Shown one piece after another: positions 1 through 64,000 of a stretch of 64,000 nt of DNA. A program made the position numbers and the translations under genes. This DNA is from Grifola frondosa (taxonomy: Eukaryota > Basidiomycota > Agaricomycetes > Polyporales > Grifolaceae). The notes under the pieces are model-generated. The model made no database searches. It was not told the DNA's origin and worked only from the letters and a program-made list of their open reading frames with translations. The stretch spans positions 1,054,001 through 1,118,000 of the forward strand of contig LUGG01000002.1 in assembly GCA_001683735.1 (NCBI GenBank), read 5' to 3'. Every line of letters starts with the position of its first letter. Within the stretch, counting starts at the first letter, position 1.

Positions 1-497
1 TCCATCAAATGCGGCGAAAAGCACGTCTGGCTTTACACAGAGGTATTCCACGGTGGGGAAACGCGCGCCGATCTGACGCCGGAGGAGGATATTGAAGATT
101 TGCACGACGTCTTTACGCGCCTCGAATTCGAGCTTGTGGATGTTCAACAACAAATAATACAACAGATCTGTGGAATATGTTTCCTGAGCAAGCTGAGCAA
201 CCAGCTCTGGGAGATGGTCTACGGCGAAAGCGATATGGGTGAAATTGTTACACATGCATACAATGGGTACGTACCGCCGTCGCCCAGCAAGATCGCCTTA
301 ATCTGTTGCAGGTTCTTCGAGACCTCCTCATTTGCCTGTCACGGCAATAATTGGACTCGTTCACATAGGATGACGTATAGACTCACCTTCTTCCTCGTTT
401 CTGCCCCTGGGGGGCCCGCGTCTAGCTTGGGCAGAGTATCCCGTAATCCTCTAACAAGGTCTGGAGGAGTGCGCGGCTTCGTCTTGAAGAAATTCAT
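1..497 (-). CDS. hym1: Hym1/Mo25 (CAB39) scaffold protein, N-terminal part
   Basis: Mo25-family armadillo-like scaffold. In this family the protein binds and activates STE20/GCK kinases in the MOR/RAM morphogenesis pathway. Three minus-strand exons are visible: 497-387 (starts MNFFKTKPRTPPDLVRGL), 335-275 (ANEEVSKNLQQIKAILLG) and 218 to the window edge. The last carries the family block KDVVQIFNILLRRQIG followed by PTVEYLC. Both introns are short GT-AG introns in phase. About 110 residues of the usual ~330-340 are present; the rest lies off the left edge. Several plus-strand and minus-strand open frames here are shadows because they read through the introns. Identification is from remembered family sequence and is strong. 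Confidence 0.93.
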
Positions 498-929
498 GGC
501 AAGTTCAATGCAGTATATGTAAGATGCGTGCGGGGGTGCAGAATAGCAGAGAGAAGGTGCTCGAGAGTGGCCCGGTTCCGGTACGTCACGGCAGAACTCG
601 TAGAATACTGTTATCGGGATGACCAGGGATTTTGTCAGCGGGATCACAAATGCAGTGCATGCAAATTTTATGTTTCAGTGCAGTACGGCGCTGCTGCTAG
701 TCGATTTCTTCGTCGAACCTCAGACTGTAGGGCAGATCAAACACCAAACCACTTGAGGCAAGCTGGCTCAATTCAACGCATGCCACGTGCCCTCACGTGC
801 CCCATGTCCACGCGGTTTGGTTCAAATTGCAGCGACCAGTCTGCCAAGTACTGCCACTAGTTGAACGACTGTTAAGGCGAGTCGCATGTTCTTTCTTTTG
901 CTTTTTCTTCGACATTGATTATCTCTAGA
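498..929. other. Intergenic, divergent 5' region
   Basis: Lies between the start codons of the minus-strand hym1 gene and the plus-strand F-box gene, so it should hold both promoters. A pyrimidine-rich tract (about 890-912) sits just before the F-box ATG. The open frame at 528-860 has no recognisable composition and no plausible splice structure. No RNA gene or repeat seen. Confidence 0.5.
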
Positions 930-2597
930 ATGTTGTCCGAATATGAGGCGTTCCATTGGGACCAATGTTCGTTAAGCTCATTTCCACCCGAGCTTTGGCA
1001 GAGCATCATCCGATTCCTACCAAGAAGTGATCAGAGAACCTCCCTCTCCGTGTGCAAGACGTTCCACGATCTCACCTTACCCATGCTGTTCTCTCGCATC
1101 CATATTTTTTTCGGTGATTGGGACTGCAGGGATGATGAGTTCGAAGGGCCTGAAGATATACCTGATGATGAACAACAAGCAAAGTTAATGTGCGACATTC
1201 TCCAGCATATCCGCCGAACTCCTTCCTTCGCAAGAATTGTGAAGTTTCTGTCTGTCTACAGTTATATGAATACCATCTTTCATGGCACATATGAGAAATG
1301 TTCGTTAGTGTGGTATTCCATGTGTTGTGACGCTGATTTTACAATCGGAATTCGTGCAGGGAGCCTCAATGAAGCATTGGGATGCATGCACAATCTTCGT
1401 TCCTTCTCCTGGTATGGCTGGTGTCCCGTTTTGAATGCGGATATTGTCCACACACTAGCTGTATCTTGCCCTCTACTTCGTGAAATCGTTGTCCCGTTTG
1501 TGCAATAACATCTCTCGTAATATTTAACGCTGACATCCTTCCCATTAACAGGTGCCGTATCCCGCCGTCATCCTTTACTTCGCTGGCACGACTGAACAAT
1601 CTGCGAAGCATAACTTATACGGATGATCTCGACGACCGCTATCACCCAATCGACCAGACTGTTGCCGATGCTGAATCTCTAAAGGTTGTGGAAGCTAATT
1701 GTACGACATTGCGGTCATTAGCTATCAGTGACCGTGTGATCTGGAATTCCCCGATACACGTTTTTCGAGACTTGACACACCTGGAAATTTTTGGGCCAAG
1801 GAATATCGAAAACCTCACCCTCCTTTTCAGGCACAGCGAGCAGCTGGAGTCATTGGCGTTTGTGATGGATATTGAGGTACCGGAAGGACTTTTCACAGCT
1901 CTCCGATCAAGCCCGTCTGCTTTGCCACATTTGACATCTTTCAAGTTGTGCTGCGAGCATCGTACATTAAGGGATACCCAGGTCGCAGCTCTCGCTGAAT
2001 TCGTATGCCAAAGGAAGTCTCTGCGACGATTTGACCTGGCCACAGATTGTTACGAGGAATTCATGGAGCCCTTGTGGGCTGTCCTTCCGAAGTTGCCTGA
2101 TCTCCAAGTCCTTGGCATGTCTCTGAGTAGAAAACCGGTGTGCTCGCATGGAGAAGTACAGTTCTTGAATCAGCACCTTAACCCGCGACTCACTGCGCTG
2201 TGCATCACAACGAACTTCGACAAGTCATCTCTGCTACCCGGTGAATGGGCTAATCTGGTAGGCAATTTTATCTTGTCAAACATAGCGCAATATCTTATTG
2301 TCGATCCAGTACCGACGCCAGAATCTTCAATGTGTAGTGCATAACGATTGTGGAGCAAGGGTGATGAACGAGTATGACCTCCTCCTCGATCCAGGATCTC
2401 TGCAGCTCGTCGGTTGGAACGGCTCTATCTGCGAGATTCGTCGTGCAGGGAGCGAGCCTGCGGCAACCCCTTACTGGTCGGATCGGAAATGCAACCTCAG
2501 AACGGTCGACGATTTCGGGTGCGACGATTGGGAATGGCTCTTGAGACATCATGATCTATCAGGTATTTTTGGTGACGATGGCATGATATCCTTCTGA
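930..2597 (+). CDS. F-box protein with LRR-like C-terminal region
   Basis: Probable substrate receptor of an SCF ubiquitin ligase. Start chosen at the ATG at 930 (the upstream in-frame codons use only a TTG). The F-box is at residues ~17-60 (FPPELWQSIIRFLPRSD, then CKTFHDLTLPMLFSRI). Exon 1 runs 930-1495 and joins exon 2 at 1552 with GT-AG sites in phase. Exon 2 encodes leucine-rich stretches such as CTTLRSLAISDRVIW. The 3' end is ambiguous: the frame stops at 2344 without further splicing. A GT-AG intron 2241-2337 would instead join exon 2 to an open frame ending at 2597 (…DDWEWLLRHHD…), a Trp-rich tail typical of basidiomycete F-box proteins; I prefer this. The recognised substrate cannot be inferred. 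Confidence 0.75.
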
Positions 2598-3155
2598 ATG
2601 TTCATAGACGACGACTTTACTTTCTAGTGTTTTGAACGTATCCTGAACGGCCAGGATGGTACGTCCGTGACCGGTAGTTTGTAGTTTCATTCGGCGACGC
2701 ATATCAGAGCTGTCGGAGGTACTTCTTGGAGTACTGCGAAGTTTCACCTATCTCACTTAAGCGATGTGATCTGTATGTTTTATGATATGCTATATTGGTC
2801 TGGACCTATGTGTGCCATGTTGTCGTCTTCAGGAGTTCGATGTTCCGCTTAATTACTTTCACGAGGTGCCCCTTGTAGCTTGATTACAAGGAGAAGAGAA
2901 TTATTTACATCACTTATACGTGGCTGCGTGTTTGGTGATCAGCCTGGTGTCACGGTATCGCCACATCACATCTCCAACCACCACCTCAACTTTATACTTA
3001 CTCTACATCAACTGCATTCCGTTCCTTTGACTCCAGCTCGGGCCTGAGGACTTTCATTTAATTCTCGACACTTTGGAGCAAAATCTACAGGTTCTCCTGG
3101 GAATTCGTGCCATCCACCACCATATATATCCAGAGCCAAGTTTAACATCAACATC
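2598..3155. other. Intergenic, promoter side of the dpm1 homologue
   Basis: No credible coding frame. The last ~200 bases (2960-3155) are rich in CA/CT tracts with several CCACC and CATCA words, as is common in basidiomycete 5' leaders. Confidence 0.45.
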
Positions 3156-4140
3156 ATGTCTGCCATTCATTATTCCATCATCGTACCCGCCTACAAAGAA
3201 AACAACAACCTGCGTCCCTTAGTGACGCGCATATATGGCGCGCTGGCACAAGTTAATTCTCCTGTGGATCACACTGAGGTGGAAGTCATCGTCGTTGACG
3301 ACAACTCACGCGACGGCTCTGTTGAAACCGTGGATGCACTCCGAGGAGAAGGATACAATGTTCGCATTATCGTGCGCACAACAGAACGCGGCCTTAGTAG
3401 TGCTGTCGTGCGCGGGTTCCAGGAGGCGTGTGGAGACAACATGCTATGCATGGATGCGGACCTGCAGGTACGGCATTTTGATCCTCACCTCGTCTTTCGG
3501 GAATACTTCCACAATCTACGTTGGTCTTGAATGACATAGTTTGACACATTCCTTCTTCGTAGCATCCCCCAGAGTACGTTCCTCAAATGCTTGCCTCCAT
3601 GTCGCCTACAAAACAGTTCGCCCTCGGCACGCGGTATGCCAAAGGCGTCGAAATCGACGAGGACTGGCCCCTCTACCGACGCATCCTCTCCTCCGGTGCC
3701 CGTGCGCTCGCACTTCCTCTGACGTCGGCGAGTGATCCTATGTCTGGGTTCTTTGGTGTCCGCAAAGAAACGGTGCGTTCTCTCACATCTCGTACCTTTC
3801 ATCACTCTCATATGTAACTGGCTCTCCGCAGTTCCTCAAAGCGCGCAACCTCAATTCGCAAGGATTCAAAATCGCGCTCGACCTCCTCGTGAAATGCTCC
3901 ATCCCAGGACACGAGATCGCGGAGGTGCCATTCTCGTTCGGCGTCCGCGCTGCCGGCGAGTCGAAGCTCACGGGAAAAGTCATGTTGCGATACCTTGAGC
4001 AGCTCGCTGAACTGTACTGGTTCCGCTTCAGCGGGCTCATTGTGTTCCTCGCGCTTCTGCTGTTCTTGGCGTTTATCCTATTAGTGAGAGCATTTTTGGG
4101 CGCGGGAGGTTTGGACGGGAGGGCGCAGAGTAAGTATTAG
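3156..4140 (+). CDS. dpm1: Dolichol-phosphate mannosyltransferase (GT2), single-subunit type
   Basis: Transfers mannose from GDP-mannose to dolichyl phosphate at the ER; Dol-P-Man feeds N-glycan, O-mannose and GPI synthesis. Three exons (3156-3467, 3563-3772, 3832-4140) splice in phase 0 to 276 residues. Visible GT2 features in order: IIVPAYKENNNL at the N-terminus, EVIVVDDNSRDGS, the metal/sugar-binding MDADLQHPPE across the first splice junction, SDPMSGFFG, and EVPFSFGVRAAGESKL. After the catalytic domain comes a hydrophobic segment (FSGLIVFLALLLFLAFILLV), so this is the yeast-type enzyme with its own C-terminal anchor rather than the human type that needs DPM2/DPM3. Length and motifs look complete. 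Confidence 0.97.
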
Positions 4141-4686
4141 ACAAGGGGATAGAGTTATGTGATTATTTGTAGGTTGTGCATATCATTGTTGTTGTTCGAC
4201 ATATTGTCCTGCTGAGTCCGACTGTGCATTTGCGCAATTCTGCATCCCGTAGGTGGGTGGACTTCTGCTGTTGAAGTCTTTGTGCTCACAATTGCGTGCA
4301 TATAATTCATACATTGCAATTTTTTTTGCAGGGCATTGCAGTGGATGGCTGTGAGTGACAAACTGACCGTAGGCCTCAAAATAGCGCGCAAAATGACAAC
4401 GTATCCTCTCACGGGGCTCTTGCTGTGCAGACCTAATGCTGTGCAAATTCTTTGTCTTGGCTGTGCTCTTGCCCTACTTAAGAACTCTGACCTTACTGGT
4501 CAGGATGTATTGGCGGTAATAGGTCCTGAACAGACCTGAACATCCGCTACAGCTTTGACGAGACGTCCAACGTACTCTCACATCCCCTGTTCTTCATATC
4601 TGTTAGGCCTGTTGCGAGGTCAATTTTATGATTTACCACGTTAGAATTGCTGAACGCAGCTATCAGACTGTACCATCCACATTACA
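4141..4686. other. Intergenic
   Basis: Downstream of the mannosyltransferase stop. It contains short open frames on both strands without recognisable features and a T-run near 4321. Nothing else seen. Confidence 0.4.
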
Positions 4687-5500
4687 ATGGGTGCCCGCAT
4701 TTCGTCGAGAGTGGCAGATGTGCAGCTCATTCTGCATCGCGAAGACAATGCAACCTCATCCGATAGCTCGGAGCGAATGTCGTCAGTGCCATCTGGCTCG
4801 ATCACATCTACTACAAATGTGGAGGTCGACCGTCAGCTTGGACATTGCTTCCAGGTGCGCGTCTTTTCTTTCCGCTTGCGAGCGGCCATTTGGAAAATAC
4901 TGACGAGGATACTCAATGCTTGTTCAGAACAGTCATGAATGGGTATGCGCTCTCGAGATATCACTTGCTCTACTGTCTAAGTTCCTCATCCAGTCATCAG
5001 ACTGGTCCAGGGACCGTCAGCTGCTTACAGCGGATAGCTGCTGAAGGTCAGCAAATTATATCCGCAGATGCCGTTTCCGTGGAGTTGGACACTATACCTC
5101 CATCCATACCTCTCGAAGAGGGTATACATACGACAACTTCGAGTAATGGGACTGCAGCGCAAGCAACACACGCTGGTTCGATCACTTATACGACGAGCGT
5201 AGAAACGGACGGCCACGTCGTATACCATTGCTATCAGTATGTACTATGTAGTGCGACGTTGCATAAAAATGTTTGCTGACGACAGATTTCGGTCCTCGTG
5301 ATTGATAGAGCTGTTCCTGCTAGGCATGTCACTTTATAATCTTGTAAACTATCTGACCATTGATACGCTACCTGCAGTTTCGCGTATTCGGGAGGAATCA
5401 TGGACGGGCTTCAGTGGGTGCCTATTGAAATCACACCTGCAATCTTGGTAAATATGGATTATCGATGTCGCGCGGTAATCCTTTTCTGATGGCTTGCGGT
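4687..5500 (+). other. Uncharacterised locus, probably multi-exon or decayed, with an internal peptide repeat
   Basis: No family recognised. Two segments encode related peptides: GSITSTTNVEVDRQLGHCFQ near 4797-4855 and GSITYTTSVETDGHVVYHCY near 5175-5235. Each is followed directly by a GT donor-like site (CAG/GTGCGC and CA/GTATGT). A third open stretch (5286-5323) and a fourth (about 5395-5455, DGLQWVPIEITPAIL) look like further exons, but I could not join all of them in frame. The locus may be a real gene with uncertain splicing or a partly duplicated, decaying relative of the next gene. Treat coordinates as the extent of the signal. Confidence 0.35.
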
Positions 5501-5704
5501 GGCATTAATTAGGATCGGATCGTGACGCTGAGTGGCGGCCAACACAGATCAAGAGACAGGTGAGCTTGATTAGAATATATGTGTACCCTCCTGACTTCTA
5601 TCAAGACGCGGGAGAAATAGATATCTCAGCAACAGAATGACCAATGAATTAAGGCATGGGCATGAGCGTAGCGTGATCAGGAATACGCCATAAAGGAGCG
5701 GAGC

Positions 5705-6412
5705 ATGCATTTTCACCGAAACCAGCTCTCCAGACATCCTTCGGAAGCTAATTTTTCTACGTGGTTTAAGTCTCCTGCGTCGCACGCCTCTTCAGCGGCG
5801 ACCGTGATGCTCTCTATCCCCAGTCGCCCAGAGTGCTTTTCTCGTCCTGTCAATACGACGCTACCATACACTCACTGCAACACGATAAAAATCCAGGATA
5901 TGGAGGAGTTCCTCAAAGTTATACCCCCGATGCCGTTGGTTCTTATGTCTCACGACGTCTACTCCGATGATTGGCTCAGGCTAGCAAATGTAAGTTCTAT
6001 ATATCCTCATGTGATATGTTCCTCATCTTACGAAGGTTCGCAGGACCTCTCGTTAGCTTGGTGTAGCAAACTGCCACTGCTCTTTGATCCCACTGGGCGT
6101 CTGCCCACACGCACCGCCGTGGTCGCAGATATCATTAATGTTTGGAACGCGATGTTCTTTCTTCGTCGCGGTGTTGAGCTAGTCCTTTACAAAGGCCGCA
6201 AGCGCTGTACCGGACGTGATATTGGAACTGTTGATATGGAGCTCCCCGGATTTGAAACACACGATATTTCATCTCCATCCGTATCCGACTCACTTATCTA
6301 TGTCGGCAACAATTCAGATAGCAGCTCCATTTCTACGCACTTTGAACACCAAAGAAAGGCGATGACGAAAGCTGTATATGCGCTCTATGTAACCTACGGG
6401 GAGATGACATAA
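5705..6412 (+). CDS. Conserved basidiomycete hypothetical protein
   Basis: No function known to me. The frame is open across 5705-6412, but an intron at 5990-6043 (GTAAGT…CAG, 54 nt, phase 0) is likely: splicing gives SDDWLRLANDLSLAWCSKLP, while reading through inserts a low-quality peptide. The core DPTGRLPTRTAVVADIINVW then MFFLRRGVELVLYKGRKR resembles a short hypothetical family that recurs in Agaricomycetes; this is recollection, not a search. The start is uncertain: the ATG at 5900 (MEEFLKVIPPMPLVL) is the best-conserved-looking start, and the upstream frame may be 5' exon or leader. No signal peptide or membrane segment. Confidence 0.5.
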   Translation: MHFHRNQLSRHPSEANFSTWFKSPASHASSAATVMLSIPSRPECFSRPVNTTLPYTHCNTIKIQDMEEFLKVIPPMPLVLMSHDVYSDDWLRLANVSSIYPHVICSSSYEGSQDLSLAWCSKLPLLFDPTGRLPTRTAVVADIINVWNAMFFLRRGVELVLYKGRKRCTGRDIGTVDMELPGFETHDISSPSVSDSLIYVGNNSDSSSISTHFEHQRKAMTKAVYALYVTYGEMT

Positions 6413-6783
6413 GGGTCTGCGGTGTTTCCCTTCCCTAACTTCATCGGGGGCTTTGTACGTGTCATGATAATGTCGACGTTGCTCTATCTTAAATCGTAAC
6501 CTAAGCTTTTGAGACTCCTGTAAGTTACGGACTAGCGGTCAGAACACGGCGAACGACTCTGATGAATGTCGATGATGGCATATCAATAGATTGTATGAGT
6601 TCTGACGAAATAATATAATATATTCAGAAAGCTCTCGCAGGTTTTTTGAGTCGCAATGTGTTAAGATTCAAGGAGATAGGCGCCCTGCGCACTTCACAGC
6701 TTCAGTGGCTGAACGTGGCTGAACGCGTTGACCGTCGCTCACTTCGTTCGGGTCCAACGTTGTCCGCAGCACCGACGTCCAGG
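6413..6783. other. Intergenic
   Basis: No coding signal. AT-rich around 6605-6630, probably the promoter side of the SNARE gene. The in-frame extension upstream of 6784 begins with a weak start and lacks SNARE-like sequence. Confidence 0.4.
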
Positions 6784-7632
6784 ATGTCATTGCTGGCGAA
6801 ACTCACCTCTATATCCACGCAGACACTCTCGCTCCTTTTGGAGCGCCAGCGACTCCCCAATGCGACATCACTACACATCCCCCAGATTGTGCGGAACATG
6901 CAGCAAATGCAAGCAGGAATCCTCGAGATGGAGGAGAATGACGGCAGCTCGGAAGCGTCCAAGCTGTTGAGGAACCAGTACGAGCGGATGAGGGGCATGT
7001 TGGGACCAGAAGGCGACATTGCTGGTGTGCAGCGGTGCGTTACGATCTCCTACCTACGTACATGCGACATTCCTCATTGTCAACCTGGTCATTCAGGTTA
7101 GAGGAACCGCCACAGGAACTACTAGACACCAGTGAGAATGCATCGACATCCTCGATACGCTCTTCCAAATCATCCTCGCCTTCACCCCCGATCCCACCGA
7201 AGGGTCGCGAGTCTGAGCCCGAGTATGCACCATATACCGACGATCCCGAGGCAGGCTATCACTCCTCCGACATGTTAATCCAGACGCAGCGCCAGATGAT
7301 GGACGAACAGGATGTGCACCTCGACCGCCTCTCCTACTCCATTAACCGACAGCGTGACCTGTCGCTGCAGATCAACGACGAACTCGACGTGCATACCGGG
7401 CTGCTCGAAGGTCTTGATCACGAGCTCGATAGAACGGATAGCAGGCTTACTAGAGCAAGGAGAAAGCTCGATCGTGTGGCAAGGGGCGCGAAGGAGAATG
7501 GTATGTACTGATTGTATTATGCGAATATTTTTTATCTTTGTTGAATCTTTTCCTCCCTTCATAGGCTCCACCGTCATGATTGGTCTCCTAATATTGGTCT
7601 TGCTGATATTGATCATTGTGTTCAAGACATGA
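6784..7632 (+). CDS. syn8: Syntaxin-8-like Qc-SNARE (Syn8 type)
   Basis: Endosomal/late-Golgi membrane-fusion protein. Three exons (6784-7034, 7097-7500, 7565-7632) splice in phase to 240 residues. Order: N-terminal helical region with LLERQRL and NMQQMQAGILEMEE; Ser/Pro-rich linker with acidic patch; SNARE motif from about residue 155 (QMMDEQDVHLDRLSYSINRQ, then DLSLQINDELDVHTGLLEGL); a C-terminal anchor (VMIGLLILVLLILIIVF) encoded almost alone by the last exon. Aligned with animal syntaxin 8 (ELDEQ), the ionic zero-layer position reads His (ELDVH). Start at 6784 (MSLLAKLTSISTQTLS) chosen because the family N-terminus begins this way. Tail-anchored, so it should act in the cytosol-facing leaflet of endosomes. 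Confidence 0.87.
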
Positions 7633-7820
7633 CATTCATGTCCGGAATATTCTATACCCTGCATTCTATTTGCGGTCCGATTTATGTGTACGTCAATATA
7701 TCTTATAGACATTCGACTACCGTATCCAACCCGCCATCATGGATCCACCGACACTAGTCGTCTTACTAGCACGCTTTAGCACTAACACAACCCTACAAAG
7801 ACTATTATAATAATGGATGT

Positions 7821-9026
7821 TCATTCTCTATAGCCAACCCGATTGCAAGCAAGCCAGAACTCGCTCCCGCCTTCTTCACACCATCCCAGCGGCCCAAGGT
7901 CGCATTCAGCGCATAATAGCATCTTCAATCTCTTACTTCCTAATTCTGTATGGACCACGACATCAGTCTGTACTCACAAGAGCGTATTACCTGAGAGGAC
8001 ATACCTGCGCTATGAACTGGGCGCGAGAACCCGATATTTTCAAAGACCTAGCGTTGGGTGTGACAAGCCACCATTGCATTGTCGCAGGTGGCGTCGGTAG
8101 CGCAGCAAGCGGGCTGGATACAGGGTGCCCTGGGGGCTCGAGCTGCACGCTCGCGCGCTCGACCCAGCGCGCTACCCCGCTCTTGAGTATTGTGCTTGCA
8201 CACCCGACGCGCGGGCATAGCAGGTCAAATCTATTCGTCAGCGATCCCGCTCCTTCACCGCCCAGATCGGAGACAATGTCTTGCACTCCCCCAGGGAACG
8301 TCGAAAGCAAGCGTGGGGTAGGCTTCAGGCGTGCATTGGACCTCTGCAGGGCCTCCCACAGACCTGCAGGGACGCCTTGAGTTGGTGGCTGCACCTCTGT
8401 CGGGGACGCGAGATTGAAGACCTTGCGCATCTCGTACCATGGCCGCACGCCATGCACGACCGCACTCTTCCCGACCCACTCGAACCCGGCCGCCTCGTAG
8501 AACCCCCGCAGCTCCTCGTGCGCGATGAGGAGCACTCGGTCATACCCCGCGCCACCTCGCGCGGCGGCTTCCACCCGTGCGAGGTACTCCTTCACGAGGT
8601 TAAGGCCGACCCGCTTCCGGCGGAGGGCAGGCGAGACGCAGACGGAATGGATGCAGACGGAGGAGGAGGCAGGGATGTGCGTCGACATAGATTCATGTGT
8701 GAGCGTGGGCGCGGGTGAGAGGGTCGCGCAGACGTAGGCTATGAGGGTACGCCCGGCGTCCCTGGGCAAAAATGCGCCTAAGAAGAGGTCCGGGACCTGG
8801 GACTGACGGTACCTTTCGACATCAGGATTATCGCATATAATTCACCCCGCTGCTGCCAATATAGTCCTCACCGAAATGCCTCTAAACTTGCGGCCTCATC
8901 GTCGGGGTATCCTGAAATATGTTTGCAACTAGGTGGCGACTGAGAATAGACAGCAATACCTTGTATTTCTATTTCAAAGGCATTTTGCAACTCGTTTGCC
9001 GAGACCACGTCGTAGAAAATAGACAT
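7821..9026 (-). CDS. GNAT acetyltransferase fused to Mss4-like domain
   Basis: Four minus-strand exons: 9026-8960, 8911-8872, 8812-8005, 7939-7821. The N-terminal half is an arylalkylamine-N-acetyltransferase-like GNAT: YRQSQVPDLFLGAFLP, then IHSVCVSPALRRKRVGLNLV (the R/Q-x-x-R-x-G/A acetyl-CoA loop), then RGFYEAAGFEWVGKSAVVHG. The C-terminal half matches Mss4/Dss4 (zinc-binding RAB guanine-nucleotide-release factor): FDLLCPRVGCASTIL, LEPPGHPVSSPLAALPTPP, WWLVTP, FENIGFSRPV and the closing CAECDLGPLGWC. Between WWLVTPNA and FENIGFSR the frame slips by one base (near 8049-8050), where one extra base would restore the family motif. That is probably a sequencing or assembly indel, otherwise a broken allele. 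The intron 8004-7940 has consensus ends. The fusion suggests co-regulation or a scaffold role, unproven. Confidence 0.8.
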
Positions 9027-9373
9027 GTTGGGGCGCAAGTATCAGCTGAAGCAACAGTACTTACTACCGGCGTCAAGTAGAATTAGTCCAGCGCCACCAA
9101 TTAATTGTCGACTCAACTTCAACTTCAACTTCAACTTCAACTAATAGCAATATTATGTGCATGATATAAGGCCGAAGGTATTTTCTTCTCCAGATCTAGT
9201 CGAGACGCATACTAAGTTTGAGATAACTTGACAGGTGGATATGTTCAGACGTGACGTTCAAATCCGATGAGATTACGGTACTACATAACACCTACTTCAC
9301 ATCGTACAAGCTCACAGCTACAAATGCCTAGCGATACCACCTTCGGATAATCCTTTGATATGACAGAGTGCTA
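9027..9373. other. Intergenic between GNAT-Mss4 start and DUF3638 copy 1 end
   Basis: Promoter side of the GNAT-Mss4 gene and 3' side of DUF3638 copy 1. It contains the AACTTC microsatellite listed separately; otherwise no coding signal. Confidence 0.4.
9113..9142. repeat. Hexanucleotide microsatellite (AACTTC)n
   Basis: About five uninterrupted AACTTC units directly readable at this position, ~90 bases upstream of the GNAT-Mss4 start codon. Confidence 0.9.
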
Positions 9374-12300
9374 TCAGTAACCGTGCCTATTGGCGTAGGG
9401 AATGGACTCACAATCAACATCCATTGGTTCGGCCGTGTCGTACACATTGTCGAAATCGTCATCTGTCAATAGCCGTGCTCGAAGAATCTTTCCCAGGTGA
9501 GTGGACGAATATCCCATCCCTTTTCGTCGAAGTCCGAGCAGTGCCTTCAAGAACGGTAGAGGGGTTGTATCGAATGGCGAAAGCGTCTTGATTTGAGCAG
9601 GTCGATGCTTCGGAAGAATAAACCCGTCGCTCTGTATCTGTACGAGATCCCGAGGAATGTCATCCGTGTAAATTCCAAGGAATCTGGCAGTCTGCAGATA
9701 CGTCTCATAATCTGGCAGATAGAGTTGTCCTCCAAAAATGTTCAATTGCATAATCAGTGGCGGCGGCGGCGTCCAGAAGGCTGGCGACGGGAGAATGCAG
9801 TACAAACTCAGATCGTCGCATGGTTTCATTGCTCGTGTGACTCGCGGGGTGTAGATGTGTAACCGAACCTTCGTACTGCATCGGATGGACGGCAGGAGTT
9901 CGTTCACCTCATACGGGCTGAGGATCACAAGAGTCGTCTTGTTCTTCGCAACACTCGACAGGATCCAAGTGACTGGTCGCAGATAGTCGTCTGCCTTGTC
10001 GATCCCTTGTCGTTCGATCGTAGTCGAGAAGTCCAAACTGGCAAGCAACCTCGGAGACCACACACCGATATGCTGATCAGCGGCAGATGCAGACAAATTT
10101 GAGAATGCAGGAACGATCGCGGGGGAGGGTAGAGGAAAGGTTCCGGTGCGAATGAATTCTTTGATGTGCGGGTGGACGCGGTGGGTGGCTGCCTTTGCTT
10201 TAGGCGGCCTCTCAACTTCTTGTTCGCGTTCCACCTCGTGATCAACTTCTCTCTCCTGCTCCTCGTCCATCCGAGATTCGGACAGCGACATGACGCCTAG
10301 CTCCATGCATCTTTGCCGCAGCTCGACCACCTCGAAGGCAGGATGTTCGTGCGGAGGGTTTGAGACCGTACATTTCTTCCAAGCTCTTGGCCTCCCGCTG
10401 GAGCCACGACATTGCAAGCCCGTCCGAAGATATAGTACCGTTAGAGAACTTGGACCACGCTGAAGCACGGTCTCTATGATCAAATCCTTGTTCTGCCCAC
10501 TGGTGAGCACGTCTCTGGATGTCCGAACATGTCTCTAGCATCACCCATCGCAAAATATCGATGATCTTCACCGCGTCAGACTCCGTCTTCTTCGCCGCCT
10601 TCCGGATACTCCGATCAATTTCCAATGGCGCAAAAAACATAACCGAATGGCCATTTCCCAGCTTCCGCATCCGCATGCATCCTAAGCATACATAAGCAAC
10701 AGAAATCGGAGGAAATGCAATAAACCAACCTTGCACAAGCCTGTCCTTCGTGACCTTCGGACCAAGCGTGACCGCCGCCCGAACATCGCGAGGCAGCTTC
10801 ACGTCGGTCCCTCTCGTATGTGCATCGTCGAGGTACAGGATACATTGGTCCAGTTGTTGATTGAACGGCGACGAGACGAATGACTCGACAGTGCCGTTGC
10901 GGGTGAGTACCATGAGCTGATCGTTGTATCCGAAGTATACCGCTGCCTGAGCATTCTGATTCAGCTCTAGCCATCGTGCGACAAGCCCCTCGTTCTGCAA
11001 TTCCAGCATCTCTGCTCCGACATCCAGTAGCACCCGTATCTCTGGCTCTTGCTGCACGAGGAGCTCAAGGAACTTCTGCACCGAAAGACGCTCGCCGTGG
11101 ACATCCTGAGCGCAAATATACGAACTGTTCTCTGGTCGAAGAAGATAGTTGAGAACCTTAGCGTTGGTGCATAGCTGATGAGGTGGGTCGCGTTGGGTGA
11201 TGGACGTCGGGAGGAGGTATCGGTTATCGTTTGTCCCGCTGAAGCCTGTCGTGACGTGATCCTTCTTCTCGGCGATATCCCAGCCAGAGGCTACCTGCTT
11301 CTGTGGGAACTCCTTGGCCTCCTTGGGGAATACTACGTGCGAGAGGAAGAAATTGATGACAGCAACGTTGCGTCGGAACAGTGGGAGTAGATGCTGCTGG
11401 CGTTGTTCCGGGGATCGCAAATTGACTCCGTTCAGCTGACGCAGACTCTCTGGGACATCATCGCAATCATGGATCCACGTCTCGTACTCCAGCATGGGGT
11501 TGTCCAACTTGTAGAGCAGTGCGAAACACAGATCAATCTGGTGCTCTTGTAAACCGCCATAGTAGTAGCTGAGGCATGTCAGTGCGATCGCGACATCGGG
11601 ATGCCCAAATTCGGCCCTCAGAGCTGGCACGTCTTTTGCACGGTAGGGCACCGCCAACATCGAGCGTCGTTGGTCCAGGCCGTAGTCCACCCGCCAGCGC
11701 CGTTCCTTTAAGACGTACACGAGGATTCCATGTGCGAGTAGCCCTCGCAGCAGCAGCAGGCCCTTCCACAATCCAGTGACCCCACAATAGTCTCTGAGCT
11801 GTTGCGAAACTGTGCATGGAACCTCCAATAGGGTAAGAAAAGATAAGGCATGTAGGCGGAGTTGATGAGCAAGTTGGTCAAAGCCATGGTTTGGAAGTTC
11901 ACCATTGAGGATGCATCCAGCGACCAAGGATACCAGACGCGCACCGGCATGGTCGGCAAGTATGCGAAATGAGGGGAAAGTGTTATTTGGCCCTGCTTCA
12001 AGTTCAATGCCGAGGGGAAACAGATGCTGTATCTGAGGTACGACCTTCTTGACCAGCATGAAAACCTGCTGGATGGTGGTCCAGCGATCTGGATGATCTT
12101 CCAGGTGCCTCTGCAGTCCGATTGTATATATCAGTTGGTAGCGAACGTGCAGAATCTCATCGCTCTCGTCCAGGATGTCCCGAGTATTCTTCTCCAGCCA
12201 ACGCTGAGATTCCAGCAACTGATCCGTAACTGGTCGAGACGTAGAGTCATTCGCGGAGAGCTGTCGATCGATGGCCATCAGCTTGAATGAGAGAATGTGA

Positions 12301-15300
12301 TCCGGCTGCGTGACCAAGATGCCCCCAACGTCCATGCATTCCTTGTACAAGTTCTGGACGATCTGTACTTGATCGACACCTGGATTTGTTACACGAGAGA
12401 ATGGCATGAGAAGATACGTCGGTTGTTCAGCCCTCCGAGACGATCCACGAGCATCTGGAACATCGAATTGGCCAGAGACTTGAGAACAACGACCCGTACC
12501 AGTCTCGTTCGATCGGCCAATGTAGCCGCGATAACCGGAACGATCACAGATGATTTCCCTTCGCCCATATTCAGCTGCAACGCCGTATTCTCTCCTGACG
12601 TTGGGGAGATCATTTCGAGAGCGACGTCGGCTTGGATGGACCTCACAATGAAATGTCCATCAATCTAGAATCAATGATTAGCACCGTGAGCAAGCTACAA
12701 CCATCGGCCCACGAACCTGAACGAGGAGCCAATCCGGATACAGTGAGGGGTCCCATCCATCACAGTTCATATTCTTGAGCTCTTTGAAGAACTCATCGCG
12801 CTGGTGGCCCAGAGCGAATCCAAGCAGACGTTGAGCGCGTTGGACTGAAATGACTGCATTTGCGAGAGCGATGAGAGCTCGTTTCCACTCTGCAGTAAGA
12901 TTGATACCGGAGAGACTGCCCAGAGAACGCAACAGTGAAGTGATGGTGAGACGCGGCCACAGGCAAGTGGTGAACATGATTTCTTCGAGAGTACTGGAGG
13001 GTGACAATGACCTCACGATGGCTCCAACGACACGATCAAGATGATCCTTGCATTGGGTGTAGTGGTCGGCAGGGTACTTCGAGGTAAACGGAATGTCCTC
13101 CGGGTAAGTGTCTACGGTTTCCTGGTCAAGGGTGCTCTGACTCTCAGCTAGATTATTGCCATAGATCCTATGGAAGACGAGTTCGCCGTGCTGAAATCCG
13201 AGATTAGAGAGCGTACTTCCTCGGAATCACGGAGACGTTCCTGCCCTATGTGACCAGTGGTAGACAGTTTGGGAGGAGAACAATCGATGTTCGCTACTTC
13301 TTGAGTGAATAGCACATTGACCGGGATAATCGTTATGGAGGACAGATGGCGGTCTGAACATGCCACGAACTGATAAGGACCGGAATACTGGATGCATGTA
13401 GAGCAATGAACTTGGCGTAAGATGGCCTCAACCTGGTGTACATGATCTCTCAGCGCTCTATTCCGATGCCAACTGGAGAAAGCCACATCTACGTCATCCA
13501 TAGCTTCCTCCAGATTGAACCGAGCATGACGATAGCTTGTCGATGGCCTCCTTGGTTTCTTGCATGGCCATTGATGTATAAAGGACCTCACAAGTCCCGA
13601 CCGTTGGATGCTGCACTGTTCTTGGTAAGTAGAATATCGTCTCCGGGCCAGCTGTGCGTTGCTCTCCCCTTGACACCTCTGGATTGTTGCCTCTGGGCTC
13701 TCCTCGAAAGGAAAGGCAGCATCTTGGATGATTTGATGCAACCTCCCCTCATTCGGCTCGCACCCGTCTGAAAGGAGGTAAGAGTCAAAATCGGGAGGGT
13801 TCAGCGCACGAAATAGACGACATGTCACAAAGGCAAGCAGTGTATCGGCGAGATCACGATATTGAGGCGATGCGTATGCGAGAGCGGATAGAACAAATAC
13901 CAGCGGATAGCGATCCCGATGTCTCTCGCTGAAGCGACACAAGTTGTACAACGAAAGCCACGCATTCGCCATGTCCATTTTCAGCCAGTGGGAGCCATAT
14001 TGCAACGTTAAGCCTGAGTTGGTTCCGGGACCCGCGATGCTGTTCCACATGCGTAGCTTGTCAAAGATCTCATGGCAAGTGTTCAATCTCTGAGGCCAGT
14101 CGTAAACGGTGCGAGCCGTGTTATACACGGCAGATTCGTTGATAGTACCTGTATCAGTGAATCGGTCGCGAGAGTCATACTCGACGTCTGCTGCATTGGA
14201 TGGGGGGTAAGCAAATTCTGCTGGATAATAGACACAATTCCTGAGAGCGGCACGCTCAAGTAGAGAAGAGTCCAGGCGTGATATGGGGGATGACATCTTC
14301 GCGTCCTCTGTAAATACACGGAGGCGATCGGCGTACTCCAGAATCGCCCTGGTGACAGAATAGTATTCATGGTGCTGGGAAAGCGGCGACAAGTTCGACC
14401 AAATCATTTGCTGCATCACTCTGAGATGTTCGGGATAACATTTTCGGACGGGTGTCAGCGAACCGATCTTCTCCAAAAGGTCTTCTTCCACGTCAGTCAA
14501 GCTCTGGAATGACCAACAACCAGCAGAATGCAAGTCATGGAGTGCTTCCTCTGTACCAGTACGTCCCGCCAACAGATCAGGGAGGCAGTGGCTTGTCAAC
14601 GCATGGAGATAGATCTTGTACAGCTTGTTGGCCAAGCTGACGTTCCCAACAAGACGGCCAAGGGTGTCGTCGATCCTATACTGCTGAAATTGGACTCGGG
14701 AATCCGACCCAGTGTCGATTTCAACACTGACATGATGATCCATTTGGCTGAACGAGACCGATCCGACTGGTATGAGGACGCAACGAGCCAAAGCCAGTTT
14801 CATCGTGATGGGATCAGCAGGGGCAGCACAAGTTGGTTGCGCAATCCAATCATGGTTCCAGTGGATTGGTCGGAATCAACGACCATATTGCGCATATTCC
14901 GGGACTGCAATTCATTGTTCTTGTCGACAAAGAAAGACAGACCGAATCTCGGCATGTCCACCGACAGAGTCGTACCCGGCTGTTCTCCACGACAACTGAT
15001 GATAATGCGATCCTTCGACTCCAGCGGCTCCAAGCGTTTGGCCAGCATCTCGTATGTTCTACTACGAATGTCCACAAGCGTTGCATCTTCCCTGCGCATG
15101 AAAGAATGCCCGTTCAACGAGAAATGGATGTGCCAATTTTTGGACAACGAATTCCATTTGTCGATGGTCGGTCGTAATTCTACCGCACCGGTCCTGATGT
15201 CTAACCAGTGAATATGATCATGGACGAACGAGTGAGGCAGGTCACCGAGGAAGTTTCGCGAGGAACAACTTCGAGGATCATCTCTCCTTTGGTAGCTCAG

Positions 15301-15780
15301 ATCACAAGTTCCGATATTGACCTGAAACCGAAGTGGAACTGCAAACGAGCATTACATTCAGGAATTCTGGAGAATTAAACGATATGCCTACCTGATAGCC
15401 ATCTATCTCTCCTCGAGTTGCATATTCTGTTCCAGGCATACTTCCAGGGACAATGTCGAGCACTTTCTACATTCAATCCCACCTTAGCTAATACACGCCG
15501 CATCTATCAAAGATACTTACCGAGCCAAAGACCAAACTGTAGAGAGGATTCGCGAGGATGTTTGAAGGAAGTCGTCCAAGCGGCTTGCCGTTGATCAGCA
15601 ATTCTCCTCCTAGCAGATCATAATGTACGATCTGCGACCTTTGTACGACACTCTCCGCCGTCTGCGAAGTGAGCCACCGCTCGTTCGGGTGTTGAAGCTG
15701 CCTCCAGCCCGTTCCAGGACGATACGCAGGCCAAATGGCAGATATCGCACGATCGAAACCCGTTGGATCGCTAAAGATAT
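9374..15780 (-). pseudogene. Giant DUF6606/DUF3638/DUF3645 protein, copy 1, C-terminal two-thirds
   Basis: Family of very large fungal/oomycete proteins of unknown function, sometimes labelled ubiquitinyl hydrolase. This block continues the gene interrupted by the transposon at 15781-33200. Successive minus-strand coding pieces are 15780-15530, ~15480-15390, 15147-13160, ~13120-12710, 12646-12405, 12407-10242 and 10510-9374. The DUF3638 core is clear near 12570: LQLNMGEGKSSVIVPVIAA, a P-loop-like GEGKSS, followed by RTRLVRVVVLKSLANSMFQM and LVDRLGGLNNRRIF. Downstream MPFSRVTNP and SYYYGGLQEHQIDLCFALLY fit DUF3645. Lesions relative to copy 2: one base lost near 12405, just before MPFSR. A second frame break near 10390 is shared with copy 2, so it is either ancestral or an unrecognised intron. 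A candidate 26-nt intron near 13200 is doubtful. Product would be non-functional because of the 17 kb insertion. Confidence 0.85.
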
Positions 15781-15790
15781 GCTCCAGAAG
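15781..15790. repeat. Target-site duplication, left copy
   Basis: GCTCCAGAAG directly before the left inverted repeat; the right flank has GCTCCCAGAAG at 33190-33200. Removing the element and one copy restores a DUF3638 reading stretch with the same length as copy 2 (around 43886-43920), supporting these boundaries. The duplication is imperfect by one base. Confidence 0.75.
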
Positions 15791-15912
15791 CACACCTTTC
15801 AGTCATATGTTCCTGTTGCTAACAGTCAGCCGGTCAAAAATATGACCTGTTATTACAGGCCAGCCGGTCCCGGCCGGTCATTCGGTGTTTCCTGTATTTA
15901 CAGTCCGGCCGG
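15791..15912. repeat. KDZ element left terminal inverted repeat
   Basis: Pairs with 33072-33189 in reverse complement with roughly eight differences over the inner ~100 bases. Made of stacked short palindromes: CCTGTTGCTAACAG (15812), GGTCAAAAATATGACC (15832), CCTGTTATTACAGG (15846), CCTGTATTTACAG (15891), then CCGGCCGG. These are plausible transposase-binding sites. Confidence 0.92.
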
Positions 15913-16299
15913 CATTTATATCAGACCATCAATCACAGTCCGGCCGCGTAACACTCCAGATATCTTGAATAGTACCGAAATGCCGGTGGGGTGGGACAAC
16001 TTTACATATCATATGCCGGGCCGGCAAACATGCTTTGCCTACAAGCAGTCACCTCAACAAAAGCCAAATCACGTGGTTTCTGCTATATTCATCAAAACTG
16101 AACCGGCCTGAAGGTAATTATGACAAATGTGAATATATTGCCAGATGACGGAGCGCAGCATGACCGGAGAATCCTCACTACAACTAATCATGTAACATTC
16201 AATGCCAGTAGACCGATACCAAACGTGCATGGTATTCGAACCAAATTGCCGAAAACTAGTACATCATTTGCCGAAAACATTACACCGAAGACAGATATA

Positions 16300-17036
16300 C
16301 TAATTCGCGTTGTATTTGCTCAATATCGTCTCCTCGGCACTTCGAATCTTAACTTCCAACCCGGCAATCTGGCTCTGTTGCCGCTCATAATGATTCCTGA
16401 TCTCCTCTTCCAACTCGAACACCCGTTCGCTTAATTCCTCCCAGTCGGCACGCATAATACGAGTGGTGTCACGCTGGAGAAATGTCAGAACACCGAGAGT
16501 ATCATCGAATGGCAATACGTACGTAGCGAACTTTGGGATCCTTCCACCAAATTGGCGGAGACGGGTGTGGCTTTTCGAGCCAGGTCCACCAGGCATGGCG
16601 TTTGGCGATGGATTCAAATGCCGCAGGAATTGCCGGGGGTTACCGGTGGGCATAGACAAGGCGCCCATACCGACGAAGTACCGTCCACGCTCCCAGTGGA
16701 GGGAGTGGTGAATGAGAACGGAGACAAGCCGGGGAATGAATGGTTGGTATCCGGTGAGAAACATTTTGCCGATGAGGTCCTTGATATGAACCTTTCCGGC
16801 ACTTGAGCGCAAATGCCGGATGACCTAACAATGTTGTAACTCACCAGTTCATTCTCCAGACCTTGGCACCACCGCAGATAGTTGTCCTCATCGGCATCCG
16901 GGGGAAATGCCTTGATGGCGTGCCAAATACGCCATTCGCGGATCTGCATTTCGGTGGCGGCACAACGAAAATAAAGGTCTTTCGACTGTGTTTGAGCGGC
17001 GATGTCTTCGGCATTTTCTTGGTGTTCAGATGACAT
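16300..17036 (-). CDS. KDZ-element cargo protein A, unknown function
   Basis: Family not recognised. Start at 17036 (MSSEHQENAEDIAAQTQSKD), stop at 16300. Two open pieces belong together: 17036-16845 (…EDNYLRWCQGLENEL) and a second from ~16824 (VIRHLRSSAGKVHIKDLIGK, PFIPRLVSVLIHHSLHWERG, then a C-terminal coiled-coil-like ADWEELSERVFELEEEIRNH). Joining them in frame removes exactly 20 nt bounded by GTGAGT and TTAG. That is far below normal fungal intron size, so a longer intron plus a one-base indel is an alternative. The first gene inside the left terminal repeat, transcribed toward the end of the element. No metal-binding motif, signal peptide or membrane helix seen. About 230 residues. Confidence 0.6.
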
Positions 17037-17358
17037 GATAAGCAGTGGGATGTGATAGAATGTGATGATGGGTATCAGGAAATGTGCAGCTTAAAAGTGT
17101 TTCTGCAGAAGGTTTAAACTCAGCAGAACAATCAACCGCCCAAAAGGGGAGAACAAAGTAACCAGAACAATGCCGGTGAAGACGTTTGCCGGCATTCAAA
17201 GGCATCTGATGGCGGGCCACTCCGGCGATCTGGTCAACCGGCGATTAAGCATTCACCCTCACTCATGACCAAAATAAATAGCATACATCCAATCAAATCG
17301 CGATACATTGTACAAGTAATTCAAGACAAGATACAAGGGGAAGACCGAGGCCGGCATT

Positions 17359-20139
17359 TCACTTCTCTGCCTGATTATCAGAGTCCTTTGCCGGGGCACC
17401 ACCCTGCCCTTCGCCGGTCATCTCACCACCTGCCTTCTGCCCAGCAACAGCCGCACCTGAAGGTCCACCTCCTGCCGGCGTTCCACTATTCGCCATGCCG
17501 GTGTTCATCGGCTGGATCAATCCAGGCAATGCCGTGAGTGAGGCTGCAGCTGACGGCTGCAGGGCAATCAACTGCTGGCGCATGGACTCCATGAGAGTCT
17601 CCACGCCGGCATTTCGCTGGGCCGATGTCTGCTGCTGCCGCTCGGTCAACACCCTCTCCAGTTGCAGGAACTCCAGGGTCTTGTTTTGGCCGGCATGGAC
17701 ATCGGCGAGCTGCTGTTTGATTTCACCCACATCGCCACGCATCTCGGCGACCTGGGTGGGCAAATGAGAAAGACCGGCGACCTGGGTGGCGATGGTGTCC
17801 ACTTTCGCCGACATGGCGAATACCTGCTGGAATTGTTGTTCCAAAGCGGCGACCACATCAGCGGTGATGAGGGTGCGTATCTGGCGGTCAGTGTCCGCTG
17901 AGGCCAGGACGAGCGCGCGCTCGGCATTTGGCATGGTGCTCTCGCCCTCGGTCGTCATCTCACCGTCACTGCCTTCATCCGGCGTTTCTTCGTCATCTTG
18001 GGCCAGAATGTTGAAAAGTCTGACTGGGAGGTTAGGAGTGGTTTTGCCGGTCTGTGGGTTCATTTTGATGATTGGCGGCGGCGAAGGGAGAGTGGTAGAG
18101 GGTTTGCCGGCAGTGACCTTCGACGAGCCGGCATCTGCAATGAGCGGCACTAAAACGTAAGCTACAAAATATGGTAAAGATAACAAACAGCGAGAATATG
18201 CTCACCGGCGTTGACGCGAGACACGGGCTTTGCGGTCTTGCGTGACTTTGCCGGTGCCGGCGTTTTGGGTGGTGCCGGAGTCTTCGCTGCCCCCGTGGTC
18301 TTCTGGTCCTTGAGCTTGCGGATACCCTTCCGGTAATACTCAACATAGGTCTCGTCGAGTTCTGGGAGTGATTCGCCCGCGCGCCTCACGTTCAAGTCGT
18401 GCTTCGTCTTGCTCAAGGTCTTGAACCTCTTTGGCGGTGAGCCGGCGAGCCTTGTCAGCCTTTGTCGCAAGGCTGCAGCTGATCTTCAAACCACGGCAAT
18501 ATCCGCAAGAGGTCGCCCGGGTGGTTTGAATGTAGCACGGTACCTTCTCGGTGTTGCATGCCGTGCATTCGAACTCCTGTGTAATTGTTAGTATCGCAAT
18601 TGCCGGCGGCAAACAAAATTACGCTTACCGACACCTTGAACAGCACTGGTTTGCCGTCATCCTCCTCTTCCTCACCCTCTTCATCCGGCACTATGGCAGG
18701 TGACTTAGGCGTCGTCTTTTTGCAGCTGGTCTTCTTGCGCGGACGCCGGACTGAAAGGCATTAGCAAAATTGATGAAAGCAATAATGAAATACATACTCT
18801 TGACCTCAGTTGCCGGCTCATCGCCGGGCGCATCCTCATCTTCTTCCACCTCCTCGGTCTCTTCCATCTCGACATCTTCTTCGCGGCCTTTCCCTTTGCC
18901 GGCGGGCGGCTTCGAGGCGGTCATTTTGCCGGCGGTCGTTTTGCGTGGACGCCGGACTGGAAACATTATTAGCAAGGCAGTGGGGTTAAATTTGAAACAC
19001 CTACTCTTGACATCAGTTGCCGGCTCATTGCCAGCTGCCTCATCCTCCTCGTCTGGCTCTTCTGCATTCGCCATCTCCACATCTTCCTCACGGACTTTGC
19101 CTTTGCCGGCTGGCGGCCTTGAGATGCCCACGCCGGGGCTGGCGACCATCATGCGCGGCTTCTTGCTGTGCCCCCCGCCCGGCATTTGCTCAGGACCTGA
19201 ACGCTTGAGATTCACCGGTGTTGACTTTGCCGCACCTTCAGTCACTAGCAAGATCATCAGTATTATGTATGCGGCAAAACAAATTACGTACCGGTGCGTG
19301 CAATATTGCCACCACCAGTTTTCTTGAAGTTCAACTTAAGCAATGCCGCTGCAGTGGCATTGCTCTGTGCGATTGCCGTTTCTGCAGCAACATCTACGAC
19401 TGGCGTGTCGGCAGTTTGGACGGTTGTAGCTGATGGCAAGTTAGTGAGTACCGGCAAATATATCTGAACATACTTGTGATCGGTGTTTTGTCAGTCGCCT
19501 TTGCTGCTGGAATGGCAACCTCTGCATGTGCCGTGGGTGGGACAGCGACAGGTGGCTCCTTCCCAGTTGGCTTGACTGCCGGCGAGTCAACGTTCATCGG
19601 CACTTCGACTGTCGGCGCCTTAGATTGGACCGCCGGCAATGTGGCCTTTGGTGCCACAGGTGGTTCGATGAGCGCCGACGTGCTGGCATCGATGGTTTCT
19701 GTGGATGTGCCTGTAATCATGGTTAATTTTTAGTAATAGCTGATAAAGAAATGAACGTACCGTCAGGCACTTCATGCCGCAATAGCGGCGAATCCTGTAT
19801 TGCCGGATCATCCGCTGAGAGGACCTCGATGTTCACCTCTTTGTCACTTGCCTGGGCAACACTGGCATGTGTCACCGCGCTCAGTAAAAGACCGGGGTAA
19901 AGCCATGTGGCATTCTCTTTCTTGCGCAGGTTGTGTGCCTGCAAGTGCAGCTCATACTGCAAGAAATGAGCGAAACGCCGGACGAATTTAATGAGACATA
20001 CCAGATCCTGCCACCACTGCATAGCAAATGCCACGTAGCCACTTGCCTTCACGTCGGGACGAATTTGGTAACCCTTCAAAAGCCGGGCGGCTTTTTTGTC
20101 AAGCTCGGCGAATTCAGCTCTTTGAGTTCTGGTCGACAT
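17359..20139 (-). CDS. KDZ-element cargo protein B: 802-residue basic/acidic protein with cysteine cluster
   Basis: Nine minus-strand exons join in phase to exactly 803 codons: 20139-19761, 19710-19474, 19429-19292, 19244-19005, 18956-18798, 18750-18629, 18576-18390, 18361-18206, 18149-17359. N-terminal ~125 residues are globular (WWQDLVCLIKFVRRFAHFLQ). Next comes Ala/Pro/Thr-rich sequence. Then repeated modules follow, RPPAGKGKVREEDVEMANAE and KPPAGKGKGREEDVEMEETE, each ending EPATxVK at an exon end. A cysteine cluster encoded by exon 7 (CTACNTEKVPC … CGYCRGLKISC) suggests zinc binding. The last exon has a coiled-coil-like segment (ALEQQFQQVFAMSAKVDTIA) and a Gly/Ala-rich tail. Lys/Arg-rich stretches suggest a nuclear, DNA- or chromatin-associated role; that is inference. 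Intron 18389-18362 is only 28 nt, so that junction is tentative. No named family recognised. Confidence 0.72.
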
Positions 20140-20471
20140 GGTGAAAATAGTAATGAGAATGATAACAAGAGTGTTGACTTGGTGTTTAAAGGAGGCAGAG
20201 AGCAGAGGCGCGGGGAACCACGATAACGCGGGTTATATGAAGGAATCAGAACAGTAGTCACATGACAGAATTCACCGTTTGCCGACATCAATCTAGATAT
20301 GCCGATGACATAATGTTGTACCCGCTAAACAGATAAAATCTCTCACCTCCGTTGACCAAAATCTTCCTTCCCCCATCAAAACAACATACCAATTTAGGTA
20401 CGCCGGCATACGATATCCCACACTCACGCTCATATATCAATTTAGCGCCTCAATACATTTATCTACCCACC

Positions 20472-21763
20472 ATGTCCGCACAATCTACGCTCGGTACGTC
20501 GGTCTATATGTATGTGCCATCGAGATTTAACCATTGCTAATAGGTCTCACCGGCATATCTGAAGGTTTGCCGGATACATTTCTCATTTTTGATTGCTAAT
20601 AAAGTTTTGCCAGTTGCCATGGACGTCGATCAGACAATCTCTGGCAATAAAGGTGAAGTTCCCCCGGCAACTGTAGCAGGGCAATCCGGCAATGCGGCAT
20701 CAACCAAGATCCAAGTGCCGATGAACTGGAACCTGGATGCCGCGATGGAGGACGAATCCTCAGTCCCAGCTCTTGCTGGCACGACGGTCCCGGTCATGCG
20801 TTGGGACATGGCCCCCTTCCTACCCCAGCTCCACCCACTCAGACAAATGCCAGTAACCCGGTCATGCAGTGGCCTCGTCTCTCCCCGCCGGCAAACACTA
20901 ACCCTTTGCCGACGATCCCGCGCCCCGTGACGATGAACTGGCAACTCGATTCGCCGCCAGCTCGGGGAGCCTCACTGCCGGCACTTGGTCAGACCATGGC
21001 AACAACCATACCACCACGGGTCATCCTTCCCACCCTCAATTGGGGAACACCGCCCACCCAATCCTCTGTTTTGCCGGCAGTCCGCCCTCCGCCATCTATC
21101 TCTTCACCTCATGTCTCGCCTCTTGTGACATTGCCGTCAGCAATGGTATGGTCTTCTGGCAGTCCGCCGCACCAGCAGCTCGCCATTGAAGACACTGATA
21201 CGCCAACTCTCAGTGCCGCTGAGAGGTACCGGCAATACATGGAGACCTTCGAGCTGGACCTCCAGTCCAATCGCCGTCAACCGGCAATACCTCCCATTGC
21301 CGGCGAGACAGCGGCAGCACCCCGGCAAGACATGGGATTGGTATTTGCCAGGAAGTGGATGTTGGAGGAGCCGGATAAAGAGATTGAGGGATGGCTGCCG
21401 GAGACGGTCCCTCGGTGGTTTGCACGCAAGGACCCAGCTGATGTCGAGGAAGATGACGAGGTGCTGTTGTCACTTCGTGAGGAGGCATTGCAGTGGATGC
21501 GCCGGGATGCCATGCGGACCTTTGGATGGCAAGAGGAACTTCACCGCCTTCGGTTTTTAATTCGCACCCGCGCCGGCGGTCTTACGATGGATGCCGTCGA
21601 TAATGAAGTGGCTGCCAAGCCGAAAACCGCGAACGACCTCATCAGTTGGGAGACAATTGCCAAAGAGCGGCGAAGGTATGAGCGGTCTTTAAAGAGATGG
21701 AATTTACCCAGTCAGCCGTATCCTGTACCGGAGACAGGCAATGCCAGTTCATCGGGATCTTAG
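20472..21763 (+). CDS. KDZ-element cargo protein C: Pro-rich protein with recurring V-x-M-x-W motif
   Basis: Divergent from cargo B. Small 5' exons (ATG at 20472, MSAQSTLG; then LTGISE) splice to the main frame at ~20604 (VLPVAMDVDQTISGNK). The N-terminal half is Pro/Ser/Thr-rich with a degenerate repeat centred on a Trp: VPMNWNLD, VPVMRWDM, NPVMQWPR, VTMNWQLD, LPTLNWGT, LPSAMVWS, usually followed by a LPA or LPT group ~15-20 residues later. The C-terminal half is charged and probably folded: RYRQYMETFELDLQSNRRQP, RKWMLEEPDKEIEGWLPETV, ALQWMRRDAMRTFGWQEELH, WETIAKERRRYERSLKRWNL. The frame slips by one base near 20815 in a run of five C; one more C would fuse both parts. Function unknown. Confidence 0.65.
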
Positions 21764-22183
21764 GTACTTTGCATCTGTAGTCCATTGTTCTTTTGTATGC
21801 CTCTTCATATGCACCATGTCTCAAATGCCATTTCGCCGTCTGCGGCATTCACAATAGTGCCGGTATTGTGATTATCATTAACCTGAACATATGTTAAATG
21901 GGAATGTCAAATGCCATATTGCCGGAGAACAATTCGCCCTAATACCGGTCTACCGGCAAATGAAGTGCCGTAGATTGTCGAGAATATGCATATGCAGACA
22001 AGTTTGAAAACATGAATATTTCAATTCACCTCAATGCCGGTGGTCTAAGTGTTCTGTATGCTTAGTACATGAATGCCACAGAATGTCATATTGCCGGCAA
22101 ACAATTCACCATACCATCCGGCAGTCTGGCAAATAAATTGCCGCATTATCCAAGACGAATGCAGATGTACAGTTTAAAACCAT
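21764..22183. other. Convergent 3' region between cargo C and D
   Basis: Downstream of cargo C and of minus-strand cargo D. Dense in TGCCGG/CCGGCA words and in the phrase ATGCCGG; no coding signal. Confidence 0.4.
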
Positions 22184-24863
22184 CTATCTTCTCCCGGCCT
22201 TTCCCCGCTTCCTGCTGGTCTTTTCATTCGCCTTTGCCACCGGTTTCTTGTCCCTCCCAGTAACTGCACTCCCCGGCACATCCCCATTTCGCCGGCGTTT
22301 GGCTACAGGTTGTTCTTTGGCAGGCGGTTCCTTTCTTTTCTTGCCGTTCTGTGGCACGGCCACGATCACCTGTGAAGCATGACTTCGCAGCTGCCGTTTG
22401 GTGCTCTCTTCATTAGCACGGGTCCTTGCTCGGGTCAATGGCCTCTCCTTTGTGACTGCGACTGGCAAATGCACTGTCGCCGGTGAATCACAGCGTCTTG
22501 AAAACCGCCTGGTACCAGTGGAGATGGCCCGTATGACCTGGACCTTTGCCGGTGAAATGGCATCTGCTGCGACCTGTGATTGCTCCACAGCTGGACCATG
22601 CCGTGGTTCAGATGGACCAACTGCCGGTGGTTCATCCTGCAAATGGTGATCCTGTTCCACCGAGATTTTCACCAGTTTGCCACACAACTCGGTGATGTGT
22701 GAGATGTGGTCGAAAGAATGAACGGTGCTCGTGACATATGCCGGCACACTGTCAGCCATCAGGTCATCCGGATCGGCAAATGAGAATTGTGACCTCGCTA
22801 AATCCCGGAGAATAAGCCCAAATGTCAAAGCACCTCGGATGATGTCCTCGCCGTCCATCAACTTCAATGCCGAAACGTGATCGGCAATCTCTGCACTCCA
22901 GAAGTCCAGAATTTGTCGAAGCCCATTCGAATGCCGGTGGAAATCTTCCGGCAGCCAGGCAGACTGGTAATTCCAGTTGGCCCACATATATCCAGGTGCA
23001 TCCCTGAGCTTCAAATCCAGTGTTCCCTTTTTAGAATTAATTAGTGCGTACACGCCATCATGATAAAAAACACTTGCCGGTTTTTCGAGTATAACCCTGA
23101 TCAACGTCTGGTAAAGGCCTTCTTCTGATAATGATGCGAGGAAGATTTGCCGGCGATTGATGCTATTACCAGCCCACGATGGTGCCATGTTCTTCGCCAC
23201 ATCCAGATCCCTTGCCGGAATGTCACCGATGTCTTTCGACTGTAATGCCAGGTGGTCACCCTCGGCATTACTATCTACCCCTCTCGGTGTCTCACGTTCG
23301 ACCTCATTGCCGGCCTCTGATTCAGAATTGGAAGAGATCACCATACGATTCTTGCCCTTCCTGGTGATTGCCTTGGACTTTTTAGACATTCGTGGCCTTG
23401 CCTTCTGTGCTTGGGATTTCTCATCATCCCCATCGGCATCGCTGTCCACCGGCATTTGATATGTGGCAATTCGCCGTTCGAAGTTCATGATGCCGTGCGT
23501 AAACCGAAAGACATATTCCAGGTCAGGATTCATTTGCCGGTCTTGCCAATATTTCAGCAAGCCTTCTGCATCCTCTTTCTTAATCTTGGAGGGGTCAGAA
23601 AAGACCATTGCATCTGGGAGTGATCCTGCTGCAATATACCGGTGAAATCCATCCTTGTTCAGCCGGTCCCATGGCACCCTTCCGGCAGATGTTCCACATG
23701 CCAGGTCTGGGATGTTCATTAGCTATGAAGTGAATCAGGCATTTAAGACTTACTCCAGTGGATGGCAAAAAATGTCCGGATGAAGTTTTGCAGCTCAGTT
23801 AAAGTGAGGTTGACCGACTGGGGAATGATTGGAATGCCGCTCAGATCCAGCTGAAAAATGTAGGCTGGTAGTTTTGCCTTCAATATCTTCGGCCGGAGAT
23901 CTGGGTCATCTTCGGCACTTTCATCTACATCTACATCTGTCGGTCATACGACATAAGCAATTTCACCCCCGAAGAAAGCTATTTCTTACTGAAACATTTT
24001 CGGGTAAACAATACCCAGGCCGCATATGTCTTGTCAGCCCATTTGGGAAAGGTGGTGGTGAATTTCTGTCCCAATTGACTGTATTTGTCGTTGAAGTCAT
24101 GCCTGTTCTGATATCAGTATTTATATTCTTTAGCAATATATCGATACTTGCCGGATGACCACCATATCGCCGGCAGAATCTTGATGACCGGTCAGCATGA
24201 AGATATTTGCGTTGGTTTGCATCTTCACTATCCTGGCAAATTTCGCGCACATATCTGACAGTTGTTCATCTGCGATACTGGGTGGATATTAGCTTCGCCG
24301 GCATTTCAAACACTGGATGCTCACATTTGTTGAACTCTCGCCGGCGGTCCATTGGTGTTCCACTTTTCGGCAGTTGCCCGGTATTCCTCTTCACGGCCTT
24401 TCCCAACTTTTCTCCACAGCTCACTAGCTGCCGGTTGATATGCCTCAATGAACTGGTGATCACTACCTGGTTCAGCCCCGCTGATCTCCTTGGCTCTCTC
24501 GATGATCTCCCGTGAATGTTCTGCTCGCCATACTCGATATGCCGTCCACTTTCGAACATATTGTCGCTCATTCGCCTTTCGGTTTCGATGTTTCTTCGAC
24601 TTTTCCTTCTTCGAAAACCACCGCCTAATTTCCTGTTTCGGCATTTCGTCAATCACCGGCCATCTCAACCAAGATCATCATTAACTTACCTGCAGTAGTT
24701 TTTGTCGGAATTCTTCATCATTTTCTTCACGACTTTCACTGAATTCAGCTGCCAGCTTCTTTCGAAGCGCACTTCGCTCCGATTTCAAACCATTGGAATG
24801 CTCCTCTAAAGCATTTTTCATGGCAAGAAGCTCAGGCTGTGAGAATACAATCTGGGAGGACAT
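22184..24863 (-). CDS. KDZ-element cargo protein D: large charged nuclear-type protein
   Basis: Minus-strand, six exons. Exon 1 24863-24690 (SSQIVFSQPELLAMKNALEE, coiled-coil-like). Exon 2 from 24632 carries WFSKKEKSKKHRNRKANERQ, then REEEYRATAEKWNTNGPP. Later exons give MQTNANIFMLTGHQDSAGDM, TTFPKWADKTYAAWVLFTRK and GIPIIPQSVNLTLTELQNFI. The long last exon ends at 22184 and begins LACGTSAGRVPWDRLNKDGF with a basic, Ser/Lys-rich tail (ARTRANEESTKRQLRSHASQ, multiple KRRR-like clusters). One junction near 24152 uses a GC-AG intron (CG/GCAAGT). The EEYR…A..WN..GPP and W…Y pattern recalls proteins that travel with KDZ elements in mushrooms, from memory only. Basic clusters suggest nuclear localisation. 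No enzymatic motif identified. Confidence 0.68.
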
Positions 24864-25425
24864 TTTGCAGGTGATGGATGAGGGGAAAGTTGATTGCTTG
24901 CAGCAGTCCTACATCTCGTGTGTTTTCTAGTCGATCATGATTGATCGGACATTGAATCTCCGATATCCAATGCTTACATCCACCAATCAACAGGCAACTT
25001 TCCGGATTCTCAATCCAGATGCTCAAACTGATCAAAGTGGGTGTACATGGTGCCACAACATACATCTTCATTCTTAAAACATATCTCACAAACATTTCAC
25101 CTCTATTAAAATCACTTGGATGTCCATCTCACAATTACAGTATATTTGAAGCACAGATGTTTTTCAGACATGTCATATTTATGAAACACCTAAAACCATC
25201 CATGCTCCAAGTAATGCCTGTGTATCCCACACACATCATGTCCTGACTATGAGACATTTGCCATTTGTTCAGCCACAATTTTCGTATGTATGGGTATACT
25301 TCTGTTTGTGCCAGCATTATTTGGTGCTGCCATCAAAATCTGATGTATCTTCTTGAACCTGTTCCACTCACTGCTCTGGTCAACATTTTAATCTGTCCTC
25401 CTTTTCAAACTCTGTCTTGACAGAA
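24864..25425. promoter_or_regulatory. Divergent promoter region of cargo D and the TET/JBP gene
   Basis: Separates two divergent start codons. Its composition differs sharply from the rest of the element: AT-rich, almost no CpG and virtually no TGCCGG/CCGGCA words, with many CA/TG dinucleotides (for example 25020-25330). It may be a specialised CpG-free promoter or DNA that lost CpG by deamination. Short open frames here are not convincing. Confidence 0.5.
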
Positions 25426-26775
25426 ATGGATTCAAAAAACAATGTGAGTGTATTTCTTCTCATGTAGCCTATCATTTAATGTCACCACCTGCTCATGTCA
25501 TGGCCAGACCTTGCCTGTGCAACGTTATGACTTGGAATATACTGAGGCATTATCTGCATATTTACTGGACTTCTTCAAGTACACATTACACCTGGAAACA
25601 AGATTATCTAAAGCCATCACCATGTCAAGACCATTGCCAGATATCAGATTGAGCCTGGACATGGTATGTGAGTGTATGAATGTGGCAAATGTGTTGGTAA
25701 AAGCATACCAAAATCCCAGTGAGTCCGGTGTTTTGAATTTGCCGGGATAAAGGTTGACCGGCATTTGGCAAGTGCGGGTGGAGTGGGATGCCGATCAGTA
25801 TGCTGACCGGTTTGGTACAAAACCGACTGGTCGTAATGCTAAATTAGAGGAAAGCATCAAGACTCGATTTCCACCGCTGCACCATACCGGCAACATTGAC
25901 CGGCCGGCAATTATCGTTGACAAACACCTGAGAATATTGTGCTGGATTCTTCCCGGCATTTTGTCTAAAAGTCGGCAGGTGAGAACGAAAAACAGAATCT
26001 TTGGCGATTACTAATTGCCAGCAGGAATCCATGGAAAATGCCATTCGAAGGATGGAAAGCGTGTTTCAGATCCACAGCCAGAAGGGAAAGTCATGGCGGG
26101 AAAATGGCGAATTCTTCAAAATGCCAGCTGAATGCCGGTGGTTTCCACCTGGAATTGTGACTGTGTCGGCAGGATGGTTTCAAATGGGGCACAAGGTATG
26201 TGGTTACAACTGCCGAAATAATTTGTATTAACTCCAATAAGACTCCGGCATATACGCCGGAGACATCCGCCTCGTTGAAGAATTGCCCAGCATCCTGGGA
26301 ATGGCTAAAACACACGGGAGAGTCTGATGCACTGCTCAGTGGAATATTCCGAGTTATGCAACCTGAGCTATATGCCGCCGGCATTCAATCGCTCCGGCAT
26401 TTATCACGAAACCCAGACCTCCACCCATATATCGGCATGTGGACTTCGGCATTTACAGCCATCCAAATGATATCCAATCGTGAAACACCATTACACCGGG
26501 ACAACTCTGGAAGATCGCCATGGATGGATCTACTTGCAACCCTAGGGCGGTATGAGAAGGGAGAACTGGAACTGTCGACCTTCGGCATATCAGTGAGTTA
26601 CGATGCCGGGACGGTGGTTGGACTTTGTGGAAAGGTGGTCCGGCATGGTGCTCGAGCGGTTGATGGGGAGAGGCTATGTTATGCATGTTTTATGTCATCA
26701 GAGGTTCTGGCTCATGCAGGGTTGGAGTATCCTCACTGGATGTCGATGAAGCATTACGTAGATTTTACTGTGTAA
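25426..26775 (+). CDS. TET/JBP-family 2-oxoglutarate/Fe(II) dioxygenase
   Basis: Predicted base-modifying dioxygenase (family members oxidise 5-methylcytosine or thymine). Five exons (25426-25443, 25508-25718, 25773-25978, 26025-26195, 26242-26775) splice in phase to 379 residues with no lesion. The double-stranded beta-helix signature is complete: SNRETPLHRDNSGRSPWMDL supplies the H-x-D iron ligands. Next, GELELSTFGISVSYDAGTVV, then GKVVRHGARAVDGERLCYAC supplies the distal His and, eight residues on, the 2-oxoglutarate-binding Arg. The N-terminal third (YDLEYTEALSAYLLDFFKYT) is a helical extension I cannot assign. It ends 85 bp before the transposase ATG in the same orientation. Substrate not deducible; 5-methylcytosine is most likely by family. 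Intactness contrasts with the lesioned transposase. Confidence 0.9.
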
Positions 26776-26860
26776 ATCACATCATGCATGTAACACGTGC
26801 GGAGGAAAGAAAAACATATAAATTGAAGGTGTATCTGTATGGCCTTCCCCTGATTCGAAG

Positions 26861-29800
26861 ATGTCCAAGAAACATGTGATACCTCGGCGCAACGTAATTT
26901 CCAAGGATGGCATTCGACATGCAGAATCAGACATCTCCGGCAAAAGGGCAAAAGTGAAACACACCGGCAATCCGGTGGGTGCCGGACCGTCGTCTCATGG
27001 CCCGCGGCGAATGGTGCAACCACCGAGTGATAATGCCGGGATGCCCGCATTGGTCGACGTTGTGCAAGTGAATGAACCATATCTGCAGCGAAAAACCAAG
27101 GTGAGAAACACCGATGATACCCTGGCAATTGAAGCATTCACCGAGAGTATCAGAATCAAAATGACTTCATGCGAGAATGGATACCGCGAAAATTGGAGTT
27201 TCTTCACCGTATTGTCGAAACCGAATACCCATCGCAGGGAATGATATGTTCGACATGTGAAGCCCGAGAGGGAACATGGAGGTGTTTGGAATGCTTCGGT
27301 CATCCGGTAACATGTTTGGAGTGTACCCGAGACCTTCATGCTCGATTGCCATTCCACCGGGTGGAGTCATGGACCGGTGACTATTTTCGACCAGCATGGC
27401 TTCGATCCGCTGGAGTGGAACTACACTTGGGGCATGCAGGTCGACATTGTCCGGTCGAGGCAAAATGGGATGCCAGCATGGAAGGTGAACCTGATGAAGA
27501 GGAAATTCTGGTAGAGGAGCCAATGCCAAATATCTCACCGACGATCAATGCCACATCCAGGACATTGGTCGTGGTGGACATCAGTGGTGTTCACCATTTG
27601 GAGGTTCACTGGTGTGGATGTCCAAATGCCGCACTGTCGGATATGCAACTGCTCGACATGGGATTGTATCCGGCAAGTGCCAAACACCCTCGGACGGCAT
27701 TCACATTCAGGGTGCTGGACGATTTTCTGCTGGAGAACAAAGAATGCAAGACCGCAGCTTTGAATTATTATAATAAACTCCGGAGAGTGACCTCACCGGC
27801 ATTTCCTCATACCATCCCGGTGAGTAGTGTTTACGTAGGCAGTGTTTTGATTTAATCGCTTGGGATAGGACCGATATCGTGAGCTGCTGAGGGTAAGCCG
27901 GCAATGGAGAGAATTGAAAAGTGCCAAATGGAGTGGGGAAGCTCATGAGCCGACAGGGGTGAAAGGACCGGGAAGCCATGGTCTTTTCTGTGTGGCATGT
28001 CCTCAGCCTGGTGTCAATCTGCCGCCTGACTGGCAAAATGATGAGACCGACCGGTAAGATGGCATTCGATTATTGATATCCGGTGATTGACTGATTTCTT
28101 CAGTTGGAAATATACTCGGAGCTTCGTAATGGATGGCAATTTCTCTGCCGAGCATATGAAAATGAGAAAGCCGGACGATGATGTGAAGTTACGGGATGGC
28201 GAAGGATTCATGGTCCAGGACCGTGATTATAAAAATCATCTGAAAGTGGCAAAGGAATCGAAAGAGGTAAGTACAATCACCGACTGGGCGGACATGTTCA
28301 CCGATATTGAGAATGCCGATGACAGAGGTCTACATGCAATGACCATGCAGCGGTCAACCAAGCAAATGCTAATCGACATAATCTGGAAGCCACCGGCATT
28401 GGAGCCGCAGCATGTGCTCGGCATGGGTGTTTTGTACCTCATTCGGTGGTGGATTTCCAAAAAGGTGAACGTGAGTCTCGCCAGTATATGTGAATGCCGG
28501 ATGATATTGACCGGATACAGGCAAAAGAACATGGATTATGTGTTCAACGGCGCTTTGGCCACGCTATGTGGCATAACTCTTCTTTTGCTGTTATATGACA
28601 TCATGTGTCAATACGGCAAACGGATGAGAGCGCGATTTGCCGGGAACCCGTATCTCACGATGCCGGCCGGTCTTACGATTCTGCAGGGAATCGGTCTATT
28701 CCACGTACATGGACATCAAGATCAATGTTTTGCCAGATATTCACCAAACTTCATTGAGGGTGCCGGCCAAATCGATGGGGAAATCATCGAGACATTATGG
28801 GCTCCACTGAATCATATTTCTGGAAGCACTCGGGGATGTCCACGGCCCACAGAAAAGAGGTCATCGATGATCACATGAACGATTCTAATTGGAAGAAACT
28901 GACAAGGATGAGTAAGCTGAAACGATGGCAATCACTCAACCACCGGTGGATTGATAAATGTTTTCAGTCCCCTCTCTAGTTCGAAAGTACCGAAAGGCCA
29001 TCGCCGGCGAACAACTTCACCGAGAGGTTTTGGAGGAAGCCACATTGAATGCCGATGAGGTTGACATTGAAGAATGGACTGCACAATATACCAGGGCAAT
29101 GACTGAGCGGCATGCGAATGTGGAAGTCATGGATGTTTTTGAGGTAAAAAAACGTGAAGGTGAGCCGGTATATGTTGTTCATGGCGGATTCTGCAATTTG
29201 ATATTTTCAAGCTCCAACCCGTAGTGAAATTCAGCTCCAACTGGCAAAAGCCGAAGATACAGAGAGGCTTCCCCGGGGGACCGTGGCATGGCTATCTTCC
29301 GGCATGAGAATTCAGGAGACTCAGTAGGTGTTCCCAGCAAACTACATGGGTATTTGCTAATGCAGGATAGACTATCACTGACTGCCGCAATCCGGCATAT
29401 CGGCAAGAACCCAACACCGGCAGAGAAGCTACAATTGTTAGATCGCCGCCAGAGACTTCAGACAAGGATTGACAATTTTCAGAAACATGCTGCAGCACAC
29501 ATGGTCGGTGCTGGAGACACCGAAGGTCATTTGGCATTCGATGATGAGGATGACGAACTGCCGAGTCAGAATTCCCCCTGGGTTGATGTTCTGGAGGACG
29601 GTGTAATGGCAGATGAAATTGTCAACCTTGGAGAAGATCTGCCACCTGAAAAGCTCATACTGCATATGCCGTCAACACTGGGATCAAATTCATGCCGGCG
29701 ACTGCACCTGGAAAAAATCGCAGAGCAAGAGGTGGAACTTCGAAAGGGACAAATGAATGACGCCCTTCACCGAATTCGACTGGCACTTGGGTACAAGTCA

Positions 29801-30464
29801 TTTTTATACCGGACGCGTGTCCGTGAAGCAAACAGTCAACGGTCTAAACTTCGGTCTTTCGATGAGGTCAATATGGTGGAAAATGAGGTCAGGAATCAAT
29901 CCCAAATTTACCATCATTCCCGGCGTTGTCTCCAAGCTCTGTATTCCAGCGATCCGGCAACTCATGATGCAAACTGGTTGACAGAGAAAAGAAGTCTGTT
30001 TGACCGGTACAAAGTTTTATCACCAGAGGACTTGAAGGTCAGCACTGCTCTAGTGGAGGCACACACCAGGGGATTGCGGAATAAACCTTTGGCTTGGTTT
30101 TGGACCATGGACCTGGCTGGTGATAGTGATGATGTAGCTTGGATGAGGGAATGTGCGTATATTTTGCCATATCACCGGTGGATCAGATCTGATGGCAAAT
30201 GATATTGGCCGGCAAATAGTTCACCGGGTGAATTGGCTCAGAGCAAAAGCCCGGGCAGATCGGTGGAGGGAAGAGGTGGTGATTGTCAGGTCTGAAATGG
30301 ATTGGACTACTCGATATTTCCAGCAAGCTGAATCTCAGTGGAAAGGGCGAGCGGTAAAGATGACTGATAAAGGCCACCGGTGTTATGCAATCCGGCAAGC
30401 TGGAATGTGGAAGGCATTTGCCGATTGTGCAGTGGTTACCTTTAGAGAGGTCCTTTCTCAATAG
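26861..30464 (+). CDS. KDZ transposase with N-terminal CxC2 cysteine cluster
   Basis: Multi-exon transposase. Exons include 26861-27100, 27154-27819, 27869-28053, 28104-28266, 28326-~28481, ~28519-28911, 28968-29159, 29212-~29322, ~29365-30152 and 30220-30464. The CxC2 cluster is CSTCEAREGTWRCLECFGHP, then CLECTRDLHARLPFH. KDZ catalytic-domain hallmarks in order: FVMDGNFSAEHMKMR; CNDHAAVNQANANRHNLEAT; ACARHGCFVPHSVVDFQKGE; LLYDIMCQYGKRM; GLFHVHGHQDQCFARYSPNF; GAGQIDGEIIETLWAPLNHI; STRG/MSTAHRKEVIDDHM; and a C-terminal VNWLRAKARADRWREEVVIV region. Acidic candidates for catalysis are the Asp of MDGNF, the Asp of YDIMCQ and the Glu residues around DGEIIE. Two one-base losses (near 28830 in a G run, and near 29323 at a splice donor) break the frame. 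Confidence 0.93.
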
Positions 30465-31240
30465 CGTGTACAATTTTAGCATTCTGGCATATTGCACTGT
30501 TTGTCCTCCGGCAATACTCTATGTGCCGGGTTGCCGCTGGCATTTAACACATGCCGGTCATTAAGATAATTGCTCACAGCGTGGCATATTTTATTCTATG
30601 TATGGCGTCATCCTTAGTCACCCATAGTCACCTGACATTTTGATGAATTTCCATTCCTCAGAATCATGTGAAGTGCATAATTCCTGTGCTTCTGAAGGTC
30701 TAAGTGAGGCTTTTGTGCTCATGACCGGTTTCTGAATATAATTGCCGGATCTTCGGTGCTTCGAACTTCATGAGACATATGGCCCATGATTTATCTGCAT
30801 GGGTCCGAGTGGATGAAGATAACATTTTTATCACACTGAGCGCTTCTTATCGCATTTTTCCCAGGTTCTGCCATGTTGGCATTCAGTCAAAGAAGCTTCT
30901 TTTTCCAAAGATAACAATCATCAAATTCGGTGTCATATATTTTGCCATGGGTCAGTCGAATATGTCAAACCCCGAAAACCACGGCGATTTCAATTCTGAG
31001 ATAATGATCAAACATTCAATATCTTAGTCAATCTCACTGGCATAATTGGTAATGCATGTCTAAATTGGTCATCATATCTTCAGATCAGCTGGAGGCATTG
31101 CCACGCGTGCCTGTTTCCATGGACCCCAGACACCTAGATCAACTATTTGATCATGGATGGCAAAAGATCTTTGATGTAAATAATATTATTTCTGTTATAT
31201 AGGGCTCTCCTGAGATCGATCCTGTCATCATTCCACTATC
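30465..31240. other. Element-internal non-coding region
   Basis: Between the transposase stop and cargo F. The first part has TGCCGG words; 30600-31200 is AT-rich with fewer. Presumably 3' region plus promoter of cargo F. Confidence 0.4.
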
Positions 31241-31891
31241 ATGAACGTCTCGCCTAACCTCCATCGTGACCCCACTCCTTTCCCGGCAAATGACCGGTTT
31301 TTTTTCAACTTCATTGACCAGAAAGTCTTCGAACTTATCCGCAGGGGGTGAGCATGGCGGTCCTTCGGTGATTCCATTTGCCGCTAATTATTTACCAGGA
31401 ATGGGCCATATGCCGATTGGTTCCTCAATGTCGATGAAGATCGCCGGGCGGCGGCAGATATTTTAGAAGGGCAGGTGTGTGAGGGGTGAGGGAGATCATG
31501 AGGCGATCAACTGTGATCGCGGCAATATGTGAAGCATCCCCATGCAGGAACCCCGGATTGCCGAAGAAGACGTTCCCACGATCGATTGCTACGTCGCATT
31601 CGCAACCGCTGCGGCAATGTCTCGGCGAGTTTGGGTGAGTGCCATTAATGTGTGCCGGCAAACATGTTGACATTGAAATTTAGCTTATTCCAGTCGGCAG
31701 CCCCGTCCCTTCCCAGCCCGACCTCCCCCCCAAACCCCACCGGCGCCGAGAGCGCTCCTCTTTGGGAATGGGGGCTTCCATACACCCGCACGCCGAGCCT
31801 CTATACCGAAGTCGGAGGACCTCAGGCGCAAGGCGATCCTTCAACACCACGCACTCAAACGCCGGTCCGCCGGAGCGTTGCCAGCGTCTAG
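31241..31891 (+). CDS. KDZ-element cargo protein F, small, unknown function
   Basis: Four exons (31241-31347, 31399-31474, 31548-31634, 31694-31891) join in phase to 155 residues without lesion. The first three exons encode a compact-looking domain: PFPANDRFFFNFIDQKVFEL, NGPYADWFLNVDEDRRAAAD, EPRIAEEDVPTIDCYVAFAT. The last exon is a Pro/Ser/Thr-rich tail. Family not recognised. It lies between the transposase and the right end, same strand. Splice consensus (GTGAGC, GTGTGT, GTGAGT) and frame consistency are the support. Confidence 0.6.
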
Positions 31892-32700
31892 GGACCGACT
31901 CGCCGAGCATCATCCTGGCGCATTCCTCTGGCTCCTCAGATGTTTTCCTTAATCCTGAGGATGCTGCCAATGCACCAATCCCCCGCCTCTTTCAACGCCA
32001 TGCCGAAGAACCGGACTTTTAGCCGTTGGACATTGTTTCATTGTTTTGATGGGGAGGAAAGATGAATCGCTGTAGCCGGCCGGTGTAATTGTATCTCGCA
32101 TGTATCGTCGTCACTTGAAATAAATTGTATTCTGGTAAATTTGTCAAAACCCATAAGAGAACGCCGAGCCGGCATTTCAACTCTGCGCTCCAGGGTAATA
32201 ATCACCGGTCATCCGGCATTCACTCGGTCATCTGGCACCATATTGAAATGCTGCTAATTCACAAGTCTCCAGGGGATGTAACTCTGATTTTGATAGCTAT
32301 CTTATCTGAATTGAATCCTGCTTACTTGCATTTTATCCCCGGTGTGGATTGTACCTATAAAGCAATGATGATAATGTGTGGTCGCCCGGCAGTCTGTGTT
32401 TGCCTCGGCAAATATTTCAAATATCTGTCATACATTAGTCAATGGCAAATTCTGCTGGGCTTTTGATTCCCCAAGTTAAATCCCCGGCAATCTTTGTAAA
32501 CATTAAACACCGAGGGTTACTGCCGGTCAATCGGTCAATCGGCATACCGGTCTTATCATGTATTCCCATGCGATGTACAGTTGTGAGACTGCCGATAGAC
32601 CATGGCATGATTATTGCCGACTGCCCCATGAGTTGAGTTATATTGAATGCCGGTGGAATACCGGTTATCAAGTTCATGTCCTGAAGTGGGTGTGATATAT

Positions 32701-33074
32701 GGCCGGACTGTGGTTGCAGCATGTGAAAAAGGCAACAATATGCCGACTTATATCCGGCCGGCCTGTGGTTACAGCATGTAGAATAGGCGGCAATACCCCT
32801 GTTGCTCTCCGGCCGGACTGTGATTATGGCTGTAAACTGCATGAAATATTCCGGCATTAATATGGCAATTGCTCGGCAAATCGACCAAATTACCAGCATA
32901 GTCAGCCGGCCGGACTGTAACCATAGCTGTTTCAGGGTTGCTGGCCGGACTGTGATTATGGCCATAAACGGCAGAAAATATTTCGGCATTAATCCGGCAA
33001 TTGTGCGGCAAATCGACCAAATCACCAGCATAGTCAGCCGGCCGGACTGCAATTACAGCTATTTCAGAACTGCC
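32701..33074. repeat. Right subterminal repeat array of the KDZ element
   Basis: Two nested arrays. A ~55 bp unit beginning GGCCGGNCTGTGGTT occurs at ~32702 and ~32757. A 132 bp unit beginning GGCCGGACTGT starts at 32811 and 32943, with a third start at 33075 that runs into the terminal repeat. The module GGCCGGACTG followed by a CTGT…CAG-like palindrome half recurs at least six times. Open frames here just read the repeats. Confidence 0.88.
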
Positions 33075-33189
33075 GGCCGGACTGTAAATACAGGAAATAC
33101 CGGAACACCGGCCGGGACCGGCTGGCCTGTGATAACAGGTCATATTTTTGACCGGCTGGCTGTTAGTAACAGGTGAAGTGACTGAATGG
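33072..33189. repeat. KDZ element right terminal inverted repeat
   Basis: Reverse-complement match to 15791-15912. Outer ends read CACCTTTCAGTCA (left) and CCATTCAGTCA (right, reverse complement), so the outermost bases are less conserved than the inner palindromic part. Confidence 0.92.
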
Positions 33190-33200
33190 GCTCCCAGAAG
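33190..33200. repeat. Target-site duplication, right copy
   Basis: GCTCCCAGAAG; see the left copy at 15781-15790 (one base shorter). The host frame resumes immediately after it. Confidence 0.7.
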
Positions 33201-36200
33201 ATGTGGTTCGAAGCTACGCGCAGCCCGTCGATCTCGATCCAGAAGCGCTTTCAGATGCGAAGGCAGCGATGTATCATTCGGAGGTCTGTTATCGTGAAGC
33301 ACGATGGCGCATTCCACGATGATGGCGATGTCCTCCGCCGAACAAATCATCTCCGAGATGTGTCTTCGATCCACGTCGAACGTACTTCGACACACTGCTG
33401 CCATCTCGCGTACTCGATTCTGGAACTCCTTCACCTCATTGTCGTCGCTCTTCTGTACCTTCTTCGACAATTCTTGCAACCAACCGAGTGCGACTCGACG
33501 AGCTTCCTGCAGTAGACCGAATGCCCTCCTCACAACCTCCCCGTCCGAGGTTGATGCCAGCAGACGACAGACGAGAGCGATCACCGTTCTGACTGTCATC
33601 ACTTCCTGCCAGTTCGCCTCCACATCAAGCAGCAGATCCTGCAGTTCGCTCAGCAGCGCGGAACCGAACTTTGCATTAGCGAGCTCCACATGCCACTCTG
33701 GATCGCCATCCTGAGACAATGGCCCGACTTGCCATGCGGCCTGCATCAGTAACGCATGCACCTCTTCACGTTGAAATGTGAGAGTGTTCGCGCGTAGCTC
33801 CCTGAGGATATTAAGCCATTGCAACAAGGGACCGCTTCGAAGAACGCCGAACGACATGAATTCGTGGAGCGTAAGATCCATCGAACAGTCGATCTGGTTG
33901 GCGATGATGTCGTTAGATGTGTGGGATGTGCCTGCAATGGCGTATTGGAGGCACTGGTAAGGTCCTGGGGAAGGGTGAAGGTGCAATGAGATGCAAGGTC
34001 ACATTTCGTGAATGCCTTGGTAGCCCAGGAGGAGTTGGAACAATCGAATAACCTGAATTGCAGAGCATTGTTTACGAGAACTTGACCTTCTGTGGATGGG
34101 ATCGACACGTTTTTGTAGTGCGATTTCAGAAATGATTTAGGCTCCGAGGCAAGACCGATACGGGCCCTCCTAGGATGTACGAAGTACGGTATGAGAGCGG
34201 GATATTCTTCCAATAACGTGGAGGGCTTCGCTGAATTTTTCGCTAATCGCAGTAGATCTGATGTGCAGAAATCGTGGAGGAAAGTGTACGTTGCCGTTCT
34301 CCAGACGTTATATGCAGTAGGACAATCCAATTCCACGGCAACAACTTGAGCCATGAGGGTGTTCTGCGGCAACGGCCACTCATAAACATTGATCTTCAAG
34401 TTGTCCCTCTCTCGCTCGCGTTTACATTTGCTGCATTTCTTACGCTTGTGCGTGTTCTGTCCATGATCGTTCGGTTTGTAAGAGTGACTCATACTGTCCG
34501 CCTCCGCTGTGAGTTGCTGATGTTTCTGATTTTTCTCTCCGAGCTCCACTCGTTTATTCTCCTTGGCCCGCGCGGCTTGCTCCTCGACGCGTATCTCAAG
34601 CTGTTGATGCTTCTCCGATGTTGCGAAGAATCGCACCGTGAAGGTGTCATGGTCCACCTCATCGGAGAAAACTGATCGTTTGGCCTGACGATGGCGTTCA
34701 CGCAGATATTGAATGGCACGTTGCAGACGAACGAGCTGGTTGGTTTGGGGAGGAGTAATCGTTCGAAGAGATGTGGGGGAATTTCCGGAGAATAGTCATG
34801 GAGGAGGGGACAACCCCGTAAGGCCAACTGATCCATCGCGATCCAGAGCTCCAGAAGCGTCAGATACATGATAGACATGTTCTCTTGATTGCCCTCGTAC
34901 ACCTCTCGTTTGCCCCAGTACTGTTGCATGCAGTAGGCCATAGCGAGACACGCCGAATCAACGTCGACGACTGCACTGAGCCAATCAAAGAGTGTTCCCT
35001 CCACGCATGCCTCGAAATCGGCGAGCGCTAAATGAGGATCGGGGTTGCACGTACTGGAGACATTGCTCGTGTCAGCTGTTATGAATTGACTGAATCGTGT
35101 GAAACGAATGGGGTGCCGCGATTCGAAGGAGGATGACCATGCGGGAGGAAGTGACTGTGTCAAGATTCGTGACAAGTGGTCGCGGCTATTGGTGAGGGAC
35201 AGATGAGTGTCATCAGCGATGTTAAGTTCATCAAGATTCCAAGATGAGGCCCGAGTGTGCGTCTCCTGAATGGTTGTCCATCGCTTCGTCAGCCGAACTT
35301 CCACCTTTTCCGCCACTTCCAATACCCAGCGGGCCAGGAAATCCGGCGCAGATGTGCCTAGCTTGAAAAGTCGACGGCTGATCTTCACCCTCATACAAAA
35401 CAATAGGTCGCTAGAAAAATCCCGATCCAATGCCTGCAGAAGGATCTTGGTCATCAAGAAGATCATGAATGACTTGTAGTCGTCATCGTTGCCACTTTGC
35501 CGATGAAAATACGTCTGCAACACGACCCGCATGACTAGCCATAGCGATGATCTCCGCCATGGGAGTTTTACATCGTCCCATAAAACATCGTCAGCGACGC
35601 GTTTGTGAATACGCTCGATCTCCGCTTCCTTGCCCATACCCCGCAAGATCCCAGTGAGTAATTTGGTGATGTAGCGAGGATGGGTAGAATCTCGTTCCTC
35701 GACTACCTTAGATCCAGCTTTCCTTGTTGTCGGAGCAGTATCAAGGATGTCCTCATCCATTCGAGCCAAGAAGTTCGTGAAAGATTCCCGGAACGATGTG
35801 CCACGAATTATGTCGCGGGAAATTGTGATGGCAGGTCCAGGATACGAACACGATAGCTTGCCCTTCGCCTCTATTACAGCAGCGGCTGTTGGGGAGACCT
35901 CAAATGACTCGAATATTGTTTCGCGGGATGAATTTCTGACAACGATAGCCGCATTCTGAGCTCGAATTAAATAAACCACGATACCTGCCATTGCAATGAA
36001 TTTCCTGACCCTTTGTAGGAAATATGCTCTCACCATCATCTTGCATATTAGCTAGCTGCTGCTCTACAAGCTCCACAGATAACGACTGATATTCCATACA
36101 GTCTTTGAGATCAAGAAGCATCTTCACCATCGGATCCAATCGACGAGGAAGACGAGAATGATAATCCTGCGCCGCACAGGAGACTAAGGACACAAGGGCA

Positions 36201-36292
36201 TAGTCTTTAGCCACCGCATGATCACTACCCTGAGGTAGTTTGGGGGGCATGAAGATGTGATTAATGATGTACTGTAGGTCTTGGTCGTTCAT
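33201..36292 (-). pseudogene. Giant DUF6606/DUF3638 protein, copy 1, N-terminal third
   Basis: Start at 36292 (MNDQDLQYIINHIFMPPKLP, the DUF6606 opening), intron after QLANMQDDGE, then a long exon from ~35990 (VVYLIRAQNAAIVVRNSSRE) to the insertion point at 33200. Alignment by eye to copy 2 is continuous. Frame breaks relative to copy 2: near 34680 (before MDHDTFTVRFFATSE) and near 33960 (one C fewer in a C run at TFTLP). The last host codons before the transposon encode RRAARSFEPH. The open frame at 32769-33986 is a chance fusion of this exon to the transposon terminus. Splice signals between 36360 and 36293 suggest an upstream leader exon. Confidence 0.85.
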
Positions 36293-37572
36293 TCTGCTCT
36301 GAAATGCATCTAAACGTGAGGAGTGATTATACTGCGTGCAAGGACCTTACCTTGGCTAGGAAGCTGAAAGCGGGTAACGCCGATGCAACAAGCGCAGGAT
36401 GTAGGAGACAAGCGCCGGCCGCAGTAAGAAAGTTCGTGCATGCAGGTTCCAGCGAGGCGGCCGATCATCCCAGAAAATAGAAATGAAGACGAGTTCAATC
36501 TCTGTAAACACAACAGATCTGGAAGCCTGACCCTGGAAGAGTCTAGGACACGATGACCATCTACCCGTGAGACCAATTTTGGCATTTCAATGTAAAACGG
36601 CCTGACCGTCTGAGGGTAGAAGACCAATTTCATCATGAATCCAACGCGCGGCGAGATTGGTGCTCAGCCGCATTGTGACAGGGGTGTTGAGCCGAGTGAT
36701 GTTCATGAATTTCTGACCTGAAAGTTGCACGTCAACGTCGCCAGCGCTATGCAAGATGTAACGGACCGACAAGAATCAAAGCTTTGGTGTTCCACCTAAA
36801 ATCTCTTCAAACAAACTTGCCTGCATAACGTCAAATCCTCAAGGGAGAGGCACACCCTGCACATGACGGAAACAGCTTGATAAGACTCTTCTAATAATTG
36901 AATCCCAACGAACATTGTATGCAATTTCGTGCTCTTCTTTCAAGGCCGACTTTCAAGGGCAGGCCACCGATCCATGTTGGTGACGAGTCTCGTAAGAGCA
37001 AGAATAAAATCCAATAGATATTTGGAATAACAGTAAAGCCGCCAATTGAGGTGCATAGTCCACTATCGTCCAGTAGGGACTCCGTTGCTGAGCGCCCAAT
37101 TCGTGAGAAGCGTTTGACGAGCGCCCACGCTTGATTGGCTTAATTACTACTGTTCACATGCTCAAAGCATTTCTTATCGCTAATGCTGCCATGCTCTCAA
37201 ACTGCTCTCAAGCAAGAGTTTTCAACGTTCAGCGACCGGCGACAGTCGGTGCTTCCGAGTGAAGTGAATCCACGAAAGTGAAATTGTTAATCGTTCTTGG
37301 GCGTGCACAACAGACAAGTTCAAATGAGGCTCAACATTCAACTTCAAAGCTTCAAGCGCGAATCTGGCACAAGCACTGTCTACAAGAAGTACAGCTAGAG
37401 ATATATCAAGTACTAAATGCACGGTACAACGTACAGATCGAACTATGCCAGAACCAAATATCTACAGTGCTGCTTAATCGTTTAATGATGGAGTAGTCTA
37501 TCAGTGAGCATACCTTTAAATGGACAGTGAAGTTGCACTCACAATCGGCATCAATTCCTTCGAGTATATCAT
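36293..37572. other. Spacer between the two tandem DUF3638 copies
   Basis: Holds the promoter of copy 1 and the 3' flank of copy 2. The segment 36420-36475 (GCAGTAAGAAAGTTCG, then a GAGGCGG block and AGAAAA) has a clear counterpart at 47165-47222 upstream of copy 2. The duplication therefore included the promoter. No separate gene seen. Confidence 0.6.
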
Positions 37573-40500
37573 TTACGCGTTGTCGAAATCGGCATCTGTC
37601 AACAAGCGAGCACGAAGAACTTTCCCCACATGAGTATCCGAATATCGCATCCCTTTTCGTCTAAGTCCAAGCAGTTCCTTCAAGAACGGTAACGGGGTTG
37701 TTTTGAATGGCGAGAGTGCCTTGATTTCAGTAGGTCGATCCTTCGGGAGTATGAACCCATCGCTCTGGATCTTGACTCCAGTCATCTGAGTGGTGTAAAC
37801 CCCAAGAAATTCCGCAAACTGGCGATACGTCTGATAATCTGGCAGATAGAGTTGTCCCGCGAAGATGTTCAATTGCATTCTCAATGATGATCGAGGTATC
37901 CGGAATGTCGACGGCCATGGGACAAAGTACAAGGTCAGATCATCGCATGGTTTCATCGCTTGGGTGACTCGCGGGGTGTAAACATGCAATCGGACTTTCG
38001 TGCTGCTTCGAATGGACGGCAGGAGTTTGTTCACCTCATATGGACTGAGGATCACAAGAGTCGTCCTACCCTCCACAATGCACGACAGGATCCAATTGAC
38101 TGGTCGCAGATAGTCGTCCGCTTTGTGGATCACTTGTCGTTTGATCGTAGTCGAGAAGTCCACGCTTGCAAGTAACCTCGAGGACCATGCACCGCTATGC
38201 TGGACAGCGGCAGATGCAGACAAATTTGAGAATGCCCGAACGATTGCGGGGGAGGGTAGAGGAAGAATTCCAGTTCGAATGAATGCTTTGATGTGCGCGT
38301 GGATGCGGTGGGTCGCTGCCTTTGCTTTAGGCGGCCTCTCGACTTGTTGTTCGCGTTCCACCTCGTGATCAACCTCTCTCTCCTGCTCCTCGTCCATCCG
38401 GGTCTCCGACAGTGACATGACGCCTAGCTCCATGCATCTTTGCCGCAACTCGACCACCTCGAAGGCCGGATGTTCGCGCGGAGGTTGAGGCCGTACATTT
38501 CTTCCAAGCTCTTGGCCTCCCGCTGGAGCCACGACGACGCAAGTCCGTCTGAAGATATCTTGCCGCTGCAAAACTCGGACCACGCTGAAGCACGATTTCC
38601 ATGATCAAAGCCTTGTTCCGCCCACTGGTGAGCACGATGCTGGATATCCGAACACGTCTCTAGCATCACCCATCGCAAAATGTCGATGATCTTCACCGCG
38701 TCAGACTCCGTCTTCTTCGCCGCCTTCCGGATACTCCGATCAATTTCCAATGGCGCAAAAAACATAACCGAATGGCCATTTCCCAGCTTCCGCATCCGCA
38801 TGCATCCTAAGCATACATAAGCAACAGAAATCGGAGGAAATGCAATAAACCAACCTTGCACAAGCCTGTCCTTCGTGACCTTCGGACCAAGCGTGACCGC
38901 CGCCCGAACATCGCGAGGCAGCTTCACGTCGGTCCCTCTCATATGTGCATCGTCGAGGTACAGGATACATTGGTCCAGTTGTTGATTGAACGGCGACGAG
39001 ACGAATGACTCGACAGTGCCGTTGCGGGTGAGTACCATGAGCTGATCGTTGTATCCGAAGTATACCGCTGCCTGAGCATTCTGATTCAGCTCTAGCCATC
39101 GTGCGACAAGCCCCTCGTTCTGCAATTCCAGCATCTCTGCTCCGACATCCAGTAGCACCCGTATCTCTGGCTCTTGCTGCACGAGGAGCTCAAGGAACTT
39201 CTGCACCGAAAGACGCTCGCCGTGGACATCCTGAGCGCAAATATACGAACTATTCTCCGGTCGAAGAAGATAGTTGAGAACCTTAGCATTGGTGCATAGC
39301 TGGTGAGGTGGGTCGCGTTGGGTGATGGACGTCGGGAGGAGGTATCGATTGTCGTTCGTCCCGCTGAAGCCTGTAGTGACGTGATCCTTCTTCTCGGCGA
39401 TATCCCAGCCAGAGGCTACCTGCTTCTGCGGGAACTCCTTGGCCTCCTTGGGGAATACTACGTGCGAGAGGAAGAAATTGATGACAGCAACATTGCGTCG
39501 GAACAGTGGGAGTAGATGCTGCTGGCGTTGTTCCGGGGATCACAAATTGACTCCGTTCAGCTGACGCAGACTCTCTGGGACATCATCGCAACCCTGTGTC
39601 CACGTTTCGTATTCCACTGTGGGATTGTCCAGTTTGTAGAGGAGTGCGAAGCAGAGATCAATCTGGTGCTCTTGTAAACCGCCATAGTAGTAGCTGAGAC
39701 ATGTCAGTGCGACCGCGACATCGGGATGCCCAAATTCGGCCCTCAGAGCTGGCATGTCTTTCGCTCGGTAGGGGACCGCCAACATCGAGCGTCGTTGGTC
39801 CAGGCCGTAGTCCACTCGCCAGCGCCGTTCCTTCAATACATACACGAGGATGCCGTGAGCGAGAAGTCCCCGCAACAATAGCAAGCCCTTCCAGAGTGCG
39901 CTATCACCGCAGTAATTTTGGACCTGCTGTGCAACAGCATGAGGCACTTGAAGCTCGGTGATGAAAGACAGAACGGCATCCCGCATCTGACTATCAAGCT
40001 GTCCGAGAGTGTAGTTTGGAAGAGCACCATTGAGGATGTGCCGAGCTACCAAGGATACGAGATACGCGCTAGCATCGCTCATGAGGATGCGAATGAAGGG
40101 GAAGGTTGCACTTTGCCCTATTTGTACCTCGACGCCAAAGGGGAACTTCTCGTGAACTTGAGGGATGAGCTTCTTCACCAACATGAAAACCTGCTGGACG
40201 GTCGTCCAGCGATCGGGATGATCTTCGAGGTGCCTCTGCAGTCCGACTGTATACACTAGCTGGAACCGAACATGCAAGAATCTCATCGCTCTCGTCCAGG
40301 ATGTCCCGAGTATTCTTCTCCAGCCAACGCTAAGACTCCAGCAACTGATCCGTAACTGGTCGAGACGTAGAGTCATTCGCGGAGAGCTGTCGATCGATGG
40401 CCATCAGCTTGAATGAGAGAATGTGATCCGGCTGTGTGACCAAGATGCCCCCAACGCGCATGCATTCCTCATACAAGTTCTGGATCACCCGTACTTGATC

Positions 40501-43500
40501 GACATCTGGGTTGATTGCACGAGAGAATGGCATGTAGAAGATGCGACGATTGGTCAAGCCACTGAGACGATCCACGAGCATCTGGAACATCGAATTGGCC
40601 AGCGACTTGAGAACAACGACCGTACCAGTCTCGTTCGATCGGCCAATGTAGCCGCGATAACCGGAACGATCACAGATGATTTCCCTTCGCCCATATTCAG
40701 CTGCAACGCCGTATTCTCTCCTGACGTTGGAGAGATCATTTCGAGAGCGACGTCGGCTTTGGATGGACCTCACAATGAAATGTCCATCAATCTAGAATCA
40801 ATGATTAGCACCGTGAGCAAGCTACAACCATCGGCCCACGAACCTGAACGAGGAGCCAATCCGGATACAGTGAGGGGTCCCATCCATCACAGTTCATATT
40901 CTTGAGCTCTTTGAAGAACTCATCGCGCTGGTGGCCCAGAGCGAATCCAAGCAGACGTTGAGCGCGTTGGACTGAAATGACTGCATTTGCGAGAGCGATG
41001 AGAGCTCGTTTCCACTCTGCAGTAAGATTGATACCGGAGAGACTGCCCAGAGAACGCAACAGTGAAGTGATGGTGAGACGCGGCCACAGGCAAGTGGTGA
41101 ACATGATTTCTTCGAGAGTACTGGAGGGTGACAATGACCTCACGATGGCTCCAACGACACGATCAAGATGATTCTTGCATTGGGTGTAGTGGTCGGCAAG
41201 GTACTTCGAGGTAAACGGAATGTCCTCCGGGTAAGCGTCTACGGTTTCCTGCTGAAGGGTCCTCTGGCTGATAGCCAGATTATTGCCATAGATCCTATGG
41301 AAGACGAGTTCTCCGTTCTGAAATCCGGAGATCAGAGAGCGTACTTCCCCGAACCACGCAGACGCTCCTGCCCTATGCGACTAATGGTAGGCAGGTTGGG
41401 AGGAGAACTATCAATGTTCACTATCTCTCGCCGAGTGAATAGCGCATTTATTGAGATGACCGTTGTGGAAGATAGACGGTGCTCTGAGCAAGGCACGAAC
41501 CGATGAGGACTGGGGTTTCGGATATATGGTGTGGGCGAATGAACTTGGCGCAGGATGGCCTCGACCTGCGATACATGATCTCTTAGCGCCCTATTCCGAT
41601 ACCAACTACCGAAGGCCGCTTCTGCTTCATTCATAGCTTTCACTATGTTGAAGCGAGTATTATAGCTAGCCGATGGCCTCCCTGGTTGGTTGCATGGCCA
41701 TTGACCTACGAGGTACTGCACAAAGTTTGACTGTTGGATGCGGCACTGCTCCTTGTAAGTCGAATATCGTCTCTTTCCGAAGTCTACGGTGCTCTCGAAT
41801 AGCATCGCCTGTAGTGTTGCCTCTGGGCTCTCCTCGAAAGAGAGCGTAGCATTTTCAATAATGCGTTGGAGCCTGCCCACATTCGGCTCACATCCTTCTG
41901 AGAGTGTATAAGAGTCAAAATCGGGAGGGCTGAGCGCACGAAAACGAGAACATGTCGCAAAGGCAAGCAGTGTATCAGTGAGATCACGATATTGTGGTGA
42001 TGCATATGTGATAGCGGATAGAACGAATACCAGCGGATAGTCTCTCGCTGAGGCGGCACAAGTTGTACAACGAAAGCCACGCATTCGCCATGTCCATTTT
42101 CAGCCAGTGGGAGCCATATTGCAACGTTAAGCCTGAGTTGGTTCCGGGACCCGCGATGCTGTTCCACATGCGTAGCTTGTCAAAGATCTCGTGGCAAGTG
42201 TTCAATCTCTGAGGCCACTCGTAAACGGTGCGAGCCGTATTATACACGGCAGATTCGTTGGTAGCACCTGTATCAATGAATTGGTCTCGGGAGTGGTACT
42301 CGACGTCTGCTGCATTGGATGGGGGGTAAGCAAATTCTGCTGGATAATAGACACAATTCCTGAGAGCAGCGCGCTCCAATAGGGAAGAGTCTAGGCGTGA
42401 TGTGCGGGATGACAGCTTGGCGTCCTCTGTAAATACACGGAGACGATCGGCATACTCCAGAATCGCCCTGGTGACGGAATAGTATTCATGGTGCTGGGAA
42501 AGCGGCGACAAGTTCGACCAAATCGTTTGCTGCATCACTCTGAGATGTTCGGGATAACATTTTCGGACGGGTGTCAGCGAACCGATCTTCTCCAAAAGGT
42601 CTTCTTCCACGTCAGTCAAGCTCTGGAATGACCAACAACCAGCAGAATGCAAGTCATGGAGTGCTTCCTCTGTACCAGTACGTCCCGCCAACAGATCAGG
42701 GAGGCAGTGGCTTGTCAACGCATGGAGATAGATCTTGTACAGCTTGTTGGCCAAGCTGACGTTCCCAACAAGACGGCCAAGGGTGTCGTCGATCCTATAC
42801 TGCTGAAATTGGACTCGGGAATCCGACCCAGTGTCGATTTCAACACTGACATGATGATCCATTTGGCTGAACGAGACCGATCCGACTGGTATGAGGACGC
42901 AACGAGCCAAAGCCAGTTTCATCGTGATGGGATCAGCAGGGCGCAGCACAAGTTGGTTGCGCAATCCAATCATGGTTCCAGTGGATTGGTCGGAATCAAC
43001 GACCATATTGCGCATATTCCGGGACTGCAATTCATTGTTCTTGTCGACAAAGAAAGACAGACCGAATCTCGGCATGTCCACCGACAGAGTCGTACCCGGC
43101 TGTTCTCCACGACAACTGATGATAATGCGATCCTTCGACTCCAGCGGCTCCAAGCGTTTGGCCAGCATCTCGTATGTTCTACTACAAATATCGACAAGCG
43201 TTGCATCTTCCCTGCGCATGAAAGAATGCCCGTTCGGCGAGAAATAGATGTTCCAGTTCTTGGGTGACGAATTCCACTTGTCGATGGTCGGTCGTAATTC
43301 TACCGCACCGGTCCTGATGTCTTGCCAGTGAATATGATCATGGACGAACGAGTGAGGCAGGTCACCGATGAACGTTTCGCGAGGAACAAGTTCGAGGATT
43401 GTCGCTCCTCGGGTGGCTCGGATAACAAGTTCTGTTCCCGATCGAAAGCCGAAGTGGAACTGCAAACGAGCATTACATTCAGGAGTTCTGGAAAATTAAA

Positions 43501-46500
43501 CGATATGCCTACCTGATAGCCATCTATCTCTCCTCGAGTTGCATATTCTGTTCCAGGCATACTTCCAGGGACAATGTCGAGCACTTTCTACATTCAATCT
43601 CACTTTAGCTAATATACGCCGCATCTATCAAAGATACTCACTGAGCCAAACACCAAACCGTAGAGAGGATTCGTGAGGATGTTGGAAGGAAGCCGTCCGA
43701 GTGGTTTGCCGTTGATCAGCAATTCTCCTCCTACTAGATCATAATGTACGATCTGCGACGTTTGTGCGACACTCGCCGCTGTCTGCGAAGTGAGCCATCG
43801 TTCGTTCGGGTGTTGCAGCTGCCTCCAGCTCGTTCCAGGACGATACGCAGACCAAATAGCAGATATCGCACGATCCAAACCCGACCGATCCCCGAGGATA
43901 TGCTCCCGAAGGAAAGGCTCGAAGCTACGCGCAGCTCGTCGATCTCGATCCAGGAGTGCTTTCAGATGCGAAGGAAGCGAAGTATCGTTTGGAGATCTGT
44001 TATCGTGAAGCACGATGGCGCATTCCACAACGATCATGATATCCTCCGCCGAACGAAACATCTCCAGGATGTGTCTTGAATCCACATCGAACGTGCTTCG
44101 GCACACCGCCGCCATCTCGCATACTCGATCCTGAAACTCCTTCACCTCCTTGTCGTCGCTCTCCTGGACCTTCTTCGACAATTCTTGCAACCAACCGAAT
44201 GAGACTCGACGAGCTTCCCGCAGTAGATCGAATGCCCTCTTCACGACGTCCGCGTCCGAGCTTGATGCCAGCAGACGACAGATCAGGGCGATCACCGTCC
44301 TGACCGTCATCACCTCCTGCCAGTTCGCCTCCACTCCGAGCAGGAGATCCCGCAGTTCGCTCAGCAGCGCGAAACCGAACTCTACATTAGCGAGCTCCAC
44401 ATGCCACTCTGGATCGCCGTCCTGAGACAATGGTCCGACTTGCCATGCGGCCTGCATTAGCAACGCGTGCACTTCTTCACGCCGGAAAGTGAGAATGTTC
44501 GCGCGTAGCTCCCTGAGAATATTAAGCCATTGCAACAAGGGACCGCTTCGAAGGACGCCGAACGACATGAATTCGTGGAGCGTAAGGTCTTTCGAACAGT
44601 CTATCTGGTTGGCGATGATGTCGTTCGATGTGTGGGATGTGCCTGCAATTGCGTATTGGAGGCATTGGTAAGGTCCTGGGGGAAGGGTGAAGGTGCAATG
44701 AGACGCAAGGTCACATCTCGTGAATGCCTTGGTAGCCCAGGAGGAGTTGGAACAGTCGAATAACCTGAACCGCAGACCGTTGTTCACGCAGACCTGGCCT
44801 TCGTTGGAAGGAATAGGGGTGTTCCTGTAATGGGTCGACAAGAAAGACCTCGTCTCCGAGGCGAGGACCACGCGCGCATTTCTGGGTTGTATCCAGTATG
44901 GTTGTAAAGGGTGGTAGTTCGCCAGCAAGGTGGAAGCGTTAGCTGTGTTTGACGCTGAGTGTTGAGGAGGAGTGCACATATCATGAAGGAATATGTACGT
45001 TGCCGTTCTCCAAGCATTGTACGCGGTCGGGCATTGCAGCTCGAAGACCACGACGTCAGCCGTAAGTGTGTTCTCCGGCAACGGCCATTCGAAGACATCG
45101 ATATTCAGTGCCTGGATTCGTTGTTCGAGTCTGCAGCAGGCGCACCCATTCCCCCTGTGTACCAATTGGCCCCGACGGTTATAAATATAGGTATGCGAAG
45201 TATCACGCAGTTCTTGCGTCAAACGCGAGTATAGCTGGTTCTTCTCTTCAAGCTCGCGGGCTTTGGCCTCCTTGTCGCGGGCAGCTTGATTCTCTATGCG
45301 GAGCTTGAGCTGGCGATGGCTTTTGGACGTCGCGCAAAATCGCACTGCAAAAGTATCGCGATCCACATTATCGGTAAAGGTCGACCGCATGGCCTGACGA
45401 TGGCGCGCGCGTAGATACTGTATCGCAAGCTTCAAGCGGACGAGATCGCTAGACTTGCGAAGCAGTAGCGCCTCGAAAAGGGCCTCCGGGATCTCCGGAG
45501 AGTATTCATGAAGGAGGCTACAGTCACGCAAAGCCAACTTGTCCAACGCCACCCAAAGCTCGAGTAACGTGAGGAACATCAGAGACATATTCTCTTGATT
45601 GCCTGCGTATATCCCTCGGGAGCCCCAGTATTGATCCATACAATCGGCAACGGCGAGACATGCAGAATTGACATCAACCACCACACGGAGCCAATCGGAC
45701 AGACTTTTTTCCACACATGCTTCGAAATCGGCGAGCGTCAGGTGAGGATTGGATTGGCATGCCTCGGAGAGTTTGCTCCTATCGTTCGAGATAAATTGTG
45801 CGAATGTCGTCAGTCGAGGAGAATGATGGGGCTGGAATGAAGAGGTTGATACTGCAGGAAGTGACTGGGTTAGAACTCGGGATAAGTGTGCACAACTGTT
45901 GGTCAAGGACAGATGAGTATCATCCGCAAGGTTGAGCTCGTTGGGCTTCCAGTAAGGGGACATAGAATGAACAGCGTATGACTGGACTGATGTCCATATC
46001 TCAGTCATCCGGCACTCCACCTTTCCCGCTACTTCCGACACTAAACATTCCAAAAAGGTGGGGGCGGCAGAACCGAGTTTGTAAAGTCGACGACTCATCT
46101 TTGCCCTCATACAGAAGAGCAAGTCGTTGGACAGACCCTGCTCCAAAGCTTTCAAGATAATCTTGGCGAGAAAGAAGACGATGAACGACTTGTAATCGTC
46201 GTCACAACCGCTCCGCCGTCGAAGGGAAGTTTGCAGGGCGACCCTGATGACTAGCCACAGGGGTGACCGCCGCCAGGGTAATTTGACGTTGTTCCACAAA
46301 ACGTTGTCTCCGACACGTTTCCGGATACGAGGAACATCGGCCTCTGTGCCCATTCCTCGCAACACACCAGTGAGGAATTCTGTGATGTAACGGGGATGGG
46401 AGGTATCCCTCTCCTCAACTACATGAGATTTGGCCTTCTGCGTCATCGGTGCGGCGTCGAGGATGTCCTCGTTCATCCGAGACAAGAAGTTTGCGAGAGA

Positions 46501-47022
46501 CTCTCGAAACGAAGAGTCGTTGATAACGTCGTGGGAGATTGCTATAGCGGGTCCAGGGTAGGAACACAGAAGTTTTCCCTTTGTCTCCATTACGGCGGCA
46601 GACGTCGGAGAGACTTCAAAAGATTCGAAGACAGTTGCATGTGAAAGGTTTCTGATGATGATTGCCGCATTCTGAGCTCGAATGTAGTAAGCGACAACAC
46701 CTGATATTCTCATGTTAATTCACGTAGCAGAGAAAAAGAAAACCATCTCACCTCCATTATCCATGTTCGCAATTTGCCGCTCTATGAGTTCGGCGCGCAG
46801 AGATTGAATTTCTGCGGAATTTCGGAGATCAAGAAGCAATTTCACCATAGGGACCCATCGCTGGGATCCATCGGCAGAGAGGTGAGATTGAAAGTCAATT
46901 GCAGACTGTAAAACAAACAACGCTAGAGTTTCCTCGCAGGTGACCGCGTAATCACTACCCTGTGGTAACTTCGGGGGCGCGAAAACATGATCGATGATAT
47001 AGCGCAAGTGCTGAGCATCCAT
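37573..47022 (-). pseudogene. Giant DUF6606/DUF3638/DUF3645 protein, copy 2
   Basis: Full-length tandem paralogue without the transposon. Exon 1 starts at 47022 (MDAQHLRYIIDHVFAPPKLP, DUF6606). The intron after NMDNGG is followed by a 1000-codon exon (46690-43650) and further exons to 37573. The P-loop-like NMGEGKSS lies near 40690. Lesions against copy 1: an 11-nt deletion at 42040/42041 (copy 1 has 13911-13921); +1 near 40757 and -1 near 40622, which put the P-loop out of frame but restore it afterwards; CAG to TAG at 40330-40332; +1 near 40278; CGA to TGA at 39540-39542; an earlier stop at the C-terminus (DFDNA). Some indels may be assembly errors, but the stops and 11-nt deletion look genuine. 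Function of the family is unknown. Confidence 0.85.
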
Positions 47023-48493
47023 CTATATGATGTATCAGAGAGACAAGTCGAATGTGAGGTCTGATTCCACCTGCGAGGAGAATGTACAATACCTTGGGCC
47101 AAACAGGATGCGGCGACATAAAAGATAACAACGCCAATGTCTTGCTCTTTAAGGGGAAGTGCGCCGCAGTAAGAAAGTTCGCGCCTCGAGGTGTCAACGA
47201 GGCGCGGCGAGCGCCCGAGAAAAAGATACTACCACTGGATCATAATATTTTGACTTCGCATGCTATGAAAATAATCACACCAAAAATGCCTTTATCCACG
47301 ACTCTGATCACGACATGGACATAACAGCAGCGCTCCAGCGGTGGTTTTCTCTACCTCAATGTCTTGGTCTAAATACAATTCTGACAATAGAGGCTGATCA
47401 GAGCTCTATAACACGGTTCGGAGGAGAGAAAGCTATCTTGTATGTGGTATATTCGATACCTTAAGCCTAGAATGCACTGCGGGAGCCATTAGATTAGTAT
47501 TTACTTTCATATGTGCGTATAAAGCGCTACCAACACGTGAGATCTGATACCAAGCAAGTACGCATGGTTCAGCAATAAATATTGCAGACTGACAGCTCAA
47601 ACAGTATTGGCGTATCCTGATCGACGGAAAGTTTCGCGTGAGTCCTAATGATCAGTATCTGCGTAACTCACCGGAAGAATCCCGTTAGCAATATCAAAAA
47701 ACAATGCACCGACTGTTTCAACACAGCCGCCAGTGTCCATGGGATTGTGCGTCATTTCAACACGTCAACCAGCGGAAAACCCAAGCAGTCACGCGAGAAA
47801 TTTGTGGCCCGCTAGAGTTGCAAATGCGCAAACTTCAAAGTAGTTAAGTGTGCACCAGTGATGTGGGCGCCGGTTGTCGACCAGCCGAATGTCGACAGCT
47901 GCCAAAAACGTCCAAACTCGACAACTTCGCGCGGTCAGGCGTGTTTCCTGCGACCAATGTACGCGTGGGAAAAGACACAAAAACCCCCGGACATGGTCGC
48001 AGCTGTGCACTGTCATCACGAATGTGTAAGCCGCTCTCGTGCGAAGTCTAAGCGCTGTAATCGCTAGCGCTCATGCTGTAGGTGGTACCATCGCTGAATG
48101 ATGTTGGTATGGATTTGTGGGTATGCTTTCCATGATCCAGTGTCCCGTCTATTACCATTGGTATCACTAAGGCTTCCTCTTTGCAATTCCGACACACCAG
48201 AGGACTTGCCATATATAATTGGATCATATGCAGTGCTCACAATACCGTTTATGGGAACAACTCAAGAACAACTCGTAAGCCTCCTTGTCATCGCCTCTAT
48301 GTCCAGCAATCTGACAGATGATGTGAGTTTAAGGCCAGTGTTGACGCCGTTGTCTCCCGAACCCATAACAAGCTAACTTAGATCAACTCTGCTATAACTA
48401 TAGGAATATTACTCATCTTTACAAAGTATTCGATGTATTTATGGCCCCCACGACTTGGGGAGGTCTGGAAAGCTACAGCTAGGTCATGCATAC
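47023..48493. other. Intergenic 1.5 kb, including DUF3638 copy 2 promoter
   Basis: Contains the promoter block shared with copy 1 (47165-47222) and splice-like signals for a leader exon (donor near 47090). The rest (47320-48450) has no coding signal on either strand. Short frames at 47789-48067 lack any supporting feature. Confidence 0.45.
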
Positions 48494-50280
48494 ATGATAT
48501 CTTCAGTTGAAGCATCCTATGCTCACTCACTTTCAAGAGGGGCTGCTTGTCTCCCTTGTCGCAGACGGAAAGCAGTATGTGATCTCCTTAGCATGAGACA
48601 TCAAACATCTGACTTAACGGTTTATAGAGGTGCGACGGTGGAAAGCCAGTGTGCGGTCGATGCTCTAGCAGAGGCCACCCAGACGACTGTGAATACGCGG
48701 TCGGCGCAGAAGTGACCAGGACTCGACTACTCGAAGAGAATATAGCTCTCCTTCAATCTCGTATACGTGAGCTAGAACATCCCGAAGAGTCCACACCATC
48801 TGTTACCCTTCAGGACCCTCACGTGCAGGCTCGCACCGAAACGAATGTCTACAATCGTGGTGCTGAAGCTGTGGGCTTTTCGGATACAGTAGATCCTCAA
48901 GAGGCAACTTCGCTGTAAGTGGTTTCTGCATCCAAGTCAATGCTTCGACACTGAAATACTTCTTAGTGTCCAGTCGTTCCTCCGACATGCACCTCAAGTT
49001 GGTTTTTTCATGAACACCTCCCTTTTCCTGGATTCGGTCTCCAATGTAGGCGATTCTCCTCATGCGCGAGATGCGCTCCTTCATGCAATCTACCTTTGGG
49101 GCAGTCACTTTTCCACGTCTAATATTCTTCGCCTTCGTGCACAAAGTTCCTTATCACGGGCGTTGGAAAATATTTCGAACTTGACCTCGCCGACTTTCAT
49201 CGAGGCGAACAACAATAGCGTAATGCACGCCATTCAGTTAGAGGTATTGCTCTCGAACTACTTCTTTCTCAGCAGACGCTTTCTCGAGGGCAGGTACCAC
49301 TGTCTAGCTGCAGTCGCTCTTGCGATCGGAAGTCGTCTCCATCAATTATCGAGCACCGACGAGCCCATGAATTCCGTCGCTTTTTGCGAGAAACTACGCG
49401 CCATCTGGACCGTTTACATTTTGGATGATTATTGGGCAGTCGCGTTAGATTCCCCGCCTCCTTTCCCCACAACGGGACTATCCCCACACCGTGGCTTCTG
49501 TCAGATACCACATTTCCACAAGTACGATTCCCGCTTATGCGACTAAAATCGGACAACTGATCACCGAAACGATATGAAGGGCGAAACCACTATGCATGGC
49601 GTTATGCGGCCTGTCCTTACCCAGCTTCCAGGGTATTCTTTCCTTGCATTGCGCGCAGAAGCGGCGGCTCTATATCAAAAAGCTACGTGGTTGACTTCCC
49701 AGTATCAACCAGGTGCGTCTTGTGAGAATTGTTGTGTTGCCGTAACTGATTTCCGCTTGTGATATACAGATATGCCTAATATCGATGGATTCAACGTAGA
49801 ACTCCTTAATCTTGACCAGACCATAGATCATTTCACCAGCAAACTGCTGTTAGTAGAATGCAGAAACCCGGAGGATGCTCGCGATATGCTGGTTTTGCGT
49901 ACAACTGTCTGTGTCGCTACGATACAGCTGCATCGCCGTTTCATAGACTGCAATCCGGTGCTCGCAAAGATGTACAGCTGCAGCAAATTCAGCCGCAGAC
50001 GTGCTGGACACTGTGAACATATCTCAATTAGAATTCCTGGATCCCATCGTTTCGGTGAGCTTCTCACTACCAATCGCAGAAAACACCTTGGTTGAGTCCA
50101 CAAATGACATTTAGATTTTGTGGACAACCGTGTGCAAGACCCTGGTCGACGAAATTGTCAAGCTGAAGCAATTCTCTACCTCTAGTGTTTCGAATGATGT
50201 ACATCTTCTAACTGGTAATCTTGACCGCATTGCAGCTGTCATGGCCATGCTTTCCAGAACATCCCCACTTATGCGTTAGT
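48494..50280 (+). CDS. Zn2Cys6 transcription regulator, paralogue 1
   Basis: Fungal binuclear zinc-cluster DNA-binding regulator. Exon 1 48494-48574 and exon 2 48628-48914 join to give CLPCRRRKARCDGGKPVCGR, the first five cysteines, then the sixth (DDCEY). A linker/coiled coil follows: LLEENIALLQSRIRELEHPE. Exon 3 (48967 on) encodes the middle homology region (VGFFMN, ALLHAIYLWGSHFS, LEVLLSNYFFLSRRFLEGRY, IWTVYILDDYWAVALDSPPP). Later exons: ~49580-49710 (LRAEAAALYQKATWL), ~49770 on (MPNIDGFNVELLNLDQTIDH), and a last exon ~50115-50280 ending SRTSPLMR. Two one-base slips (near 49461 and 49960) break the frame relative to its paralogue at 59.3-61.4 kb. The gene is therefore either decaying or affected by assembly errors. 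Target genes unknown. Confidence 0.82.
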
Positions 50281-51099
50281 TGCTCGCATTATACCGCTCA
50301 CTGCTTTTGAACTGATTGTCGCTTTCGATGATCCTTCAGGGTCTCAATATGATGAAGTCCAACAAATGCGAGCGAACTGCATGACCAAAGAGCCACTGTA
50401 TCTCGTATGATCTCGAATTTTCTCTGTTTCTCCATGCCCAAGTTTCGTTCTATGTCCTAGATGCTATTTCCCGCCTATGCTTGTCTAACTATTGCTACGC
50501 CTCTCCATAGATATGTCTGGTTTCCGTCTGCAGAGAAATCGTGTATGGATCTTACATTAATAGATGTTATTGTCATGCTCATTTTTCTCTGTTAAGTTAT
50601 TGTTAGGGTTCTTTTGAACCTCGCTACCCATGTTCACTGACTGAAATGTTGTTTTTCAGACAGAGCTACGAAGGGTGACCCACTGTCCGCTATAGCTATT
50701 TCGGAACGGAACGACCAACGATACAATTCGGCTGTCCATGCCAATGCGTAGGCGTCCATAACACAATCTTGCGTTCAATATAACGGAGAAACAAACAAGA
50801 ACAACAACAGGACGAAAACTAGGGTGGCGGAGCGCGTACTGACATCACATCAGAGGATCTAGGACGACAGGTATGCATGAGAATTATAAACAAACAGGCA
50901 GCAACGTACATTTTCTGGAACAGTGGAGTATAAGAACAACAGAGGAGCGCGCGGTAACAAACCCGAACAGACCAGGAAACAATACGACACTGGTATAAAT
51001 AAGAGAAATGATCGCCTGGAGGCAAATACAATGGCACAGAGTCCGCAGACGGGTCCATCAAGACAGGCCGCACGGTAAGCCGACTCACACCATGGCGAC
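50281..51099. other. Intergenic between convergent regulator and kinase
   Basis: 3' regions of two convergent genes. AT-rich; no coding signal beyond shadows of the kinase's last exon. Confidence 0.4.
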
Positions 51100-53200
51100 C
51101 TAGCCCATCGCACTGGGGTAACTAACGCTCTCGCTGAGGTACTCGTTTCCTGGGTTATACGTGAAACCTCGGAACTGATCCTGAACAGTCTCGGATAGGG
51201 GCGTCGCGTCGACGTGAGAATCCTGTGCGGCCTCCCCCGTGAACTCCGCATCGAAATTGGCGACATCCAACACCGATTCCTGTGTTCAGACATCTCGGTT
51301 AGCGGACAACGCATAACGCAATGAGGGTGAACACGACGCACCACAGTCGGCTTGAAAGGTGGCTGAATCTTCTTCGCCATGAGTCTGCAATAAAGGGAGA
51401 CAGATGTCAGAAAGGTTCGCGCATCTTCGAAGAACCATCGTACCGATTCCAGTCGATATGCTTGGAGAAGAACGGGTGTCGTTTGATGTCTTCCGCGCCG
51501 TTCGCTCCGAGACGCTTAGAGGGATCTCGCTGCAGGAGACCAACTATGACGCTCTTTGCGTCTGGGGCATGTCTGGCGGGAAGAGTAACGGGTCCGATAG
51601 AATGCGCTGGTACATCACATTGACATTCTCATCGTAAAACGGTGGCAGACCAGTCTTTCCCAATGAAGCATGGTCAGAATGAATATATAGATGCATATTA
51701 TGCAAGACATACCATCATTTCATACAGCAAAACACCCAAGGTCCACCAATCCACCGTCTTTGTGTAGCCTTGGTTCTCAAGAAGCTCGGGTGCAATGTAT
51801 TCCGGTGTACCGCAGAAAGCTAGCGTGACGGTCATGAGATGTGGCGACATGTTACATAATATCGACATACTATTCGTCTTCTCGGTTTTGGACATGTTCA
51901 GTTTGCAGAGGCCGAAGTCACACAATGCTATGTGACCGGTGTAGTCCAACAAAATATTCTCGGGCTTGAGATCCCTAAAGCGGACATTATGAACGGCTGC
52001 CGAGAATCGAGAAGGGATGACGCACCGATAGACCACATCAAAACCATGCAAATGCTCCAATGCGCACAATAGCTCGGCGGCATAAAAACGGCTCCGTGCT
52101 TCGTCAAATTTGCCCTCGCGCTGCAGATGGTAGAACAATTCTCCCCCATTGACTTATCCATACAATCAAGGTTCAACACGTTGCAACTGTGGTAAAAATA
52201 TATGTACTCACCGAAGGACATCACAAGATACAGCTTATCCGGCGTTTGGAAGGAGAATTTCAGTGGTACAATAAACGGGTTGTTCACCAGCGCAAGCACG
52301 GTCCGCTCAGCCAATATATGCGTGATTTCTCCTGGCCTCGACGCGATATTGGCCTTGCGAATCGTCTTGAGCGCGTATATCCGCTGCGTATCTTTCTTCC
52401 GGACCTGCATCACCTTCCCAAAGCTGCCTTTGCCGATAACTTTGAGCAGGTCGAACTGTTCGATGGTCAGAGACTCGTGGCGCGCCGGCTTGAAGTCAAT
52501 CTTGAGGTGGAAAGAGCCGGACCCGGCGGTGGCGTTGTACCACTGATCTGAAGCGTGCTGCTCGTGCGCGGGCGTGAGTATGAGCAGGAGCAAAGAGAGG
52601 CATAGCACACACATTTCCATCTAAAACAGGTGTAAGGTCTACACGCGCCATGAGAAGGTCTTACCCATATCATCCTGCCCACGAACTGACTGCGCCGTGC
52701 GTAGATAAGCGGACACGGAGATGTTAGAGGTACGAGACACGTCGCTGTCAGTGCGCGCGGTGAACAAAAGTCTATGGAGAGCATACATGCGGGAAGAACG
52801 CACAAATCAGCGCGATAGTTCCACTCCGGCTTTGACAGGTCACCGCCAAGCGCCTCGACGAGAATCTCGTTCTTGTCGAACTCCAGTACAACATAGGGGA
52901 GCCACCAGTATCGCTTGCGCTGCATGCTCTCACGATTGCTCGCCGATTTGCGGGCTGGTGGGGATGTTTCCAACGCTTTTTGAATAACGTCCGGTACAGG
53001 TGTACCTGGGGGGAGAGCTAGGCCGCGCCCTGCCGACACAATGACGTTGTCAATGGGTATACGCGACAGTCGAGTATTTACCCACCAGAGAATATACGGA
53101 TGGTGAGCATGCCCGTGCGGAAGTTGGACTCGGTGCCATCGGGGGTTTGGGGGTGACCGAGCGCGATGGGATGGGGGTGACCGAGCGAGACACAACGCCA
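51100..53200 (-). CDS. AGC protein kinase, Ypk1/Gad8 (SGK) type, with C2-like N-terminal domain
   Basis: TORC2/PDK1-dependent kinase family acting in membrane-stress and nutrient signalling. Minus-strand exons from ~53150 down to 51100. N-terminal C2-like region: [61 protein letters not shown]. Kinase domain: [20 protein letters not shown] (glycine loop), YALKTIRK (Lys), ILAERTVL (Glu), VVYRDLKPEN (across an intron), [20 protein letters not shown]. The C-terminal tail holds [11 protein letters not shown], a turn-motif SETV and the hydrophobic motif FRGFTY. Stop at 51100. Frame slips near 51567 (PQT…[15 protein letters not shown]) and near 52560 need single-base corrections. The first exon has no in-frame ATG, so the 5' end is unresolved. 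Motifs outside the slips look catalytically complete. Confidence 0.85.
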
Positions 53201-54016
53201 TTGTCTTTTGTGTCTTTTGACTCTACATGATGATCGCGGTGAGCTTAGAGACGAGAGGTGGCGGAAGCGACTACGCACTCTTCGAACCCAGCTTGGGCCA
53301 AGACATCGTTAGGGGGATGAGAAACAAAAGGATGAGCGCTGAGCAGCGCCCAGCGTTGATTATATGTGGCGAGCGCTGGGGGGTCACGGAGGTGGAAGGC
53401 AAGATTAGTCACTGCGACCGCCGCGCATCATGATCTTATCACCGGATGTCTCTTCTTCCTCACCACCTTCCTCGGCGTCAGGCTGTACTTCACCTACTCA
53501 AAACTTCTCCACATTTCCGATCCAAGACCTGGGGACAATCACAATGTAGCACGATATTCTGGATTTGACCACTCTCGACCGCTTTGGGGAGGCTTTTGGA
53601 GAATCTCTGTAACGCTTCAGTCGTTGGAATTCTTAATTCAGCGTCTCTGATTCGGCATCGCAATGGTTTCTCATGAATATTTTCTGTCACTCGGAGCGGT
53701 GAATCAGTCCATTTTCCGGCGAGATGATACTTCTTGCTGTCTCATTCCCGGACGAGGTAAATGCCGATGGCTGTCGTCCGGGCAGCAACCATTCTGTCTT
53801 CTGGCCGTGATAGTTACTGCTATGCCATCAACAACTTCGCAGGGGATCTACCGAGGCGGTACGTTCATCGTGGAATGCATCTAGCTAACGACAGCCCGGT
53901 GTACTGCATCTTGCGAAATGCGAAACTTTCGTCCGGGTATGTTAGTTCCCTCACATTGGCATAGCAATGCGCGCTGCTTCTAGGTTATTGGTGAACTTGG
54001 TGCAACAATCTAACCA
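53201..54016. other. Intergenic
   Basis: Between the divergent 5' end of the kinase and the 3' end of the amidotransferase gene. Short open frames (53227-53433, 53366-53650, 53663-53884) show no family features or codon regularity; no RNA gene seen. Confidence 0.4.
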
Positions 54017-54999
54017 TTATGGAGTGCTGCGGCCCAATATTTCCCAAATTGTTCTGCCCACGACACTAACACCATCATTTCGCCACTCTGCTCGTCTCCG
54101 CACGTCCTCCACTAGCTGTGTATTCAGCAATCCGGTCAAATGCCGCGCATCGACAAGTGCCTCCGAAATTCGCCGCGTAAACTCCGGGTGTCCTTGTAAA
54201 GTAAAGATGTGCACGTCGGCAGGAGATGGCGCTCGGGTGGATGCACGGTCACGGGGATAGAACTGAACCATGCCTTGGTTCATAGATATGGGGGTAGATC
54301 CCAGGAGTTGGAATGACGGCGGGACCACAGGAACGTGGTCGCGGTGCATCTGTTGGAGATTCTACTCGAGAAGCATCAGAAGACAGGGTTTGTCGATATG
54401 CTGCGGACGGCGTGCGACTTACCAGAGAAGAAACACCGAAAAGCTGTTTACCAATATCAGTGAGCGCAATCTCTGTCACGCCTACCTCCCATTTGCCGTC
54501 ATTGGGCACGCATTCGCCGCCCATCGCCCGACCAATAATCTGGTGTCCAAAGCAGATGCCTGAAATGCAGGAGTGTCGACAACGGAATTCGCCAAGCACC
54601 ACGCTAGAGGGAAGGCTCACCGATGAGTTTGATATTCGGCTTCTCCTTGACTATGGACGTGACGTATGATACGAGACGATTTATCCATTCGAGATTCTCG
54701 TACGCCGATGCAGCTAAAATGATAAGGAGACAGGAATAAGCCCCTCCTCTGCGCACAACGTCCCTGGGATACTAACCAGATCCAGTCAATATGATACCAT
54801 CATAGTCGTCGACGTTCGGGGGGTATTCCATCTTGTTGCGGACATCATAGGGATCCAAAGTATACTCTATCTTCGGTTCTGAAGGAAGAGACTTTCGCAG
54901 AAGGGTGTCGAAGATCGCTGTGTAATCACCATCGGTAGCTTGCACTGCTGGTGAGGGTGTGTCACAGAGGAAAACCGCGAGACGGACTGGAGACGACAT
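54017..54999 (-). CDS. Class I glutamine amidotransferase-like protein
   Basis: Cytosolic GATase-1 fold protein of the GMP-synthase-like stand-alone group. Four minus-strand exons: from 54999 (SSPVRLAVFLCDTPSPAVQA … YDGIILTGSG), ~54715-54622 (SAYENLEWINRLVSYV … KPNIKLIG), ~54563-54428 and ~54350-54017. The catalytic triad is visible: nucleophile Cys in GICFGHQIIGRAMGG and the His-x-Glu pair in LQGHPEFTRRISEALV. HRDHVPVVPPSFQLLGSTPI follows the family pattern. All introns are short with consensus ends and frame agreement, and no lesion is seen. About 250 residues. Such proteins are often annotated as GMP synthase-like or gamma-glutamyl-peptide hydrolases; the in vivo substrate is not evident, and the family also includes catalytically altered members. 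Confidence 0.85.
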
Positions 55000-56060
55000 T
55001 GCTCTGTTTATCATTAGTGTCTTCTTGCGTTCAGGCGCTACTGTTCGAAACAGACTCACCGGTGTATTTACTAACGGGGATGTGGGACCTTGAAACTGTA
55101 TTTGGGTCCAGAGAGATTCGTTCGGTTAGAAGTGCAAGATAACCAACATATGAAGTCTCTCACAATACAGCGTGCCTGTGGAACCCTCCTAGTATAAATT
55201 GGAAGACCGGATACATGATTATAAACAGTACATACCTGGCGACCCAGCTAGTTAATCCGTCCAATCTGTGGAAAGTTGAAACACCCTCGGAGTCTATCGA
55301 CCAATGCCAAGCTATCTATGCGAGCAGTTAAGGTCAAGGAATGAAGGGGTGGCTGCAAGCGTAAAGGGAGGTCGAGATAAAGAACGATAGAGACATGGCC
55401 GGATGAGCAGGAACGAGTCACCGTCGCGTGAGACCACTGTGACACGCCGCGCAATCGAACGTGATCGACGTCCGCAGCGTTGGCGCAGGCGACGAGTTAC
55501 AATCGTTGACTTACACTGACAATACTCAATTGCCATACCTTGAAGTCCAACCAGGACCAACTGGTCCAACCTGCGATCTCAAATACAGTGGAAACGCAAA
55601 TCTGCAACTCTACTTCACCGGCAAACCCATCTCCTGGGGAATAACCTGTTAAGACGGTTTTGTGTAGGTGGAATTTGCACGGTGTCAAGTGAACTTACGA
55701 CTCATAAACTATATTGGAAGATACAGCTTGGGTATTTCATGTTCCAGACCAGGCGCCAAAGAACGGAGAGGGCCAAGTCCCCCCTTATCACGAATTACCG
55801 AGCTTGTTGAGATAAGTAGAAGGTCAGTACCTATCTTCGACCTGCCGATAAGCTGTTGTCAGTCTAACCTTCTTGCGCTATTCCAGAAGCAGTATTTGAC
55901 GTCTGACTCCTCCGTAGTGCGGGGTCGTCTGTATAAATGGCAGCATGGTTGCCTGTCCTCATCGCTGCTATCGACTTCTTCATTGGAGTCCGCAAATTCC
56001 AACACCTGGGACTTGAGAACCACTCTCCAATCCTGATCATTCGCTTCGCAGGTCACCGAA
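55000..56060. other. Intergenic 1.06 kb, divergent promoters
   Basis: Between the divergent amidotransferase and DUR3 start codons. Several short open frames on both strands (for example 55312-55569 -, 55668-56036 +) lack family features. No repeat or RNA gene recognised. Confidence 0.4.
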
Positions 56061-58999
56061 ATGTCAACAAACGTACCAGTACTTCCACAAGGAGCAGGTT
56101 ATGGCGTCGGTAAGTACATCCGTTGACCATGAAACGTGTCCCTAGCTGATACCAATTTCTGCCGAAAGTCGTCGGTATGTTTTTCAAATATCGAAGCATA
56201 CTCTGACATGATCTCACAAGTTTGGATGCAGGAATCGGCCTCTTCTTCAGCGCCTTCATGCTATGTCTCACGGCGATACAGAGCCGATATACTGGATTCT
56301 CACCCAAGAGCTCTGAGGAATTCAATAGTGCATCTAGGAGCGTGAAGCCAGGCCTTATCGCTTCGGGTATTGTTTCCGCATGGACCTGGGCAGCGACGTT
56401 GGTGAGCATATTTGTCGATCCGTTTTACGTCTGTTCTGAAGTCATGTGCTCGTGAAGTTGCAATCCAGCGCCGTTGCCTATAGGGACGGCATCTCAGGCC
56501 CGTGGTGGTATGGTGCAGGTGCCACAGTGCAGGTCTTGCTGTTTGCTCAAGTTCGATCTGTCGCTATACTTCACTGTTCCTGATATCTAAAGTGATGTGT
56601 TAGCTTGCAGCCAAGCTCAAGTTGAATGCTCCACATGCACATACATGGCTTGAGATTGTGGCAGCGCGTTGGGGAACTGTTGCGCATCTTGTATTCATGT
56701 TCTTTGGGTAAGTATTCTTGTGGGCTGATGGGTGCTATGTTGGCTCATCGCAAGAATTATGTTAGGTTGGCGACTAATATCATAGTGTCGTCCATGCTAA
56801 TTCTTGGTGGCTCCGCCACGGTCAGCTCTCTCACCGGAATGCATACCATCGCTGTAGGTTTTTCTGTTATCCTGATATTCACATATTCTAAGTGTTGTCT
56901 GTCTAGGCCTGTTTCCTCATACCTCTTGGTGTTGCAATCTACGTTGTGGTGGGTGGAATGCGCGCAACGCTACTATGCGACTAGTGCGTGCAATTCATGG
57001 TTTTCGACTCGGGCCCCGAATCTTACGCTCGTAAATGCGCCGTTTACTCCCGCAGCACACATACCACTGTTTTGTTTGCGATAATCTTTGTGTTTGTCTT
57101 CACTGTCTATGTGACGAGCCCGAAGATTGGCAGTTTCGGCGCAATGCATGAGCTCCTTACTCGCGCCGCAGAAGAAAACCCTGTCGCAGGGAACGCACAT
57201 GGATCGTACATCACGATGCGCTCGAAGAATGGTCTGATATTCGGTGTCATCAACGTGATTGGCAACTTCGCCACAGTTTTCCAAGATCAAGCCGTAAGTG
57301 CTACGTGCATCCATTAGATGTCATATGGCTACTGAAATTATTTCCAGTATTGGCAGCGGGCTATTGCAAGTCGCCCAGCAACCTGTGTGAAAGCGTACCT
57401 CTTGGGTGGTCTCGCTTGGTGAGAGTGGACTTTATCCGCCGAGAATTATATGCTAATATAATGGTTTGAAGGTTCGCTATTCCCTTCATGTTTTCGACGA
57501 CATTGGGGCTCGCCGCCGTCGCCCTGCGCGGAGACCCTGACATGATGATTCTCACTCCGGCAGACGTATCCGCCGGTCTCCCCGCATCGGCGGCGGCAGC
57601 AGCCATCCTTGGCAAATCCGGCGCCGCAGCGCTATTGATCGTCCTGTTTTTGGCGGTCACCTCTGCTACGTCTGCTGAGCTGATCGCGGTGTCTTCCATC
57701 CTTACTTATGACGTGTACAAGGTCAGTGGAAGGAGACTATATGCGTGTTGGTGACATGAATCTTAAGACATTGGTCCAGAAATACATAAACCCCCAGGCG
57801 ACAGAAGCACAAATCCTGAAAGTATCTCATGCTATGGTAATGTCAACTCTCATCTAGTAGTCCTGCTGTTGTTGATGGTATTTTATTAGGTCGCGTTATT
57901 CGCTATAGTTATGGGTTTACTCGGTCTCATCTTCTTCTACATCGGTATCTCGATGGGATGGCTCTACGTGAGTGTCGTACACTACAGCAGTACTTACATC
58001 GAGATGATCTCAAATATTGCCTTTAGGAGTTCATGGGCGTCGTGCTTGGTTCTGCGGTGGTTCCCATTGCCATGTGTGTGACATGGCGCAAGGCCAACAA
58101 ATGGGGGAGCATTGGCGGTGCTATCGCTGGCTTCTGCTGCGGAGTCATCGCGTGGTTGGTTACCACCGCTACTCTGAATAACAACGTCCTCAACGTCACA
58201 GTCAGTCCATATTGACTGTTTCGATGGTCGGGCTATCTGACTTGTGTGATTATCAGACTACGGGAGGCGATCTCGAGATGCTTGCGGGGAATCTGGCGTC
58301 TATCGGGGTAGGCGGCATTGTCACGATGGTGACTTCGTATGTTGTATGTCCTGAAGTATGCGTTCCCTATGGCATCAGAGGTGACTCGCATGCTTTTATT
58401 GCAGTGGCCAGAAGACTTCACTTTTGAAGCCACCCGAGCACTCAACTCGCCCCCCACCTGTGGAGAAAGACGTCAGTCAGTCTGGTGAAGACGAATTGGA
58501 GAAGAAGCGCGAGCCAAGTGAAATGACTCTGGAGCCTGTTTCTGCGGAGGCCGCTGCGATCGAGGAGGAGAAGGAACTTGATCCTGTTGCCCTTACCAAG
58601 TCATTCAATATCGCAGCCTGGGCATCCGTTATTTTGGTGAGTTACATATTCTCAATGAAAGTCTTTTGGTTCTCAGTGGCGGATCTGAATCCGTGCAGAC
58701 CCTCGTGATGTTGATCATCATTCCGCTACCCTTGTTCTTCGCACAAACCATTTACGGCGTGCGAGGGCTCACGGCCTGGGTCGTCATCGGCATGATATGG
58801 ACCTTCTGTTCGGCGATTTCTGTTGTCTTGTATCCGTTGTATGAGAGTCGCGCAGCTTTGCGGTTGATTTCTCGGGGAATGATCAAGGTGCGAGAGATCT
58901 CGATCGATCATTATAATCTACTGAAGTTTCGTCTCGTAGGACGTATTCGCGAGAGGAAGTGGAAAGTTCATTCACCATACACCGACGACTTCGGCCTAG
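56061..58999 (+). CDS. dur3: DUR3-type urea/polyamine sodium:solute symporter
   Basis: Plasma-membrane urea (and polyamine) uptake carrier of the SSS family. Seventeen exons can be traced from ATG 56061 ([15 protein letters not shown]) to TAG 58999, including a 6-nt microexon at 56169-56174. Membrane and signature stretches in order: [158 protein letters not shown]; and a C-terminal [14 protein letters not shown]. Cytosolic loop sequence [14 protein letters not shown] is followed by a C-run (58455-58460) one base too long for the frame; beyond it [16 protein letters not shown] resumes. Next to a regulator, kinase and amidotransferase, it suggests a nitrogen-use neighbourhood, without proof. 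Confidence 0.9.
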
Positions 59000-59314
59000 A
59001 TGATACCATATCTGTTATAAATTTCACGATTAGAGCTGTGATTCAGCAACGCACTACGTGGTACATTACAGCTTGATGGCAATATACCGTCAATGAAACT
59101 ACTCTAAGATCATTAAGAACTAGGAATAGGGTAGGGTTCTGGGGAATTATCAGGAGTTTATAGTAATAACCTAGATCAAAATAAGACCAGAAAACTAGGC
59201 ACGACATTAATGGTACGAGAATATGTAGGAAAAGAGAAATATAAGTGATGAATCCGACTATATGCTCATTCAAAATATGACAGAGGAGGTGGTGGATTGC
59301 TTCTGATCGTGAAG
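59000..59314. other. Intergenic between convergent DUR3 and regulator
   Basis: 3' regions of two convergent genes; A/T-rich, no coding signal. Confidence 0.4.
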
Positions 59315-61375
59315 TTAACTACAACAAATTGGACGCGGTTCGACCAGTAATCGTTCTCGACTTTGTTGAATTTCGTTCAGCTGAGAACCTATCGAATCAT
59401 TAAGAGCAGAATTAGTAGTCACCGTTGGCGTGGAGAATACAGGGTACGAACCCATGAGAGGAGACGCGGCCGTGTGTGCAGCCATCGCCACTACAATCCG
59501 ATCAAGACTGTGCGTCAGCATCTCCAATTCGTTCCGTCCGTGGGGGTCAGCCGATTGCTTCAGCTTCGCGATCTCGTCGAGGAAGACCTTACCCACTGTT
59601 GACCACAAAATCTGAGATGCAACTTCCATTTGAGCTCAGTTGATTATACGAAAGAGAATGTGGCGCTCACCGCCATGATCGGGTCAAGGAATCCCAAACG
59701 CAGCGCGTCCACCGTGTCTAGGATAGCCACGGCGGCATTAGCCGCAACAATACAGTGTTGGTGAGACGTCGGATCATTGTCTGTGAAGTGACGATGGAGC
59801 TGTATAGAAGCCGCGCAGGCGGTCGTGCGTGCGACTACCAACTGGCGGGCGTCTTCGAGGGAGTTGCCGTATCCGAGAGCAGCCAGCTGACTGGTGAAGT
59901 GGTCTATGATATGGTGGAGACCGTGTGATGCTGCATTATAGATCAAGTCCGGCATATCTACAAGGAAGATTCAGCAAGATCAAAAACGATTCACCGATTT
60001 ACAAACACGCACCTGCTCGGGACTGGGATGGCAGCCATGTGGCTCGTTCGTACAGAGCTGTGGCTTTCACACGCAATGTGAGGGGGAGTCGTGCGCAGAT
60101 GGAGGATCGAAGACGAGACCGTTCATGAAGTCTTGCAGCGTGTAAAAATGCGTCGAAAATAGGCCCTTGATAATATATTAGCACGTTCATCGCCGCTATG
60201 AATATTAATGACTATACCTGTTCATATGCATTCATCGTCAAGGGCCACGGGGTAGTTATTTTAAAGCCTGATCCGTCATTCTGAGGCATGGACGGAGGAG
60301 AGGCCATAGCTACCGACCAACAATTATCCAAAGTATAGACAGTCCAAAACGCGCACACGTTCTCTCCAAAGGTGACAGACTCCATATTTCCTGTGGTTTC
60401 CATGATCGGATCCATGTTACTGCCAAGCTGGTGAAGACGGCTGCCAGTCACGAGGGCCACTGCGGCAAGCGAGTGATACCTGCCCTCCAGAAAACGCCCA
60501 GTGGTAAAGAAGTAATTGGATAACAAGACTTCTGCTTGGATTGTCTGCACTACGCGGTAGTCGCTGGTCTCCGTGACAATCGAGGGGACAGACTTGGAGA
60601 CCTCTTGAAGAGAGCGTGACAAAAAGCTCGGTGCACGAGCGCGCGAGACATCAGATACAGATAGGTGGCTGCCCCACAAATAGACCGCTTGGACCAGTGC
60701 ATCGCCGATACCTCCCGCAGAACTTTCCCCGTTCGACACGGCGCTCAGGAAACGAGAAATGTTCATGAAGAAACCGACTTGAGAGGCGTATTTCAAGAAC
60801 GTCTGAATGCTGATGTTATACTCAGTTAGGTTCATACATATATTTTGAAGTTCATTAATATCTCACAGAGCAAACTCCTCATGGGTACTTAAGAAAGTAT
60901 TGGTGGTGCCTATGTACATAAAATCGTTAGCAACTGGGTATAGAGTTTAACATTGTGTCGTACTCGAGCCATCCATAGATGCAGGTTGGTACCCGAGGAT
61001 TGTAATGTCCGTGCTTGTCTTCGCGCCAGAGGGCGCGTGGTGTCCATGTGGATGATAGAGAGTAATTGATGGTGCTGATTCTTCAGGGTGTTCTAGTTCT
61101 CGTATGCGAGCCTCCAGAAGCGCAATGTTCTCTTCAAGCAGCCGCGTTCTCGTTGTCTCTGTCACTCCGGCATATTCACAGTCCTCAAGGGTACCTTGAC
61201 TCATGCATCGACCACAGACTGGCTTCTGACGATCACATCGCTGTTGGAATAAGATTAAACTAATATATTCCGCCTATCAATACATTGTGTAAAAACATAC
61301 TGTCTTTCGTCTACGGCATGGCAGACAAGCAGCTCCGATTGATTGCTGAGGTTGTGTGTCGATGGAAGATGCCAT
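59315..61375 (-). CDS. Zn2Cys6 transcription regulator, paralogue 2
   Basis: Paralogue of the regulator at 48.5-50.3 kb, opposite strand. Exons: 61375-61301 (SSIDTQPQQSIGAACLPCRR), 61240-60964 (CDRQKPVCGRCMSQGTLEDC, then LLEENIALLEARIRELEHPE), 60909-60867, 60809-60218, 60165-60013, 59957-59671, 59611-59315. The spliced zinc cluster reads C-x2-C-x6-C-x6-C-x2-C-x8-C. Regulatory domain: ALVQAVYLWGSHLSVSDVSR, EVLLSNYFFTTGRFLEGRYH, FWTVYTLDNCWSVAMASPPS, KATALYERATWLPSQ, IIDHFTSQLAALGYGNSLED, LDTVDALRLGFLDPIMA. One base seems missing in a C run near 60080 (…SAHDSP / LTLRVKA). It has a longer C-terminus than paralogue 1 (SYPVFSTPTVTTNSALNDSI…). Otherwise intact; this is the better-preserved member. 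Promoter lies toward 61.4-62.1 kb. Confidence 0.87.
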
Positions 61376-62105
61376 GTTGTTAGAAAATGGGTGTTTGATG
61401 CATCCTTCGAACACAGACAATCCTTAAATATGTGCAGAGACTCAACATAACCTGGAAGATTTGAAGATATTATTAATGTGCGTTGAAAAGCAATGATGAG
61501 CTCATCGTAGGGCTGACTCAAGCGACGCCGTCGTTCCCCGATGGTGAACTTTATGGTAGCATCGTCGGCAGCCATTATCTCAGCCCGAAATGACAAGATG
61601 CGCAATTCTTTTCTATGACAAGTTTCAGAGACAATCTTAGTATAGCGATATTTGACGTACCGTACGCGTCATTGCACTGACAATGAGTGAGTCGAATGCA
61701 CAGATGTTCAACTTGCACCGTCGGTGTACAGCTTGGATCGGGCCCGTACTGACCAACACATTTTTTCATAGCCAGCGGCTTGAATGTATCCCTTCCGTAC
61801 CGGTACCGCATCGAGGAAATCTACAGGATTCCGTGGTGGAGTTCTTCGACAGGGCTTGAGACGTCGATACGACGGACGCGGAAGCAGGATGAAAGAAACT
61901 CGTGGTGTCAGCACATCAGTCGCAATATTGAAGAATGTGTGCATCCGTTGACGAGGTTGCCGTGTCTCCGACATTCTCCATCGGAAAATTTAGGAGACGC
62001 CGATATACATAGATGGTACTGATCGCGGTCCCGAAGCATGTGTTGTTATAATAATAAATTATTTGACTTTACCGTACAAGAACATACTTACAACACTCCG
62101 ACCAA
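61376..62105. other. Intergenic, 5' side of Zn2Cys6 paralogue 2
   Basis: Open frames at 61575-61811 and 61708-61974 (-) and 61780-62022 (+) overlap each other and show no family features. No repeat other than the minisatellite that follows. Confidence 0.4.
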
Positions 62106-62119
62106 GAATTAAAGTGACA

Positions 62120-62508
62120 AAAAATAATGAGATTGTCTCAGCGTGCAGTGTCATAATTGCAGTACATGTCAATATATTGTATGTACTGTTGAAAGAGGTA
62201 AAATTATTGTATCTAATTCACCGAGGATTAAATGGAGACAAAATAATGACATTGTCTCAGCGTGCAGTGTCATAATTGCAGTACATGTCAATATATTGTA
62301 CGTACTGTTGAAAGAGGTAAAATTATTGTATCTAATTCACCGAGGATTAAATGGAGACAAAATAATGACATTGTCTCAGCATGCAGTGTCATAATTGCAG
62401 TACATGTCAATATATTGTACGTACTGTTGAAAGAGGTAAAATTATTGTATCTAATTCACCGAGGATTAAATGGAGACAAAATAATGACATTGTCTCAGTG
62501 TCATAATT
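62120..62508. repeat. 119-bp minisatellite
   Basis: The phrase ATTGTCTCAG starts at 62132, 62251, 62370 and 62489, exactly 119 bases apart, with nearly identical intervening sequence (TGCAGTGTCATAATTGCAG, AGAGGTAAAATTATTG, CACCGAGGATTAAATGGAG). Three full units plus a truncated fourth. Overlapping plus-strand open frames (62063-62612) merely read this repeat in rotating frames because 119 is not a multiple of three. Confidence 0.95.
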
Positions 62509-62531
62509 GGCATCAAGGGCGGGATGTTTGG

Positions 62532-62882
62532 TTAAGAGATGCAGTCGCCTCCTCCTTCGGCGGACTGCCTATTGGGAAGCGGCGGGGCCGAGAATGCGGC
62601 CGGCTTCGATGACCAGCTATCACCTATTCCGACGCCGATCGCCTGTGGCGAGTTGACCATCCGGGGTGCAATAACGGAAGAGAAGCCGGTTCCAGCGGGT
62701 AAATTCGATGTCAATGTCGGCCGGCGATTGCCAGCATATGTAGAGGGTTGTGAAGACTTGTGGAAAGTTGACGTCGAGAAATCATGTGGGGAATACTCCC
62801 GTGACGAATCTCGCATACCACCATCCCGCACACCATCTCTTATACTGTCCCGAATTGCATCCCTGGAGATGTAATCGCGCAT
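62532..62882 (-). CDS. Unassigned ORF with Arg/Asp-rich repeat-like N-terminus
   Basis: 116 residues. The start has an RD-rich repeat-like stretch (ISRDAIRDSIRDGVRDGGMR), then Ser/Pro-rich sequence (FHKSSQPSTYAGNRRPTLTS, SAPPLPNRQSAEGGG). It could be the C-terminal exon of a low-complexity protein whose 5' exon lies at ~62990-62900 (MPRADAHAQEYEHPAYENRG). No recognised family. The antisense frame 62539-62874 is about as open, so coding status is uncertain. Confidence 0.3.
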   Translation of the reverse strand: MRDYISRDAIRDSIRDGVRDGGMRDSSREYSPHDFSTSTFHKSSQPSTYAGNRRPTLTSNLPAGTGFSSVIAPRMVNSPQAIGVGIGDSWSSKPAAFSAPPLPNRQSAEGGGDCIS

Positions 62883-62898
62883 TTGCGCACCGTACTAA

Positions 62899-63396
62899 CT
62901 AGTCCCTCACGAAATGAGCTTGGTCTCCGTTGCCACGGTTCTCGTAGGCAGGATGCTCGTACTCCTGGGCATGCGCATCAGCGCGGGGCATGTTAAGAGG
63001 AAAGATTGTGAAGATCAAAAATGTGTGAAGAGATCCGTAGGCTGGAGTTTCTGAGAAATTTGAAGGGTGCTTCTGCTCTTTTGCAACGACAAGGAGCCAA
63101 AAACGAGAACAATCGACAGCGACAAAAAAAGACAAGAACCTGGGTGCAGAGAGAGAAAAAAATAAGCAGAAAGAGCTATGCGGGAACGACGAGTAGACAT
63201 ACACGTTATGGTACCCAGAGGTGGCCGCTACCAGGAATAATGTCGCGAACAGGTCAGGGATGACGTCGAACGAGTTGTACAAGTTGATCGTGAAGAGGTA
63301 TTTGTGTGTCAGGCACGATGTACCGTCGTATTGGCACGAAATCGCCGTCCACGCCGGTCCCCTAGACTGTCGAGCCAGGACGAACTCATATGCCAC
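62899..63396 (-). pseudogene. Fragment resembling CAP59/GT69-type mannosyltransferase N-terminal region
   Basis: The stretch YLFTINLYNSFDVIPDLFAT, then LVAATSGYHNVYV (about 63306-63210) resembles the opening of CAP59/CMT1-like glycosyltransferase domains ('…NLYNS..V.PD....L….LG..NV.VS…'). The expected next block (SIYENGS-like) and the catalytic remainder are absent downstream; after the GTATGT at ~63200 only pyrimidine-rich, intron-like sequence is seen. So this is a truncated copy, or the similarity is limited. Identification from memory only. Confidence 0.35.
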
Positions 63397-63489
63397 TCAT
63401 GTCCACCCGCGAACGCTACGCGGCGCCGATTGGACATGTCTTTCATATAATGTAGTATAACGACAGCTCATCGAATGAAGTATTATATT

Positions 63490-63816
63490 TCAGACACTAA
63501 GAAAATGATCTACTAATTCACTATGATTGTGATTAGTAGGAAAAATGAGAAGAGAAGACGCACTTACCATGCCAAAATAGCATGTCCGAGAGCCATTGTG
63601 GCTCAGCTTCCTGTATTCTTTTGGCTTCCTCCAGCAGCTTGGGCACCAAGTATCGGGCCATTGGTTGACCGAGCCTGTAGGGCGGCAAGGGAGCTGAACG
63701 GGAATGAGCCGGCCGTAGGAGCGACGCCAAAAAAAAGTGCCCCTGGGGTTGTCGCACTTCTGGAGCGTTCTGTCGACTCTCCCACACTTGTAGACACGAT
63801 AATTATACCAGCACAT
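63490..63816 (-). other. Possible exon(s), unassigned
   Basis: Two overlapping minus-strand frames look partly coding: MCWYNYRVYKCGRVDRTLQK (from 63816) and LPPYRLGQPMARYLVPKLLE plus EEAKRIQEAEPQWLSDMLFW (about 63700-63570). The latter ends at a GTAAGT donor near 63567. An exon pair with a one-base slip is possible. No family recognised. Confidence 0.25.
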
Positions 63817-64000
63817 TCTATTCTGTGGTCAGCAACATCACAATCAGCCAAATATTTGCTTACCTGGATAGGATGCGGTTGTGGTGTAAAGGTGCGGGAA
63901 ATGTCGACGCGGCGCCTGTCGGACGCTCTGTGCGGGAAATTCTGAGTGTCTAATGAGCATCCTCACATTAATGAATTTTTGCTTGTCGTGAACGTCAGAG

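Follow-up and report, generated by a model that had tools for sequence, protein, structure and literature searches.

A complete TET-bearing KDZ transposon of Grifola frondosa with accessory genes and a CpG-poor spacer beside its dioxygenase gene

The element and the host gene it splits

We analysed a 64,000-nt stretch of Grifola frondosa DNA (assembly GCA_001683735.1, contig LUGG01000002.1, positions 1,054,001 to 1,118,000 of the forward strand), referred to here as the window; all coordinates are window positions, position 1 being its first letter. The following features were located:

13148–15783 (−): downstream half of a split host gene, extent from the paralogue alignment
15784–15790: left 7-bp target site duplication, CCAGAAG
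15791–33193: the whole transposon, a Kyakuja-like TET+ KDZ element of 17,403 bp, starting CACACC and finishing GGGCTC
15791–15917 (+): left terminal region, containing the inverted repeat of the right end (15812–15917)
16300–17036 (−): gene A, protein of about 210–230 aa (model 227 aa), frame interrupted as assembled
17359–20139 (−): gene B, 754 aa, 10 exons (gene model)
20472–21763 (+): gene C, 373 aa, C-terminal 130 aa conserved
22184–24821 (−): gene D, 794 aa, 6 exons, basic C-terminus
24822–25425: spacer between the divergent genes D and TET, presumably their common promoter, with 6 CpG where 24 are expected
25426–26775 (+): gene for a CcTet-like TET/JBP dioxygenase that retains the metal-binding HxD
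26861–30464 (+): gene for the KDZ transposase, which has a CxC2 cysteine cluster; in this assembly the frame breaks within the catalytic domain
31241–32022 (+): possible gene F, about 200 aa, weak
32811–33085: subterminal direct repeat whose two 143-bp copies overlap and are 86% alike
33068–33193 (−): right terminal region, containing the inverted-repeat partner (33068–33173)
33194–33200: right 7-bp target site duplication, CCAGAAG
33201–35991 (−): other half of the split host gene (upstream, with DUF6606)
41984–46713 (−): uninterrupted paralogue (DUF6606) of the split gene, empty site 43911–43916

The element, a member of the KDZ group, is complete, has moved recently and carries a set of six genes (KDZ, TET and A to D). 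A first-pass annotation of this DNA had described a complete 17.4 kb KDZ transposon with a TET/JBP gene, a readable target duplication and an empty-site paralogue, a description borne out by the ends, the duplication, a sibling copy and the protein domains. Its left end (15791) stands, whereas its right end (33189) falls 4 bp short of the true one. Window positions 37574–44802, which include part of the uninterrupted paralogue, align to 9441–15790 plus 33205–34090 at about 90%, with the break at the empty site. The two ends share a 106-bp inverted repeat at 92.5% identity. Absence of the terminal repeats from other loci had been named as the outcome that would count against the annotation, and a genome search returned 38 matching places, including the element's own two ends. 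One sibling, C3, is 99.3% identical to the window element over 17.3 kb and has different flanks, its own target duplication (CCATCCT) and 131 extra bases in the subterminal direct-repeat region. Three further complete relatives have the same end types, and perfect 7-bp duplications were found in five of the five full elements read at both ends, representing three lineages; an assembly chimera was dropped as an explanation on the strength of these five insertions with separate duplications. No matching duplication was found at two short terminal-repeat pairs (C13 and C24). The element ends also carry repeated motifs, which are possible binding sites for a helper protein.

A domain search of the window matched Tet_JBP (E 2.3e-20), CxC2 (PF18803, E 2.9e-27) and KDZ (PF18758, E 5.3e-29), in agreement with the CxC2-KDZ transposase annotated earlier. 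With this transposase domain and Zn-chelating CxC cluster, the element belongs among the KDZ transposons. The TET protein aligns to the CcTet structure 7vpn (E 5.8e-38) with HRD present; the last ~30 residues of the query used for the domain and CcTet comparisons were wrong and lie outside the matched part, because they derived from a fused TET-KDZ gene model that proved an artefact (TET stop at 26775, possible KDZ start at 26861). The TET frame is open up to that stop, as expected of the intact gene previously claimed. Having both the HxD site and the Gly and Asp at the positions named for CcTET (Kojima, 2025), it is by sequence an AG-type TET/JBP dioxygenase. General domain searches of the element gave no tyrosine recombinase (Starship captain) domain among their matches.

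The A frame and the catalytic-domain frame of KDZ are interrupted in the window copy as assembled, while other copies read through; in the C3 copy the interruptions fall elsewhere. The window and C3 siblings differ by 45 one-base indels against 73 substitutions, compared with 8 against 646 in the host duplicate. Given this excess, many of the sibling indels are probably assembly noise in near-identical repeats.

KDZ-TET coupling in basidiomycetes, which the first-pass annotation called known, is already in print: Kojima (2025; PMC12730594) describes TET+ Kyakuja DNA transposons in Agaricomycetes, and reports many TET genes next to Kyakuja elements in Coprinopsis cinerea. As described there, the TET+ Kyakuja transposons share with the present element a KDZ transposase, a CcTet-like AG-type TET/JBP, 7-bp duplications and a 5'-CA; the two Laccaria Kyakuja families set out in that paper have CA..TG ends and lack terminal inverted repeats, unlike the CACACC..GGGCTC ends and 106-bp repeat found here. 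Because of these ends, and because a Marasmius paper mentions TIR motifs for KDZ/Plavaka elements (PMC8290104), we file the element, on its sequence features, as Kyakuja-like and not as Kyakuja proper. Giant KDZ elements of Ectocarpus, and the Chlamydomonas element cited with them (PMC12477816), are likewise large, and many giant-transposon families in that account carry additional transcribed genes, but their hosts are algae and the KDZ passages make no mention of TET, whereas the present element is fungal and has one. Cryptococcus KDZ1-3 (PMC12810828) also have inverted repeats (139–241 bp, in elements of 9–11 kb); as described in the passages on them they differ in having CxC1 in place of CxC2 and duplications of 4–8 bp in place of 7 bp, with TET going unmentioned.

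Accessory genes and their linkage to KDZ and TET

Beside the transposase and TET lie three to five extra genes, mostly travelling with such elements in the same genome. Five cargo genes had been proposed; A to D could be modelled, and the spliced frames claimed for B and D held, while F is weaker than claimed, with a gene-finder score of only 1.4 and partial conservation. By eye, protein A has a Trp-rich middle and a coiled-coil-like end, and protein B, which is charged and of low complexity, a coiled-coil-like C-terminus. Pfam gave no credible domain for A–D, PDB sequence searches with profiles of the D N-terminus, A and C gave nothing credible (a dynein chain match to A, E 0.0012, was not relied on), and none of the four had a credible match in sequence or fold. 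Protein database searches returned no match for D among 7996 candidates scored, in a database whose fungal share is uncertain, or for A among 113 candidates, with the interrupted window model as query; the genome search for A used the same interrupted model. A single-sequence fold of the last 134 residues of C was unusable (mean pLDDT 43). A–D stand as four protein families without assignment here, kept by selection beside a DNA demethylase.

Iyer et al., writing in PNAS in 2014, reportedly described KDZ-TET linkage and CxC clusters, and their abstract is said to name extra proteins including one with a divergent HMG domain. Gene D may be this protein, presumably the KDZ-linked one, so that the earlier statement that D cannot be assigned holds as regards matches and its novelty is weaker; to our knowledge, A, B, C and the CpG-poor spacer do not appear in that work. 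The conserved N-terminal region of D is a candidate for an HMG-like register. D was not listed in a PF00505 HMG-box profile search, and it scored no better than shuffles against a profile of eight HMG boxes from the same genome; a multi-copy D profile scored 19.6 against the HMG profile, with 0 of 200 column shuffles as high (best 18.8). These sequence comparisons are at best weakly suggestive. Residues 45–146 folded with a mean pLDDT of 72 from the single sequence and matched no solved fold. In the main text of PMC12730594 the term "HMG" is absent, and extra proteins are mentioned only for other superfamilies, PHISTA (a third protein) and IS3EU (an alpha-kinase).

To examine linkage, loci of the same genome were counted when KDZ or TET lay no more than 20 kb away; about 7.35% of the genome lies that close, which serves as the background. 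Scattered cargo homologues lacking a KDZ link had been named as the contrary outcome; instead, a KDZ or TET neighbour was present for D at 21 of 23 loci, for C at 16 of 18 and for A at 20 of 27, as it was for most diverged homologues (30–50% identity). By the same distance, 20 of the 22 TET loci adjoin KDZ. D was present at 17 of 19 KDZ loci with TET, as against 1 of 57 without.

The order KDZ-TET-D-C-B-A is common to four diverged lineages (window/C3, e35/e13, e8 and e355), an arrangement that is new here; e38 and e313 depart from it in the position of A, and gene C was not found on C38 or C18, nor on C6 out to 20 kb from the D locus there. KDZ identity among the seven lineages compared is 46–76%. 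Relatives of B occupy the same slot, with none of 883–992 scored shuffles as good. D, C, A and TET gave pN of 0.16–0.38 against pS of 0.66–0.92 in locally alignable codons only, which favours conserved stretches (A being e8 against e13 over 79 codons), and these genes look to be under purifying selection. Very close pairs hold too few changes for this purpose: between the window and C12 copies, pN/pS came to 0.37 in TET/KDZ, 0.47 in the N-terminus of D and 0.55 in F, and in two e35/e13 models nonsynonymous exceeded synonymous changes per site, on 7 and 9 changes only. The earlier proposal that the element works as a package thus gains from the fact that four lineages keep the same gene order and orientation, and from the apparent selection, with F its weak member. 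The KDZ, TET and D trees of seven lineages agree only on grouping the window and C12 copies, and for that reason we draw no conclusion about co-inheritance.

CpG content of the elements and of the D-TET spacer

The D-TET spacer is the most CpG-poor stretch in each of the four complete elements ranked, with observed/expected ratios of 0.23 (window), 0.32 (e35), 0.32 (e13) and 0.23 (e8); no other scored segment of the same elements was as low (0 of 617, 599, 615 and 979, respectively). This poverty is shared even though the spacer sequence is unalignable between lineages. Host sequence of the window reached a minimum of 0.64 across 1134 segments. No clear contrast between spacer and the rest of the slice was seen in e38 (0.58 against 0.66), e313 (0.40 against 0.51) or e321 (0.53 against 0.54), and e355 has a 3.7-kb D-TET spacer of normal CpG content.

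Transitions between copies fall mostly at CpG in the elements (36 of 48 for window/C3, 66 of 85 for e35/e13), compared with 157 of 402 in the host duplicate. Cytosine methyltransferase domains occur at four places in the genome, and CpG sites are probably the sites methylated by the host. This excess of changes at CpG is suggestive of past methylation of the elements, and gives no indication that TET rescues them.

Possible roles of the accessory genes and the spacer

TET enzymes in fungal transposons are already known, and the question addressed here is how a silenced element could ever express its own eraser. We consider it rather probable that the element is a self-contained package for transposition and against silencing, whose demethylase promoter is hard to methylate. 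KDZ transposases generate target duplications of this kind, and the CxC2-bearing transposase would move the element and leave the 7-bp duplications. TET, whose gene points away from D on the other side of their common spacer, would oxidise 5-methylcytosine on or near the element, as judged from the related CcTet. The products of D, C, B and A would be accessory proteins that selection on the transposon maintains; from their linkage and amino-acid make-up we infer that they most likely associate with chromatin or DNA as partners of the transposase or oxidase, and may bind DNA or aid escape from methylation. The composition of the D-TET promoter suggests that it is kept nearly CpG-free, so that the demethylase could still be expressed with the rest of the element methylated, and would then reopen it. 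More tentatively, the element may answer host CpG methylation at two levels, an oxidase complex of TET and D (perhaps with A–C) stripping the mark and their divergent promoter, nearly without methylatable sites, keeping this counter-measure from being silenced first. A shared accessory set together with a CpG-poor spacer before the eraser gives a concrete, testable answer to how the eraser could be expressed.

The same spacer might instead be a mutational scar, left by deamination where the host methylates that promoter hardest, with no rescue role for TET. The CpG bias of the differences between copies fits such a history, as do C12 and e313, which are CpG-poor throughout (0.33 and 0.51, slices including flanks), and the flanks of e35 and e8, which also contain strongly CpG-poor DNA (0.30–0.43), so that the spacer is not alone in its low CpG. 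We nevertheless think a scar rather unlikely: the remainder of the element stands at 1.05 in e35 and 1.01 in e13 while the spacer stands at 0.32, and the other non-coding spacers of the window copy lie at 0.67–0.97.

For the accessory genes, a structural role in transposition (assembling the complex, binding the ends), unrelated to methylation, is a serious possibility, if one that we do not favour. At two loci (C6:1827458 and C12:1348417) A has KDZ but no TET nearby, the ends of B and A are coiled-coil-like, and the motifs at the element ends could be bound by a helper; yet D tracks TET and not KDZ, and faces TET across one spacer. That the cargo consists of captured host genes carried passively seems very unlikely, and this explanation was dropped. 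A KDZ or TET neighbour is missing at 7 of the 27 A loci, two of which (C27 and C64) adjoin a terminal repeat within 2 kb of the contig start, and at two each of the 23 D and the 18 C loci. Against passive carriage, the codons are constrained and the diverged homologues themselves mostly lie beside KDZ or TET.

Complete elements and their insertion sites

In the genome assembly (39.1 Mb, 64 contigs), five TET-bearing KDZ elements were read through to both ends, leaving aside the related copies e355, e38, e313 and the one on contig C12:

Complete elements and their 7-bp target duplications
Window element, 15791-33193 of the window (C2:1054001-1118000): starts CACACC, ends GGGCTC, with CCAGAAG on either side
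Sibling element on C3: 17,520 bp, with its own duplication CCATCCT
e35, C2:3499546-3516325: 16,780 bp, perfect duplication CTTTGGT
e13, C13:944727-961892: 17,166 bp, perfect duplication GAACTTT
e8, C8:1387144-1413626: 26,483 bp, perfect duplication CATATTG

The first-pass annotation had described a complete element with both ends, a target duplication and an empty-site paralogue, and each of these was borne out: the ends are as listed, and the paralogous host locus at 37574-44802, also within the window, lacks the insert. The C3 sibling matches the window element over 17.3 kb at 99.3% identity while its flanks are unlike. The element is real and recently moved, with its ends determined. The host gene that it splits encodes DUF6606, and the adjoining open frame of the duplicated host block encodes DUF3638/DUF3645. 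This block of large host genes is present twice in the window at about 90% likeness (9374-15099 / 33274-35991 and 37573-46713), one copy split and the other uninterrupted. Near the right end of the window, a self-match reveals tandemly repeated units, each about 119 bp long (62101-62498).

The two end types of the window element are also found in e35, e13 and e8, and are swapped relative to gene order in e35 and e13. With e35 and e13 99.4% alike, the five insertions amount to three lineages; e8 probably holds nested material, since a gag-like gene was seen inside it by eye. The terminal repeat matches 38 places, the window's own ends among these, and no matching duplication was found at two short terminal-repeat pairs (C13:890.5-892.8 kb and C24:731.7-737.4 kb).

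Iyer et al. reportedly described in 2014 the linkage of KDZ and TET, along with additional proteins, a divergent HMG domain among them. Among openly accessible main-text passages on KDZ, Kyakuja and TET elements, we found neither an account of A, B, C and D as a set nor one of a TET promoter poor in CpG. TET-bearing Kyakuja elements with 7-bp duplications are already published (Kojima 2025, PMC12730594); because the window element differs from these in end type, we call it Kyakuja-like.

Cargo genes and their linkage to KDZ and TET

With a small gene finder trained on window sequence, models were obtained for A, B, C, D, TET and KDZ, and a weak one for F. Relatives of F occur in three copies (window, C3 and C12), and an N-terminal piece of it at four further places. 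No credible relative of A-D was found in Pfam or PDB searches. TET matches CcTet (7vpn; E 5.8e-38) with its HxD site kept, and in this alignment has the Gly and Asp described in Kojima 2025.

As assembled, the window copy has frame breaks in A and in the KDZ catalytic region, and the frames of the C3 copy are also broken, at other places. The siblings differ by 45 one-base indels and 73 substitutions, an indel share far above that of the host duplicate (8 and 646), which suggests that many of the one-base indels arose as noise when near-identical repeats were assembled; some true decay of the copies may have occurred as well.

The order KDZ-TET-D-C-B-A, with identical orientations, is shared among lineages (window/C3, e35/e13, e8 and e355). 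In e38, an A-like sequence directly follows the transposase (KDZ 3' end, C38:107501-117500), whereas A of the window element lies at the opposite end from its transposase; a six-frame search did not find C on e38's contig. In e313 the A match is on the KDZ side, in a slice that may stop short of the other end, and neither A nor C was found in the C12 slice. Direct searches with B matched the window and C3 copies only, and in e35, e355 and e8 the position of B is taken by genes with a C-terminus related to its own (leave-one-out profiles, 32.7-80.8 bits; shuffles at most 10.5, and none of the 883-992 scored did as well).

Six-frame searches of the whole genome, whose counts are lower bounds, returned at least 128 pieces matching KDZ, 97 matching D, 71 matching A, 22 each matching TET and C, and 19 matching B. 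Merging pieces at a gap of 4.5 kb yielded 76 KDZ, 27 A, 23 D, 22 TET and 18 C loci. The expectation that cargo homologues would lie near KDZ and not be mostly scattered held in this genome: 21/23 D, 16/18 C and 20/27 A loci lie no further than 20 kb from KDZ or TET (19/23, 15/18 and 20/27 for KDZ alone), and 20/22 TET loci are near KDZ. Positions this close to a listed KDZ locus make up about 7.35% of the genome, and binomial values for this linkage are too strong, since the copies of any given element do not count as independent. D is present at 17/19 KDZ loci with TET and at 1/57 without, and D and TET occur together in all seven lineages picked for TET or terminal-repeat matches (window, C12, e35, e8, e355, e38 and e313; KDZ protein identity 46-76%).

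Two A-like sequences at C16:708775-711857 lie more than 20 kb from any KDZ or TET and possibly belong to another element type that uses A. TET loci may be clustered subtelomerically: of the 16 (out of 22) on contigs whose length is known, 5 sit less than 60 kb from a contig end, at places including C2:3.50-3.56 Mb (contig end 3,563,620), C8:1.79 Mb, C24:0.75 Mb and C38.

The cargo is constrained. Over locally alignable codons, D, C, A and TET show nonsynonymous change of 0.16-0.38 between lineages at a pS of 0.66-0.92, near saturation, with C the fastest of the four and A compared between e8 and e13 alone.

CpG bias and the CpG-poor D-TET spacer

Differences between copies are CpG-biased. Of all transitions, 36/48 between the window and C3 elements (34/48 under a stricter definition) and 66/85 between e35 and e13 fall at CpG/TpG, compared with 157/402 for the host duplicate (Fisher p 2.2e-6 and 6.6e-11), an imperfect control given its greater divergence and mainly coding content. 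Methylation would account for this bias, judging from sequence; cytosine DNA methyltransferase domains occur at four places in the genome. CpG observed/expected (o/e) is 1.03 for the host sequence of the window; the window element has 0.86 and the C12 slice 0.33.

The spacer between the divergent D and TET genes, presumably their promoter, is CpG-poor, with 6 CpG in 604 bp in the window element against 24 expected. With slightly wider limits (604-673 bp), spacer o/e is 0.23 in the window element, 0.32 in both e35 and e13 and 0.23 in e8, while outside the spacer e35 and e13 have 1.05 and 1.01; e8 has 0.73. No other same-length window of these elements is as low (0 of 617, 599, 615 and 979 in the window element, e35, e13 and e8, respectively). 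Across the window's host sequence, none of 1134 stretches of 640 bp falls below 0.64, the lowest value, and the 35 AT-rich ones average 1.11.

The preferred reading is that TET acts on the element itself, that D-A assist TET or the transposase, and that selection would keep the spacer unmethylatable. The main rival is that the spacer is a mutational scar. Between lineages the spacers are unalignable save for short motifs, the main one lying near CAGCCACA-TTTCGTGTAT, so that their CpG poverty reflects more than common sequence. Against the contrast, spacers in e38, e313 and e321 (0.58, 0.40 and 0.53) have likewise depleted surroundings, that of e355 is 3.7 kb long with normal CpG, and sequence flanking e35 and e8 is nearly as CpG-poor as the spacer (0.30-0.43), which leaves three lineages to carry it in its sharp form.

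These e35 and e8 flanks suggest that parts of the genome have lost much of their CpG.
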